Origin: Polytrichum commune
Taxonomy: Eukaryota > Streptophyta > Polytrichopsida > Polytrichales > Polytrichaceae
DNA: 64,000 nucleotides
Direction of reading: 5' to 3'
Assembly (NCBI GenBank): GCA_950295325.1
Contig: OX485808.1
Location: 43,978,527-44,042,526 of the forward strand
A program made the position numbers and the translations under genes. The first letter of the stretch is position 1. Each line of letters begins with the position of its first letter. Positions 1-64,000 of this stretch are shown here, piece by piece. Under the pieces are notes generated by a model, which had not been told where the DNA came from, ran no database searches, and worked only from the letters and a program-made list of their open reading frames with translations.

Positions 1-3000
1 TGCCAAAGCTGCTCCGTTTCAAGCCTGTTTTGCGAAAGGGAAAGCTTGCCCAAATGCTGCACGGCTGAAGCTGAAGCTGATAAGAGGCCATAGCTGTGGC
101 TGACTTACTCCATCGCATTCTTGGCAACCATCATCATAATCATCGCGCATCGCATTGCTTGATACCCCGGTGCTCGTGGCGGAATATGATGGGACGGCTC
201 AGCCTAGAGGAGTGATGCGGCTCTTGTGTGAGAGCGACATTTCTTGATCGGGCTATAAGCCTTTCTCTTTACAAGAGACGCGCAAGGGAGAGCAATCCGA
301 TGCGATCCGGTGCAATACAGAAGTGCGGAGCAACAGGGAGCGAGGTGTGTCGGAGGTGAAAGGCTCGCTGGGCACGATGCGAACAAGATTCGGCACCGAG
401 TGCCGTGGTGAATACGGCGTCAGCGTCAGCTGGCAGGCTCGAGCGGAGTTGACACCTCCAACGTTGTGCGGGTCTTGTGGGGATATTATGTTCCTTGAAT
501 ACCGGATAGTACTGAGGGCCCAGTTCAGAGGATCTTTGCATGATTGCAAGCATATACTCATACATACATATGCGTGCAAATGTGCTTAGGGGCTAATCAC
601 ACCGGCCACTACTGGCACCATTGTCGGCATCTCCGGCTGGAATAGTGTGAAAAGTGGCGGGCTAGCAACTATTTCTAATATAATCCCCAGCAATTTCAGG
701 GCTAGAACCGGACGGAAAGTTTGGTGTGATCGGGCCTGAATCGTCATCCCAGTCTCAGGTTAGGTGAACTGGGATTAACTCCAAAGCTTTAGCTTCTTCA
801 CTACCGCTCATTAGGATGCTGAATCTTAAAAGTCTGCTTGTTGACCTGCTTTGCAATGTAACATTGGTGTAAGATTCATGAAGAAATGGGTCAATACAAG
901 CATGTAATCTTATTAATCTGATGATTTCACTGCAGTGGTTCGTGGGCTTCGAGTGTTTACTAATTTGTAAGACATGCACAACCAGGTCAGACGGGTACAA
1001 ACAGAATCAATCAGATCGAGCTACTATGGGAAGGAAAGAACTTTGCACCTGAACAGCACTTGCACTTGAGCAGCACCAACACGGAAGTTATACGACATTT
1101 GTCAGGCAAGTACACTACCACTGTCTCGGGTCCTCGGAGGTCCCACTGCTCTGGACCTTTATTAGAAACCCTTTGTATCAATAAGCTTAGAAGGTCTTCT
1201 GATCACGAGGACTTTACATTGACTCTTTGTTCTGTCTTGTATGTTACACTAATCTCAGAAGCTTACATTAAGAGCAAGAGTGTTGCGACCTACTTTTTGT
1301 TGTTTGTGAATCTAGCTTGGCTTGGTCGTGCACTACTGCTGCAACCTCAGACATCCGAATCAAATCAATTCGAGGTATGAATCAATTTTCTTAGCTTCTT
1401 CCGTATTTTAAGTGATAAATTCGAGGTATAATACAGTTTTCTTGGTTTCTTTATGCACAATGTATTCGGCACAATATGTAATCTCCTCAACATTTGAAAC
1501 TGGAATTACTATGATGTTGCTGTCTTATTGAATATCTTTGGCATACTTCATCCTTTATTGTTGTTGTTTGCAAGTTGTCCAATAGTAGATTTTACTGTGA
1601 CCTTGGTGTATTTAATATGTCATCATGCTATGCTCCAATACTATGCCCCACAAGTATATGCATAAATTTAGTGGTAAACTTTATATCACCAAAAAAGTTG
1701 GAAGAACCGAAGAATGGAGTGGATTAACTCAAAGTATTTGGATGAATTGGATAAGGTCATTACCAGCTGCCTCAGCCTCTCTCCATACAGGTGTGTGATT
1801 AGAATCCAAAACAAGGGTGAGAGGGTTGAGGTTGGCCTTTCTCATCGGCCTATGCTTACCCCATTTCAAGACCCCTTGTATATGTTTTAGTGCGATTGGC
1901 GTACATGTGTAGATATGGAATTTTGAAATACACACTTTAGAAGAAAAAAACGTTGCAATTCTGATTTTTTTATATTATTTCAACAAAAAGTTTTAAGGTA
2001 AAGAGATGGGTTTAACATAGGAATAATTGGTGTTTTTGGATTTACAATTGGTTCATGTTTTCACTAAGGTCACTTTTTATAGAATGTCATTTGGGTTCCA
2101 TTTGCAATTTAGAGGAGGGGTCAAAGTGCATTGATTTTTATTTATTTCTTCTATTTCTACAAGTGGGAGATCCGGTCACCAAGTGGGCATCCTTATGTTG
2201 TTCCAAGGTGTGGATAAGCATGGGTGGGGCCTCTCCAACCGCCACCATGACTTTGTTTTCTTTATGTCATTGGCAAGGATACCCTCTCCCCCTTTCAACT
2301 AACTCTCCACCAACCATGGGAGTTGAACCCATGAGGCCACCCAATCATGTGGCATTGGTTCCCACCTCCCTATCAAACTTTAATCCAACTTCATTTTCCA
2401 ATACACATTTTTGGTAGTTCACTCCATATGTTGAGAAAAACTCATAAAATTGCCCTGTCACACATAACACCCTTGTGACTTTAAGAATTTGATCCCCATC
2501 TTGAAAGAAAAGTGCTATCCACTTGTTTTTTTAGGGACCTACACTCGAAAATCAGCCCAATCACCATGTAAGAAATCACCGAATATAAAATTACACTCCA
2601 ACCTCCCTATTATCATGCATGTGAAAACCAAAGTGCACGTGATATTAAGGAGGTTGTAGTGCCAACATGGATGCATGTTAATAGAGAATTAGTGTAGCAT
2701 GTGACATTATGAAATAACACAAAGTCAACACTGCAATAATGACAATAAATCAATGATGAAAACATGATGCGTGCAAGCATGTGATTTGAATTCTTTGTTG
2801 GATTATTTTAATGTCAACACGTGTGATATGTGGGAAAGAAATGTGGCAACAAGGAGAGAGATTAAATTGAGCACATCTGTTCCTTAGGGTTTTGGAATCT
2901 AAGAGAGGCAGTGACATCACGAGGGGTGACATTATGGAGGTCAAGATCCAGACATACCCAAAAAAAAATAAAGCCACCTCTTCACATTATTTCCTCCATG

Positions 3001-4642
3001 ATCTCCAATTGCATGTCACATACCTTTTAAGTATTTGTCTCGCCGGAACATACAACACACAAAGTTTGTTTCTTCTCTCCTCCTTTCCATTGCATTGTCA
3101 GATCTAAGACTGACATTGCGAGCTAGTCGTTGTGTCATGGTTTGCCACATGAATTCAAATCGGGCATGTCCTTCACTATCGAGGTCTTAGACCTCGTATG
3201 GTGCATCCAAAAGACCATCAATGTCAACAGATGTCCTTGCTTCCATGTCCTGGTGCAACGAAACACATTCAGGGTTCACAACATCCGAACAAGATGCATG
3301 TTGAGAAGATTGGAAAGTTGGAATAATTGAGTTACCAAGTGATGAGTAGGGCACCACAGGATTAGGATAGGATCAGCCTACACACAATGAATTAACATAA
3401 CAAGCATTGATGAGTTGCACCCCTATATACATGTGCAAGTGGACATGAAAAATAATGTCAAAAAACAATTTCCAAAACAAAAACTCAGTGGTACAATTTC
3501 TAAAGCACATAGACACGCACGCTATGTAGGATAAAGACGAATTGCTAGTGCACAGACACACAAACGCACACACACGCACACTATATCGAGAAAATAAGTA
3601 ACAATGTGCACACATATCCAGTACAAATACACCAACCGACATATAAATCCTGCTGTTTAAACAAATTAAGGTCCAGTCCCCGCCTCCGGATGGTGATGAG
3701 GAAAGGACAGAGCGAGTTCTCCTCTCGGAGTCACAGGAGAAGACACATAAAGACTTGCAACATGCAATCAGCCTTAATTGCTTATACGTTACATTCACTT
3801 CATACGAATCAAATTAGTCACTGTAGTGAATAGACACATGTGTTCACTCGTACTCCCCGGCCTCACATGAGTCACCGCAGAAATGCTGACAGATGATTAC
3901 GCCACTCTCACAATGTTCTTTCCACTTAAATCCTCTAGATCCCCAACCTCGACAACCAGTACCTCACCCTTGCAACCATATGTGCCTGCAATTCCATCCC
4001 CTGAACCTGTATTCTCCACAGCTTATGTTAACCTTCACATCAACTTCTTCTGCCAATGAACAAGGTGAAAGGAACCGAGCGTGGCCAGCTGGTGGTCCGG
4101 CACTGGCGACTACAAGGATCGCAAAAACCTTTCGGAGAGCAGAGTGGAGTGAGGTGAAGGAAACGCAGGTCAAGAATTTCACCTTGCTGCAGCAGTTGCC
4201 GCACTTGATGGTGGTTCATCAGGCCATCACTTCTCACATCGCAGCAAGTTCAAGCGTCGGAGAAGCACCCAGCAGCCCCTTCATTGTGGCGATCTTTCCA
4301 TCCTAGCAGCTACGCCACCTGCCTGCGAAAAAGAAACCTCCAATTTTTGCCGGCCGGTCAACAAGGCTATGACAAGCCTGGCGGTTTGGGGAGGGCGGCA
4401 AGCCAGTGTTCATCAAACAGTGGCAAGATTTCGGCCACCATAACATTGCTTTGATGTTGGTCTTCTATGCCAACCGCTCAATTCAGCAACCACCTCTACC
4501 CCAAAATCCTTCTCGAGATTGCATCTTCATTCTTTGTGGACACTAAATCAAGCGGAAGAAACCCAAACGACGATGGAGAATGCAATGTGTTAAGAAGAGC
4601 TCGCCGGTCGGCTGGCTCCACCTTTCTCAACGTCTATATGCT
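1..4642. other. Region with no recognisable gene
   Basis: I see no exon chain, conserved domain or element ends here on either strand. Open frames are short and overlap one another on both strands, which is what chance gives. The first 600 bases and 3850-4640 are somewhat richer in G and C than the rest and could be gene-flanking or decayed exon sequence, but nothing identifies them. Confidence 0.4.
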
Positions 4643-4744
4643 AATCCCGACCTTGCGAAATCTATCAAGACACCATATGAGCTATGAACGAGAAATCCCG
4701 ACCTTGCGAAATCTATCAAACCACCATATGAGCTATGAACGAGA
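4643..4744. repeat. Two-copy 51-bp tandem repeat
   Basis: Two adjacent copies of a 51-bp unit starting AATCCCGACCTTGCG, at 4643-4693 and 4694-4744, differ at only a few positions. The period is a multiple of three, but I recognise no protein in this stretch. Confidence 0.85.
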
Positions 4745-5053
4745 AATGATAGATGAAACCACTTGGTAGAATTGCCCACATTGAAGCCCAGGTAGGCTTG
4801 AGCACCGAGGATGCCAAGGAAATTGTCGTCGTCCATGACTCTTCACCACTCCATATCGTCACAAGGTCCTTTGCAATGTCATTTACCGATCCCCTTTCGT
4901 CGGTCTACAAGATTTTCCCCCCATGCATAGCATAAAATGATCAAAACTCCTTATGATAGCCGGCAGGTGGCCAAAACGAGGTCATCGCAACCCTAAGAGG
5001 GTCCTCTGTCATTTAAGGGTTAAGGGAAATCATGCTCTCCAAATATTACACTA

Positions 5054-5735
5054 GTAAGTGTTAATTGTTAATTATGCTCCCCTTTTCATTGAATCGATGT
5101 CGATAACTGTTATTTTGGATGAAAGTGAGGCTATGAAATTTCATAACTTGGATGAAATTGAACTAGGTACATCATGTATTTGACTACTGCAAAAAGTGAA
5201 ACTGCACCCACTATCAATGCACATGAGTTCATCAATTATGAACTGGAATTTTATCTAAATAATCCCTACGTACCTATTGAGGAGGAAATTATATGTATGC
5301 TTGATGGAAGAGATGATGCAATTGACAATGAATCTTATAAAGAAGCTAACAATGTGCAAATTGGTGATGTGGTGGTAGATAGAGTAGGATTCGAGGATAT
5401 CGAAAGGTGCATTAGTGATCTTGAAACAAATTTTGGAACAAGTCTAGACCTACTAATGTTACACCTCTTATCCAGAGCAATCCAACACTTCAGAAGGAAA
5501 TAAGATTTTGGCAAACTATTTTAGATTCATTCTTTCATTATGCTTAGATGTATGATGGCATTCATATCTTGTATATTTTTATCCTTTATTTATATAAGTG
5601 TTATTGTTTTAAATTTTCAAAGTCACATAAGTGTTATGTATGTAAGTGTTACAAATTGTCTATACTACCCCTAATAAGTGTTAAAATGTTAACACCACAT
5701 AAGTGTTACAAGTTTCCTTGCTCCTAAGTGTTACC
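5054..5735. repeat. Cluster of AAGTGTTA motifs
   Basis: The octamer AAGTGTTA, usually preceded by T, occurs near 5055 and then several times between about 5597 and 5735, mostly in the same orientation. It surrounds the 5174-5503 open frame. Repeated subterminal motifs of this kind are common in DNA transposons, but I could not find paired inverted ends. Confidence 0.45.
5174..5503 (+). CDS. Unidentified 109-residue acidic open frame, possibly a pogo-type transposase tail
   Basis: The frame is acidic in its middle (residues about 36-75, with an EEE run and a GRDD). It ends in a basic segment resembling the amphipathic C-terminal tails of pogo/Tigger transposases. No catalytic domain precedes it: the 120 bases upstream hold only a short alternative-frame segment. 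The start is taken at the first ATG because no splice or ribosome context decides it. It could equally be an orphan exon. It is bracketed by the AAGTGTTA motif cluster, which would suit an internally deleted transposon. I cannot assign a function. Confidence 0.25.
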   Translation: MYLTTAKSETAPTINAHEFINYELEFYLNNPYVPIEEEIICMLDGRDDAIDNESYKEANNVQIGDVVVDRVGFEDIERCISDLETNFGTSLDLLMLHLLSRAIQHFRRK

Positions 5736-6838
5736 AAATATCAAATTGATTGTAACCCTCTCAAACACCACCAAAGGGCCTAATGCCAAGGAAGAAGAAG
5801 TGAAGTGCCAAATGATATCCCTCATTCCCATCATTCCCACTACTTTGAAGCTATAGAAATTACAACGTACATAGGAGTGTGAATGAACAATTTTTGGCTC
5901 ACTCGGCGACAAAGTTTCATGAAGGAGATACATTGTCAACATGTAACATTATAAACAGAGTAAAGAGACAAAGTGTATAGATACAATGATGGGATCAAGG
6001 CAAACATCTACCTATAATATATTGTGATCTAGTTTGACTTTGGTACAGATATCACTAGCCTTGCATGTAACTTACATATTCGTTGCATGCGATTGCAATC
6101 TAGTATTTGAGGTATTTCTAAAACAACTTGTCGGTCATGATAACATAACTACAAAATCACATGCTTCAAGTACAAATTTGATTAGAAATCTAGAATAAAT
6201 CTAGATTCACCTAAATCTTAGTTTAATACTCACTGTAAGAAATAGCCATGAATTAGTGGACCCCAATATGCTTCCTCTGTTCTGCAAGTTGTTCACCTTG
6301 ATAGTCAGTAGGCTTTATATACTCAAACGAAGAAAGAGAACATGCTCGAAGCCAAATAGTGGTCCTTGACAACCTTGTAAATTGCAAATCTCAATCTGCT
6401 TTAGGGTCGTTTGCGATGAATATGAAAAAGATGAAATCGACTTTGGTCCATGCTCAGCTAATAGGCAGAGCTCAAATGGAGTGTCAAATATATGGTTGCC
6501 TCCACATTATTAGTACATGCCTCAAGATGAGAGACGCCAAGAACTTCATGATTTATGTTACATGCACTTCTGTGAGAAGCTAATTGTGGGATCAAAGTTA
6601 TCTTCTGACAATAAATTTCTGTGCTATTAGTTGCTCTACACTCCATAATGGCTCAGATTTTACATCTGGCTATTGCATATTGATCCGGTCCAATTTCCAT
6701 TCACACAACCTGAGGTGTTTGGTGGTGCCTCCTTTGAAAGTCCTCCTGTGGTTTAGGGCAACCTGGAGCGGTGACTTGTACAATATTCATGAGTACTACA
6801 TGTTTGAATCTACACTGATTGTAGATCCCCTGACTTCA
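5736..6838. other. No recognisable feature
   Basis: AT-rich sequence with only short, unconserved frames on both strands. I see no element ends, tandem repeats or exon signals that I can support. Confidence 0.4.
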
Positions 6839-7427
6839 TCACCAATGGCATGGAGACCAAACCTCAGAGATGTTTCCCTTCAAAGCATCATGGGCATCAA
6901 TGTCATGGGCTAGCAAAGGATCATTTGATTCAATGCCATTAGTTTCTGGTAATTCATTACATGGAAACCAACCTAACCTTCCTCCTCGTCGTTGCGACCA
7001 GATGGAGAGGACAACCAACAAGCACAGAAGCAATGTGAATGCCAGGTCGCTAATTAATCGCAAACACAGCCTCACCGAATTCTCAATTTCTTGATGAGGA
7101 GGGGACTATTGCTGATGCTATGAAACGAGCCCTATCGGTGGCCATTGGAGGCACGCCAACTAGTTTATCTGCGGCGCCCAGAAGCTGGAAGCGTTTGTAG
7201 AGTTGGTGTAATTTAGAACCCATGTACACCAGAGTGGGGCCCAAGATGAAGGAAATGCTCAACGGCTTAACCCTCAAGTCGCACAACACACTGGCGATGA
7301 CTTGCGGCAACAAGAGGTCTTGGAGTGCACCACCACAAGATCTGCAAGCCACATCTTCCACACATTTAATAAGAAGTGAAGACAAATGAAGCCCAAGAGA
7401 ATGGTCAAACTTGATTTTTTTTTTCAA
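6839..7427 (-). pseudogene. Unidentified membrane-protein-like coding remnant
   Basis: On the minus strand a 114-codon frame (7427-7083) is followed in another frame by a 78-codon frame (7075-6839). The second frame carries a clear hydrophobic helix, AFTLLLCLLVVLSIW, followed by a basic SQRRGG stretch, as at a membrane border. Base composition is richer in G and C than the surroundings. Reading continuously needs a shift near 7080-7090, so this is either two exons or one frame-broken exon. I do not recognise the family. The 5' part of the ORF overlaps the left edge of the duplicated unit at 7351, so only about 6839-7350 is unique sequence. Confidence 0.3.
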
Positions 7428-8077
7428 AATTGCCTTTTTTGGGCATAAATTAAAAAAATCAGCACAATTTTTGGTACATGGTCATTCTTCTTGGTCCACA
7501 TTCGGTTTACACCTCATGAGGGGGCCAAGGCTTTCAAAACTATTTTTTTAAGAAGTTGGACCTTGGAAGTTGGACCATGAACTCCGACCATTGAAAAAGG
7601 CACTCTTCCATGGTCTGACTTCATGGTCCATGGTGTAAACCGCCCCTTAGTGTCACATGCACTATTTGCAAAGGGCCTGAACTAAATGCCCACATGACTC
7701 AAACTGTCACGCTCACTAATTGTTGACGTGATTCTATTTGTCAACATAAGTAACTTCTTTAAGTGAAAATTATTTATATTATGACATTTAGAGTAGTACA
7801 TTGCGATACGTTAGATGATAGTCTTGCGCTTAAGTGTGCAAGGGGAAGATATTTTTTATCGCACTAATGGCAAGTGTCATATGTTTACATTTTAGTATGC
7901 AAGAGGAAATTGTTCTAAGCATACTAATGGCAAGTGTCATTTGTGATACTTTAGTCAATTTGTCGATCATTTGTGTAACATAGGCATGCACCTCATAACA
8001 CTACCGGACATGCTCATGCCAAGATATTAGTAAGCTCTCTTGAATGCCAAGTGTCAAGAGGTGACAATTATGTGAAG
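7351..8077. repeat. GTGTCAC-rich dispersed repeat, copy A
   Basis: This stretch recurs in copy B (41791-42521), and its second half recurs in a more diverged third copy at about 40490-41500. It is marked by repeated CAAGTGTCA motifs and by CATAGGCATGCACCTCATAA. Near 7506 and 7639 a GGTTTACACC sequence occurs in opposite orientations, suggesting a small decayed inverted-repeat element inside. Confidence 0.7.
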
Positions 8078-8082
8078 TTGTT

Positions 8083-8474
8083 AATCATCGATGTAGCCTA
8101 GCATAACCCTTAGCTAGATCAAATCTACCCATGGTTGGGCCCCGCTTTGGGCCCACCTCCTTCACTGCCCGGATAAAGCCTATGCTCCCCATCCACTCCG
8201 CCTAACTTTGAAAAATAAAACTACCCTTGCATTCTTGAAGGCCACTTGTCCACATAACACTCATAATGAGTGCATTTCATCTTCAAGGTCCAAACTCCAA
8301 TATATATGTTCACTTCCATTGAGTAAATAAGTAATTGTTTGGGATTTCATTTTTGAAGTGAATACGTCAATAAATCATGTAATTAACTTGGAAGTCAAAA
8401 ATATCACAAAACCATCATTAGCACTGAGGCTACTTACCATTGAAAGAGTCTTTGTCATTCTAGATAAGTGCCTG
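8083..8474 (-). repeat. Repeat arm with conserved open frame, copy A arm 1
   Basis: This arm is homologous to 14515-14790 and, inverted, to 14910-15310. Copy B has the same three arms (44247-44650, 47153-47430, 47548-48815). On the minus strand each arm can encode a related peptide around GSEHIYWILDLEDE; here stops interrupt it. Whether the frame was ever a gene or is only carried along by the repeat is undecided. Confidence 0.6.
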
Positions 8475-8868
8475 CAATGTTCAAGATTGAAGTCTTCAAT
8501 GCCCTTCAAATGCGATTTGGCCCTTCAAAATATACCTCTCTCAAAACAACCCTTCAAAATGCAACCCCAAACTGAAAATGAAGACATCACTTGAAGTCCT
8601 CAGTATAATCTGCATGTCACAAGAATCAACAAGCATAGGGCATTGTCACTACAAGAAGCGGAGTTAGATGGTTGATTCTTGATTCTTCACATTGTACTGA
8701 AAACATGTACCATATATAATTCATACACAACTTTAATTTGAGTCATGTATTTCATTTCTATATTCTTGGATTGACGTCTTGGATTTGAACCGGTTGTTCA
8801 ACTGAAACACTGAAATTTGAGAGCCCTTCAAAATGAAACTCATGTGAGGGCTTCAATCTTGAACACTG
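8475..8868. mobile_element. 394-bp hAT-like MITE
   Basis: The element is absent from copy B. It is flanked by the 8-bp direct repeat AGTGCCTG (8467-8474 and 8869-8876), which occurs once in copy B. Its ends are 24-bp inverted repeats, CAATGTTCAAGATTGAAG on the left and CAGTGTTCAAGATTGAAG read inward from the right. An 8-bp target duplication and CA-initial ends are typical of the hAT superfamily. It has no coding capacity, so it would depend on a transposase elsewhere. The motif CCCTTCAAA recurs inside. Confidence 0.88.
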
Positions 8869-8876
8869 AGTGCCTG

Positions 8877-10686
8877 TAATTCACTGCATTTGTTTATTGC
8901 AATTCTCTATCCCATATAAAGCCCTCCTGATTTGTGATTTGGAACGCCCCAAAGCTGCTTAATAATTTACTGTTGAAGGTACTACATTCATTGTGTTGGT
9001 TTTCTTTTTATAAAGAGATGAGGCTGACAAGCTGATAAATTTTACTGAAGAACATGGGCATTCGCATCCCGGCCATAAGTCTGTGAATATTCTATACTTC
9101 TAATTATGGCCCTCCAAACATGTGCACATAGTTGCAATGAAACACACTTTCTATCGGTTTGGAAATGAACAAAAATGTTCGTTTTAGATGGTGTTTCGAA
9201 ATGAACAAAAACGTTTGTTTCAAATGTTGTTTCCAAATTAGAGTCCAAGTTTAAGGTTTGGGGTACCATTGTCGTTGTGATTGTAGCTTCAACAGATGAA
9301 ACTCAATTATGACAATTATGAGGATCCTCGTGCTTATTCTCACAAAATAACACACTTGAGCTTGTTAGGGCTTTGTACATATGATGGATTGTAATCCTAG
9401 AGCTTATAACATACTCTAGTTTTTTTATCATGAAATTTGTGTGTTTCGAAATATTTCAAAGTATGTTTGAAACGTTTGTTCATTCATTTTGAAACAATTC
9501 ATTTCAAAACAATGTTTCAAAATGCACATTACAACTATGCATGTGCATAGGGTTGGGTTTTAGGGTTTACAAATTCAAGGGATTACCATGTTTCTCTCCC
9601 ATTATGGACTTAATGTTTTGCAAATTTAAAGCATAAGGTATTGAGGCCTTAAACTAACACTTTTTTAAAATTCCTTAAGTTGTCAACAAGTGAGTGTAAG
9701 GGTGCCATCAAGTAAGTCATTGTTAAAAGCAATTAATCATATGCAGTACTAAGTATAAAATTGGACCACTTCGGCCATTCACAATAGTGGTATAAGAAGG
9801 ATGCAAGAACACTTTTGGAAGAGCACCAACTTTGCCCATCGCAATGGCTAATCGAGGATTTAAGCGCTTAACGAGGTGGTGATATTGATCCACAAAAGGG
9901 GGGACAACACCTTCATTTAGTTAAACATGCATCCTCATTTGCAATAAGGTTGATTTTGTAGTGATTCTCACTTAGCAATCCAACATTAGTAGACCCCCCC
10001 TAGTGAAGAGCAAAAGGCTCTTTCCTGAAGATGACTTTGCATATTTTGTACGTTGCATATGAATTTATTATTTTTTGGAATGTTTTGTGTAGACTATGTA
10101 TATATTTATTAATCTATGGAATTTTATGAAAATATTTCCAAGCTATCTAACCTACTTGAAATAGCAAAGGTTTCCTAAGTTGTTGCTATAAGGCCTTTGT
10201 ACCTTAAGGTGTTTTTGCAACGCATCCATGATTTCTATGATGTCATGGCCATTAAATGTTTGTTGTTGATGTGCTTGACTTTTGCGTTGTAGTCCAAGCT
10301 CAATTTGGCCAACAATTGGCAAACATATGATTGTCATATAGGAATCACCTAAATTGTTAAGGTCAAATTTTAGGCGAGTTGGCTAAAAAGGAGGGTTCAT
10401 GAGCTTATGCAGAAAGCGACCCAAGTTTTATTAATAATGAAACGAGGATATGTTTAAAAGATTGGAAATGGGTTACAAGAAATGTCTTTCTAGCTTGTCA
10501 TTTTAGGATTGGTGGACTAAGCTAGCCATACCCATTAATCACACCATATATTGGAATTTAAACATCTCTCAAAAATTTATAGATTTAAAAAAATGAAATG
10601 CAAGGGCATTCACTTGCATTTTAATATTGAACTTGACATATGAAGTTCTATTGAACTCATAATAGCAAAAAAGGCGACACCTACCC
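8877..10686. other. Shared duplication backbone, no gene recognised
   Basis: Homologous to about 44650-46512. The part at 9040-9540 is full of GTTTCAAA/TTTGAAAC-type words and encodes an internally repeated peptide (FVHFET, FVHFQT) on the minus strand, which I take as low-complexity repeat rather than a gene. Relative to copy B, about 163 bases are missing at 9310, between two AATTATG-like words, consistent with a deletion at short homology. Confidence 0.5.
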
Positions 10687-10906
10687 TTGAAGTCAAAGTA
10701 TCCCCTACATAACCCCATTAGAGATATGTTTCCATCACTATTTGGGAATGTTGTGTTAGGGAGCTTGAAGTATTTTCTTCAATTGAATCATCCAGTTGAC
10801 ATTAGTATGTATCTCCTAGAGGCCATCACACTCCGGCACTCTAAAAAAGTAGCCGGATTGAAACCACTTTCAATCCCATCGGCCTTTTGGCTTCCCGGAC
10901 TCTTAA
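10687..10906 (+). pseudogene. LINE-like ORF2 C-terminal remnant, plus orientation
   Basis: The frame begins with YPLHNPIRDMFPSLFGN and continues with a VLGSLKYFLQ segment. This matches the frame-broken minus-strand remnant near 16150, which reads HFILECPLYNPIRDKFKSLF. A CPLYNPIR-type motif after an HF(I/L)LEC stretch is characteristic of the C-terminal region of non-LTR retrotransposon reverse transcriptase proteins. No reverse transcriptase core is visible. The remnant ends exactly where a Tourist-like element has inserted. The copy B counterpart is 46513-46732. Confidence 0.5.
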
Positions 10907-11580
10907 GGGCAAGTCCCAAGTCCTAAGTCCCAAGTATGACATGGATCACGGGGAGGTCACTCCATTGTCAAGTTGAAAACCACATGCGAACAAAAAAAAT
11001 CTATTTTTTCTAAGTTGCATCAACAAAATGGGTCAAACTTTTATCAAAAAAAATTTATGAGTACATATGCATGGTATCTATTACATAGTAAAATTGATAA
11101 CCAAAATTGATAATTTTTTTTCTAGAAAACATACCGTTTCTAACTAGAATGACGCAGAATTGAACTAAAACATTACTAGAAAAAATGGAGATGACTAAAA
11201 ATAAAAAATAAAAAATATATAATCAATGGATATGTATATATAGAAAAAATATCATAAATTTTAAAATTATTTATGGCATATAATATAGGGGTAGCAAACT
11301 TTGTTCGCACGTGGTTTTCAACTTGACAATGGAGTGACCTCCCTGTGACATGGATACCTACATGGCACACTTTTTGGAAGTGAGGCTTGAGATTTGTGTT
11401 GAGAGTTGGGTCCAACAAAAAGCTAGACTCAATTCTCAAAACAAATCCCATGATAAATTTTCCATAGAATAATTAAAATATGACTTTAATAATAATCAAC
11501 CATATTTAATGATTCTTTGAGGCTCAAAAGTTGGGACTTTGCCTCCATGTTGGGACTTGAGACCCCATGTGAACCGGCCC
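10907..11580. mobile_element. Tourist-like (PIF/Harbinger) MITE, interrupted by a second MITE
   Basis: The element is flanked by TAA (10904-10906 and 11581-11583). It starts GGGCAAGTCCCAAGTC and ends with CCGGCCC, so the right end read inward is GGGCCGGTTCACATGGGG. A TAA-type 3-bp duplication and GGGC ends fit the PIF/Harbinger superfamily. Without the 401-bp insertion at 10947 it is about 265 bp, close to the uninterrupted 254-bp copy in B (46733-46986). A third, inverted relative lies at 37466-37736. There is no coding capacity. Confidence 0.75.
10947..11347. mobile_element. 401-bp hAT-like MITE nested in a Tourist-like element
   Basis: Flanked by ACATGGAT (10939-10946 and 11348-11355); copy B has this site once and uninterrupted. 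Imperfect inverted repeats of about 44 bp begin CACGGGGAGGTCACTCC on the left and CACAGGGAGGTCACTCC on the right read inward, and extend through AAACCACATGCGAAC. The interior is AT-rich and non-coding. The ends resemble those of the 2659-bp element at 24796-27454, so the two may share one transposase family. Confidence 0.88.
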
Positions 11581-11746
11581 TAAAAAATCAATTTCATTTC
11601 ATTGAGAACGCCGTAGCAAATTTGGATAAAGGCCATGCTTGAGGCTATCTCAAGGCAAGCGGGGTACATGGGTGCTAGTTTGAGGGGCCTATTGTGAGCA
11701 ACTACACCAAGCATGCTCCACCCCAGGCTACGCTCCCTGCCCACTA

Positions 11747-14512
11747 CAGTCTAACCTTGATAATGTCACACCATCCGTTTCACCAAAAAGAGTGATATAA
11801 ACAAGGTGTGACATTTTTGATAATGTCACATTTTGAAGATTTGTGCATAATGTGATATTATCAAGAAAATAGGTAGAAAATCAAAACAAAATTACAATGT
11901 AAAAAGAAAATAACAAATTTGAGACTTCAATGTTTTTGAATGTAAAATCTAATTCAAAATTGTGAATAACAACAATAGCACATCATAATGTGTCATTGAG
12001 ATCAGGTAAAGACCTCTCACTAGAGACAAAGAAGCTTCTAATGTCACATTGTTTTGTTGATGTTAAATGTGCAACACCAATTCTAATGAGTTTGTCATGG
12101 ATTTTTCCCATTCCTAACAACTCTAGAGTGTTGAAAATCTGAGAACCTTGGCTAGCCATAAAATTCAAAACATCTTTAGCATATTTTTGTGCATCACTTA
12201 GCTTCACTACTTTAGACTCATCATCACTACTATCAACAATCAATGGGTCTACTTCCATGGAATCAAGAACTTGTTCGCCATCTTGCACTAATTGCACAAG
12301 CTCCTCAATAGAATATTCCACCTCAAAATCATCTTCACCTTCCATGTTTATGTACTCCAAAGGACAAAGCTTTTCTACAGGCTTGCCTTCGACATCCAAA
12401 CCCAAATTCAATGCGGCAATGAGATTGCCCAATTCCAAAGCTGCTTCCTCCATTTTGGACTTCATACGTTCATCAAAGTTGTTGATATCTACATTCCACT
12501 CTATAGGCAATATGGCGGACTTTCTCCAACAATTTCAAATGGTTTGATCATCTAATTCATACCATGCCGCCATACACCATAGCATAGCTTGAAATAGATC
12601 AACATTCAGTTTCCCCAAATCTTCATTTGAGTTGTTATCAATTTGTTGCAAAGTCCAGGCAACAAGCTTGCGCTTATAGCACATTTTGAATGTTGCAATC
12701 ACTCCTTGATCCAAAGGTTGAACAACTGAAGTCACATTTGGTGGAACTTAAGGAACAAGATTGTGATATGGGAGAGTACAAAAGCATTAAACCCATCTAT
12801 AACTTTCTTGACCTCACCATGAATATCATAGCTTCCTGCATTATCCATAATAATGCAAATCTTTTTGTCTTTCAATGCCATTCTTCGGTTCTCACTCTTC
12901 ACCCAATGTGTAAAAACATCACCATTCATCCAGGCTGAATTGTTAGAATAATAGTGTATTGTACTATTTGGATCAAAACTCCGAGGAAAGCATCTGAGAT
13001 GCGCTGATTTGTGAATGAAAACAAGCTTCAATTGCTCCTTCCCTGAGATATTAGTGCAAAGCCCCAATGTCACACGATCCTTCTGTTTCTTTTTCCATTC
13101 GCCTTCCCAATATTCAAAGTCTTGCAAGGAGAGGCTCTATAATACAAACTTGTCTCATCAAAATTGAAGATGTGTTCTGGATCATATTTCTTCAATATGA
13201 ATGGGATATTTGCCATGGCCAATGCAACTCCAACTCCATCTACATCTCCACTTTCTTCATGCAGACAATAACACTTCATTCCATGTCGAGTTTTGAAATT
13301 TTGCAACCACCCATGAGAAAGCTTGAACTCGGTATCAGATATGCCAAATGAATCCCTCAATTCCTTAGCCTTTTGCATAATGACATCATCAGCTACTACT
13401 CCCCTCCGTGCTCTGACCTGTCCAAACCATAAAACCAAAGCTTTTCCAAGCTGAGGCCATTTTCCAACTCGAGCACGTCGTACATTGCCTTCACGCACAC
13501 ATGTATCCACGTTCATCCACTTCTCTTTTGAACGAAGAACCTTGGAAATAGTGGTCCAATCCACAAGCTTGAATTTATGTTTATCCACCATATACTGTGC
13601 AAGGTCTTCATGTTTCAAACCTGGATGAGCTTTGTGGACTTCACAAATTTTCCTCTTATTAGAGGTTGATAAATCCACTCGTTTGCCCGTGGATTTACTT
13701 GCCATTGGAAGTACCTATTTTTGCCAAACCATTCCCCCAAATGAGCACTCAAAAATCCCAGGATTTGTTTCAAAATTTGAAGGTGAATTGCTAAATAATT
13801 CTTCTGGTAGATGCCGAGGTTCGATTGCTGGTTGTCTAGGCACTCAATTCACCGTGTGCTCTAATGTGGTGATCACAACAAATTTGCGGAGAATTATGAC
13901 CAATGGTCCCACGATTCCAAATGAGCAAAGAAATATATGGATTCAAGACTTCAGGAAAATTACTGATATCAACATATATACAAGCAAGAGCAAGGACGGA
14001 ACTTAGAACAAAACATTCAAAGCTGTGGAATGCAAGCTATAAGGGGAAGATACCCATCATCACCACCAAGTTGTTGTGAGTCGAAAAATCAGTAGGAAGT
14101 GTATGTGTGTGTTTGTGAACTTCCACCTTTGGCCTCAACTTACAGACAACTGCAAGTGTGTAGAATTGAGCATTTGGACTCCGAAACACGTACCAAAATC
14201 AAAATTACACACGGCATCCCACTATGCCGAAGCATTGAATGAGAGCTCATTCAATGACCCCTTCCAATATGCTTTGCTTTAGTCCATGCTCACCCATGAA
14301 CAATAATATCGAACCCATGCCCACCCATACAATCCATCCATACTTGATATTATCACATTTACACTATGGATTTTGGAAAAAAATAGTGACATTATCAAGG
14401 GTGATAGGGATAATAACGAGGGAGTTTTACACTATGAAAATCGGTTTCAAACTTTTAGGTGACAATATCAAGGTGTTCTATTAACAAGGGTGACATTATC
14501 AAGGTTAGACTG
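11747..14512 (-). mobile_element. 2766-bp Tc1/mariner-type pogo/Tigger element
   Basis: The element sits at a duplicated TA (11745-11746 and 14513-14514), with a single TA in copy B at 47151-47152. Its perfect terminal inverted repeats start CAGTCTAACCTTGATAATG. The core word, GTGACATTATCAAGG or its reverse, recurs inside both ends (near 11816, 11850, 14380 and 14491), like transposase binding sites. The body encodes a CENP-B/pogo-type DDE transposase on the minus strand, now broken. TA target, inverted repeats and transposase family all agree. A deleted relative lies at 35003-36098. Confidence 0.93.
11983..13705 (-). pseudogene. Tigger/pogo-type transposase, two frameshifts and one stop
   Basis: Transcribed from 13705 downward, the start is the first ATG (MASKSTGKR), followed directly by a psq/CENP-B type helix-turn-helix (residues about 15-65). 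A CENP-B DNA-binding region follows, including GWLQNFKTRHGMK. The DDE catalytic domain retains its three expected aspartates: NFDET near 13150, IMDNA near 12840 and QPLDQG near 12708. The first frame ends at 13070 and the catalytic domain continues in another frame (13127-12732). A second shift occurs near 12740, just before PPNVTSVVQPLDQG, and an in-frame TGA at about 12530 separates that piece from the long acidic C-terminal tail (to 11983). All domains are present in order, so inactivation looks recent. It cannot make full-length protein as it stands. Confidence 0.9.
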
Positions 14513-14514
14513 TA

Positions 14515-15310
14515 CGCCCAACTTTGAAAAATAGAACCACTCTTGCATTCTTGAAGGCCACTTGTCCACATAACCCATATTGAGTGCACTTCATCTTCAA
14601 GGTCTAAAATCCAATATATATGTTCACCTACATTGAATAAATAAGCAAATGATTGGCATTTCATTTTTGAAGTGGAACTGTCAATAAAACATGCAATTAA
14701 CTTGGAAGTCAAAAATGTTACAAAACCCTCATTCGCACTGAGGTTATGTTTTTTGTGACTCACCGTTGAAAGGGTCTTTGTCATTCTAAACAATTAAACC
14801 AAAAAATATGCTCACCAAATTAATTGAACTTGATTAATTATAAAATGCACTTACTGGAAATAATCATGATTTGTTTTAGATATGAAGACTGATGTGCTTA
14901 ATTACACTTGTTAAGAATGACAAACACCCTTTCAATGGTAAGTCACAAAAATTATAACCTTAGTGCTAATAAGTGTTTTGTAATATTGTTTACTTCCAAG
15001 TTAATTGCATGTTTTTATTGACAGTTCCACCTCAAAAATGAAATTCCAATCAATTGCTTATTTACTCAATGGAAGTGAACACATATATTGGATTTTAGAT
15101 CTAGAAGATGAATGTACTAAATATGGGTTATATGGACAAGCGGCCTTTCAAGAATGCAAGGGCAATATTATGTTTTGAAGTCGGGCGGAGTGGATAGAAA
15201 ACATGGGCTTCATCCGAGCAGTGAAGGAGGTGTGCCCGAGGTGGGGTCTAGCCTTGGACACATGTGATCTAGCCCAGGGCGGATGCTTTAAGGCTCCGTG
15301 ATATTTTAAA
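14515..15310. repeat. Inverted pair of repeat arms, copy A
   Basis: The arm at 14515-14790 recurs inverted at 14910-15190, separated by about 120 AT-rich bases, so the pair can form a hairpin. The right arm continues to about 15310 with sequence that matches, inverted, 8083-8200. Thus 8083-15310 is bracketed by long imperfect inverted repeats. On the minus strand the left arm encodes a 112-codon frame including GEHIYWILDLEDEVHS. The copy B equivalent is 47153-48815. Confidence 0.7.
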
Positions 15311-15899
15311 GCCAATAGTAAATCCTCGATTTAGTACAAGCCTCTCGAGAGTCGATACCTCGCATGGGTAGTTGGCACTTGCCACCTTTTCTTTTAGTAT
15401 CGTTATTTGAGTAGCACCTCATGATCCTCCTCCCGCCACCACATAACTCTTTCCCCCAAAAATGCAAAAAATACCGACATTTCTCATGAGGAGCTTGCTC
15501 TCACTAATTTTGATTTTAAAGGATATATCCTTGCTTGTGGAAACTATGAGATCCATCATTCTATTACATTCATATAAAAAATTAACCATGTCATAAAGAA
15601 TAAAGCCTTGATTGCTTAAAACAATCTTAATTTCATCAAGATCATAATAAGAGGAGGTTGTCGTTTTAGGTTTAATGGGTCGGGGTTTAATAATAACTAG
15701 CGCACTTCAATTAAGCGATTTTTTTTCATAATTCTTTATTATTGTATGGATCTTCTAAATATGTACAACTTGGTTCCATGTGGCTAAGGAAGACAATCCT
15801 TATTCACTAATTATTTTCCTTAATATGACATAAATATTGAGTGGTATGTGATCTAGTGTGGCTTAAAGACATATTCCAAAAAAAACAAAAATAATGAAA
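15311..15899. other. Shared duplication backbone, no gene recognised
   Basis: Closely matches copy B at about 48816-49399. No domain, element end or exon signal is visible. The poly-A stretch near 15880 is replaced by an AAAAT microsatellite in copy B. Confidence 0.5.
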
Positions 15900-16577
15900 T
15901 TGATTTTAGAGTCTAGGAAGCCAAAAGGCTAATGGGACTAAAACCTACAAGGTGGCATCAAACTGGCTAATATCCCTACAACGGCATAGTGTAGAGGCCT
16001 CTGTGAGATAAGGGCCAATATTAACTTGTTGGTCTAATTGAAAGGAAGACTTGAGATTCCCTAATACTAACTTCTCAAATAATGATTTAAACTTATCTCT
16101 AATGGGGTTGTATAGGGGACACTCTAGTATAAAGTGTGCCTCATATTATACGAGCAAGAGTGAAATAACCTATTATCTCTAGAGAAAAAGATAGCGGACC
16201 ACCATCTAGTTTTGATGACAAGTATGTGACTTGAGATGCAATAAGCGACAAAGATCATGTATTGTGATGATGTCAATGGTTGCCTCATGTAATTCACATT
16301 TATATTTAAAAAATCCTTGAGATGTAGGTAATCTACACTAAATATGATATTTAGTTTCATATGGTATATTTATGTCACTATGGAAACTTTTCGGATAACA
16401 CTTCTCATGAATAAGTGAAGAAATTTTGTCATGGATGATGGATGAGGCCATTGACCAAGCCCTACCCACTCTAGTCAACAATTTGTGATGAAACATTGTC
16501 ACGGATGATTGAAATTTGGATGAAAAATCACTTGGTAAGCAACGATAATCACAACACTGTAAATCTATAATACCCAA
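15900..16577 (-). pseudogene. LINE-like ORF2 C-terminal remnant, minus orientation
   Basis: Read from 16577 downward, broken frames give a CLPSDFSSKFQSSVTMFHHK segment, then VNYMRQPLTSSQYMIF. After a frame change the sequence reads YEAHFILECPLYNPIRDKFK, followed by VLGNLKSSFQ. The last part is homologous to the plus-strand remnant at 10687. The HFILECPLYNPIR signature is known from C-termini of non-LTR retrotransposon proteins. Stops and shifts separate the pieces. The same decayed remnant lies in copy B at 49400-50077, so decay preceded the duplication. Confidence 0.5.
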
Positions 16578-18536
16578 AAAAGATTACAGAGAATGACAAA
16601 TAATGTAGAGTTAATAGTTAGTGTTGGTGACACTATACTGCGGTTTACTATTAGTATTGAGCACATAATTAGTTTGGTGACACTAAATATCATATTTAGT
16701 GTAGTTTCTTCCTCAAGAGATGGAAAGAGTGCCACTCTTTAGTATGAAAAGTTTCATTGATATTATCAAATGTGAATTTTAAAGTATTCATAAGAGATTG
16801 GATTACTTGGTCAATCTACCATATTTATTTGAGGATCAAAAGTCAACAAAACTAGGGAACGTGTATGATCATTTAACGAGTATGAGACTCTTCACTTTGA
16901 TAATGAATAGGATATTCTTATGATCTAAAAGAAATGAAGAAAGTTGGTACGTCCTCAATTTAAATTTGTTAACTATCTTCTCCTAATCATGTATTTAATA
17001 TCATGTGAAAAGTGAGTTAGTTGGTAAAAGAAATTCACCACTTAAGACGCATCTACGTTATAGCTTCTCAAATTTGGATTTGCTATATGGTAATGTGAAC
17101 ATGATTAATAAGAATAATGTTAATCCAATAAATGATAAGAATATTGGTAGAGTGAGTTTAGGTTAAGATATGGATATTCATGCAATAAAGAGTGTGAAAC
17201 ATGAGCATTCAATTTTTATTTATTCATAAGCAACAGTGTCCATGTATACTTTCTACCTTACCCAAACTATAATGATTATTGTAATACCTTGCCTAGATAA
17301 ACTTGGTATCTTTAGGATTTTCCAAAACCTTGCCCAAATGAACCTTGAACTATATTGGAACTGCTAAATTTCAACTACGAGTAAAGTGTGGCTCAAAGTT
17401 AAAAAGTTTATTTTGGGTACAAATTGAAATGATTCAATTGCAAAAGGTAACCTAAAGCAAACCATTATGAAAAAAAACCACCCATTGACCTATAGGGCAT
17501 CAAGTAATAATACCCATATTGTCTCTAAACTTCCACATAACACTCCTAGTGGCAGTAAGGCCTTTGACACACCACGAATCCTCAAAACCATTCACAACAT
17601 CATCATGAACAACATTAGATTGTATGGCTCAAAATATGATTAGCATAAAGCAACATACAATATCTAAATGTGAACCAAGGATATTTAACCTATTAAGCCT
17701 TTTTGGTGATAAGACCCTTCACCACTTTAATATATTTTGTGCTCATTCATTTCCTTCATTTAAGGTTCTCAATAGAAGGAGAATCCCAACCAATGCCCGG
17801 AAAGATTTTGGGCATAGTCGGTCAAGATCCTAGTGATTCTAAATCAAGTCACTTCCATGTTGACATCTTCCGATTTTGTTTTCGTTCATTTGAGGTATGT
17901 TCTACAGATTCCTCTAGAATGATCGGTGATTCTCATGAAGTCTTCAATTTCAACCAGTTATTTCTCATACTCAACTGGTTCATCTGTAACTAACGGCTGG
18001 TTCTCAATAGTCTGCAATTCTAATATACAAACATACAATTGGTGGTGGTGCTAATTTATCATCACACCATTCTTTGCATTTATGGAAAGGTGGGGTGACC
18101 AATTAAGAATATGTGTCAAGTGTAAAGGACAATGCATGCCTATATTAGTAACCTTACAAGCAAACAACTTTCTCATTCTTGTTATGAGAGTTATGGCAAC
18201 TACATGACACTACGTGGATCATGTGGTTTACCATTGTACTATGTACATGATTTAGTGTGGTAGTAAAATACGTATGGTATGTCAACCCTGAACTCATTTT
18301 GCCCAAAACATTCCAAATTTTGCTTCAAACTCATTAGCTAATTTTCTTTTTCTTACAATGAATAAAACAATGTGATGGTATTGGTTGGATAACCACAAAG
18401 TTAGGAATATGTAGTAACGTATTCAACATTCTAAGTGTTGGCATGTGGAAGACTTTAATATAAGAATGCAAGTGATAGTAGTGGCCATTATTAAGACACA
18501 TATTTTAGCAAGACTTTGTTACTATGGATGAATATA
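16578..18536. other. Shared duplication backbone, no gene recognised
   Basis: Nearly identical to copy B at 50078-52033. A palindromic word (ACTAAATATCATATTTAGT) occurs near 16683, with a related one near 16340. They belong to the GTGTCAC/TTTAGTGT repeat family also seen at 36870 and 41570. The frames near 17624-17993 are short and unconserved. Confidence 0.5.
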
Positions 18537-18581
18537 GGCACCACGGGCCTTGGCTCGGTGGTTAGGGCTCATGACCCCCAA
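18537..18581 (+). mobile_element. 5' half of a tRNA-derived SINE, split by a large insertion
   Basis: Starts GGCACCACGGGCCTTGG and contains the box A-like TGGCTCGGTGGTTAGGG. It is identical in layout to the intact copy at 52034. The sequence breaks after CCCCCAA, where the 5930-bp element begins, and resumes at 24512. Confidence 0.85.
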
Positions 18582-18629
18582 CGAGCCACTCGGGGCCGAG
18601 GCCCCTCCGTTGGTGGGAGGAGGAGGCCC

Positions 18630-21600
18630 CTCGTAGGAGAGGCGGTTCATTTGAAACGCAACGAGGGTATGCGGGTGTGAAGTTAAGACCAAACTCAATC
18701 ATGATATGCTCAATAACGGGGGGGAAAAATAACCAAAAAAAAAAACTTAAATTGATATCTTTGAGGTATAATTACATGTTGGCTTTGTGATCTTCACATT
18801 TCCTCATCCAAAAAACGCAACGTAGATTGTTCACAACATGCTTTCATTTCATGCTAACTTATGATTAGGTTAGTCTAACTCCTTTATGCTTCATGCTTGT
18901 CACGCACAACATTGTATAGAGTTCGCATAGTGCATGGTGAGCACTTGCAAGGCTTGAACTCCATATGAATTGCTCTGATGTGTGTGTCCAAATTGGAATT
19001 CTAAAAACTGGATCCTAGGAGATCCTCCAGTGTGCAGTAAAGTGTGCATCTGCAGCTATCTATTCAACATGGATGAGCCGCATACATCACAACTGACATG
19101 ACAATGTGACAATTCGTGGTGTGCTTGTAGCCGAGAAACATCAACAAATACCTCCCCACACCGCGGTTCCATGCACACTACATGGTCAACCACCATGGAC
19201 TCTGCATACCCAAAGGAAAATACATTCAAGAAATCAACATTTCAAGTTGCTCAAGCATCACTTGGATTTTCGTGTGTGTGACCTTTCAACCTTGTTAGCA
19301 ACATAACTCCTAAATATACATGATTTAGCACAAACATCAGAATACAAGGCTCATCCATATTATGAAATACCACGTACGAAGCCACAACAACATAGCTACA
19401 AAGTTATATACAGAGGAGTACTAAAAAAGTCCATTAGGTGAATCCTTTAGCTAGAATTGTTGTACGAAGATGAGCTTAATGTGACCATGTCCATTGGGGT
19501 TGTGGTTGGACATCAGCAAGTCAATTGCATGACTTAGCAGAGCTTTAGAGTGTGGATGCTCTTTTACAATCACTTAAGCAATTGTCAACTGACACTGTTT
19601 AAAATAGGCACTCGTATATAAGAAGTTATGAACACATGTTTGCATCTTTTTGGAGTGACCTCTTGTGTGACTTCATGCTCTACAAACAGGGAATTGGTAA
19701 TGTGGTGACTAAACCAATATTGGGAATTTCCTTGTGGCTGGAGGGACGTGCCACCTCAACTCTTTTGACAAATTTATTTTTCTGCATATTAACAAACATC
19801 AAGTGGCATGCTCTTGATATTTTGTTGCAAGGAAGGCATTGTGTTGGTCAGTTGGTGATTAAGCAAATTACGTGCATCTTGTATTTGAAGGCTCTTGATA
19901 GGATGTTGGTGGATTTGTAGCGAATACATTGGACTGGCCGGATGTCATTGAACATATGGAACAAGACTTGTAACAGATGTGGTCTATTTCCATAGTAATT
20001 GCAAGGCATTATCTGGTACCCATGTATCCAGGGGCTCGTTTGAATTCCTTAAAAGACATGACAAGATTGAACATTGTTTTCTTATGGGTTGATAGGCCTT
20101 GGTGAGCGTACGGAAGTTATATGTGGTTACTTCCATTGTGCAAATCTCACTTGTAGCATGAAGACATGCACATCTCTAGGTCCTCAGTAGCCCAAAGCCA
20201 TCTTCTGGACTTTATATTGTGCTTGATCTTACTCCAATGAAATGATGAGATGTTTTGTATAGCTCCTTGAGCTTTATCTTATCAGCTTCTCCTCACCTAA
20301 TTTTGTAGTTTGGATTTTGTGTTCATATTAATCTCATATATTGCTCAAATGAAGCAATAAAGCTTGTTTGCCCTCTTGAGGACTTCCTAGTAAGCTACCT
20401 CCCATTAACCCTTAATGTTATTCGAGTACCACCCCCTTAGCACCGGTTGGAGGTCCTGGGTGAGAAGAGGATATTTTTTGGCTTTCTTCATAAAGATGTT
20501 ATGAAGAGTGGATTTGGGTTCACCATGCCAATCTCCCACCTGGTGAATGGTTTTCCCAATGGAATTACTATATCTACTAAAACTATTGACTTTGATCCTC
20601 AAATGGTGTTTATCTCCAAAGAAGAGTTGTTGGGAATATTTTTCTCTATTCAAACAAAAAAGTGAATTATAAATAAAATTGAAATTACCTCAAGATTAAT
20701 CTTTAGTGCATTAAATTGAAGTCAAGGTGCCAAGGTGAAAATGTATGCAAATAGTAAAAATTGGACCAATATTTCAGCTCTAATGAATTGAATGACAAGT
20801 CTTTAATAATTGAAAATTGTTGTTCACATTCTATACATGTCAGAATGCAAACTGTTGTACAAGCTCTTTGCTCGAGTTGGCTAAACTCAAATTCTGCCAT
20901 AACACTTGGCTTTGTCTCTAGGAGCATGTGAGGAGTAGAGGGAATTGTTTCATCATACGCATTCCTCTCCAGCTGACAGTAGGTGAAAGCTAACTTCTCT
21001 ATGTTTGCTATCTCAACCTTCCCAAAGGGATCCCTATGTGTTGGCACCCAGTAGGACGGGTTCTTGTCCAACATTCCGAGCCTCCCATTTTCGTGCCTGT
21101 TACTTGTGTTCTCCACATTACGATATAAGGAATTTGTTGATGCCCCATAAATGCTTGGCCTGTAAGACGTCTCTTTCTTCACCAAAGGAACAACATTTCC
21201 ATAATGGCCATGTCCGCATTCATCACCGGCATTCTGCAATGTATATGTAGTATTTTTAGCAGACTGCTGAAGTGGGAGGTAATTATATGTTGGAGTGGGC
21301 ATATCCAGAATGGTTGTTGTCACCCAAACCCGGTATCAAAAGAGGACTTTTGCATTCTTGCAATCTGACCTAGTTCTTCTGGAACTGCAGAAAATTAAGA
21401 AAATTATGAGGGCCTGCAATATTTTTGCAATTCAGAGATGATGAAAAGGGCAGATGATTAATTTCTGAATATGAGAACATTGTCAACTATTTAAATTTTA
21501 TCCATAACTCCAATCACAAAATCCAAATGAGGGGTTTAAACACTTCGAGCTCAACTTATTGACAAAATAAAGAATATTTTTCGCAAGAGGAAGAATAGGT

Positions 21601-22258
21601 ATTGGATGTTGTGGAAACTCACCAGTCCCTCTAGGAGAACAAAGAGTTATGACTGCATCACAGAGGATTCCCAATTGCGACAATGTTTTCAACTTGATTT
21701 GAGTGGTTCGTAATGGTGAGGATCATGTTGTGTCAAGAAGTGGGCATGGAATGAAATCTGAAGGTAGCAGTTTTCTTACGATCTTTAGGTTTTGTCTATT
21801 TGTTGTTCTAGAGAGCATGATATAAATTAATCCGGGTGCGAATGCGTTCCGAATATCAACAATAACTTTGGTTGATATTGTTGCACCTAGTGATTTATGG
21901 CCGGTCATTGTGTATGCTAGAACAATTGGGAATGACGCTTTGTAATAATATTGTTCATATGTGTAATTGTGTTGGAAATTGTGTCGTTTTATGGAGATTT
22001 TGTGGCAGCACTATTTGTTCAAACCGTGGTGGACTGGTCACCAAATCAGACCCTGCAATGTTGTTTAGTCGCAAAACTCAATACTTTCTTCAATTAGAAA
22101 CATTAGGGACGATTCTTGGATTTCTGAACTTGGGTACGAATGGATGAGCAGGAGAAATCCGGAAATTATGCGACAAGAGAGGTTGTTGTTGCAGTCCACA
22201 AAATAGTACAGGAAGAGCGTTAATACAGGAGAAATTTTGGGGTTAAATAAGAGCTCCG
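18630..22258. other. Interior of the first large element, unassigned cargo
   Basis: Mostly AT-rich. On the minus strand a 206-codon frame at 21323-20703 is the longest in this element. It contains PTHRDPFGKVEIANIEKLAF but matches no family I know. A shorter minus frame at 21692-21606 ends at a splice-donor-like GTGAGT after ILCDAVITLCSPRGTG. A plus frame at 20447-20665 is unassigned. The same-strand frames and possible splice signals suggest captured exons, but I cannot name a source gene. Confidence 0.35.
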
Positions 22259-23020
22259 ACTAAGATCAAATTTGTGCAGAGGTGAAACTCTGCCATGGCT
22301 GAGGATGATCTCGGGAGACAACCAGAGACATGTGCCCATTTCTTATCATGAAATTAAAAATGCAGAGGGGGAGCTTCATTCTCTTCAGATTCTTCACCAC
22401 AACCTTTAATCGAACAACACCAGGACAGAGTTCTGAAATCTCTTAACGTTCTCTGCAACGTCCACTCGTCATTTTCCAGAATGGGCAGCAACCTTCAGAC
22501 TTTCCTGTGGCTCCTTCCCTTCCGTCACTGCTAAGACACGAGAGACCGATGTTTTGCAAGTCCAGGAAGTTGAGGTCACCATTAGGTTGAACCAAACATC
22601 TCATACACCTCAATGACCGCGTGCACCGAAGATGCACTGCGCAGGACAGTTTTCGGGACCAAGTTCAGAATTTTGCAGAGGTTAAACTCTGGCATGGAAT
22701 AAGCTGAAGATGATCTGCGGAGAGAGATAACCAGAGACATGTGGCCACTTCTTCTCACGAGATTTAAAATAATGCAGAGAGGAGAAGCTTCATCCTCTTC
22801 AAATTCTTCATCACAACCCCTAATCCAAACAACACTAGGACATACAGGGCTCTAAATTCTCTTAACATTTTCTACAACGTCCACTCCTCAACCTTCGGAA
22901 TTACCTCTTGCTCCTTCCCTTCCCTCACTGCTAAGACACGAATAACAGATAGTTTGCAACTCCAGGAAGTCGAGGTCACCGTTTAGGTTAACCCAAACCG
23001 AACAAGCTCCAACCAGCACA
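22259..23020. repeat. Two-copy ~400-bp tandem duplication inside the first large element
   Basis: The block starting near 22259 (GCAGAGGTGAAACTCTG at about 22276) repeats from about 22659 (GCAGAGGTTAAACTCTG at about 22675), period about 399. Each copy contains AACCAGAGACATGT and a stretch that on the minus strand reads NGDLNFLDLQ or NGDLDFLELQ followed by SCLSS and GREGA. Several differences between copies are conservative in that frame, which hints at a captured exon. Confidence 0.8.
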
Positions 23021-23947
23021 CAAACACCAAACAAAAAACGAGAAGCTCGATGTTCCCTAACCTCGAATGCTCCCCCAACGAGAGAAAGCCTCGATGAAGC
23101 ACGTGGAGTTAGGGTTAACATCATCATCCCAGAGACCATAGTACACTACCATACCCTTCATCTACTGCGGTAAAAAGTCTGTTACCTCCCAGTCTCCATC
23201 ACAACTCTTCACAATCCACAGCCCCTCCGCACCTAGCGCTGTCCAAGCTTGATTACACTAAAACGACATAGAGTTGCAAAATTCTCTGTACTCTCTCACT
23301 CTCTACAACCCCGATCGAAAGTGTGAGTGGAAGTAACGCAGGACGATGCCCTATTCCAAACACTTACTCCCACCCACAGGCTTAATTAACTAGTACACAC
23401 GAAACTTATAGCTCGGCCACATGTGAAAATTGTTCAGAGCTCGATTCCAACATGATCCGAGATGCTCACCCTAAACCTTGAGCAAGGAAAGAGTGGAATG
23501 AATTATCCTCTCCTACAACCCCATCTGTAGTATCCCATAAACCATAAGTACGAAAACACCGCCACAGTGACGACACTCTTTCCGAAGATTTTTGAGTCGC
23601 GGATGCGACGATGCGAGGATAGGAGTGAGACAACCGTGCCTAGTTTTGTTTGCTTCGTTTGTCGAATTGTTCGCAACAACTAACCCCACTTCGGTGCATT
23701 GTCTGCCGACCTCGTATGGATGGCGGACGAAAACTTAAAAATCGTTTCATAGGTTAGGTTTCTTCGAGGATTACAGGTTGCAAAACCATAAGCACACCAT
23801 CATCATCACCACCACCACAGCCTGTCGGTTCCTAAAATGCACCCAATCACCAAACCAAAAAAATCGTTGTGCAAAAACGCACGAACAAACAGGGGCGACG
23901 CCCGCCCTCTTCTTCCTCCTGCTCTCGGGGCACAAAAGTCGCCAACG

Positions 23948-24447
23948 AACCCTAACCCTAACAGGTGCACGATTCAAGAGGCAACGATAAATCTCTCTTT
24001 ACGCCGACTCTCGAATCTTTCATTCCATTTCATTCGATACGCTTAAAAAATCGTTGAAAAACGCCACGATCAGCATCTTTCCATTCCAACCCCTGATCCC
24101 GAATTCAAGAGTCCTCGAATTCGAAGACATCCAGTTCACACACAACGGGAAAAGAAACACTATCTTCCTGTAAGCGGAGGAATCACCTGTCACCAGAAGG
24201 CGTGCAATGAAACCCGATCTGTCGCTCGAAAGAGCAAATTCAAAGTGCCCTTTCGTCTGAAAATTCCGTTTCTTTGTGAAATTCCTTTGCAAGCTATCTG
24301 GAATGACGTAATCGTTAGATTGTGCTCGGGTGCAGCAGCATCGCAATGTTTCGTGCCCATCGCCACTGACATCGCACAAAACTCGAACTCGAACCGAAGA
24401 GCCTACAAGTCAAACTCGAACTCGCAAACTAACCCTAACCCTAAAAC
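23948..24447. promoter_or_regulatory. Telo-box-like motifs in captured promoter-like DNA
   Basis: AACCCTAACCCTAAC at 23948-23962 and TAACCCTAACCCTAAAAC at 24430-24447. AAACCCTAA-type telo boxes are known in promoters and 5' leaders of plant housekeeping genes. They lie in a G+C-rich stretch near the right end of the first large element. The match is a short sequence match only. Confidence 0.4.
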
Positions 24448-24511
24448 GAATAGGTGACGTGGCCGCAGGAGAGGCCAGCATTTCGGGAGGAGGCTCTAGG
24501 CCTCCTCCTCG

Positions 24512-24787
24512 ATGAGGAGGTTGTGGTTCTATTCCCCGTGCCAGCGTGGTGCTCACCATCTTAGTCCACCCAACTATGGTGGGGGGTCCTTGGACCTTGT
24601 TGTATGGGTACCTCAAAGCCCTTTGGGGGGATACCATGTCTGGTATCTTCAAGGCACTAGTGGCTAGCTAGGAACTAGTATGGTGTGTCACTATAGTGTC
24701 CATCCTCCAAAGGGGAGAGTAGTATTTGTCCCAATGTCCTCTTGTCCAGTGGGCATCGGGTCATTGGCATTACGAATGGACACTTTA
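24512..24787 (+). mobile_element. 3' part of the split tRNA-derived SINE
   Basis: Resumes with ATGAGGAGGTTGTGG and contains the box B-like GGTTCTATTCC. It then follows the same tail as the copy B SINE (52079 onward). The SINE's true 3' end cannot be fixed because both copies share the downstream sequence. It is followed by the 2659-bp insertion. Confidence 0.75.
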
Positions 24788-24795
24788 TTCACGCC

Positions 24796-27454
24796 CACGG
24801 GGAGGTGACTATCGGAATTTTAGAAACCACGTGAGATAAAAAAACAAGGTCAATTTAATTCGTTGAGGGTAAATTTTATAAATTTGTTAGATCTACCATA
24901 GCATTGGAAATATGTCCCCTACATGATTATATGTAAAATAGGGTGGTGAATAATTCCTCCATTTTAGTAATCAATAGAAAAATAAATAGGGTCATAGATT
25001 TTGGATCCCCCCAAATGTGTGTAGTAGGATCAATACAATAATTATGGGTTTGACTACTTAAATGAATATTGTGTAAATTCTATCCAAATTTGAATGAAAC
25101 GCATTCGGTGGTAGAAAATGTTGTGGATTTTATTGGGGGAAGGAATGTTATGACTTCTCAATAGCCCTTGGGCTTGCTTAGGGTTTGGGCAAACACAGTG
25201 GCGTGAAGGCGGTGAAGCGTTCAGGTAGGAGGTCTTGCGTTGGTAAATCATGAAACAGTGAAGCGGCACAAAGGCAGTAAGTAAGACACATTTTTTGGAG
25301 CTTTCTTCTTTGCTTCATAGCATTCACATAGGGTGTTTCATGAGAGCCGAAGATTTGGCTTGCTCCGCTCTCGTGTGGTAAGAGTCGATTTCAAACTCCA
25401 ACTCCTTGATTTTTCCCTTCCACTGACCGTTTTTTAACGACATGTTATTGATTTCCGACACCCTCCTAAATGTGAGATATAGAAAGATGAAGAGTTACAA
25501 GACCTGAATATGAGTGTAGAAATATGAGATCAATGATTACATCAATGCTTCATTTTCTATAAAATGAATGTTGTTGGGTCTTGGGATGGATTGTGGAGTG
25601 TATTCTATGTAGAGAAGTACGACAATTATTTCAGCTACAGTTAAATCAATTGTCAGAAGGACTAGGGGAAGACCTTCCAAAATTTTACAAACTACATGTG
25701 TTCTTAATGGAGTTGACTAGGGCACGTGGTATATATAACGAGTTTAGAAAATGAGATGGAAGGTAGTACAAGTTGGGGAAGTTGCAGACATCTCATTGAC
25801 CTTCTTAATCGGAAGGTGAACAATGATAAAAAAAAAAAACAAGTATTGTCATATTCAATTTTATGGTTTATCTTAATTATTTAAAAAAATCCTTAGACAC
25901 TTCAAATTCAAATATGACCACTCAGATGTTAGTTAGGTTGATGTAGATAGCGTAATTTGTACAATGACTATGTCATTTGATGTAGAGAGGAATGTCTTTG
26001 AGTTTGATCCGGTTGATGGGAACTTCTTGAATGAGTATGTTGAAAAATCTACATGAAATTAATAACGATGTAGAATATTGGTTGTGACCCCATACCCATA
26101 TCACAAAATGACTAATTTTCTTTCTAGTGTACAAATTATGAATGATTGGTGTAGAAAATGTTTTCTAAGTTAGTAGATGTTATTTAATTTATGAAGTTCT
26201 CTTACTTCATTCAAAGATGTCGTTTATTAATGAGCATTGGATGGTTGAGGTGATAAACATGTATTAAATTTTTCAAATCCATGAAGATGATGAATTAATT
26301 TTCAATCCAAATTCGAAGGAAGCTAGAAACTATGTTTTCCTAAACCTTGAATTTGCACCTTTGCTTGTTGTTTGGTCTTGTATAAATTTTTGAATGAGCA
26401 TATTCAATTCTCTAAATATGAAAACCTAGTTTTCAAGCCATAAAATTATGAGAATTAAGGTTGGCTTGTGGTTCATTCTTCATTAGTTTTTGTTGTTCGC
26501 TTATTTGTCTTGCTAGTAATGTCCAATATGCCAACATTATATTGATTATCTTTTTGCTACAACTACCTTTTGTAGATGATCAATGGTGTGCTACAACATT
26601 TGGCAACTTCACCGTGGTAGACTCAGAGGATTGCGCTTTGCCTTGAAGAAGATGTGGTGGAGTGGTTGGAGACTTTGAAGGTTGCCCGCCTCATGCCAAC
26701 AATTAGTTTTAATTGTTCCTCATCATTGGTTTTAAACCTCTCGAATTTTTTTAGTCTAATCATGACATTGTAGAGGATATTGACATGTACTTTAACATGT
26801 ATTGGAGGGTGCATAATTATATCGTAACCCTTCACACTGTAAATATTTGGTACAAGGTTGAATGTGTTTGTGAACACAATTAATGTAAATGTTTTCAATT
26901 TTGTATTTAGCTTTCTTTCATTTTGAATGCAATCTTTTATTTTTGGAGTAGATAGTTGTGCAAAATGTCATGTCTTGTGACAATTGATTGTATTTCTTGT
27001 TTTTTTCTATCCGTATTTACAAACTGTCTATGTTAGCTTGTACATTTTGTTATCTCCATGTTGATTGGTAACCTTTTAACTAGTATCCAAGTGATATTGA
27101 TTGTGTCTTAAATGGCACATTGAACGGTTTAGCATTGGTATACCTAATTGAGACCGATTGAATGACAAGATGAATGATATGGAACGTTTGTTGCTCACAT
27201 AGTTGATTTTGCAATGCTATAGTATTCCGTTCATTATTTGATACTTGTACGATTTATAAAAAAAATATGATGCCAAAAATTAACCTCTCTAAACAATTAC
27301 AAATAAATATAGGGTGCTAAAAAATAAGTCAAAGTAGCTTTATATCTACAAATAGGGAGGGAAAAATTATTGAAAGGTGCATAAATATCCCCCCATTAAA
27401 TACCCCAATATCGCACGTGGTTACAAAATGTAATGGGGGTGTGATCCCCCCGAG
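24796..27454. mobile_element. 2659-bp hAT-like element, probably decayed
   Basis: Flanked by TTCACGCC (24788-24795 and 27455-27462); copy B has the site unfilled at about 52352, with one substitution. Ends are imperfect inverted repeats: CACGGGGAGGTGAC on the left and CTCGGGGGGATCAC on the right read inward, both leading to AAACCACGTG about 30 bp in. An 8-bp duplication suggests hAT. The interior has broken frames, such as one around GLGEDLPKFYKLHVFLMEL near 25660, but no transposase motif I can name. The ends resemble the 401-bp MITE at 10947. Confidence 0.75.
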
Positions 27455-27462
27455 TTCACGCC

Positions 27463-29026
27463 GGCCCCTTGCTTGAAAGGGGTTGGAGTTTCTATCTATG
27501 GTTGAATGATGAGGTTACATTCATTTTAGATTTAGCCAAATTCTCATGACAATTTTAGAAAGTAACCCATGATTAGTATTTATAAGATTCATTTTCATTC
27601 AATGTAATTTTTTGGGAGGCTATGTAGTGACATGATATTTGGATGCTTACTTCCATTCTTTTAGTAAACTCTATATCTTCAACCAAATTTGTCATTGATC
27701 CCAAGGGTCCATGTATTGCAAGGAGTAAATAAGGAGATTCACACAATTTTAAGGACATTTAAACACCACAATAGCCTTTTGATAGCCTTCCATAATGTTA
27801 AGTTTGCTTCAAGGGAAAATGGTGGTACTAGTATATGGCCTTCAAAAATTTCTCTTGGGCACATCAACTCTTTTCTTCTTCATTTTTACATAATTTACAA
27901 AAATACAAGACAATTGTGAGTAGGACAATCAACCAAAAGACTTGGGATTTTTAGACATTGTTGACTTCTTGGGAAGTTCACTATAATTTAGAATAGCCTT
28001 CATGAATTGTCATGTTGCATCAACAAGTGTGAACATATTGCACTATCATTGCGTGGGTTGATAATGAATAATGTGGACCACACTACATCGAGTATACATT
28101 GTGGCTATATTTCACTAGATAGCTTTACAATCTACGAATATGGTAGATGGTGAATCCACATTCATAAATTTTATATCATTATTCTTGAAAAGAATTGGTG
28201 ATAAGACCGCATAATTCCCATAGTGTGACACCCTATCCTAAAAGAACATGACTAGGTCAGACACATGCACTCTCATTCACGTCAATCCATAAAAGAACAT
28301 CTATGTTAATTTTTATTTTTATTTTATTCCCACATTGTGAGGATATTTGTATCAAGATCCAAGAACTTCAATAAACTCTAATTGGTGGGATTATCCTATG
28401 ATGGACTTTCTTGTTTCATGGATTGAGAATTAATTTATCAAATGAAATCCACGAATTGTAAACAAAGGTTTAATCAAAGCACACCCAAAAACCAACACTA
28501 TGTATTGCAAGTCATATAATTCAGAGCCCCAAAATGTTTGACTGAGGTGCATAGTGTTGGTTTGAGGTTCAATGTTGGGTTTGAGTAATGGCCTATATGG
28601 TAACTTTAATTGTTGTATGTATCCTCAACATGTATGAGGGAGTACATATTCACAACACCTACCATCAAGGAGAGTGAAAACATTAATGCTTGCTTAAACC
28701 CCCCGGGGTTTAACACCTAATTAACACCTAATTAACACCTAAATCAAAGTCAAAGTATTGAATTACTTTGCATGAATCATAGTTCAATTTAGCAATAATC
28801 ATAGGTTTATTAATATATCTAAATAACAAAGGTCTACGCCTATAGGTTTATATATGTATACATATAGTATCTACCTATAGGGGTAGATATGTATTGCACC
28901 ACCAATGGTGGGTGTTGGGAAGTGAAATCCTACATGAGGCTAGATATTTGTAATGTCTATGTAAACTCATTCATGGGGAAGGTGAAATTGGAATGACCTA
29001 TTCTACAACCTAGAAAACTACAATAA
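27463..29026. other. Shared duplication backbone, no gene recognised
   Basis: Matches copy B at about 52366-53917 with high identity. A short unit AACACCTAATT is present in one more copy here (28712-28745) than in B. No coding signal is convincing. Confidence 0.5.
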
Positions 29027-29368
29027 CGAGCCGCTAGGGGCCAAAGGCCCACCGCTGGTGGGAGAAGAAGTCCGCAGGGAAGTTGGCAAAGCAGAGGTTT
29101 GTTTGGGAAATAGGTAGTGATGCTTACACCAAAAGAATCATCAAAACAACTACGAAACAATATGGAATGGTTTGATTTTTGATGTTGGCATTGAAATCTG
29201 GCCCACACCTAATATAGGGATGATTGATATAATGTAAGCCATTATAAGATGGCCTGCAATAATCTTAATTAAGCTGTGTTTGGAAGTGTGCATATGGGTA
29301 TTGCAGTTCCGAGGGCCTTGTAACATAGTTATTGCCAATGAAGATGCCTCACCACATCCTTTATGACA

Positions 29369-29560
29369 TTTTGTGGCACATACTATTTGGAACTACACAA
29401 GGCTATTATTATTTTGTATATATATCATTATTTGCCACCATACTAGGTCAAATAGGTTGTTTAGGGTTATAGAACATAATCAACTTTACTTGGTGAAATC
29501 TTACATCACAAGTAAAAAAGTAAAAACATGGTGTAACTCTAGAGTAAGTGACACTAATTA
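29369..29560. mobile_element. Short GTGTCAC-type MITE nested in the second large element
   Basis: The left end reads GTGGCACATACTATTTGG followed by AACTACACAAGGCTAT. The right end, read inward, is AGTGTCACTTACT followed by AGAGTTACAC. Length about 190 bp, matching the elements at 34601-34797 and 53924-54120. Non-coding. Confidence 0.6.
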
Positions 29561-30698
29561 TGATGAACAGTGTAGCACCATCACCACATGTGGAAGTATG
29601 CTTACTTTCACTAAACTAGTATGTGCAATTAGGCTACATTCATGAATATGTTGACTCTTTACCCATGCAAATAAACTTGGGCCAAAACCAGATCAAAAAA
29701 TCTTAAAAGTTTGTTTACACACCATATAGCAACCACATAAATTCATTTGTTTTGTTATTAAATGGTAATGAATATTCATAACTATGTGAGTGTCAACAAA
29801 TTAGCAAGGATCAACCTAATTGCACATATCAGTGTGTATGTCATATAAGCATTTAGTTCCCATCTTAATTTGGTCCACATCTAATTTTCACATCACAAAA
29901 TCTTGGATGCCTAGGTGGATAACCAACCCATGCTTTAAAATTCCATGGATCATTTTGAAGAGGCAGTACTATGCAAGTAGGATGGTTCAGCATCTGCGAG
30001 ACCTGTTATATCTAATTGGTGAGAAAATGGATGGTATACATGACTTCCCACCGGTTGAAGCAAAAAGGCCAATTGAAAGGAGTACATATCCCAGGCTTCA
30101 AGGTTTGAAGGTCTTCGTATTGTATATCAAGAATTTGCTACATTTTGACATGACTGCCAACCCCCACTCACTGTTGTGACAGTTACACAAGCACCTCTAA
30201 AGGTCATTTGCCCAGCTGGGGAATAGGAATCTGATATGTTGCATATTTTGAAAACAATGACATGAATGCCAAATTATTAGGAACCTAGTGCAAGTAATTA
30301 CGTGATCTGCTTGCTAGTACACTTAGGTGAGTATCTTTAATCTTCCAATTGGAACTCAACTAAATCATATTAGGACAGGTCGTAACAAAATTCCTTCACA
30401 TTGGAGCAGGATACCTGTATCACTGGAAACTCCTTTAACCACTACTGTACTTGTACGTGAATGAATATTTCAGGATAAAATGACTCGAGTTAATGATCTC
30501 TAACAAAAGCACAAGTCTCAGCAGAATTCCTGAGCTAAACCAGTCAATAAGTGAGGTCTGCTCTGTATCTGACTAGCTTCTCTCAATTCCTCAGTCCCCA
30601 CTGCCCGTTGTTGAACAGTCAGGACAGTCTCAATCCCTGAAAAGAATGTTTCTTTGCTCGGAAAAAAGCTACAACCGTTTTAGTGCGGGAAACTGTTT
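29561..30698. other. Cargo of the second large element, unassigned
   Basis: A plus-strand frame of 119 codons ends at 30179 and contains LLYLIGEKMDGIHDFP and VLYIKNLLHFDM. I do not recognise it and no partner exons are evident. The rest is AT-rich without signals. Confidence 0.3.
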
Positions 30699-30815
30699 CT
30701 AAACTTCAATAGTTGATTTCAACATAGCCCTGTCTGATTCAGGCCAGAATACTTTGTGCAATTCCTGCACACACCTTGGAGCATCTTCATCATCCACCAC
30801 CATGGAGATATTCAC
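30699..30815 (-). pseudogene. Captured last exon of an aspartokinase-like gene
   Basis: On the minus strand a splice acceptor (GAAACAG at 30816 upward) opens a 38-codon exon ending in TAG at 30699. It begins VNISMVVDDEDAPRCV and continues QELHKVF. This resembles the C-terminal ACT segment of plant monofunctional aspartate kinases, where VNIS(L/M)VV is followed by a CV.xLH.xF pattern. Aspartate kinase catalyses the first step of lysine, threonine and methionine synthesis in plastids. No catalytic exon is visible upstream, so only the tail was captured. It lies in the same orientation as the small gene at 32069-33548, inside the second large element. Confidence 0.6.
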
Positions 30816-30908
30816 CTGTTTCATGCAGAAGTATAAATCAAAACCTTGTCTCATGACAATATCTTTGATAATCAATGATGTAAAATGAAAAATCCATTGT
30901 TATTTTCT

Positions 30909-30926
30909 ATTATTATTATTATTATT
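30909..30926. repeat. TTA microsatellite
   Basis: A run of about six TTA/ATT units between exon-like segments of the second large element. Confidence 0.8.
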
Positions 30927-32068
30927 CCCTTTGTTTGCCATCTCCTTCACCACCCACGCCATCTCCACCATTCCAACACTGCACCACAAACCCCACAAAA
31001 CCTCAGACATACATTAGGTAAAGATTAAATTTTGAAGCATTAAATTTTGAGGTGAGGAAGAGTAAGCTGACAAAGAAGAACACGTTGGACAGGAAAATGT
31101 CAAAGGAGCACTCAATGCAATGCAACCAAAGATTCACTCTCTGCTGTTGCTTGTGTCGTATTTCTTTCACAATGAGAACAACCTGTAAGATGCTGAAAAT
31201 ATAATTGTAAAACTTGAGACTGAATGAATGTCAAAAATCAAGCTTCTACCGTAGGTTGTTTGTCTGGTGGTAATTGCTGCAAAGAGGGCCACCACTACTG
31301 CAAAGACCAATCCCCACGTAATTACCTTCCTTTTGAGCTGATGCTGTTTTGCAGCAATCTCAAAAGTATATCACTAATTTACTGTGACCCTTCAACTATT
31401 CTTGGATAGATTGATGCTAGTAGGCTATGGAACATTTTCCACAAGGTGCATTTCACAAATCAAATGACTCAACACGCAAATCTGTATTGGGTTAAATTTG
31501 AAGTGATGTAAACATATTTGCATCAGTTTCCTATAGATATGCTGTTGAAGTCCAAAAGTCTAAGAGTTAACTTGCATAAAATGGATAATGTAGCCAGCTC
31601 ATGACATGCTCAATTTAGAAGACATCTGTCGCTTTGAGTTTCTTAGTTTCTCTGCTCTTAGTTGAAGCTACTTTCTACATGACCCAATCGATAAGGAATC
31701 ATTTTTCCATCTACATCAGGACCCTGTTAGATGATTACAACAACAAGTTTGTTCTTGGAATATATAAAATCAGAGTTCCAAACCATTCAAGCCTCTGCAC
31801 TTGGGTGCACTTGGAACTGACAATCCGCAAATTTGAATACAAGATTCAAACCTGACACTATGTATTCGTGACAACTGAAATGAATTGGCACATTGTAAAA
31901 TACATTCTGTTTGTCGAGACTGGTAAATTCCACAGATCAGACAAGGATCAGACTCTAATCACTATGGGGGAAAATCTACTTTAGTAGGGAACACATGTAT
32001 AAAATGCTGATCATAAAAACTACATACAAATCTTTGAGCTCATGTTATTACCTACCAGGTACCGCTGT
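30927..32068. other. Cargo between two captured minus-strand exons, no gene recognised
   Basis: On the minus strand this lies between the stop of the small membrane-protein gene and the aspartokinase exon. It may hold a 3' UTR and part of an aspartokinase intron. No further exon could be assigned. Confidence 0.35.
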
Positions 32069-33548
32069 TTATTCCTCGCTCACTCGTCGATTTCGCTTGC
32101 TTGTTCCAACTCCTTGTTCCTCATATTGTGTCACCTTTGGCTCGCTGTATAGCCCTTTAGCTTTCAGCTCCTCCATCTCCTCTTCCTGTGGCAAGAAATC
32201 ACAGCAAAAAGCTCTTCCAAGTGAGTGCAGGGATATTAGAGTTGTCATCAATGTCTCTCAAAAACTCAAGTTTTGGTACGGAGTTTCACCCCACTTTTAA
32301 CAACTTTAAAATGTTGAAGGAATATTCAAGTGGTGTTGGAACCCCCCATTTTGGTGAAATGAAGCAGAGGTGTTCAACTTTGGCCAAGTGACGGTTATAT
32401 TGAAAATTGAACTCCTAATCAAAAATTCCATATGAGGTGTCTTCAAAAGTTTGCGATGAAATTCAAATTTGTATAGCCATCTTTAGGCCCAAGTCAAACA
32501 CATCCCTGTGAGCACAAGAATGATCAAGTTTATGCCACATCAGAGTACCGAGGACTATCTGAAGGTTCAGAATTCAAGCATTCTCATTCCACATTGATTA
32601 GATTGATTGAAAGGAAGCAAACACATGCAAAAGGATCACCAATTTTGCTTCATTGATCTCATTGATTAATACACCACACTCGTCCAACTTCATATTTTTC
32701 TTTGTAGAATTTTGCTAAAATGATCAGGTGTCACCCAACATCCTCACTGTTATTCATCATTAACAAACAACCTTCAACATGGGACTTTCACACACGACCA
32801 AGAACTTTGGAGGAAACCGAAGATGTTCACATGCTTCTTTGGCCTATGGTTTTTTGCTCCATAGGCCAGTTGGCATCACGTCAACTGATTTTGATAACAT
32901 TAAAGTCCTACATCTCTGATTGTGAAGAAAACACCTGATCTACTTGACGTTTCATCATGCCAAGCATTTGGAAGGAATGTTGTGGTTCTCATGCTGTAGA
33001 ATACAGCTCACCAAAGGTCAAACTGTGATGTCCACCAAAACCCAAAAAACCTGGGCTAAAAGGATAGACAGAAGAATTCTCTCCATGAAGCAAAGGGTTC
33101 CCATTGGATTTCTCTGAATCATATTATTGTGTCTATGTTTTCCAATCAATGGCCTACTTGGGCAGGACGTCAAGAACTTCAAGTGTGTGATCACAAGCGA
33201 ACGACGAAAACGTGACATTCACTAATTCCACCGTAACCAAAATCATTTAAGCTAAAAGGTTGGACAGAAAAAATTGTCGCCCTGAAGGAATGGGTTCCTC
33301 TTGGTGTCTCCGGATCCATGTTGGACAATCGATGGCCTACTTGGGCAGGGACACCGGCATTAGATTGAATTTTGTTCTTGAAAGAAACCCCAATTTAGGT
33401 ATAGGGTTTAGGGTTTAGCGGACGTTGTTGTGCTCACCTCCTCTCGGATTTGGTTGTCCATACCCTTGGACAGCAGGAATCCACCGATAGCAGCGAACGC
33501 CGCAAGGGACAGGACTAGTGCAACCGCTGCCATGGCCGTCACCCACAT
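32069..33548 (-). CDS. Two-exon gene for a 75-residue single-pass membrane protein, carried by a transposon
   Basis: Exon 1 (33548-33438, 37 codons) begins MWVTAMAAVALVLSLAAF, a clear hydrophobic helix, then GGFLLSKGMDNQIREE, and ends at a GAG|GTGAGC donor. Exon 2 (32185-32069) follows a TTGCCACAG acceptor, reads EEEMEELKAKGLYSEPKV, and ends in a basic KRNRR segment before TAA. The junction keeps frame (phase 0) with no stops. The intron is 1252 bp. The product would be a signal-anchor protein with a charged, glutamate-rich tail; the family is unknown to me. The gene lies wholly inside the second large element, with G+C-rich upstream DNA to about 34250 that could be its promoter. Intact splice signals suggest recent capture or continued use. 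Confidence 0.6.
33402..33417 (-). promoter_or_regulatory. Telo-box pair in the first intron
   Basis: On the minus strand this reads TAAACCCTAAACCCTA, starting about 20 bp inside the intron of the small membrane-protein gene. Telo boxes near transcription starts or in first introns are known for plant genes expressed in dividing cells. The role here is inferred from the motif only. Confidence 0.45.
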
Positions 33549-34250
33549 GGTATCCCCCCGCCACCAGCTTCAACTCTTAAACCCAAAACCCTCCGCCGGT
33601 TCTCGCTCCCCCTCCACGCGACGACCGCACCGTTCATCCCCACCGCCTCCCGCCACGCTCTCACTCTGTCCCTGGGCGCACCTTCGCACACTTGTGTTGC
33701 ACTTCTCCCTCTGCTGCCAATCGTCAACAAATTGGCAGAAGAAAGGCCGAGCTGGACGCTGGATTCCAACAATGCGCGCCCCAGCAGCGACGACGATAGC
33801 CGCCCGTTGCGACGACGGCCCAAGGTGTCCGAAACTTGGTGAGGCTTGAAAGAGCGATGTAAATTGTTGGAGCTGGCGTTCAAAATTGTGGAGCAGCAGC
33901 AGCAGCGGCACAGCTCCATGGCTTCGATGGGGTTTTGGTTTGCCCAGAAATTGGAGTTTATACTCGCAATTACTGCATCCCCAACTTCTTGGATTAGCCT
34001 CCTGTGAATGTGGGAATTCGGGGAAACTCTCAAATCATGTGATTTCTAAGCCGCCGAGCGAGACACAAACCCACTACTGCTCAAGAAACTTTCCGGGCGA
34101 TAGGTCAGGGAAGAAGAAGACGCAGCTGGGTGGTTTGATTTCGACTCTCCGAATCACAATTGTGTGCAAATTCGTTCCTGTCGATTCTCCAACTTCAGCT
34201 GCCACCACAACTCTCGAGCGTCGCCGACTCGTAGGGTGATGAAGAAGATG
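33549..34250 (-). promoter_or_regulatory. Putative 5' leader and promoter region of the small membrane-protein gene
   Basis: Base composition rises in G and C from the exon 1 ATG at 33548 up to about 34250. Overlapping open frames occur on both strands, typical of G+C-rich non-coding DNA rather than several genes. I see no clear TATA box. The region is unique to the second large element. Confidence 0.35.
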
Positions 34251-34600
34251 GCGTAATTTTTTCAGTGTAATTTCGGAACAGCATTTTAGAGGGAATACTG
34301 GACCAAATTCGTTAAGAAGACTATGGCTGGAACTGGAAGAAAATTTTCGATCGAAGCGTATGTGGCACGGGGACTATTGCGGAAAGGGAAGAGAGAAGGA
34401 GGGTGTCGGAGGCAGTGGCTATGGCGAAACCGGAGAGACGGAAAGCAGCTTCAAGGAAACACGATGGTCAAAATGACAGAACTACGTAGATTCTACGTAG
34501 ATTGGTAGATTAACGGCGTTTTCGAGGTCTGAGTGGCGACGTGGCCTCACGAGAGGCCAGAACCCTGTTTTGGGTGCCATAGACTTCTTCTCGACTATTG

Positions 34601-34797
34601 TATTGAGTGTCACATACTATTTGGAGTTACACATGCTATATATTTCCCTATTAATGTACATTTATTTATCAAGTAAAGATGTTAATGTTTTACAATGTCC
34701 AAACAATCACTCTGACCTTTGTTGGCAAAAAAAACAGAGCCATAGAATACATAATTATAGCATTGTGTAGTTCCAAATAGTAAGTGACACTCAATAC
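34601..34797. mobile_element. ~197-bp GTGTCAC-type MITE
   Basis: Terminal inverted repeats TATTGAGTGTCACATACTAT on the left and TATTGAGTGTCACTTACTAT on the right read inward, continuing through GGAGTTACAC or GGAACTACAC. The copy B equivalent is 53924-54120, so the insertion predates the duplication. Here its left end lies 8 bp from the second large element. Non-coding. Confidence 0.75.
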
Positions 34798-35002
34798 ACT
34801 ACTTAGTGCACTTTTTCCACATAAATTTACTTTAGAAATAGCATCCAAGATTCTAGCCCTCAACTTCTAAGGAAATTATTTCTACTATAACTCTTCGAGT
34901 CATAATGGATGAGTTCAAATACATAGATGCATTGAATCCGAAACTGCTCACTACTTGATTCTAGACCTAAAAACAAAAACTTAAATAGGCTTAAATTGAG
35001 TA
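34798..35002. other. Right end of copy A backbone
   Basis: Matches copy B at 54664-54863 apart from the 534-bp insertion there. Homology between the copies ends at the TA where the Tigger derivative begins. Confidence 0.7.
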
Positions 35003-35229
35003 CACCCTAACCTTGATAATGTCACACCCTCCGTTTCACCAAAAAGTGTGATATAAACAAGGTGTGACATACTTGATAATGTCACATTTTGTGCATAATG
35101 TGATATTATCAAAAAATATGTAGAAAATCAAAATATAATTACAATGTAAAAAGAAAATAACAAATTTGAGACTTCAATGTTTTTGAATGTAAAATCTAAT
35201 TCAAAATTGTGAATAACAACAAGAGCACA

Positions 35230-35643
35230 TCATAATGTGTCATTGAGATCAGGTAAAGACCTCTCACTAGAGACAAAGAAGCTTCTAATGTCACATTGTT
35301 TTGTTGATGTTAAATGTGCAACACCAATTCTAATGAGTTTGTCACGGATTTTTTCCATTTCTAACAACTCATGAGTGTTGAAAATTTGAGAACCTTGGCT
35401 AGCCATAAAATTCAAAACATCTTTAGCATATTTTTGTGCATCGCTTAGCTTCACTTCTTTAGACTCATCATCACTGCTATCAACAATCAATGGGTCCACT
35501 TCCATGGAATCAAGAACCACCGATTGATCAACTTCCACCTCACAATGCAATTCTCTGAAAATGCCATAGAATGAATGCCAGCAGTCTAAGTTTGAAACAG
35601 AGAAATCAATTACAAGGTCTTCAACACCGAATTGATTCAACAA
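35230..35643 (-). pseudogene. Transposase C-terminal tail fused to foreign sequence
   Basis: The last 92 codons, from SMEVDPLIVDSSDDESKEV to DLNDTL, match the tail of the transposase at 11983-12510 with few changes. Upstream codons (LNQFGVEDLVIDFSV and following) have no counterpart in the full element and come from the foreign insert. There is no catalytic domain. The frame is open for 137 codons, probably fortuitously at the junction. Confidence 0.75.
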
Positions 35644-35915
35644 GCCTCAAAGCTTCAAAAGTACCATTTAGGAAGAAACCTTGTGGATGCAACAGTTTGT
35701 TGAGGAGAGCGGCAAGAAGATGAGGGGCAGAGCGGTGTGTGGAGCGGCGAGAGGAGAGAGCATACGATGCAGGCGAAGCTGCGAGAAGTTGATCTGCGAG
35801 AGAAACCGTTGCTTCTTCGGCACATGAGATTCAAGATTCAAGAACCCAAGATTCAAGCGGAAGCAGGTGAAGATGCCGACGTCATCCATAGAATTTGTTG
35901 TCCATCCGGCCTTTT
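35517..35915 (-). other. Foreign ~400-bp segment captured inside the Tigger derivative
   Basis: This segment is bounded by sequences that match the full-length Tigger but has no match to it. It is richer in G and C. On the minus strand it can be read as partly overlapping frames, LLHPQGFFLNGTFEAL and NQFGVEDLVIDF, and a 73-codon frame at 35889-35668. It may be a transduplicated gene fragment. The source is unknown to me. Confidence 0.5.
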
Positions 35916-36100
35916 TTCATCCATGTTACTTGTTATTATCACACTTGCACTACAAATTTTGAAAAAAAAATGTGACATTATCAAGGGTGATAGTGATAAT
36001 AACGAGGGAGTTTTACACTATGGAAATCGGTTTCAAACTTTTAGGTGACAATATCAAGGTGTTCTATTAACAAGTGTGATATTATCAAGGTTAGGGTGTA

Positions 36101-37465
36101 GTGCAGACCTTGGACAATTGCCAAACTAATTATAGTTAACTATATTTTTTTCAATATATTCTAGGGAACAACGAGAATAATTTCAAACCAATTTAAAGAA
36201 CAACTATTGTTAACTAGAGAAAAATAAGACCATATTGAAGAGCAACTATAGTTTACTAGAAAAAATTCAAACAACTATAATTATGTAAGCATAGCTCCAC
36301 ATAATTCCTGCCTTCGAAAGCGGAGCCTGAAGTCCAACAAATCCTCCGAGACCTTGAGCCCCAAACCCTACACCCTCAATGATACATTTGATATTCATGC
36401 ATCAACTCCACAAGATTCTTGCCTCCCACAACAGAGTTTGAAGCCCAACAGATCCTGCGAGGCCTTAAGCATCAGCTCCACACCAATCCCACAATCCTCA
36501 AAATGCTTTTGCCCAAAACTATGACCTCTCAATGATGGATTCAACTACAGTGCACCAATTCCTAAGAATTCTCACACAAAAGTACTTCTGCCAATGCTCA
36601 CTCCTCGGTCTCAAGAGTTCGAAATATTCTCAGACACTGTGAGCCCAAGAACCTAGACTCAGCAATTTATCGAGCCCTTCAACTCGGACTCTTTAGCTCC
36701 ACAATTTGGTTCTCCAAGAATTAACACTGACCTAAATTCCTTAAACCCTTAAGGTTTCATCCATCATCCATCATCCATGACACTATTCGTACACTTCTTG
36801 ATAAAACGTGTCATGAAAAAAGTTACCACAGTGACATTTTATACTTTAACACCATATGACACAAAGTATCATATTTAGTGTAGTTACTTTGTGACATCGG
36901 TAGAGAGTTTCAAGGCCAAAGCATGCGAGAAGTTTGCGGGAGACAATTATTCTTCATTAAAATTTCCACTAGAACCCACGGATTATTTGTCTCCGCTCCA
37001 CGTTTTGCACCAATAGGAGGGAAAATTATTTATGTGAAATCGACTGTACAACTACAACTTACAGAAGTGCACTAAATATTGTAGCGAGTGTCACCGATTC
37101 TATTTGTCTTGATCAATAAGTAAGTTAGTGTGTTTGGAGGAGCATTGGCTGTATAAATTGCAAATTGCCCGTATAGTGTCACTAGCACTATTTGTAAACC
37201 TAACAGTATTTATCATTCCTTGTAGTTTTTCAGGGCATTATGGATTTACAAATTGTTGCACTTTTTGGTCACTTGCTTATGAATGTTCATCCGAATTTCA
37301 CTCATCCATGACAAAATTTGACTACGAAAGTGTTAGGATGCAGATTCTACCAAACTGACAGTAAGTTGGGATGACAAAACTTGTAATCTCATTCACAAGA
37401 AGTGTCATTAGAAAAATTACCACGTAAAACATTAAATACCATATGACAATAAATACAAATATTTA
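36101..37465. other. No gene recognised; imperfect repeats and MITE remnants
   Basis: Near 36293-36370 and 36404-36475 two imperfect copies of an AGCTCCACA...CCAACAAATCCT unit follow each other at about 110 bp. Near 36770 a short ATCC repeat occurs. At about 36860-36900 and 37090-37190 there are GTGTCAC and ATATTTAGTGTAGTT words of the dispersed MITE family. Confidence 0.45.
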
Positions 37466-37736
37466 GGGCTAGTTCACACGGGGTCCCAAGTCCCAACATG
37501 GAGGCAAAGTCCCAACTTTTCAACCTCAAGAAACATTTAAATATGGTTAACTATCAGTAAAGTCAAATCTTGACTTTTTTTTATGCAAAAAATATTGTGG
37601 GACTTGTATTGAGAGTTGGGTCTAGTTTTTTGCTCGACCCAACTCTCAACATAAGTTCCAAGCCTCACCTCCAAAAGAGTGTTGTCATGTAAGCATTCGT
37701 GTCATACTTAAGACTTGAGACTTGGGACTTGGGACC
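37466..37736. mobile_element. Tourist-like MITE, inverted relative of 10907 and 46733
   Basis: Begins TTA then GGGCTAGTTCACACGGGG and TCCCAAGTCCCAACATGG. It ends near GACTTGGGACTTGGGACC. The order of blocks is reversed compared with the copies at 10907-11580 and 46733-46986. The right end has diverged and I cannot confirm the target duplication there. Confidence 0.6.
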
Positions 37737-38159
37737 TTGTATAAAGTGGTGAGTCCCAACTTTCATGCTCCCAACGGTTGAGATTGCACAGATTGAAATT
37801 TCTACTAGTGTGAAATAATGGTCTTATGATGAATTCAAGCGATTTGCCCGGACGAATATAATGTACAAATGAATATAATGCACAGGTGAATGTGACGCAC
37901 AGACGAACGTGATGCAATTGAATGATTATGGAAATTAGAAGGTCATTACTTGGAGGGACTACAGTATTCCACCCATCTGGCCAATCTTGTGGGTTGTTAC
38001 TTCGCTTTGTAGTAGCAATTGTCACCACAATGTACTTGAACTATTGAAAACCAAATTTGTACACATTTTTTGATGTATAATTTCCAACCTAGATTCTTGA
38101 AATGATTATTTTTGTAGTTTGTACGTATTGACATAAGAATTTTGAAATTGACAGTTATA
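37737..38159. other. No recognisable feature
   Basis: AT-rich spacer. A short motif AATATAATGCACA/GAATGTGACGCACAG repeats imperfectly near 37855-37910. The minus-strand frame here has no domain. Confidence 0.4.
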
Positions 38160-39091
38160 TAAACTTAGAATTGGAAGAACTACACATCAACCATTGCAAA
38201 GAATGAAGAAAATTATCCAAATAATTACCCCACATGACCTCTTCAATCAAGTTGAGCATCTCAAAATGTGAGAGTTTGGAGGGGTTTCGTTTAGGAATAT
38301 GCACTCTACAAACTTTGGAGGAGTTACCATTTTATGGATGGAAACCTTTGAAAAAAATATTGAAAGGGTTCGAAGGGTTGACTTATTTTAAAAAAATTGC
38401 AGAAGGAAAAATGTGAAGCCCTCAAAAAATTTCATTCTGCAATATGTAGGCTTTGGAGAATTATTTCTCAAATGATAAAAACCTTCCAAGAAAATATCGG
38501 AAGGGTTGTGGGGTTGACTTGTTTGAAGAAATTGCACATGGGGGATTGTGAGGTCGCTATGGATTAGTTCCCTTTCGGAATATACACTCTTAAAGTTCTG
38601 GGGGCATTCTTATTCAACGGATGAAAATCTTTAAGAAAAATACCATAAGAGTTGGGGGGGGGGGGGACTTGTTTGAAGAAATTGCATGTGTGGGATTATG
38701 AGGCCCTAGAAGAATTTCCTTCTAGAATACGCACTCTCAAGGCTTTGGAGGAATTATGTTTCAAATGATGGAAATTTGTTAAGACCATCCTTGAAGAGTT
38801 GGGGGATTGACTTGTTTGAAGGAATTGCACATGGGAGAATGTGAGGCCCTAGAGCAATTTCCTTCCGGAATATACAATCTCAAGGCTTCGAGAGAATTAT
38901 CATTCAAAAGATGGAAATCTTCAAGAAGAATTTCGGAAGGGTTGGGGGGTTTGACTTGTTTGAAGAAATTGCACATGGGAGAATGTGAGGACTTGGAGAG
39001 ACTTTCTTCAAAAGTTTACACTTTTCTTGCACAATACGAGCTATATTGCGTGATCCCCGTGACTCTCACATATTTCTACTTCAAAGGGTAG
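38160..39091 (+). pseudogene. Decayed leucine-rich repeat region of a plant disease-resistance type gene
   Basis: At least four tandem units of 143-149 bp, each about 48 codons or two LRRs, start near 38517, 38666, 38809 and 38953; earlier diverged units begin near 38160. The clearest reads GLGGLTCLKKLHMGECEDLE, with SGIYNLKA and ELSFKRWKS segments. LxxLxxL spacing with CExLExxP is typical of LRRs at the C-terminus of plant NBS-LRR immune receptors. Frameshifts and stops separate the units, including a G homopolymer near 38660. No nucleotide-binding domain is visible upstream. It is a fragment. Confidence 0.72.
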
Positions 39092-39718
39092 GAGGATAGT
39101 CGACCTTCAGATAGTACTTTGAAGGTGTTTTTCTTATTTCTTTCTTGAGCCTATTGTCATGTGATCAACTACTATTATCTTGCACCCTCAATATCCCCCT
39201 CAATGATGATAAATGTTTCTCTATATAAACTTTTGTGAATTTTTATAACAAGCTAAGCATGTTATTACCTTCAAGTTAACTTCAAACACCGGCAACAGTG
39301 GAATCGGTGAAAGTCTAGACTCTATGTATACCAAGATGTCAGTAGAAACCATTGCATATGAACCGTCACAACATGACCCGCAAAGTCACTCTGATTTGAT
39401 ACTGTGTCTTGGGGGGCTTCTGCTTTTAATTGCAGCAACAATTGAGAAATGAAAAGAGTAGATAAGTTAGTATTTGAGTTGGTCGTTTGCTCAACCAGAT
39501 CAGCACTCATGTTGCAAGTTTCAGCGATTACCACGGGCAAATGGTTGTGAAACCTTCCAGAAGAATGGCAGTTGAATTCCATGTTAACGTCGAATTCAAA
39601 AGGAAGCAGTGCTGCTGTTACTTCAAACCACAGCAGTGGATGCAGTAAAAGTCTACACTAATCTCCTGCTTAAGTATGCACTTTGAACCGGAGCTGTTGG
39701 TGCGCACTTAGTTGGTAG
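39092..39718. other. No recognisable feature
   Basis: Only short frames. Near 39698 a GTGCGCACTTAGTTGGTAGG stretch resembles words at 40231-40300 in direct orientation. They may be subterminal repeats around the HTH frame. Confidence 0.35.
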
Positions 39719-40183
39719 GTGCGTATTTCACTCATATCACTTTCTAGACCCTCTTATTCGATGAATCGCAATGGGAAACAGATGAAACTTGAGGCAACTT
39801 GCTTGACCGAAGCCCAACGATGTGAAATCATTGCAAAGTTGAGCAAGCCGAACACGCTGAGCAAGCAAGCGTTGGGGCGGGAGTATGAAGTTAGTGAAGG
39901 CGCCATCCGGGAAGTCTGGGATAATCGGGAGAACATACTGCAACAACATCCAACTTATCGAGACATTTGTTTGAATTTGAAGGTGCTACCGATTTCAAAG
40001 GCTTTGAAGCTCTACACAACATTGTCCTCAACATCGATGACCAAATTGCTTTGCTCTAATGTTCAAACGGAAGTTGGACATATGTATGATGAATTGCGAC
40101 AATCATTTGAAAAGTTTCAGCGAAACGTTAACAAACTGACATTAATGTCAAGCATAAAAAATTCATGCATTCGTGGCAAATGA
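39719..40183 (+). CDS. HTH protein fragment, pogo/CENP-B N-terminal type
   Basis: A 154-codon frame. Residues about 28-75 (CLTEAQRCEIIAKLSK, LGREYEVSEGAIREVW) fit the psq-type helix-turn-helix found at the N-terminus of pogo and CENP-B transposases. The more likely start is the internal methionine before NRNGKQMKLE. The remaining 80 residues are helical-looking (HMYDELRQSFEKFQRNVNKL) and no DDE domain follows. It is therefore a truncated transposase, or a small DNA-binding gene derived from one. The intact frame, with no stops across 154 codons in AT-rich DNA, is notable. Flanking GTGCG/ACTTA words are direct, not inverted. Confidence 0.45.
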   Translation: MRISLISLSRPSYSMNRNGKQMKLEATCLTEAQRCEIIAKLSKPNTLSKQALGREYEVSEGAIREVWDNRENILQQHPTYRDICLNLKVLPISKALKLYTTLSSTSMTKLLCSNVQTEVGHMYDELRQSFEKFQRNVNKLTLMSSIKNSCIRGK

Positions 40184-41790
40184 CTCTGCATGATCTGTTC
40201 AAACAATAAAGTATGAACCCTAATTTTTGTCAAAAAATTGTGCACTTAACCAGGATGCGTACTTAAATGGGTGCGTAATTAAGCGGAAGATTATTGTGTA
40301 TATACCAAATGCTGGAAGCAACCGTTGAATATGATCCATGACAACTGAAGTCGTATGTATGCAAAATAAAATAAAATTGTAGTTTGAAAGAGAGGACTCT
40401 TAATGACGTTGTACTCACAAGGTTATTGTTCAAACACTTTTTTTATGACATAACCATGACTAGAGCTGCATGGAACCTATCATTGATGGCGTGGAGAATA
40501 GGTGAAAAAGTACACCATTTATGGTATTTAGTGTCACGTGCCCCATTTGCGAAGAGCCTAACCAAGATGTCTAGAGGTTTCAAAGTGTTACGTCCACTAA
40601 TTGCCACTATGATACTATTCATCAAACGTAAGGAACTTTTTTTAAGCTGAAAAATATTTATATTATGACATTTAGCATGGCACGTTGGGATACTTGAGAT
40701 GATGGTTTTGCGTTTTAGTATGCAGGGGATGATAGTATTGAGCATATTGATGGCAAGTGTCATGTGCATGGGTACACAACTCCCGTATTATATGGCCCTC
40801 ATTATAATCACTTAAAACGCATTTCAGTCCATTCTCAAGTGATACAATGTGTTGAAGTAAAGGAAACTCTTGTAGCCCTTCTAACCAAAAATGTAATTAT
40901 ATATAAGAAATGAATATTCTTTGAAGCATACAATTACATTAGGAAACCTAATTATATGAGTTTTTTTAATGCAAGTGCCATAGGTCAAACTACCCAAATT
41001 TTTGGGCTTTTTAATCATAAATAAATAAATAATGTTTAATTTTTATATAGAATATTTCCAATGATTTTAAATTATAATTGAAGGCAACTCCTCATGTGGA
41101 ACTTTTAAAATAATACATAGGCATAGGTTTTAAATAGGTGTTTCAGTTCTTTATATGCATTGTGGAGTTTTAAATATAACAAATAAATATGCAACCCAAC
41201 TTTCTCTACACCTCACTTTATTTAATTTGGTCTTCACCCAACTTTTTGGTCCTTTTTATTTTATACAAATTTATATTTTTTTAAACAAAAAATTGTCTTC
41301 TAAGCCGTTTTTAATATGATACCCCTTGCGTATAATATTCAGCATACTAATGCCAAGTGTTATTTGTGTAACTTTTGAGTCACCTTGTAGACCATTGTGT
41401 AACATAGGCTTACACCTCATAACACTATTGAACATACTCATGCCAAGATATTCAAAAGCGCACTTGAATGCCAAGTGTCATGAGGTGACACTACTAATGA
41501 AGTTGATGACCACTAATGTAATGTACCATACGCCTGAAAATTGGGTAAGTGACACTATTACGCATGTGACACTAAACATCATAAATTATGTACACCATTT
41601 ATGGTATTTAGTGTCACTTACTCTTTGGAATTATGCAAGGCTATAGCATCTTCCTATAGATTTCATATGTTATGGAGTGCAAGCATGGTATAGTGGAGTA
41701 CTCTTGATCCTTGGAAAGATTTAAATAGAAGTGATTCAACCAATACTCTAACTTTGAACTCCTTGAAAAGGAAGATCGTGAAAGTTAGAA
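40184..41790. repeat. Third, diverged copy of the GTGTCAC-rich repeat
   Basis: Segments 40490-40770 and 41330-41500 are collinear with 7650-8060 in copy A. They share ATTATGACATTTAGCATGG-type and CACCTCATAACACTATTG-type blocks. About 560 bp of unrelated AT-rich sequence lies between them. At about 41550-41640 a perfect-looking hairpin word, GTGACACTAAACATC...GTATTTAGTGTCAC, belongs to the same MITE family. Confidence 0.6.
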
Positions 41791-42526
41791 ACATCTTCCA
41801 CATATTTAATAAGAAGTGAAGACAAATGAAGCCCAAGAGTATGGTCAAACTCTAAATTTTTTTCAAAACTGCCACTTTTGGGCATCTATTAAAAAAAATC
41901 AGCACATTCAATTTTTGGTACATGGTCATTCTTCTTTATCCACATTCGGTTTACACCTCGTGAGGGGGCCAAGGCTTTCAAAACTAATTTCTTAAGAAGT
42001 TGGACCATGGAAGTTGGACCATGAACTCCGACCGTTGAAAAAGGCCCTCTTCCATGGTCCGACTTCATGGTCCATGGTGTAAACCGCCCCTTAGTGTCAC
42101 ATGCACTATTTGCAAAGGGCCTGAACTAAATGCCCACATGACTCAAAATGTCATGCTCACTAATTGTTGACGTGATTCTATTTGTCAACATAAGTAACTT
42201 CTTTAAGTGAAAATTATTTATATTATGACATTTAGAGTAGCACATTGCGATACGTTAGATGATAGCCTTGCACTTAAGTGTGCAAGGGGAAGACATTTTT
42301 TATCGCACTAATGGCAAGTGTCATGTGTTTACATTTTAGTATGCAAGAGGAAATTGTTCTAAGGACACTAATGGCAAGTGTCATTGGTGACACTTTAGTC
42401 AGTTTGTCGACCATTTGCGTAACATAGGCATGCACCTCATAACACTATTGGACATGCTCATGCCAAGATATTAGTAAGCTCTCTTGAATGCCAAGTGTCA
42501 AGAGGTGACAATTATGTGAAGTTGTT

Positions 42527-44241
42527 TGTAGAACAGATTTTTTGAATTAAGTTTTTTGAAGAACAGATGAAAATGTTGGACTATAGTCGGATGAAAGAGC
42601 TCTTAGAGCAGTTTTAGGAACTGAATGACCTCGGAGAGAAGTTATAACCGCCTGGAAGAGGAAGGGAGATAAAGGACTATAGTCTGGAGGAGAAAGAAGG
42701 CCATTTTCAACGAGTGTTTTCAGGCTATAGTCTAGAGTAGTCGCTATCAAGCGAAGAATGTGTAGGATCGGCCAAGTGCCGCAAATAGATTGACTTATTC
42801 CAACTCTGTGATAGAGTGGAGATTAAACTTTGTAATGAGGATTTAGTCGCAGTAAAATGGAATTACTATGATGCAGTAATGGTGTAAGTGAGCAGAATCA
42901 ACTGAGTATTATTGAGAGAATGCATATATTGAGTATGTCGAAGAGACGAGTCGAAGCACTGTGTGAGTGAGAGCCTGAGAAACTGATTGTATGAGAAGCA
43001 AGCGAACCAATAACCTAAAAAAAAGGAGTGAAGCGTACCAGAGTATAAACAAAAACAACTGAGAGCGAAATTGGAATCAGAAATTGAGCGAAGCATAACA
43101 GAGAGAGATTGAGTGAATGTGTATCAAAGAATAGAGATACAAATCAGGGAGCGGGGAGACATAATATTCAAGACTAAGAAAACCTAGAGAGAATGAATTA
43201 CAGAGAGGAAAAATGGAATGTTGTAAGAGCAATAGGGCTATAGTCCATCGGAACTTTACCGAGAGAGATAAAACCTGGAGCGCAATGGGGGAAGAATTGC
43301 CTACTTTGTGTTACTGAGAGTCATTAAGGATGAGAGCACCGAATCAGAGGCAAGGTGAAGCAAGAGAGAGATAATGTCAGAGAGTCGAGACTCACGCTAA
43401 GTGCGGAGCAGTGAAAGACTATAGTCCAGAAAGAGAGTTAACAGCGTGAGAGAGAAATAGGTTAAAGTGATGGAGAGAGGAGAAGAGGCAGGAGTGTAGC
43501 CTAATGAGGAGATTACAGACAAGTTAATCCCTGATAGGAGAGAAGTATGGGCTGAGAGATGTACTGTCCCTCATTACTTAGCATGTGAGATGACTAAGTG
43601 AGGTTGAGATAATGAGTTGAAAGAGGTATGATGGAGATTACCTAGGTTATTGGCATGAACATTAAGTGGCTAATTGAGGCATAAGCCAATATGGAATATA
43701 GTCCAGTGTGATTATTCTATCTTGAAGTGTGCAGAGATTGCAGACCGGATTGGAATGGAAGATGGTTCATGAATGAGATAAGTCTTTGAATTAATAGTAA
43801 CGCAAGAAAAATGAATAATTGAACCCTGGTAAAGAATGAATTTATTGGAATGAGAATTGTTGTTGTTACCTTGTTGTTTTGTGGACACCAAAAGATACTA
43901 ACCCCAATAGGATGAAAATCCATTGGAAGACTATTGTCCGGATACCAAAAGACTATTGACCAAGCTATTGAGCTTCACGACTGAAATAGGTCAAAGACAT
44001 AGAGTGATAGAAACTTTCCCTGAAGATAGGACGGAATCACTCACGACTAAGGAAGCACAAAGGAATCATAAGAGTGGGGAATAAGCGGAATTAAGAAGGA
44101 ATGAAGTAAGAAAAACCTCAAGTTGTTATTGTAATCCTTAAATCCAATGTGACATTAACCCTTATAGACACTATCTCAGTCTTCCTGGAGACTTTGTTCC
44201 ATGGGTTTTGTTATTTTGAGCCATAGCAAAAACTTACTACA
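42527..44241. mobile_element. 1715-bp solo LTR
   Basis: Bounded by TTGTT at 42522-42526 and 44242-44246, a single TTGTT being present in copy A at 8078-8082. The insert begins TGTAGAACAG and ends CTTACTACA, giving the TG...CA ends and 5-bp duplication expected of an LTR retrotransposon. There is no primer binding site, coding region or second LTR, so this is a solo LTR left by recombination. It is purine-rich (GAGAGA runs) and carries repeated GACTATAGTC palindromes. The superfamily cannot be told from an LTR alone. Confidence 0.88.
42579..43703. promoter_or_regulatory. Six-copy GACTATAGTC palindrome series in the solo LTR
   Basis: GACTATAGTC at 42579, 42675 and 43417, GGCTATAGTC at 42723 and 43236, and GAATATAGTC at 43694. 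The exact form is a perfect 10-bp palindrome. Repeated palindromes in an LTR are candidate transcription-factor sites; the factor is unknown. Confidence 0.55.
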
Positions 44242-44246
44242 TTGTT

Positions 44247-44650
44247 AATCATCGATGTAGCCTAGCATAACCCTTAGCTAGATCAAATCTACCCAAGGTT
44301 GGGCCCCACTTTGGGCCCGCCTCCTTCACTGCCCGGATAAAGCCTATGCTCCCCACCCACTCCGCCTGACTTTGAAAAATAAAACTACCCTTGCATTCTT
44401 GAAGGTTGTTTGTCCACATAACCCATAATGAGTGCACTTCATCTTCAAGGTCCAAACTCCAATATATATGTTCACTTCCATTGACTAAATAAGTAATTAG
44501 TTGGGATTTCATTTTTGAAGTGAATACGTCAATAAAGCATGTAATTAACTTGGAAGTCAATAAATATCACATTACCCTCATTAGCACTGAGGCTATAATT
44601 TTTGTGACTTACCAATGAAAGAGTCTTTGTCATTCTAAATGAGTGCCTGT
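44247..44650 (-). repeat. Repeat arm with conserved open frame, copy B arm 1
   Basis: Equivalent of 8083-8474. The minus strand has an uninterrupted 103-codon frame including NGSEHIYWSLDLEDEVHS and GSIGFIRAVKEAGPKWGP, which is broken in copy A. The hAT-like MITE site is unfilled here. Confidence 0.6.
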
Positions 44651-46512
44651 AATTCACTGCATTTGTTTATTGCAATTCTCTATCCCATATAAAGCCCTCC
44701 TGATTTGTGGTTTGGAACACAAAGCTGCTTAATAATTTATGGTTGAAGGTACTACATTCGTTGTGTTGGTTTTCTTTTTATAAAGAGATGAGGCTGACAA
44801 GCTGATAAATTTTACTGAAGAACATGGGCATTCGCATCCTGGCCAGAAGTCTGTGAATATTTTATACTTCTAATTATGGCACTCCAAACATGTACAAATA
44901 GTTGCAATGAAACACACTTTCTATCCGTTTGGAAACGAACAAAAATGTTCGTTTTAGATGGTGTTTTGAAATGAACAAAAACGATTTGATTCAAATGTTG
45001 TTTCCAAATTAGAGTCCAAGTTTTAAGGTTTGGTGTACCGTTGTCGTTGTGATTGTAGCTTCAACAGATGAAACTCAATTTCAAGCAACCTCTATACTTC
45101 AAGCCAAAGCCTTTTTGAAACAAGGACTTTGGAAAGCAACACCTATGATGATGATGATGATGATGATGATGTCAAAAGTGGCAGTTTTGTTAACCATTTG
45201 AGTAGTAAACATGATTTGATTGCTTCTAGTTTGCAAGAATTTGACAATTATGAGGATCCTCGTGCTTATTCTCACAAAATAACACACTTGAGCTTGTTAG
45301 GGCTTTGTACAAGTGATGGATTGTAATCCTAGAGCTTATAACATACTCTAGTTTCTTATCATGAAATTTGTGTGTTTCGAAAGATTTCAAAGTATGTTTG
45401 AAACATTTGTTCATTCGTTTTGAAACAATTCATTTCAAAACAATGTTTCAAAATGCACATTACAACTATGCATGTGCACAGGGTTGGGTTTTGGCTCTTA
45501 CAAATTCAAGGGTTTACCATGTTTCTCTCCCATTATGGACTTAATGTTTTGCAAATTTAAAGCATAAGGTATTGAGGCCTTAAACTAACCGTACTAAGTA
45601 TAAAATCGGACCACTTCGGCCATTCCCAATTGAAGGATGCATAAACACTTTTAGAAGAGCACCAACTTTGCCCATCGCAATGGCTAATCGAGAATCTAGC
45701 CGCTTAACGAGGTGGTGATATTGATCCACAAAAGGGGGGACACCTTCATTTAGTTAAACATCCTCATTTGCAATAAGGTTGATTTTGTAGTGATTCTCAC
45801 CTAGCAATCCAACATTAGTAGACCCCCCTAGTGAAGAGCAAAAGGCTCATTCCTTAAGATGACTTTGCATATTTTGTACGTTGCATATGAATTTATTATT
45901 GTTTGGAATATTTTGTGTAGACTATGTATATATTTATCTATATATGGAATTTTATGAAAAGATTTCCAAGCTATCTAGCCTACCTGAAATAGCAAAGGTT
46001 TCCTAAGTTGTTGCTATAAGGCCTTTGTACGTTAGTGTGTTTTTGCAACGCATCCATGATTTCTATGATGTCATGGCCATTAAATGTTTGTTGTTGATGT
46101 GCTTGACTTTTGCGTTGTAGTCCAAGCTCAATTTGGCCAACAATTGGTAAACATATGATTGTCATATAGGAATCACCTAAATTGTTAAGGTCAAATTTTG
46201 GGCGAGTTGGCCAAAGGAGGGTTCATGAGCTTATGTAGAAAGCGACCCCAAGTTTTATTAATAATGAAACGAGGATATCTTAAAATATTGGAAATGGGTT
46301 ACAAGAAATGAAATTTTAGCTTGTCATTTTAGGATTGGTGGACTAAGCTAGCCATACCCATTAATCACACCATATATTGGAATTTAAACATCTCTCAAAA
46401 ATTGATAGATTTAAAAAAATGAAATGCAAGTGCATTCACTTGGATTTTAATATGGAACTTGATGTATGAAGTTTTATTGAACTCATAATAGCCAAAAAGG
46501 CGACACCTACCC
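44651..46512. other. Shared duplication backbone, no gene recognised
   Basis: Equivalent of about 8870-10686. The stretch about 45085-45250 is missing from copy A and includes a nine-unit ATG microsatellite at 45145-45171. A plus-strand frame there, including a run of aspartates and then VKSGSFVNHLSSKHDLIASS, is open for 65 codons. It may be a remnant of a gene that was in the duplicated unit. Confidence 0.5.
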
Positions 46513-46732
46513 TTGAAATCAAAGTATCCCCTACATAACCCCATTAAAGATATGTTTCCATCACTATTTGGGAATGTTGTGTTAGGGAGCCTGAAGTATT
46601 TTCTTCAATTGGATCATCTTGTTGACATTAGTCAATATCTCCTAGAGGCCACCACACTCTTGTACTCTAAAAAAGTAGCCGGATTGAAACCACTTTCAAT
46701 CCCATTAGCCCTTTGACTTCCCGGACTCTTAA
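46513..46732 (+). pseudogene. LINE-like ORF2 C-terminal remnant, copy B
   Basis: Equivalent of 10687-10906, beginning YPLHNPIKDMFPSLFGN. Stops follow at about 46716. It is truncated at the Tourist-like insertion in both copies. Confidence 0.5.
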
Positions 46733-46986
46733 GGGCAAGTCCCAAGTCCTAAGTCTTGAATATGACATGGATGCCTACATGGCAACACTTTTTGGAAGTG
46801 AGGCTTGGGATTTGTGTTGAACAAAAAGCTAGACCCAATTCTCAAAAGAAATCCCACGATTAATTTTTCATAGAATAATTAAAATATTACTTTAATAATA
46901 ATCAACCATATTTAATGATTCTTTGAGGCTCAAAAGTTGGGACTTTGCCTCCATGTTGGGACTTGAGACCCCATGTGAACCGGCCC
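46733..46986. mobile_element. 254-bp Tourist-like (PIF/Harbinger) MITE
   Basis: TAA at 46730-46732 and 46987-46989. Starts GGGCAAGTCCCAAGTC and ends GTGAACCGGCCC. The uninterrupted form of the element at 10907-11580. Present in both copies, so it predates the duplication. Confidence 0.78.
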
Positions 46987-47152
46987 TAAAAAATCAATTT
47001 CATTTCATTGAGAACACCGTAGCAACTTTGGATAAAGGCCATGCTTGAGGCTATCTCAAGGCAAGCAGGGTACAAGGGTGCTAGTTTGAGGGGCCTATTG
47101 TGAGCAACTACACCAAGCATGCTCCGCCCCAGGCTACGCTCCTTGCCCACTA

Positions 47153-47870
47153 CACCCAACTTTGAAAAATAGAACTACTCTTGCATTCTTGAAGGCCACT
47201 TGTCCACATAACCCATATTGAGTGCACTTCATCTTGAAGGTCCAAAATCCAATATATATGTTCACCTACATTGAATAAATGAGCAAATGATTGGGATTTC
47301 ATTTTTGAAGTGAAACTGTCGATAAAACATGCAATTAACTTGGAAGTCAAAAATATTACAAAACCCTCATTCGCACGGAGGTTATGATTTTTGTGACTCA
47401 CCATTGAAAGGGTCTTGTCATTCTAAACAATTAAACCAAAAAGTATGCTCACCAAATTAATTGAGCCTAATTAATTATAAAATGCACTTACTGGAAATAA
47501 TCATGATTTGTTTTAGATATGAAGACTGATGTGCTTAATTACACTTGTTAAGAATGACAAACACCCTTTCAATGGTAAGTCACAAAAATTATAACCTTAG
47601 TGCTAATAAGTGTTTTGTAATATTGTTTACTTCCAAGTTAATTGCATGTTTTATTGACAGTTCCACCTCAAAAATGAAATTCCAATCAACTGCTTATTTA
47701 CTCAATGGAAGTGAACACATATATTGGATTTTAGATCTAGAAGATGAATGTACTAAATATGGATTATATGTACAAGCGGCCTTCAAGAATGCAAGGGCAA
47801 TATTATGTTTTGAAGTCGGGCGGAGTGGATAGAAAACATGGGCTTCATCAGAGTAGTGAAGGAGGCGTGC
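47153..47870. repeat. Inverted pair of repeat arms, copy B
   Basis: Left arm 47153-47430 and right arm 47548-47830, inverted to each other as in copy A. The right arm is interrupted at 47871 by the foldback element and resumes at 48731-48815. Plus-strand frame 47545-47832 and minus-strand frame 47404-47150 encode related peptides containing EHIYWILDL. Confidence 0.7.
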
Positions 47871-48730
47871 TATGGAATGCCAAAAGGGTCATACTTTGTA
47901 AAACAGGGTACCCCGGGGAAGATTCCATGTACCCCGAGCTATAATAAGAAAAAATATTAGTAATTAACAAAAAAATTGAAATTACATTATTCAATTTTAA
48001 AAAAGGCTTAAATTTTTAAATAATTTTATATTTTAGTTAGAGATCTTTTATTTTAAATAAAAAATATTTTATTTTATTTTTAAGTGATACTATCATTTTT
48101 TAAAGAGACATTTGAGTTATTAACTGCTTTAATTTAATTTCTTTTATATTAAGATTAAAAAAGCAATGGAGAATAAGTTTTATTAACTTTTCTCAATTTT
48201 GGTTGGAGGATATTATAATGAACCCCTAAACTTAAACCATAAATTAAGCATAAATTAACATATAAATTACATAAATTAAGGGGTTCATTATAATATCCTC
48301 TAACCAAAATTGAGAAAATTTAATAAAACTTATTCTCCATTGATTTTTTATTCTTAATATAAAAGAAATTAAATTAAAGCAGTTAAGAACTCAAAAAGTC
48401 TCTTTAAAAAGTGATAGTATCACTTAAAAATAAAAATAATTTTATTTAAAATAAAATATATCTAACTAAAATGTAAAATTATGTAAAAAAATTAACCTTT
48501 TTTAAAATTGAATAATGTAATTTCAATTTTTTTGTTAATTACTAATATTTTTTCTTATTATACCTCCGGGTACATGGAATCTTCCCCGGGTACCATGTTT
48601 TACAAAGTATGGCCCTTTTGGGATTCCCTATGGGCATCTTTCCCGGGGCACCGCACATCTTCCCTGGGGTACAGGGAATCTTTCCCGGGGTACCCTGTTT
48701 TACAAAGTATGGCCCTTTTGGCATTCGATA
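47871..48730. mobile_element. 860-bp palindromic foldback element
   Basis: Flanked by the 6-bp repeat GCGTGC (47865-47870 and 48731-48736); copy A has the site once at 15230-15235, with one substitution. Ends read inward are TATGGAATGCCAAAAGGG and TATCGAATGCCAAAAGGG, followed by CATACTTTGTAAAACAGGG. Nearly the whole element is an inverted repeat folding about position 48260. The right arm has an extra ~100 bp in which the terminal motif ACAAAGTATGGCCCTTTTGG is duplicated (48602 and 48702). There is no coding capacity. I do not assign a superfamily because a 6-bp duplication is unusual. Confidence 0.88.
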
Positions 48731-48815
48731 GCGTGCCCGAGGCAGGGTCTAACCTTGGACACATGTGATCTAGCCCGGGGCGGATGCTTTAAGGCTCCGT
48801 GCTATTTTAAAGCCA

Positions 48816-49399
48816 ATAGTAAATCCTCGATTTAGTACAAGCCTCTCGAGAGTCGATACCTCGCATGGGTAGTTGGCACTTGCCACCTTTTCTTTTAGTA
48901 TCGTTATTTGAGTAGCACCTCATGATCCTCCTCCCGCCACCACATAACTCTTTCCCCCAAAAATGCAAAAAATACCGACATTTCTCATGAGGAGCTTGCT
49001 CTCACTAATTTTGATTTTAAAGGATATATCCTTGCTTGTGGAAACTATGAGATCCATCATTCTATTACATTCATATAAAAAATTAACCATGTCATAAAGA
49101 ATAAAGCCTTAATTGCTTAAAACAATCTTAATTTCATCAAGATCATAATAAGAGGAGGTTGTCGTTTTAGGTTTAATGGGTCGGGGTTTAATAATAACTA
49201 GCGCACTTCAATTAAGCGATTTTTTTTCATAATTCTTTATTATTGTATGGATCTTCTAAATATGTACAACTTGGTTCCATGTGGCTAAGGAAGACAATCC
49301 TTATTCACTAATTATTTTCCTTAATATGACATAAATATTGAGTGGTATGTGATCTAGTGTGGCTTAAAGACATATTCCAAAAAATAAAATAAAATAAAA
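48816..49399. other. Shared duplication backbone, no gene recognised
   Basis: Nearly identical to 15311-15899. An AAAAT microsatellite lies at about 49381-49402. Confidence 0.5.
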
Positions 49400-50077
49400 T
49401 AGATTTTAGAGTCTAGGAAGCCGAAAGGCTAATGGGACTAAAACCTACAAGGTGGCATCAAACTGGCTAATATCCCTACAACGGCATAGTGTAGTGGCCT
49501 ATGTGAGATAGGGGCCAATATTAACTTGTTGGTCTAATTGAAAGGAAGACTTGAGATTCCCTAATACTAACTTCTCAAATAATGATTTAAACTTATCTCT
49601 AATGGGGTTGTATAGGGGACACTCTAGTATAAAGTGTGCCTCGTATTATAAGAGCAAGAGTGGAACAACCTTTTATCTCTAGAGAAAAAGATAGCGGACC
49701 AACATCTAGTTTTGATGACAAGTATGTGATTTGAGACGCAATAAGCGACAAAGATCATGTATTGTGATGATGTCAATGGTTGCCTCATGTAATTCACAGT
49801 TATATTTAAAAAATCCTTGAGATGTAGGTAATCTACACTAAATATGATATTTAGTTTCATATGGTATATTTATGTCACTATGGAAACTTTTAGGATAACA
49901 CTTCTTATGAATAAGTGAAGAAATTTTGTCATGGATGATGGATGAGGCCATTGACCAAGCCCTACCCACTCTAGTCAACAACTTGTGATGAAACATTGTC
50001 ACGGATGATTGAAATTTGGATGAAAAATCACTTGGTAAGCAACGATAATCACAACATTGTATATCTTTAATACCCAA
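49400..50077 (-). pseudogene. LINE-like ORF2 C-terminal remnant, minus, copy B
   Basis: Equivalent of 15900-16577 with the same frame breaks, so the decay predates the duplication. It contains the CPLYNPIRDKF signature near 49600. Confidence 0.5.
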
Positions 50078-52033
50078 AAAAGATTACAAAGAATGACAAA
50101 TAATGTAGAGTTAACAGTTAGTGTTGGTGACACTATACTGCGGTTTATTATTCGTATTGAGCACATAATTAGTTTGGTGACACTAAATATCATATTTAGT
50201 GTAGTTTCTTCCTCAAGAGATGGAAAGAGTGCCACTCTTTAGCATGAAAAGTTTCATTGATATTATCAAATGTGAATTTTAAAGTATTCATAAGAGATTG
50301 GATTACTTGGTCAATCTACCATATTTATTTGAGGATCAAAAGTCAACAAAACTAGGGAACGTGTATGATCATTTAACGAGTATGAGACTCTTCACTTTGA
50401 TAATGAATAGGATATTCTTATGATCTAAAAGAAATGAAGAAAGTTGGTACGTCCTCAATTTAAATTTGTTAACTATCTTCTCCTAATCATGTATTTAATA
50501 TCATGTGAAAAGTGAGTTAGTTGGTAAAAGAAATTCACCACTTAAGACGCATCTACGTTATAGCTTCTCAAATTTGGATTTGCTATATGGTAATGTGAAC
50601 ATGATTAATAAGAATAATGTTAATCCAATAAATGATAAGAATATTGGTAGAGTGAGTTTAGGTTAAGATATGGATATTCATGCAATAAAGAGTGTGAAAC
50701 ATGAGCATTCAATTTTTATTTATTCATAAGCAACAATGTCCATGTATACTTTCTACCTTACCCAAACTATAATGATTATTGTAATACCTTGCCTAGACAA
50801 ACTTGGTATCTTTAGGATTTTTCAAAACCTTGCCCAAATGAACCTTGAACTATATTGGAACTGCTAAATTTCAACTACGAGTAAAGTGTGGCTCAAAGTT
50901 TTAAAGTTTATTTTGGGTACAAATTGAAAAGATTCAATTGCAAAAGGTAACCTAAAGCAAACCATTATGAAAAAAAACCACCCATTGACTTATAGGGCAT
51001 CAAGTAATAATACCCATATTGTCTCTACACTTCCACATAACACTCCTAGTGGCAGTAAGGCCTTTGACACACCACGAATCCTCAAAACCATTCACAACAT
51101 CATCACGAACAACATTAGATTGTATGGCTCAAAGTATGATTAGCATAAAGCAACATACAATATCTAAATGTGAACCAAGGATATTTAACCTATTAAGCCT
51201 TTTTTGTGATAAGACCCTTCACCACTTTAATATATTTTGTGCTCATTCATTTCCTTCATTTAAGGTTCTCAATAGAAGGAGAATCCCAACCAATGCCCGG
51301 AAAGATTTTGGGCATAGTCGGTCAAGATCCTAGTGATTCTAAATCAAGTCACTTCCATGTTGACATCTTCCGATTTTGTTTTCGTTCATTTGAGGTATGT
51401 TCTACAGATTCCTCTAGAATGATCGGTGATTCTCATGAAGTCTTCAATTCCAACCAGTTATTTCTCATACTCAACCGGTTCATATGTAACTAACCGCTGG
51501 TTCTCAATAGTTTGCAATTCTAATATACAAACATACAATTGGTGGTGGTGCTAATTTATCATCACACCATTCTCTGCATTTATGGAAAGGTGGGGTGACC
51601 AATTAAGAATATATGTCAAGTGTAAAGGACAATGCATGCCTATATTAGTAACTTTACAAGCAAACAACGACATTCTTGTTATGAGAGTTATGGCAACTAC
51701 ATGACACTACGTGGATCATGTGGTTTACCATTGTACTATGTACATGATTTAGTGTGGTAGTAAAATACGTATGGTATGTCAACCCTGAACTCATTTTGCC
51801 CAAAACATTCCAAATTTTGCTTCAAACTCATTAGCTAATTTTCTTTTTCTTACAATGAATAAAACAATGTGATGGTATTGGTTGGATAACCACAAAGTTA
51901 GGAATATGTAGTAACGTATTCAACCTTCTAAGTGTTGGCATGTGGAAGACTTTAATATAAGAATGCAAGTGATAGTAGTGGCCATTATTAAGACACATAT
52001 CTTAGCAAGACTTTGTTACTATGGATGAATATA
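50078..52033. other. Shared duplication backbone, no gene recognised
   Basis: Equivalent of 16578-18536. It contains the palindromic ACTAAATATCATATTTAGT word near 50183. Confidence 0.5.
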
Positions 52034-52250
52034 GGCACCACGGGCCTTGGCTTGGCGGTTAGGGCTCATGACCCCCAATGAGGAGGTTGTGGGTTCTATT
52101 CCCCGTGCCGGCGTGGTGCTCACCACCTTAGTCCACCCAACTATGGTGGGGGGTCCTTGGACCTTGTTGTATGGGTACCTCAAAGCCCTTTGGGGGGATA
52201 CCATGTCTGGTATCTTCAAGGCACTAGTGGCTAGCTAGGAACTAGTATGG
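52034..52250 (+). mobile_element. Intact tRNA-derived SINE
   Basis: The first 76 bp (52034-52109) are tRNA-like. A 5' GGCAC...GGG can pair with the 3' CCCGTGCC. A box A-like TGGCTTGGCGGTTAGGG lies near 52048 and a box B-like GGTTCTATTCC at 52092-52102. A tRNA-unrelated body follows (GTGGTGCTCACC onward). The 3' boundary is uncertain, between about 52250 and 52350, because the flanking sequence is shared with copy A. The copy A version is split at 18581/24512. It has internal polymerase III promoter elements and no coding capacity. Confidence 0.8.
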
Positions 52251-53923
52251 TGTGTCACTATAGTGTCCATCCTCGAAAGGGGAGAGTAGTATTTGTCCCA
52301 ATGTCCTCTTGTCCAGTGGGCATCGGGTCATTGGCATTACGAACGAACGCTTTATTCACGCTGGCCCCTTGCTTGAAAGGGGTTGGAGTTTCCATCTATG
52401 GATGAATGATGAGGTTACATTCATTTTAAATTTAGCCAAGTTCTCATGACAATTTTAGAAAGTAACCCATGATTAGTATTTATAAGATTCATTTCCATTC
52501 AATGTAATTTTTTGGGAGGCTATGTAGTGACATGATATTTGGATGCTTACTTTCATTCTTTTAGTAAACTCTATATCTTCAACCAAATTTATCTTTGATC
52601 CCAAGGGTCCATGTATTGCAAGGAGTAAATAGGGAGATTCACACAATTTTAAGGACATTTAAACACCACAATAGCCTTTTGATAGCCTTCCATAATGTTA
52701 AGTTTGCTTCAAGGGAAAATGGTGGTACTAGTATATGGCCTTCAAAAATTTCTCTTGGGCACATCAACTCTTTTCTTCTTCATTTTTACATAATTTACAA
52801 AATTACAAGACATTTGTGAGTAGGACAATCAACCAAAAGACTTGGGATTTTTAGACATTGTTGACTTCTTGGGAAGTTCACTATAATTTAGAATAGCCTT
52901 CATGAATTGTCATGTTGCATCAACAAGTGTGAACATATTGCACTATCATTGCGTGGGTTGATAATGAATAATGTGGGCCACACTACATCAAGTATACATT
53001 GTGGCTATATTTCACTAGATAGCTTTACAATCTACGAATATGGTAGATGGTGAATCCACATTCATAAATTTTATATCATTATTCTTGAAAAGAATTGGTG
53101 ATAAGACCGCACAATTCCCAAAGTGTGACACCCTATCCTAAAAGAACATGACTAGGTCATACGAAGGCGATCTCATTCACGTCAATCCATAAAAGAACAT
53201 CTATGTTAATTTTTATTTTTATTTTATTCCCACATTGTGAGGATATTTGTATCAAGATCCAAGAACTTCAATAAACTCTAATTGGTGGGATTATCCTATG
53301 ATGGACTTTCTTGTTTCATGGAGTGAAATTAATTTATCAAATGAAATCCACGAATTGCAAACAAAGGTTTAATCAAAGCATGCACACCCAAAAACCAACA
53401 CTATGTATTGAAAATCATATAATTCAGAGCCCCAAAATGTGTTGACTGAGGTGCATAGTGTTGGTTTGAGGTTCAATGTTGGGTTTGAGTAATGCCCTAT
53501 ATGGTAACTTTAATTGTTGTATGTATCCTCAACATGTACGAGGGAGTGCATATTCACAACACCTACCATCAAGAGAGTGAAAACATTAATGCTTGCATAA
53601 ACCCCCCGGGGTTTAACACCTAATTAACACCTAAATCAAAGTCAAAGTGTTGAATTACTTTGCATGAATCATAGTTTAATTTAGCAATAATCATAGGTTT
53701 ATTAATATATCTAAATATCAAAGGTCTACCCATATAGGTTTATATATGTATACATATAGTATCTACCTATAGGGGTAGATATGTATTGCACCACCAATGG
53801 TGGGTGTTGGGAAGTGAAATCCTACATGAGGCTAGAGATTTGTAATGTCTTTGTAAACTCATTCATGGGGAAGGTGAAATTGGAATGACCTATTTTACAA
53901 CCTAGAAACTACAATAACTATTC
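52251..53923. other. Shared duplication backbone, no gene recognised
   Basis: Equivalent of 24660-24787 plus 27463-29026. It carries the unfilled sites of the 2659-bp element (near 52352) and of the second large element (near 53916). Confidence 0.6.
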
Positions 53924-54120
53924 TATTGAGTGTCACATACTATTTGGAGTTACACATGCTATATAGTTCCCTATTTATGTACATATATTTATCAAGTAAA
54001 GATGTTAATGTTTTACAAAGTCCAAACAACCACTTTGACCTTTGTTGGCAAAAAAAAACAGAGCTATAGAATACATAGTTATAGCATTGTGTAGTTCCAA
54101 ATAGTAAGTGACACTCAATA
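53924..54120. mobile_element. ~197-bp GTGTCAC-type MITE, copy B
   Basis: Counterpart of 34601-34797, with inverted ends TATTGAGTGTCACATACTAT and, at the right, GTGACACTCAATA. Non-coding. Confidence 0.75.
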
Positions 54121-54129
54121 CACTACTTA

Positions 54130-54663
54130 TGCCCCCTTCCCACCTGACTTTAGTTAAGACCCAAAGTATTTCCTAAAAACCGGGTAAAGCTCCCTCGGTT
54201 ATAGCGGAAGCATCCGACTATCCCAATGCACCTACAAGAACTTGCTCCGGAGATTTTCAAATAGGTTTTAGTTAAGTAGCTTTCACACATGTTCGTTGTT
54301 TTATCTACCAAGCAATGAATGTTGGGTAGTTTTTGTCCCATCCTGAAATGCCTTACTACTCACCTATCTTACCATCGGTTTTTGTTAATGAAGCTCCTCG
54401 TGCCCTCATAGCTAAGACTAAAAAGCAACCAATCACAACGGTGGGAGGCGACACTTTTAAAGTTTCTATATTCTTGCCTCATGTTTAGGTACCGATGGGA
54501 GGGTCGGTGGTTGAGGCTTATTAAAACCTCCACTTTTAAGCCATGCCACATCATTTGCCACCTAGGCTCGGCACAAAAAAAAGCAGTATGTGTGAACCCT
54601 AGATAACTAAAACCGCTTTTAGACTAAAACTACTTCTAACTAATGTCAGGTGGGAATGCCCCA
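54130..54663. mobile_element. 534-bp PIF/Harbinger-like MITE
   Basis: TTA at 54127-54129 and 54664-54666, single at 34803-34805 in copy A. Ends read inward are TGCCCCCTTCCCACCTGAC and TGGGGCATTCCCACCTGAC, continuing with a TTAGTTA-type stretch. A TTA duplication is typical of PIF/Harbinger. There is no coding capacity. Confidence 0.85.
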
Positions 54664-54863
54664 TTAGTGTACTTTTTCCACATAAATTTCTTTTAGAAAT
54701 AGTATCCAAGATTCTAGCCCTCAACTTATAAGGAAATTATTTCTACTATAACTCTTTGAGTCATAATGGATGAGTTCAAATACATAGGTGCATTGAATCC
54801 GAAACTGCTCACTACTTGATTATAGACCTAAAAACAAAAACTTAAATAGGCTTAAATTGAGTA

Positions 54864-56730
54864 CTTCCTTGTTGTTAAAAATGACATAGTAGGTGCTTTT
54901 GGCACATCTAGCTAAACATATTTAATATACAAAAACCAAGACTAGATGTGACCCCATATAGATTTGACCAAGGCCACATTGTCCAAGTCCAACCTCGAGC
55001 CGCCGCATTCAATGCTTCCCACATGTCTAACCCCTCTTTTCACCGGCCCACCCATTTTTTTTTTTAAAAACGGACCGGGACCGGTACATGGAACTTGGCC
55101 CTAAGGTAGAAGCATCCAACTCCAAGCACTTAGTGATCTACTCTTTGGTCTCACAGTGGGTGGTTGCGTACTTCAAAATGAATACCAATGATACCATTAT
55201 AAGAATAAAAAAACACAATCCTTGCATTCATTGGCGAAGCCGCTTGATGCGCGTGGGCCATGGTACTCCGCGTCTTCTCTCACACAACACCGCTTCTACC
55301 GCCTTCTCTTTCTGGTTGTCGTTTGGTTCACCATGATGTCGATCTAAGGTTTTGGTTGGAGGAGACACCAAACGTGTCTGTGCATGTGTTTCCAAAACAA
55401 CACTTGAAGGAGGTATGGAGATCTAACGTTTTCACTTGACTGTGGGTATGGAGTCTCTTAGGTTTTCACTTGAAGTTGAAGATTTCAGTTGGAGTCGGCG
55501 TCCTCATCTAAGTATGTGTTGGTCGGATGGAGTGTGTTAGATCGGGGTTGTGTGGCGCTTTGATGTGTGTGCTCTAACAATGTATGTGGCCTTCCTGATC
55601 TGATCTGTGTTGTTTTTTCATATCTGATTATGTGTCTTCGTAGAGTATATGAGTTGACGTGTGAGGTTGTTGTTTTGGTAGACAATTTCTTTGGTTTTGG
55701 CCCGTTGCTCTTGAGACTTCGGACATAACTTATGTGCTACATTTGGGTGCATCTGGCACCAAAGGAACTCTATGCCGGCTCAAAATGTGCTCTTTTGCAA
55801 GATTTGTCTCTCTCCCTATTTGGCCAGGAAGCTTTACTTGGGCTATTGATATCTGTAACCATGAGATCGGAGGAGATCTGTGGACTTCATAGTTTAAACT
55901 TGTACATCGCCACGAAGTTGTCTTCAATTTAGCACTGCTTTTTAAGTTTCTATGTTTTTGTTAATAATGATAAAACCCTTTCCTGTGGTAGACTTTGTGA
56001 GTCCTACTTTTTCCCTCTTGAGTTGCAAGTGCAAGTGTGGTCATCCCCTGACACGCTTGTAAGGCTGTGACATGGTTCTGAGGTCTTGCAAATCACTGTT
56101 AAAGCTTCAACCTTTCAATCATCAAGCTTTGAACCATTGTACTCCTTTCGAGCTATTTATTTTTGGTGTCATCATTCAACTTACAACCTAGTCGTGTAGT
56201 ACGCCCTGCCATTCTTGCGAACCTTGTGGGTGCTGGATTGAAGCAAGAACTTTTGTCAACTGCTACAATAAATTCAATTCTTGATATGGCGGTACAGTCT
56301 TCCTGTAAATTTCTAGACATGCTCCACACTTACAGGACATTATATGTGGTAAGACGAACGGACCTTGATCAAGCCGTTTGTATCTTTAGTCTTACGTTTC
56401 TTAGGTTTATGATAGAAGATCCTCACAAGATTGCTCCAAAGATGCTCTATATGTACATATTTAAATGATTGGCTTGCACTACTATATGCTAACTACCTCG
56501 GTCTTTGAGTGTAAAATAACAACCAAATCCTTCTCTTGGTTTTCTACCATAACTAAATGTCGTTGAATTTGTTGTTGTTATCTATAGAATCACAAACCCT
56601 CTCCAAGAGCTTCAATTTTAGTGGATCTACAGAAACTCAATCACCAAATTCTGGCATTGCATCAAAGTGGAAGTTAGCACGCTGTGAAAATGGTACCCCT
56701 TAGATCTCCTCCAGTGTCAACATTCTTGAA
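54864..56730. other. No recognisable gene
   Basis: Unique sequence beyond copy B, with a poly-T run near 55060. The frames at 55088-55336 and 56163-56468 carry no domain I recognise and no exon partners. Confidence 0.4.
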
Positions 56731-57240
56731 ACCCAGGGAGTGCACTGTTCAAGTACTGTAAATATACACGTGCGTGCACAAAAGGGGTATTATTTAGAAC
56801 AAGCATGTACAAAATGTACGTACAAGAGACATATTCCTATTAAGCAAGAAGTAGATATACATGAGGCTGGAGATAAGGATGTAGAAAAATATATGTAAAG
56901 TACGTGTTTACGCGTTTACGCGTTCAAGTCAGACCTGGACCAAGAATCATGCATTTTTTCATCCACTAAGTAACGACTTTATAACTAAAAATCCATGATT
57001 TGATATTATACATATAATAGGGCCATATTTTTGCATTTCCAAACATTTGTACACATGTTATATACAATTTCTGTATTTGTTTTTGGACCCTTGTGTACGT
57101 ATGGAAATGTATTTTGAAGCAATGAGATTTGTAAGTATATTGCTTGATTTTAGCAAAAATAAAATGTATACAGGGGTATTTTAATAAGGGGCATGCACGC
57201 ACGTGATGCTTGGTTTTAATGAATAGTGCACTCCCTGAGT
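56731..57240. mobile_element. 510-bp terminal-inverted-repeat element
   Basis: CTTGAA occurs directly at 56725-56730 and 57241-57246. Ends read inward are ACCCAGGGAGTGCACTGTTC and ACTCAGGGAGTGCACTATTC, with a further inverted CACGTGCGTGCA block about 35 bp in. The interior is AT-rich and non-coding. No empty site is available here, so the 6-bp duplication is less secure. Confidence 0.65.
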
Positions 57241-57410
57241 CTTGAAAGTGTTCCATGATGTCACACTGAGTCTATTTTACTTTATGATTCTATGCCATTG
57301 AAATGTTGTCTAACTATCCTCGAGTCAGTGCTGATGAGATGATAGGTCGAATTGCCTGACAGTTTGGTAAAATAACAGAGGCTCACCAGTATCATATAAT
57401 TGATATGCAG

Positions 57411-57992
57411 GGTTGAGATATTTTGAGGAGACTGCAGATTTCCCTTTCAAGTATAAGGTAATCTTGGTGTTTGCAACAGGGTATGCCCTCTGTATTTTTT
57501 GCAGTTCCGTGGTCAATTGGGCACGTCTTCAACTGAAGATGACTGCTCATACAAACCAAATGTTTTGGTGGAAGGCATCAGCATTTGTTGACTACTTTTT
57601 TTTGTTGTAAATTGTTTCAGCTGCCAGTGATGAAAGCAATTAGGGTGGTGAAGGCTCCAGCTGATCAAATCTTTAGTCTCATAATGGATTATGGGTCGGA
57701 ACGCCAACAGTAAGCACTCACTTCAGTTCCACTCTATACTGTTAGACCAAGAGTGTTGTATACTCTTTCACCTTGCTCTATCAATGGGTAATATATGCAA
57801 GTATAGGAATACTTGCTTGTTGCACTTTGGTTCAATGACATGATATTTTTTTGGCCTTTTGTTATGATATGTTTGTGTACTTTAGATAGGTCGGCTTCGT
57901 CAATAACAAGCAAAATCCTGTGCAAATGGGACTACAGAGTGGAAAGCGCATCAATTATCGAAGTTGTTGATGGTCATTTAGATATTTTGTAT
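57411..57992 (+). pseudogene. EDR2-like START-domain gene fragment, three exons
   Basis: Exon a (57411-57457) reads LRYFEETADFPFKYK between an AG acceptor and a GTAATC donor. Exon b (57621-57709) reads LPVMKAIRVVKAPADQIF followed by SLIMDYGSER, with TTTCAG before it and GTAAGC after. Exon c (about 57926-57992) reads WDYRVESASIIEVVDGHLDI, then LY and a GTATGC donor. The order fits the start of the START lipid-binding domain in plant EDR2-type proteins (LRxFEE, then P.MxAVGV, then WD...VExxDGH.DILY). The in-frame join of b and c requires AA rather than AG at 57924-57925, suggesting a mutated acceptor. I found neither the upstream PH domain nor the rest of START. It is truncated. Confidence 0.55.
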
Positions 57993-60900
57993 GTATGCCT
58001 TTGTCAAAATTTAGGGTAAATATGAAATTGTTGTATGGATTGATTACCTGCAATATGTGAATTTATTTTGGCAGACTCTATCTGCTACTTTAATATTGAC
58101 ATTGTTGTGTTTAGGATGTCGTCCTGTAATTTGTCTCTCTTGTAGAGGAATATTTAATTAGTCTGACTGGAAAATCCCTTGTCATGGAGGGTGTATATGT
58201 TGCGCACAAGAGTAGGCCACCGAGGGAATTTTTCTTTTGCTAAGTACTATCATTTGAATTATATTATGGGAACTTTCAGGAAAATCCATGTACCTCTACA
58301 TTGTAACTTCACGGCTTGACATTCTCGGCATGCATTTGTGAGTTTGCAACGCATGCATGTATTGGGGTTTGAGGTGAGGTTTAAGTTCAAGGAGGAATTC
58401 TTTCGTGTGGATGGTCCTCTACAACATTTTTTTTTTGTGAATAGAATTGTGGAGCAGGTAGTAAGGACTGTGGGTTCTTAATCCTACTCTTACCATGTGA
58501 TGTTGGATTCCTCCATTACTCGATTATTTGGTCACCTTCATATAACATTGTTGGGTGTTGGGAAAATCCTCAGTATATTGTGGGCGACCAAGGTTTGAAG
58601 CACTTAGCAACATGTTTCCTTTACGTAAGATATTTGGCTAGGACGTGGGAGTCACTGTGGAGGATTTGGTGGCTGGAGGTGTGAAGTGGCAGGGCTACTG
58701 GCCACAATTACTATCTGCTTCAGAAATGGAGGGTTCCACCTTCACAAAGTAAGCATTTAGACAATCCCAAGCCTCTGGTCCTTTGTGTTGGGTGCTACTT
58801 TTGTGTTTGCGGTTAATTGCTCAGATGTTGTATTGGTTAGGGCAATTAGTGGACATCCTTGAGGTATTTCGAGCAGTTACGAGCTTTAAGTAATGATTCC
58901 ATGGTACACGTTGTTATTGGATTGCAATAATGGAATAGAATAAGAAGTGGTTGGTGTTCTTAGACCCCCTTTGCACTAGAGCCGGAGTTGAGATATTACG
59001 ATTTTCGTGGTTCTAATGGTTGTCTTTGGGCAAGCTTCCATCCCAAACCCAAAGTAATGAGAGTTCGACCAAACCCGGAGCTCCATGGTTTGAGCAAGTG
59101 TAAAGTGGCCATGGCTAAAATGAGATATGAAAGTGGGAATGGTAGTAATATAACTAAGACAAATACAACTAACGAATTGATGAGTCAAAAGGTTTATAAG
59201 AGTGGCTTTTCAATGAAACAAGATTGTTGTCAAGTGCCACGTCGAAGAAAAAAAGTAGGCGGTGAACATCATGATTGTATGATTGAGAATCATGTTCCTC
59301 CCGGATGAGTCTCGCATCCATGCATTGTTCGTAGAGCTAAAGCTTGTCTTGCACAATATTGGTGATCGGGGCTCTATAAATAGGGAAGTTGTCACAACGC
59401 TAACAACATTCCATGTAGAGACCAGCATGGCCACATGGTGTGCGTATGCTTTGAAAGGCTCATCCGCAGCTTTTCAGGTAGCGGGTTGCTCTCAAATTTT
59501 TGTCTTGGCTTCACCACTTGATTCCTAAGGCTCCACTAATGCTAAGCGTTTTAGGGCAGCCTCCTTGATCACAAAATTACAAGAGTTACTCAATCTTGTT
59601 TAGTTGAAAAACGTGCCTTTTGTTGAGCACAACTTTGATGATGAGAACAAATATTCTTAAAATACAAATAAGTTGTTGAGAATTCCCATGTCTTTCATCA
59701 TATTAATTTGTTGATAACACCAATAAGAACCACCAATACAAATTTCCAATGTTGGCCTTCCAAAAGTTGCTCTACATCAATGTGGATTGAATCATGTGCC
59801 TTAGCTTGGAAACAAAAGGTCTCGCCCACTTCACTAAACTCAACATAAATAAGTTTCCAAATTACAACATGATTTACACTAGAGCTTAAGTTGAGAGTTG
59901 GAGCTTGCAACTATCAGGAGATTGATGCTTTGATTTGACAATGTTTGAGCCGAAGCTGAAAGTATTCGGAGGTTGCCCTAGTTTGAGCAAAGCCGGCATT
60001 GATGAAAGTGAGATATGAAAAGGGGAATGGTACTAGGATTAATGCGGTCCAGAGATTTAGGGGTCAGATGGGTTGAGTGGGCCGAACAACATTTTTTCCA
60101 TATTAGATTGCGTCATTTCACTTTGAAGAATGGACTTTGAAAACCGAAGTGCATAGCATTTTGTGACACTGCGTACAATTGTCCTTAGTAGAAAATACAA
60201 GAACTGTTTACCTGTAACATTGCAGGCGTCCGTGTATTCACAAAATAAGGATATCCTATTTACCCATAGTCCTTGAAATTTAGAATCAATAAATGAAATA
60301 AAACTTGAATTTCTTTGTCTCCTTTGATTATGTTCTGTATTGAATATATGTTGATGTCTACATTTTGAGCACATAGTTGAACCTCATCATTACACATGAT
60401 TTTGGTGTCTGCTTGTGATTACAATCCTTGTCATATGTTATAGATGAATATTGATGGCATTCTTAACAAATAAAAATCGATCTACAAATGATCACATGCG
60501 TATGATAGAGACTTATATCATAAAGTGACTAGAACATGTGGTGTGTTTTCAATGGGCCTGTGGATTATATGTGTTTGTCACCTCTTCTAGTCTCTCTTGT
60601 ATTGTGTATATCTCCTAATTTTGAACTCATTGTGGATGTAGCGAGGGTTGGGATTCTGAAGGTTAACCTACACACTGGTAATCCAATTGCATCAGCGTAA
60701 AGCAATAATTATGTTGGGGATTCTACTACAAAACCAACATAGTTCATGATATTTGTGCACATTGATAAGGTGGAGCATGGACATTACTAGAGAACTTTCC
60801 TACTTGCAAGAGCTTTGGAAGTTGGAAGGATATTTTGAATTGCCTTTTAGTTCAAGATGTCTTTTGAAAATTTGTTGCGCGTTAAAAGGGCGATCCTAGT

Positions 60901-63300
60901 ATATCAAAGTCCTCTTCATGTCTAGGTATGCATTCTCCCTTTATGAAGTTGAACATTTTATCGCGTAGTTGACATGTTCCTTGGTGATAGGATGTTGCAA
61001 AATATGGTTAGATTGTTATCCTTGTTGTTATGTAGATGATGACACAAATTGATTTGATCAAACACAAGGAATGGGAATGCTACATATATTTTTCACTTTG
61101 AGAATTGCCATTGTCAATACCTAGCTTAGGTTAGTGATTGAATGAGTGTTGGACTTGAATGAACCATGTCAACCTCTATCCACGATCTATGTTTGGACTT
61201 GGTTAACATGAAGTTGCACAAAATATCCGATGTCAACGGAATGAAATGTTCAATGGTTAGTTTGTAGCATTATGGAATTTAGTCCATCTCCAATGGTATG
61301 GATGGGATAATAGTCATCATCTCACATAGTGTTGTGCTACATGTAACGAGATTGTACCATCCATACATAATCACAACACATGAAAATTTAGATAACGAAA
61401 TCTCCAATCCAAAATTCCTTAAGCATGGTATTGAGCTTTTCACATCTTGTTTGCTAAGGCACATGTTTGTAAATTAAAGATCTACGTAAGCCTTACTCAT
61501 CTATGCAATTAGCAATAACCATCGTGAAATTACATTTGTTTTGTTTTCCTTAGGCATAGATATCATCATAATGGAGGTATTTCGCGAAAGTCCAAAAATG
61601 TCAGATCATGTTAAACTATTTATGTGTTAGTTTGTTTTTCATGTGACTAATTTTGCAGAATACAAGTATTGTGAAAAGCGATGTTGGTACTTGGTAAATT
61701 TGAAAGGTGCCATTGGAGTATAATAACTTTGATCTAGTTGAAGTGAACAGTATAATAGTTTTTGTATAATGTGTAGTTTTCATATAATTAACGTGACTTT
61801 AGTAATGAGACATGAGTCCCTGAGAGTTATGGTCGGCTAAAATAGCCTGGGATTTTGTCAATAATTACAGAGAATGAAAACAGAATGTCTGGATAGTTGA
61901 GTCTATCGTCTTAGGCCTCTCGGGAGTAATTATTATATTGCGATAGTCTATTCGGGGATGGAAGAGGTCTGAGAGAAATCAGAAAGTGAGAATCTGTAAA
62001 TGTTTCAAGTATTGAGATTACAGTCAATTGACTGTTCTATTATAGATCGATCATGTAATAATTATGCATTTTCAGTATGTAATTGAAGTAAATCATTCAC
62101 CTTAATTTTGTGTTACTTTATAATTGCAGTAATTCAAATCGAAGGCAACATAATGAATTGCCTATGGATAAACATATTTACCTTCTCGGGGCCATGATCT
62201 TAAAGCAGAGAGGGGGGCATTGGTCTCGCATTGAAATGTTTCCTTCAATTAAGATTAAGCCTATGGCCTTGGTAGCGTACATAGAGAACATATTTTACTT
62301 AAACATGACTACACAAAGTCACATGCCACGTCGGATTGGTTTTTTTTTTGCCTGGGCAGGTCAAAAAAAGGGCACGGACTCCAAAGCCAGTCAAAGCATG
62401 CCCCATGTGCTGTCGGGATCGTAGATTCTGTCCTTTTATATGCCCAAACTACTGTATATATTCATATGACTGATGTCCGAAGCAACTCGTCGGTAATGAG
62501 TAGACCCAGTCACCGCGCACATCATCCTCCTCCGGTGCCTCGTCAATCATATTTTGGGATTTTATGACTTAAAGCAGTCATAAATTGCAGTCATAAAATG
62601 TGCGTTTTGTTCTAGTGCTTTAATCTTTGACAAGACGTGAAGCGTTTATCTGTCGAGACGATTGACTGTGAAGGGACAACGTGGCGCGGTGGAGATTAAT
62701 GGACGTACCGCATACGGAAAATGTGAGTACTAATTGACAATTAAGATCTTAAGGGAATTAAGAATCATTCGTAATATCATTATCTTTATGAATTGAATTG
62801 CTTAAGCATTGCTTGCAAGAGGAAAAAATAGAAATAATTAGTTAATTTCGTATTTGGATAAATAAGAAATGGACAATATAACTTTATGAAATGAGTAAGG
62901 ATATGTTGACACGCGTAAGTGGTGGTGACCTATTGACACAATGAAGGAAAACATAATAAATTTGATTAAAGCCAAGTAGGAGACCATTGTCTGACATTAT
63001 AACTAAAATCCACTTAAATTGAAGGAGACAGAAAATCCGGAAAGGATGATTGCACGGACTTTTCAAGTTGCATTAAATATGATTAATTAATATAAGATTA
63101 TTGACCATCCCAAAGTGCCCGTGGCTTTGGTATCGAGACAAAAATGGGTTACTCCTGCAAGATTATTGACTATGGCTGTGCCTATGCTTGCGCAACGCAC
63201 TTGGTCCAATTAAAATGAACTCATTGCCAGTCTATCAACCGGGTAAATAAAGCGAGGTGAATGACTGTCACATATGCATGCACTATTTTGGAGTGTTTTC
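57993..63300. other. Long region with no recognisable gene
   Basis: Frames are short. The longest are 58988-59308 (106 codons, ending in basic RRRKK sequence), the minus-strand 60374-60057 and the plus-strand 62110-62424. None has a domain I can name. Around 59000-60050 a block containing GAGCAAG and ATGAGATATGAAA words recurs at 59090 and 60000, so that part is an old internal repeat. Confidence 0.4.
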
Positions 63301-63477
63301 AAAGTTTTTCCCCGTCTCTTTGACCTAATTATCAACCTTAATCCGAAATGGAGTGAGATAACTTTGTACTTCCTTTAACAAAACTTATCTGAGACACCTA
63401 GATGATATATAAGTCACATTTTAAGTCTTCCCTAATTGTTTCCCTAGTCATTTGTTCAAGCCAAAAACTACACCACA
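63301..63477 (+). mobile_element. 3' end of a left LTR, 5' boundary not found
   Basis: The LTR ends ACACCACA at 63477, followed by TTT and the primer binding site. TATATAAG at 63406-63413 is a plausible LTR TATA box, about 70 bp before the LTR end. The upstream TG boundary and target duplication could not be located, so the LTR may extend further left. Confidence 0.6.
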
Positions 63478-63480
63478 TTT

Positions 63481-63498
63481 TGGCGCCGCTGCCGGGGA
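63481..63498 (+). other. Primer binding site, tRNA-Asp type
   Basis: TGGCGCCGCTGCCGGGGA is complementary, with one mismatch, to the 3' end of plant tRNA-Asp. That primer is known for several plant Ty3/gypsy lineages, including Athila-type elements. Confidence 0.75.
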
Positions 63499-63719
63499 AG
63501 GTTTGTCAATTGAAGTCTAGGTAGATAAGTATGCTAGGAAATACTGATGGGCTTGATTTTTTAATATGGAACTTAAATTAAAAACTTTGGGAGATTCAAA
63601 AAGTAAAGAAATAAGTTCATCACTATTTCTGAAACTTCGACACGATCCTAAAGTAATAATTTGAATTCAAAATTATATCAAAAACCAAATGCCTAGAGTC
63701 ACAACCAAATGTCTAATTC

Positions 63720-64000
63720 ATGGATCAACCCCAAGTATGGAAATCTAGAGGTCATCGAAATTCACTGAATTATCCTTTAAGATATACCCCCTTTGGACTT
63801 TCCGAGAGTACCTTGGGAGAGTTAAACCTCGTAGGTTTCGAGGAAGCCGTTGAAAAGATTGTCAGAAGAATTTGTAAGTGTCAAATTGAAACATTAGCTG
63901 ATCCGTTGTTTGGAAAGAAGCAAGTGCAAGTACTTGTCAAACATAGTCATATCCCCAAATAGTGTGTCGGACTTGTAAAAGTCTAGGACACTACTTGGAA
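63720..64000 (+). pseudogene. Gag-like remnant with zinc-knuckle start
   Basis: An 80-codon frame (63720-63962) follows the primer binding site; it contains LGELNLVGFEEAVEKIV and ends HIPK-stop. In another frame, 63965-64000 reads CRTCKSLGHYLE, the first part of a CX2CX4H zinc knuckle, as found in retroelement Gag nucleocapsid. A shift near 63960 separates them. The knuckle comes only about 480 bp after the primer site, short for a full Gag. The rest lies beyond the window. Confidence 0.5.

Follow-up and report, generated by a model that had tools for sequence, protein, structure and literature searches.

Helitron2 elements, as characterised by Bao and Jurka (2013, PMC3627910), are defined by asymmetric terminal inverted repeats of 8-15 bp and by hairpins at the 5' and 3' ends. 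In the sections of that paper drawn on here, compensatory mutations are reported in two related elements, and the repeats are proposed to pair at termination; the idea of matching words with compensatory changes is already published there. The same sections name Helitron-5_SMo as a Helitron2 and report no target duplication for Helitron-1N1_CRe (PMC3627910). In the text consulted, most descriptions of Helitron2-type elements concern animals, fungi, oomycetes, and algae. Helentrons are distinguished by an endonuclease, which is presented as their hallmark in the cited part of the study of FoHeli elements (PMC5148889). According to the cited part of Thomas et al. (2014, PMC4067079), no secure Helentrons were found in most plant genomes. 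FoHeli elements account for 27 putative captures, which were not judged important for the genome of Fusarium oxysporum in the text cited (PMC5148889).

The 64,000-nucleotide stretch of Polytrichum commune DNA analysed here (the window) contains two elements, el1 and el2. These are very probably non-autonomous members of two Helitron2 families, which move by rolling-circle transposition and have host gene DNA aboard. The assignment was made from the ends, the target, the paired words at the two ends, and the Rep-helicase domains of relatives. The elements and their end structures are:

18581..24511, minus strand: el1, read as a non-autonomous Helitron2 element (ends read directly, empty site, genome copies); 5' end (coding-style) at 24511, 3' end at 18581/18582, one terminal A being ambiguous
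24484..24511, minus strand: el1 5' terminus, with the word CGAGGAGGAGGCC within a 9-bp hairpin (GGAGGAGGC/GCCTCCTCC; DNA fold of 24440-24511, z -3.11)
24460..24477, no strand: el1 5' subterminal hairpin TGGCC-8-GGCCA, common to el2 (sequence and fold)
18617..18628, minus strand: el1 3' copy of the word (GAGGAGGAGGCC on the plus strand), 35 bp from the end
18592..18605, no strand: el1 3' terminal hairpin GGGGCC..GGCCCC (palindromic in sequence; not significant when folded, z -0.82)
21698..22005, no strand: segment of el1 in common with the Rep-helicase-bearing relatives L041, L042, and L043, at about 89-92%
29026..34593, minus strand: el2, read as a non-autonomous Helitron2 element (ends read directly, empty site, genome copies); 5' end at 34593, 3' end at 29026/29027
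34582..34592, minus strand: el2 5' terminal word GAGAAGAAGTC, beginning after the first base, C
34542..34559, no strand: el2 5' subterminal hairpin TGGCCTC..GAGGCCA (sequence and fold)
29062..29072, minus strand: el2 3' copy of the word (GAGAAGAAGTC on the plus strand), 35 bp from the end
29037..29050, no strand: el2 3' terminal hairpin GGGGCC aaa GGCCC (palindromic in sequence; not significant when folded, z 0.33)

Direct reading confirmed the end structures that a preliminary description had reported. Both elements have a CGAGCC left end, a GGGGCC/GGCCC hairpin, and GACGTGGCC...GAGAGGCCAG near the right end, all at the places given there, and in each an inverted copy of the right-terminal word lies 35 bp in from the left end. 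When the 60-bp ends are compared in inverted orientation, the longest match measures 12 bp for el1 and 11 bp for el2, lengths that were reached by 0/2000 and 1/2000 shuffles of those ends, respectively. The interiors of the two elements are unrelated, as had also been claimed. Sixteen matches are listed between el1 and el2, and those with E < 0.01 are confined to the first 47 bp (79%) and to a 26-bp block (88%) located 33 bp from the right end; for the remaining 14, E is 0.097-4.1. At the 5' end of el1, the word is folded inside the hairpin, while the 5' end of el2 (z -2.41) forms two hairpins beside the word, of which only the edges pair, with a partner approximately 60 nt inward. The 3' ends of both elements fold no better than shuffles, and their palindromes are present by sequence.

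The distribution of these ends was surveyed in the 407.8-Mb assembly, which comprises 64 contigs. For the left- and right-end queries, the best 40 copies were scored each, of 97, 256, 86, and 174 rough candidates. The left ends scored in the genome number at least 80, some of them in nearly identical copies, and no genomic place was matched by two of the end queries. Pairing of ends on the same strand, in the right order, and within 40 kb gave 20 L1-R1, 10 L2-R2, one L1-R2, and no L2-R1 pairs, where the sole L1-R2 pair joins the left end of el1 with the right end of el2 in the window. This list includes two pairs of more than 30 kb and two right ends each common to two left ends; a nearest-pair filter (<20 kb) retained 26 pairs. 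The 28 pairs that were tabulated consist of the two in the window, 24 others from the filtered list, L045, and L104/L098. One pair on C2 was entered with its outer left end, and the row for the inner left end of the C2 copy at 68103316 was left out.

The 10-bp words are identical at both ends in 26/28 pairs (16/18 in clade 1 and 10/10 in clades 2-3). In clade 1, the left word is GAGGAGGAGG in 18/18 pairs, and the right word agrees with it in 16/18, being changed in the other two. Clade 2 carries GAGAAGAAGT at both ends (9/9), and the third subfamily has its own word at both ends (1/1), where the match extends over 10 bp only and the 11th base differs without compensation. Mixed word pairs between families are absent (0/28), and only the expected words are present at the unpaired single ends (20 left and 10 right, of 108). 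Fisher's p is 1.9e-7 for the counts 16, 0, 0, and 10, although the copies are related to one another, and the words may therefore have changed together, at three positions, perhaps once. The counts lend support without representing many independent events: the families differ in their words through what is essentially a single split, and not through a series of separate compensations. With that proviso, the co-variation anticipated for the paired words holds, in that they match within elements and differ between families. The words start 1 bp from the 5' end, in keeping with the asymmetric terminal inverted repeats of Helitron2, whose 5' copy is located 0-2 bp from the end, and the 3' copy is offset by 35 bp in 22/28 pairs and by 34 bp in 6/28. 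The distal pairing partner of the 5' word in el2 is kept in five of the eight clade-2 right ends. In the third subfamily, the word is unpaired in the 5' end fold (z -0.46), which is not above shuffles.

A Rep-helicase, which the preliminary description had proposed to look for in an autonomous copy, is encoded by relatives of the two elements, although none of the four with listed frames (L041, L042, L043, and L045; 0/4) encodes it as one intact frame. The Rep domain PF14214 (Helitron_like_N) has 34 matches in the genome among 41 candidates scored, and none in the window. It is found in five copies that have family ends at least at the 3' end (L041, L042, L043, L045, and L098), and PIF1 is over the cut-off in three of these (L043, L045, and L041; L098 lay outside the PIF1 scan). 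In L042, where a frame matches PF14214, and in L041, the 3' family end was read, and the upstream DNA retrieved for the two contained no 5' family end. Rep is combined with both family ends in L043/L044 and in L098/L104, the latter belonging to the third subfamily; L045, a degenerate copy of clade 2, also has both ends. Targeted end motifs located family 5' ends in 2/9 loci scanned (L098 and L100) and then the 3' end of one of them (L104). L100 is Rep-bearing and has the 5' family end only, no 3' family end being found in the DNA fetched. In comparisons with Helraiser (7lcc), the L042 Rep frame matched with E 8.6e-6, the best of its 2 matches, and the L043 helicase frame with E 6e-11, sixth of 13 and behind five other helicase entries. 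Two nested 3' ends occur in L043 and may point to read-through past a terminator, but the inner one is without an A flank. In relatives that have these ends, Rep is read leftward in the orientation of the window, and the right end is therefore the 5' end.

Helentrons in the strict sense would have the same ends together with an AP-type endonuclease fused behind the helicase. Both the TT insertion and the subterminal inverted repeats match Helentron descriptions in the cited part of PMC4067079. However, no AP-type endonuclease was detected in 10 frames of L041-L043 (of the 40 longest listed) or in six frames of relatives, a scan in which some frames were broken and short frames fell outside, so that absence is not proven. 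It is improbable that el1 and el2 are Helentrons of this kind. Of the Helentron/Helitron2-type assignment first put forward, the Helitron2 part fits better than the strict Helentron part, no such endonuclease having been seen in the scanned frames.

The strongest evidence on the target comes from the window itself. Self-comparison reveals a segmental duplication, colinear with interruptions, whose second copy is without both elements. Its blocks include 15232-18585 versus 48733-52082 (98.1%), 24512-24794 versus 52078-52361 (97.5%), 27455-29027 versus 52355-53918 (96.4%), and 34594-34836 versus 53917-54159 (91.8%). The empty sites are:

52078..52082, no strand: el1 empty site in the duplicated copy (window self-comparison)
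53917..53918, no strand: el2 empty site in the duplicated copy (window self-comparison)

The site of el1 reads CCCCCAATGAGG when empty and CCCCCAA[el1]ATGAGG when filled, and that of el2 reads CAATAACTATT when empty and CAATAA[el2]ACTATT when filled. Filled sites of the form AA[CGAG...CTCG]A, set against AA in the empty sites, place the insertion at A^A (T^T when read on the opposite strand), and at neither empty site in the window is there a target duplication beyond one ambiguous A. The element limits proposed earlier hold, except that, as both empty sites imply, the exact unit has one more A: it is ACGAGCC...CTCG with an A on each side or, in an equivalent reading, a single A has been duplicated. 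The target repeat of el1 is also found elsewhere, and all 10 further copies read (10/10, of 40 listed; L055-L064) are empty, reading CAATGAGG. Helitrons are not known to excise precisely, so both insertions most likely postdate the segmental duplication.

The same target is seen genome-wide. The left flank is A at position -1 in 28/28 end pairs and at -2 in 26/28, the second A of the target being missing in 2/28, and the right flank is A at +1 in 28/28. Among the unpaired single ends, AA is present at 19/20 left ends and A at 10/10 right ends. For comparison, the window base frequencies are 31% for A and 11% for AA, and the end queries included the AA flank, which introduces a slight bias toward AA-flanked matches. 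In the C2 copy at 68103316, the inner of the two left ends, excluded from the 28 pairs, is flanked by G, not A. These flanks and the two empty sites bear out the earlier claim of insertion at AA/TT without a long target duplication. T-rich insertion without target duplication, as in Helitron2, is thus documented by two empty sites in the window and by 10/10 copies of the el1 target.

These observations also bear on two other classes of element. Canonical Helitron1 elements with atypical ends would be expected to encode PF14214 and PIF1, as Helitrons do generally, and a 3' hairpin is present there too, according to the cited part of PMC3627910. However, a Helitron1 has 5' TC and 3' CTRR and inserts between A and T, whereas the elements here have a 3' GGCTCG(T) in place of CTRR, insert at T^T instead of A^T, and carry paired words at both ends; this identity is highly improbable. 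It is more improbable still, to an extreme degree, that the elements are DDE transposons (MITE-like) with short inverted repeats. CGAG does occur at both termini, and a DDE_Tnp_4 fragment lies in the tail of the relative L043 (E 6.6e-7), but the two empty sites have no fixed-length target duplication, only the one ambiguous A, and the repeats are asymmetric. Furthermore, the Rep-helicase is common to family members, while the DDE fragment was found in one of 10 frames scanned.

If el1 and el2 are Helitron2 elements, they would be mobilised in trans, now or formerly, by the Rep and PIF1-helicase protein of related copies that share their ends. We infer that Rep would nick at the 5' end, which is the window's right end (T|CGAG with the subterminal GGCC hairpin), and that one strand would be displaced toward the 3' end. 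Displacement would end once the word's 3' copy and the terminal GGCC hairpin had been passed (...GGCTCG|TT), and the displaced strand would be inserted at a TT dinucleotide with no duplication of the target. The words at the two ends would have to match, either because both are read by a single Rep or because they pair with each other at termination. Both elements have acquired host gene DNA, which lies in the sense orientation. The cargo and the surrounding shell are:

20838..21709, minus strand: el1 cargo, the 5' part of an EDR1/CTR1-type kinase gene, in the same sense as the Rep frame of relatives
31034..34274, minus strand: el2 cargo, a host-locus stretch (3.2 kb), with 726 bp upstream of the predicted ATG
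33438..33548, minus strand: predicted exon 1 of the el2 gene, 37 codons (from splice signals only)
32069..32185, minus strand: predicted exon 2 of the el2 gene, 38 codons and the stop (from splice signals only)
29110..30852, no strand: el2 shell common to three sister elements, 99% to C1:46809093, C1:36798071, and C1:7443220

The gene capture that had been guessed at is supported by candidate source loci for both cargoes (L096 for el1 and L095 for el2), and both cargoes lie in the sense orientation of Rep. The el1 cargo matches L096 (C2:45751495-45752774) at 90.7% over 773 bp and 89.5% over 105 bp, and PF14381 is present in a further frame of this source locus (E 4.4e-25). The open frame of el1 and the source frame are 69% identical over 186 positions, which is low for DNA that is 91% identical, and no protein constraint is therefore evident in the el1 cargo. 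Capture from spliced RNA was considered for el1 and is unsupported, the 403-bp gap in source versus cargo having no obvious GT-AG boundaries. Copies of el1 on C5 and C7 are 99-100% identical (rounded) over the 3.8 kb searched, indicating that el1 moved recently.

The el2 cargo matches L095 (C5:40819121-40822390) at 89.1% over 3340 aligned positions. The two share their ATG, GTGAG donor, CACAG acceptor, and stop, which gives an intact 75-codon frame in a predicted two-exon gene, with 2 replacement and 5 silent differences between them. The predicted protein has no Pfam family over the cut-off. A second element of 8.2 kb, on C7, carries cargo that is 99% identical over the 1.5 kb searched. The three sister elements have the first 1.74 kb in common with el2 (99%) and are not among the matches listed for part of the el2 cargo (best 40 of 425 candidates); el2 and its sisters are thus probably one shell with different contents, as judged from these sequence matches. 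As for the 10-kb source loci, none of five family end motifs occurs in L095, and in L096 the sole matches are a run of GAG repeats and an isolated GACGTGGAC, which is not an end. Separately, the SAM_LFY domain (PF01698) is over the cut-off at 4 places in the genome and at 0 in 14 control genomes; taken with the EDR1/CTR1-type gene, this makes a green-plant host very likely.

The elements very probably belong to Helitron2, a known kind, and they form a real, young group that carries host genes in plant DNA. Of interest are how abundant they are for a plant, the pair of empty sites, and a small predicted gene that has stayed intact. Chromosome-scale plant DNA is available here with Helitron2 copies, Rep-helicase relatives, two adjacent clean empty sites within a single duplicated block, and host genes, and the two families offer a natural test of mutual recognition between the two ends. 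A more ambitious and rather doubtful proposal is that Helitron2 acts here as a gene-duplicating system, where el2 moved a complete small gene whose cargo is also in a second element, and where the co-changed words mark direct pairing of the ends. If true, the complete gene (726 bp upstream, both predicted exons, and the intron), its intact frame, and its second carrier would mean that Helitron2 can spread whole working genes in plants. No paper on a gene-carrying Helitron2 in a plant was found in the literature searched, many journals being outside its coverage. The SMo of Helitron-5_SMo presumably denotes the plant Selaginella moellendorffii.

Comparison with described systems is limited to the sections of the sources cited. 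Like Helitron2, including Helitron-5_SMo and the Chlamydomonas elements, the present elements have a terminal 5' copy of the repeat, a 3' copy before a palindrome at the place of the Helitron2 3' hairpin, and a Rep-helicase, which in their case is encoded by relatives (PMC3627910). The lack of a target duplication and the compensatory changes between related elements are further likenesses (PMC3627910). Unlike Helitron2, the 3' word here is 34-35 bp from the end, compared with the 20-30 described, the target is A^A/T^T compared with TTTT^T/C, and the word in the family of el2 is not clearly inside the 5' hairpin (PMC3627910). The host gene cargo also sets them apart from Helitron2 as described in that text (PMC3627910). 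Subterminal inverted repeats, a 3' palindrome, TT insertion, and captured gene fragments are shared with Helentron/HINE elements; unlike these, no endonuclease of that type was seen here in the frames scanned (PMC4067079). FoHeli of Fusarium oxysporum differs in its end sequences and target, but has Helitron2-type ends, a 3' repeat approximately 20-40 bp from the end, and no endonuclease (PMC5148889). The 3' word of the present elements, with a GGCC palindrome between it and the end, falls within that range of 20-40 (PMC5148889).

Self-comparison of the window identifies a segmental duplication whose two copies are colinear with interruptions and share approximately 91–98% identity per block. 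Both non-autonomous Helitron2 insertions, el1 and el2, lie in copy 1, while none is found in copy 2. Comparison of the two copies also reveals a further insertion in copy 1, bordered by a 7 bp direct repeat (TTCACGC) that occurs once in copy 2. A domain scan of frames additionally detected DNA-binding domains of Tc5 type (PF03221) and CENP-B type (PF04218) in two frames, which are likely remains of pogo-like transposases.

Features of the window
7351-35003, segmental duplication, copy 1
41791-54864, segmental duplication, copy 2
24795-27454, further insertion, between el1 and el2
13073-13705 (-) and 39719-40180 (+), Tc5-type and CENP-B-type DNA-binding-domain frames

Strand asymmetry is strong at 42001-44000 relative to the remaining window (GC skew 0.28, AT skew 0.15).

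Window self-comparison also shows an internal direct repeat in el1 (22258-22597 and 22657-22998, ~75% identity). In the cargo region of el2, 32232-32508 has many matches in a genome search, at 69-85% identity, and is probably an older dispersed repeat.

Elsewhere in the genome, the Rep-bearing relative L043 carries two 3' ends, at L043:115 and L043:2117, separated by 2 kb. The outer resembles that of L041 and the inner that of L042, both likewise Rep-bearing relatives, and this double end is a pattern that terminator read-through might leave.
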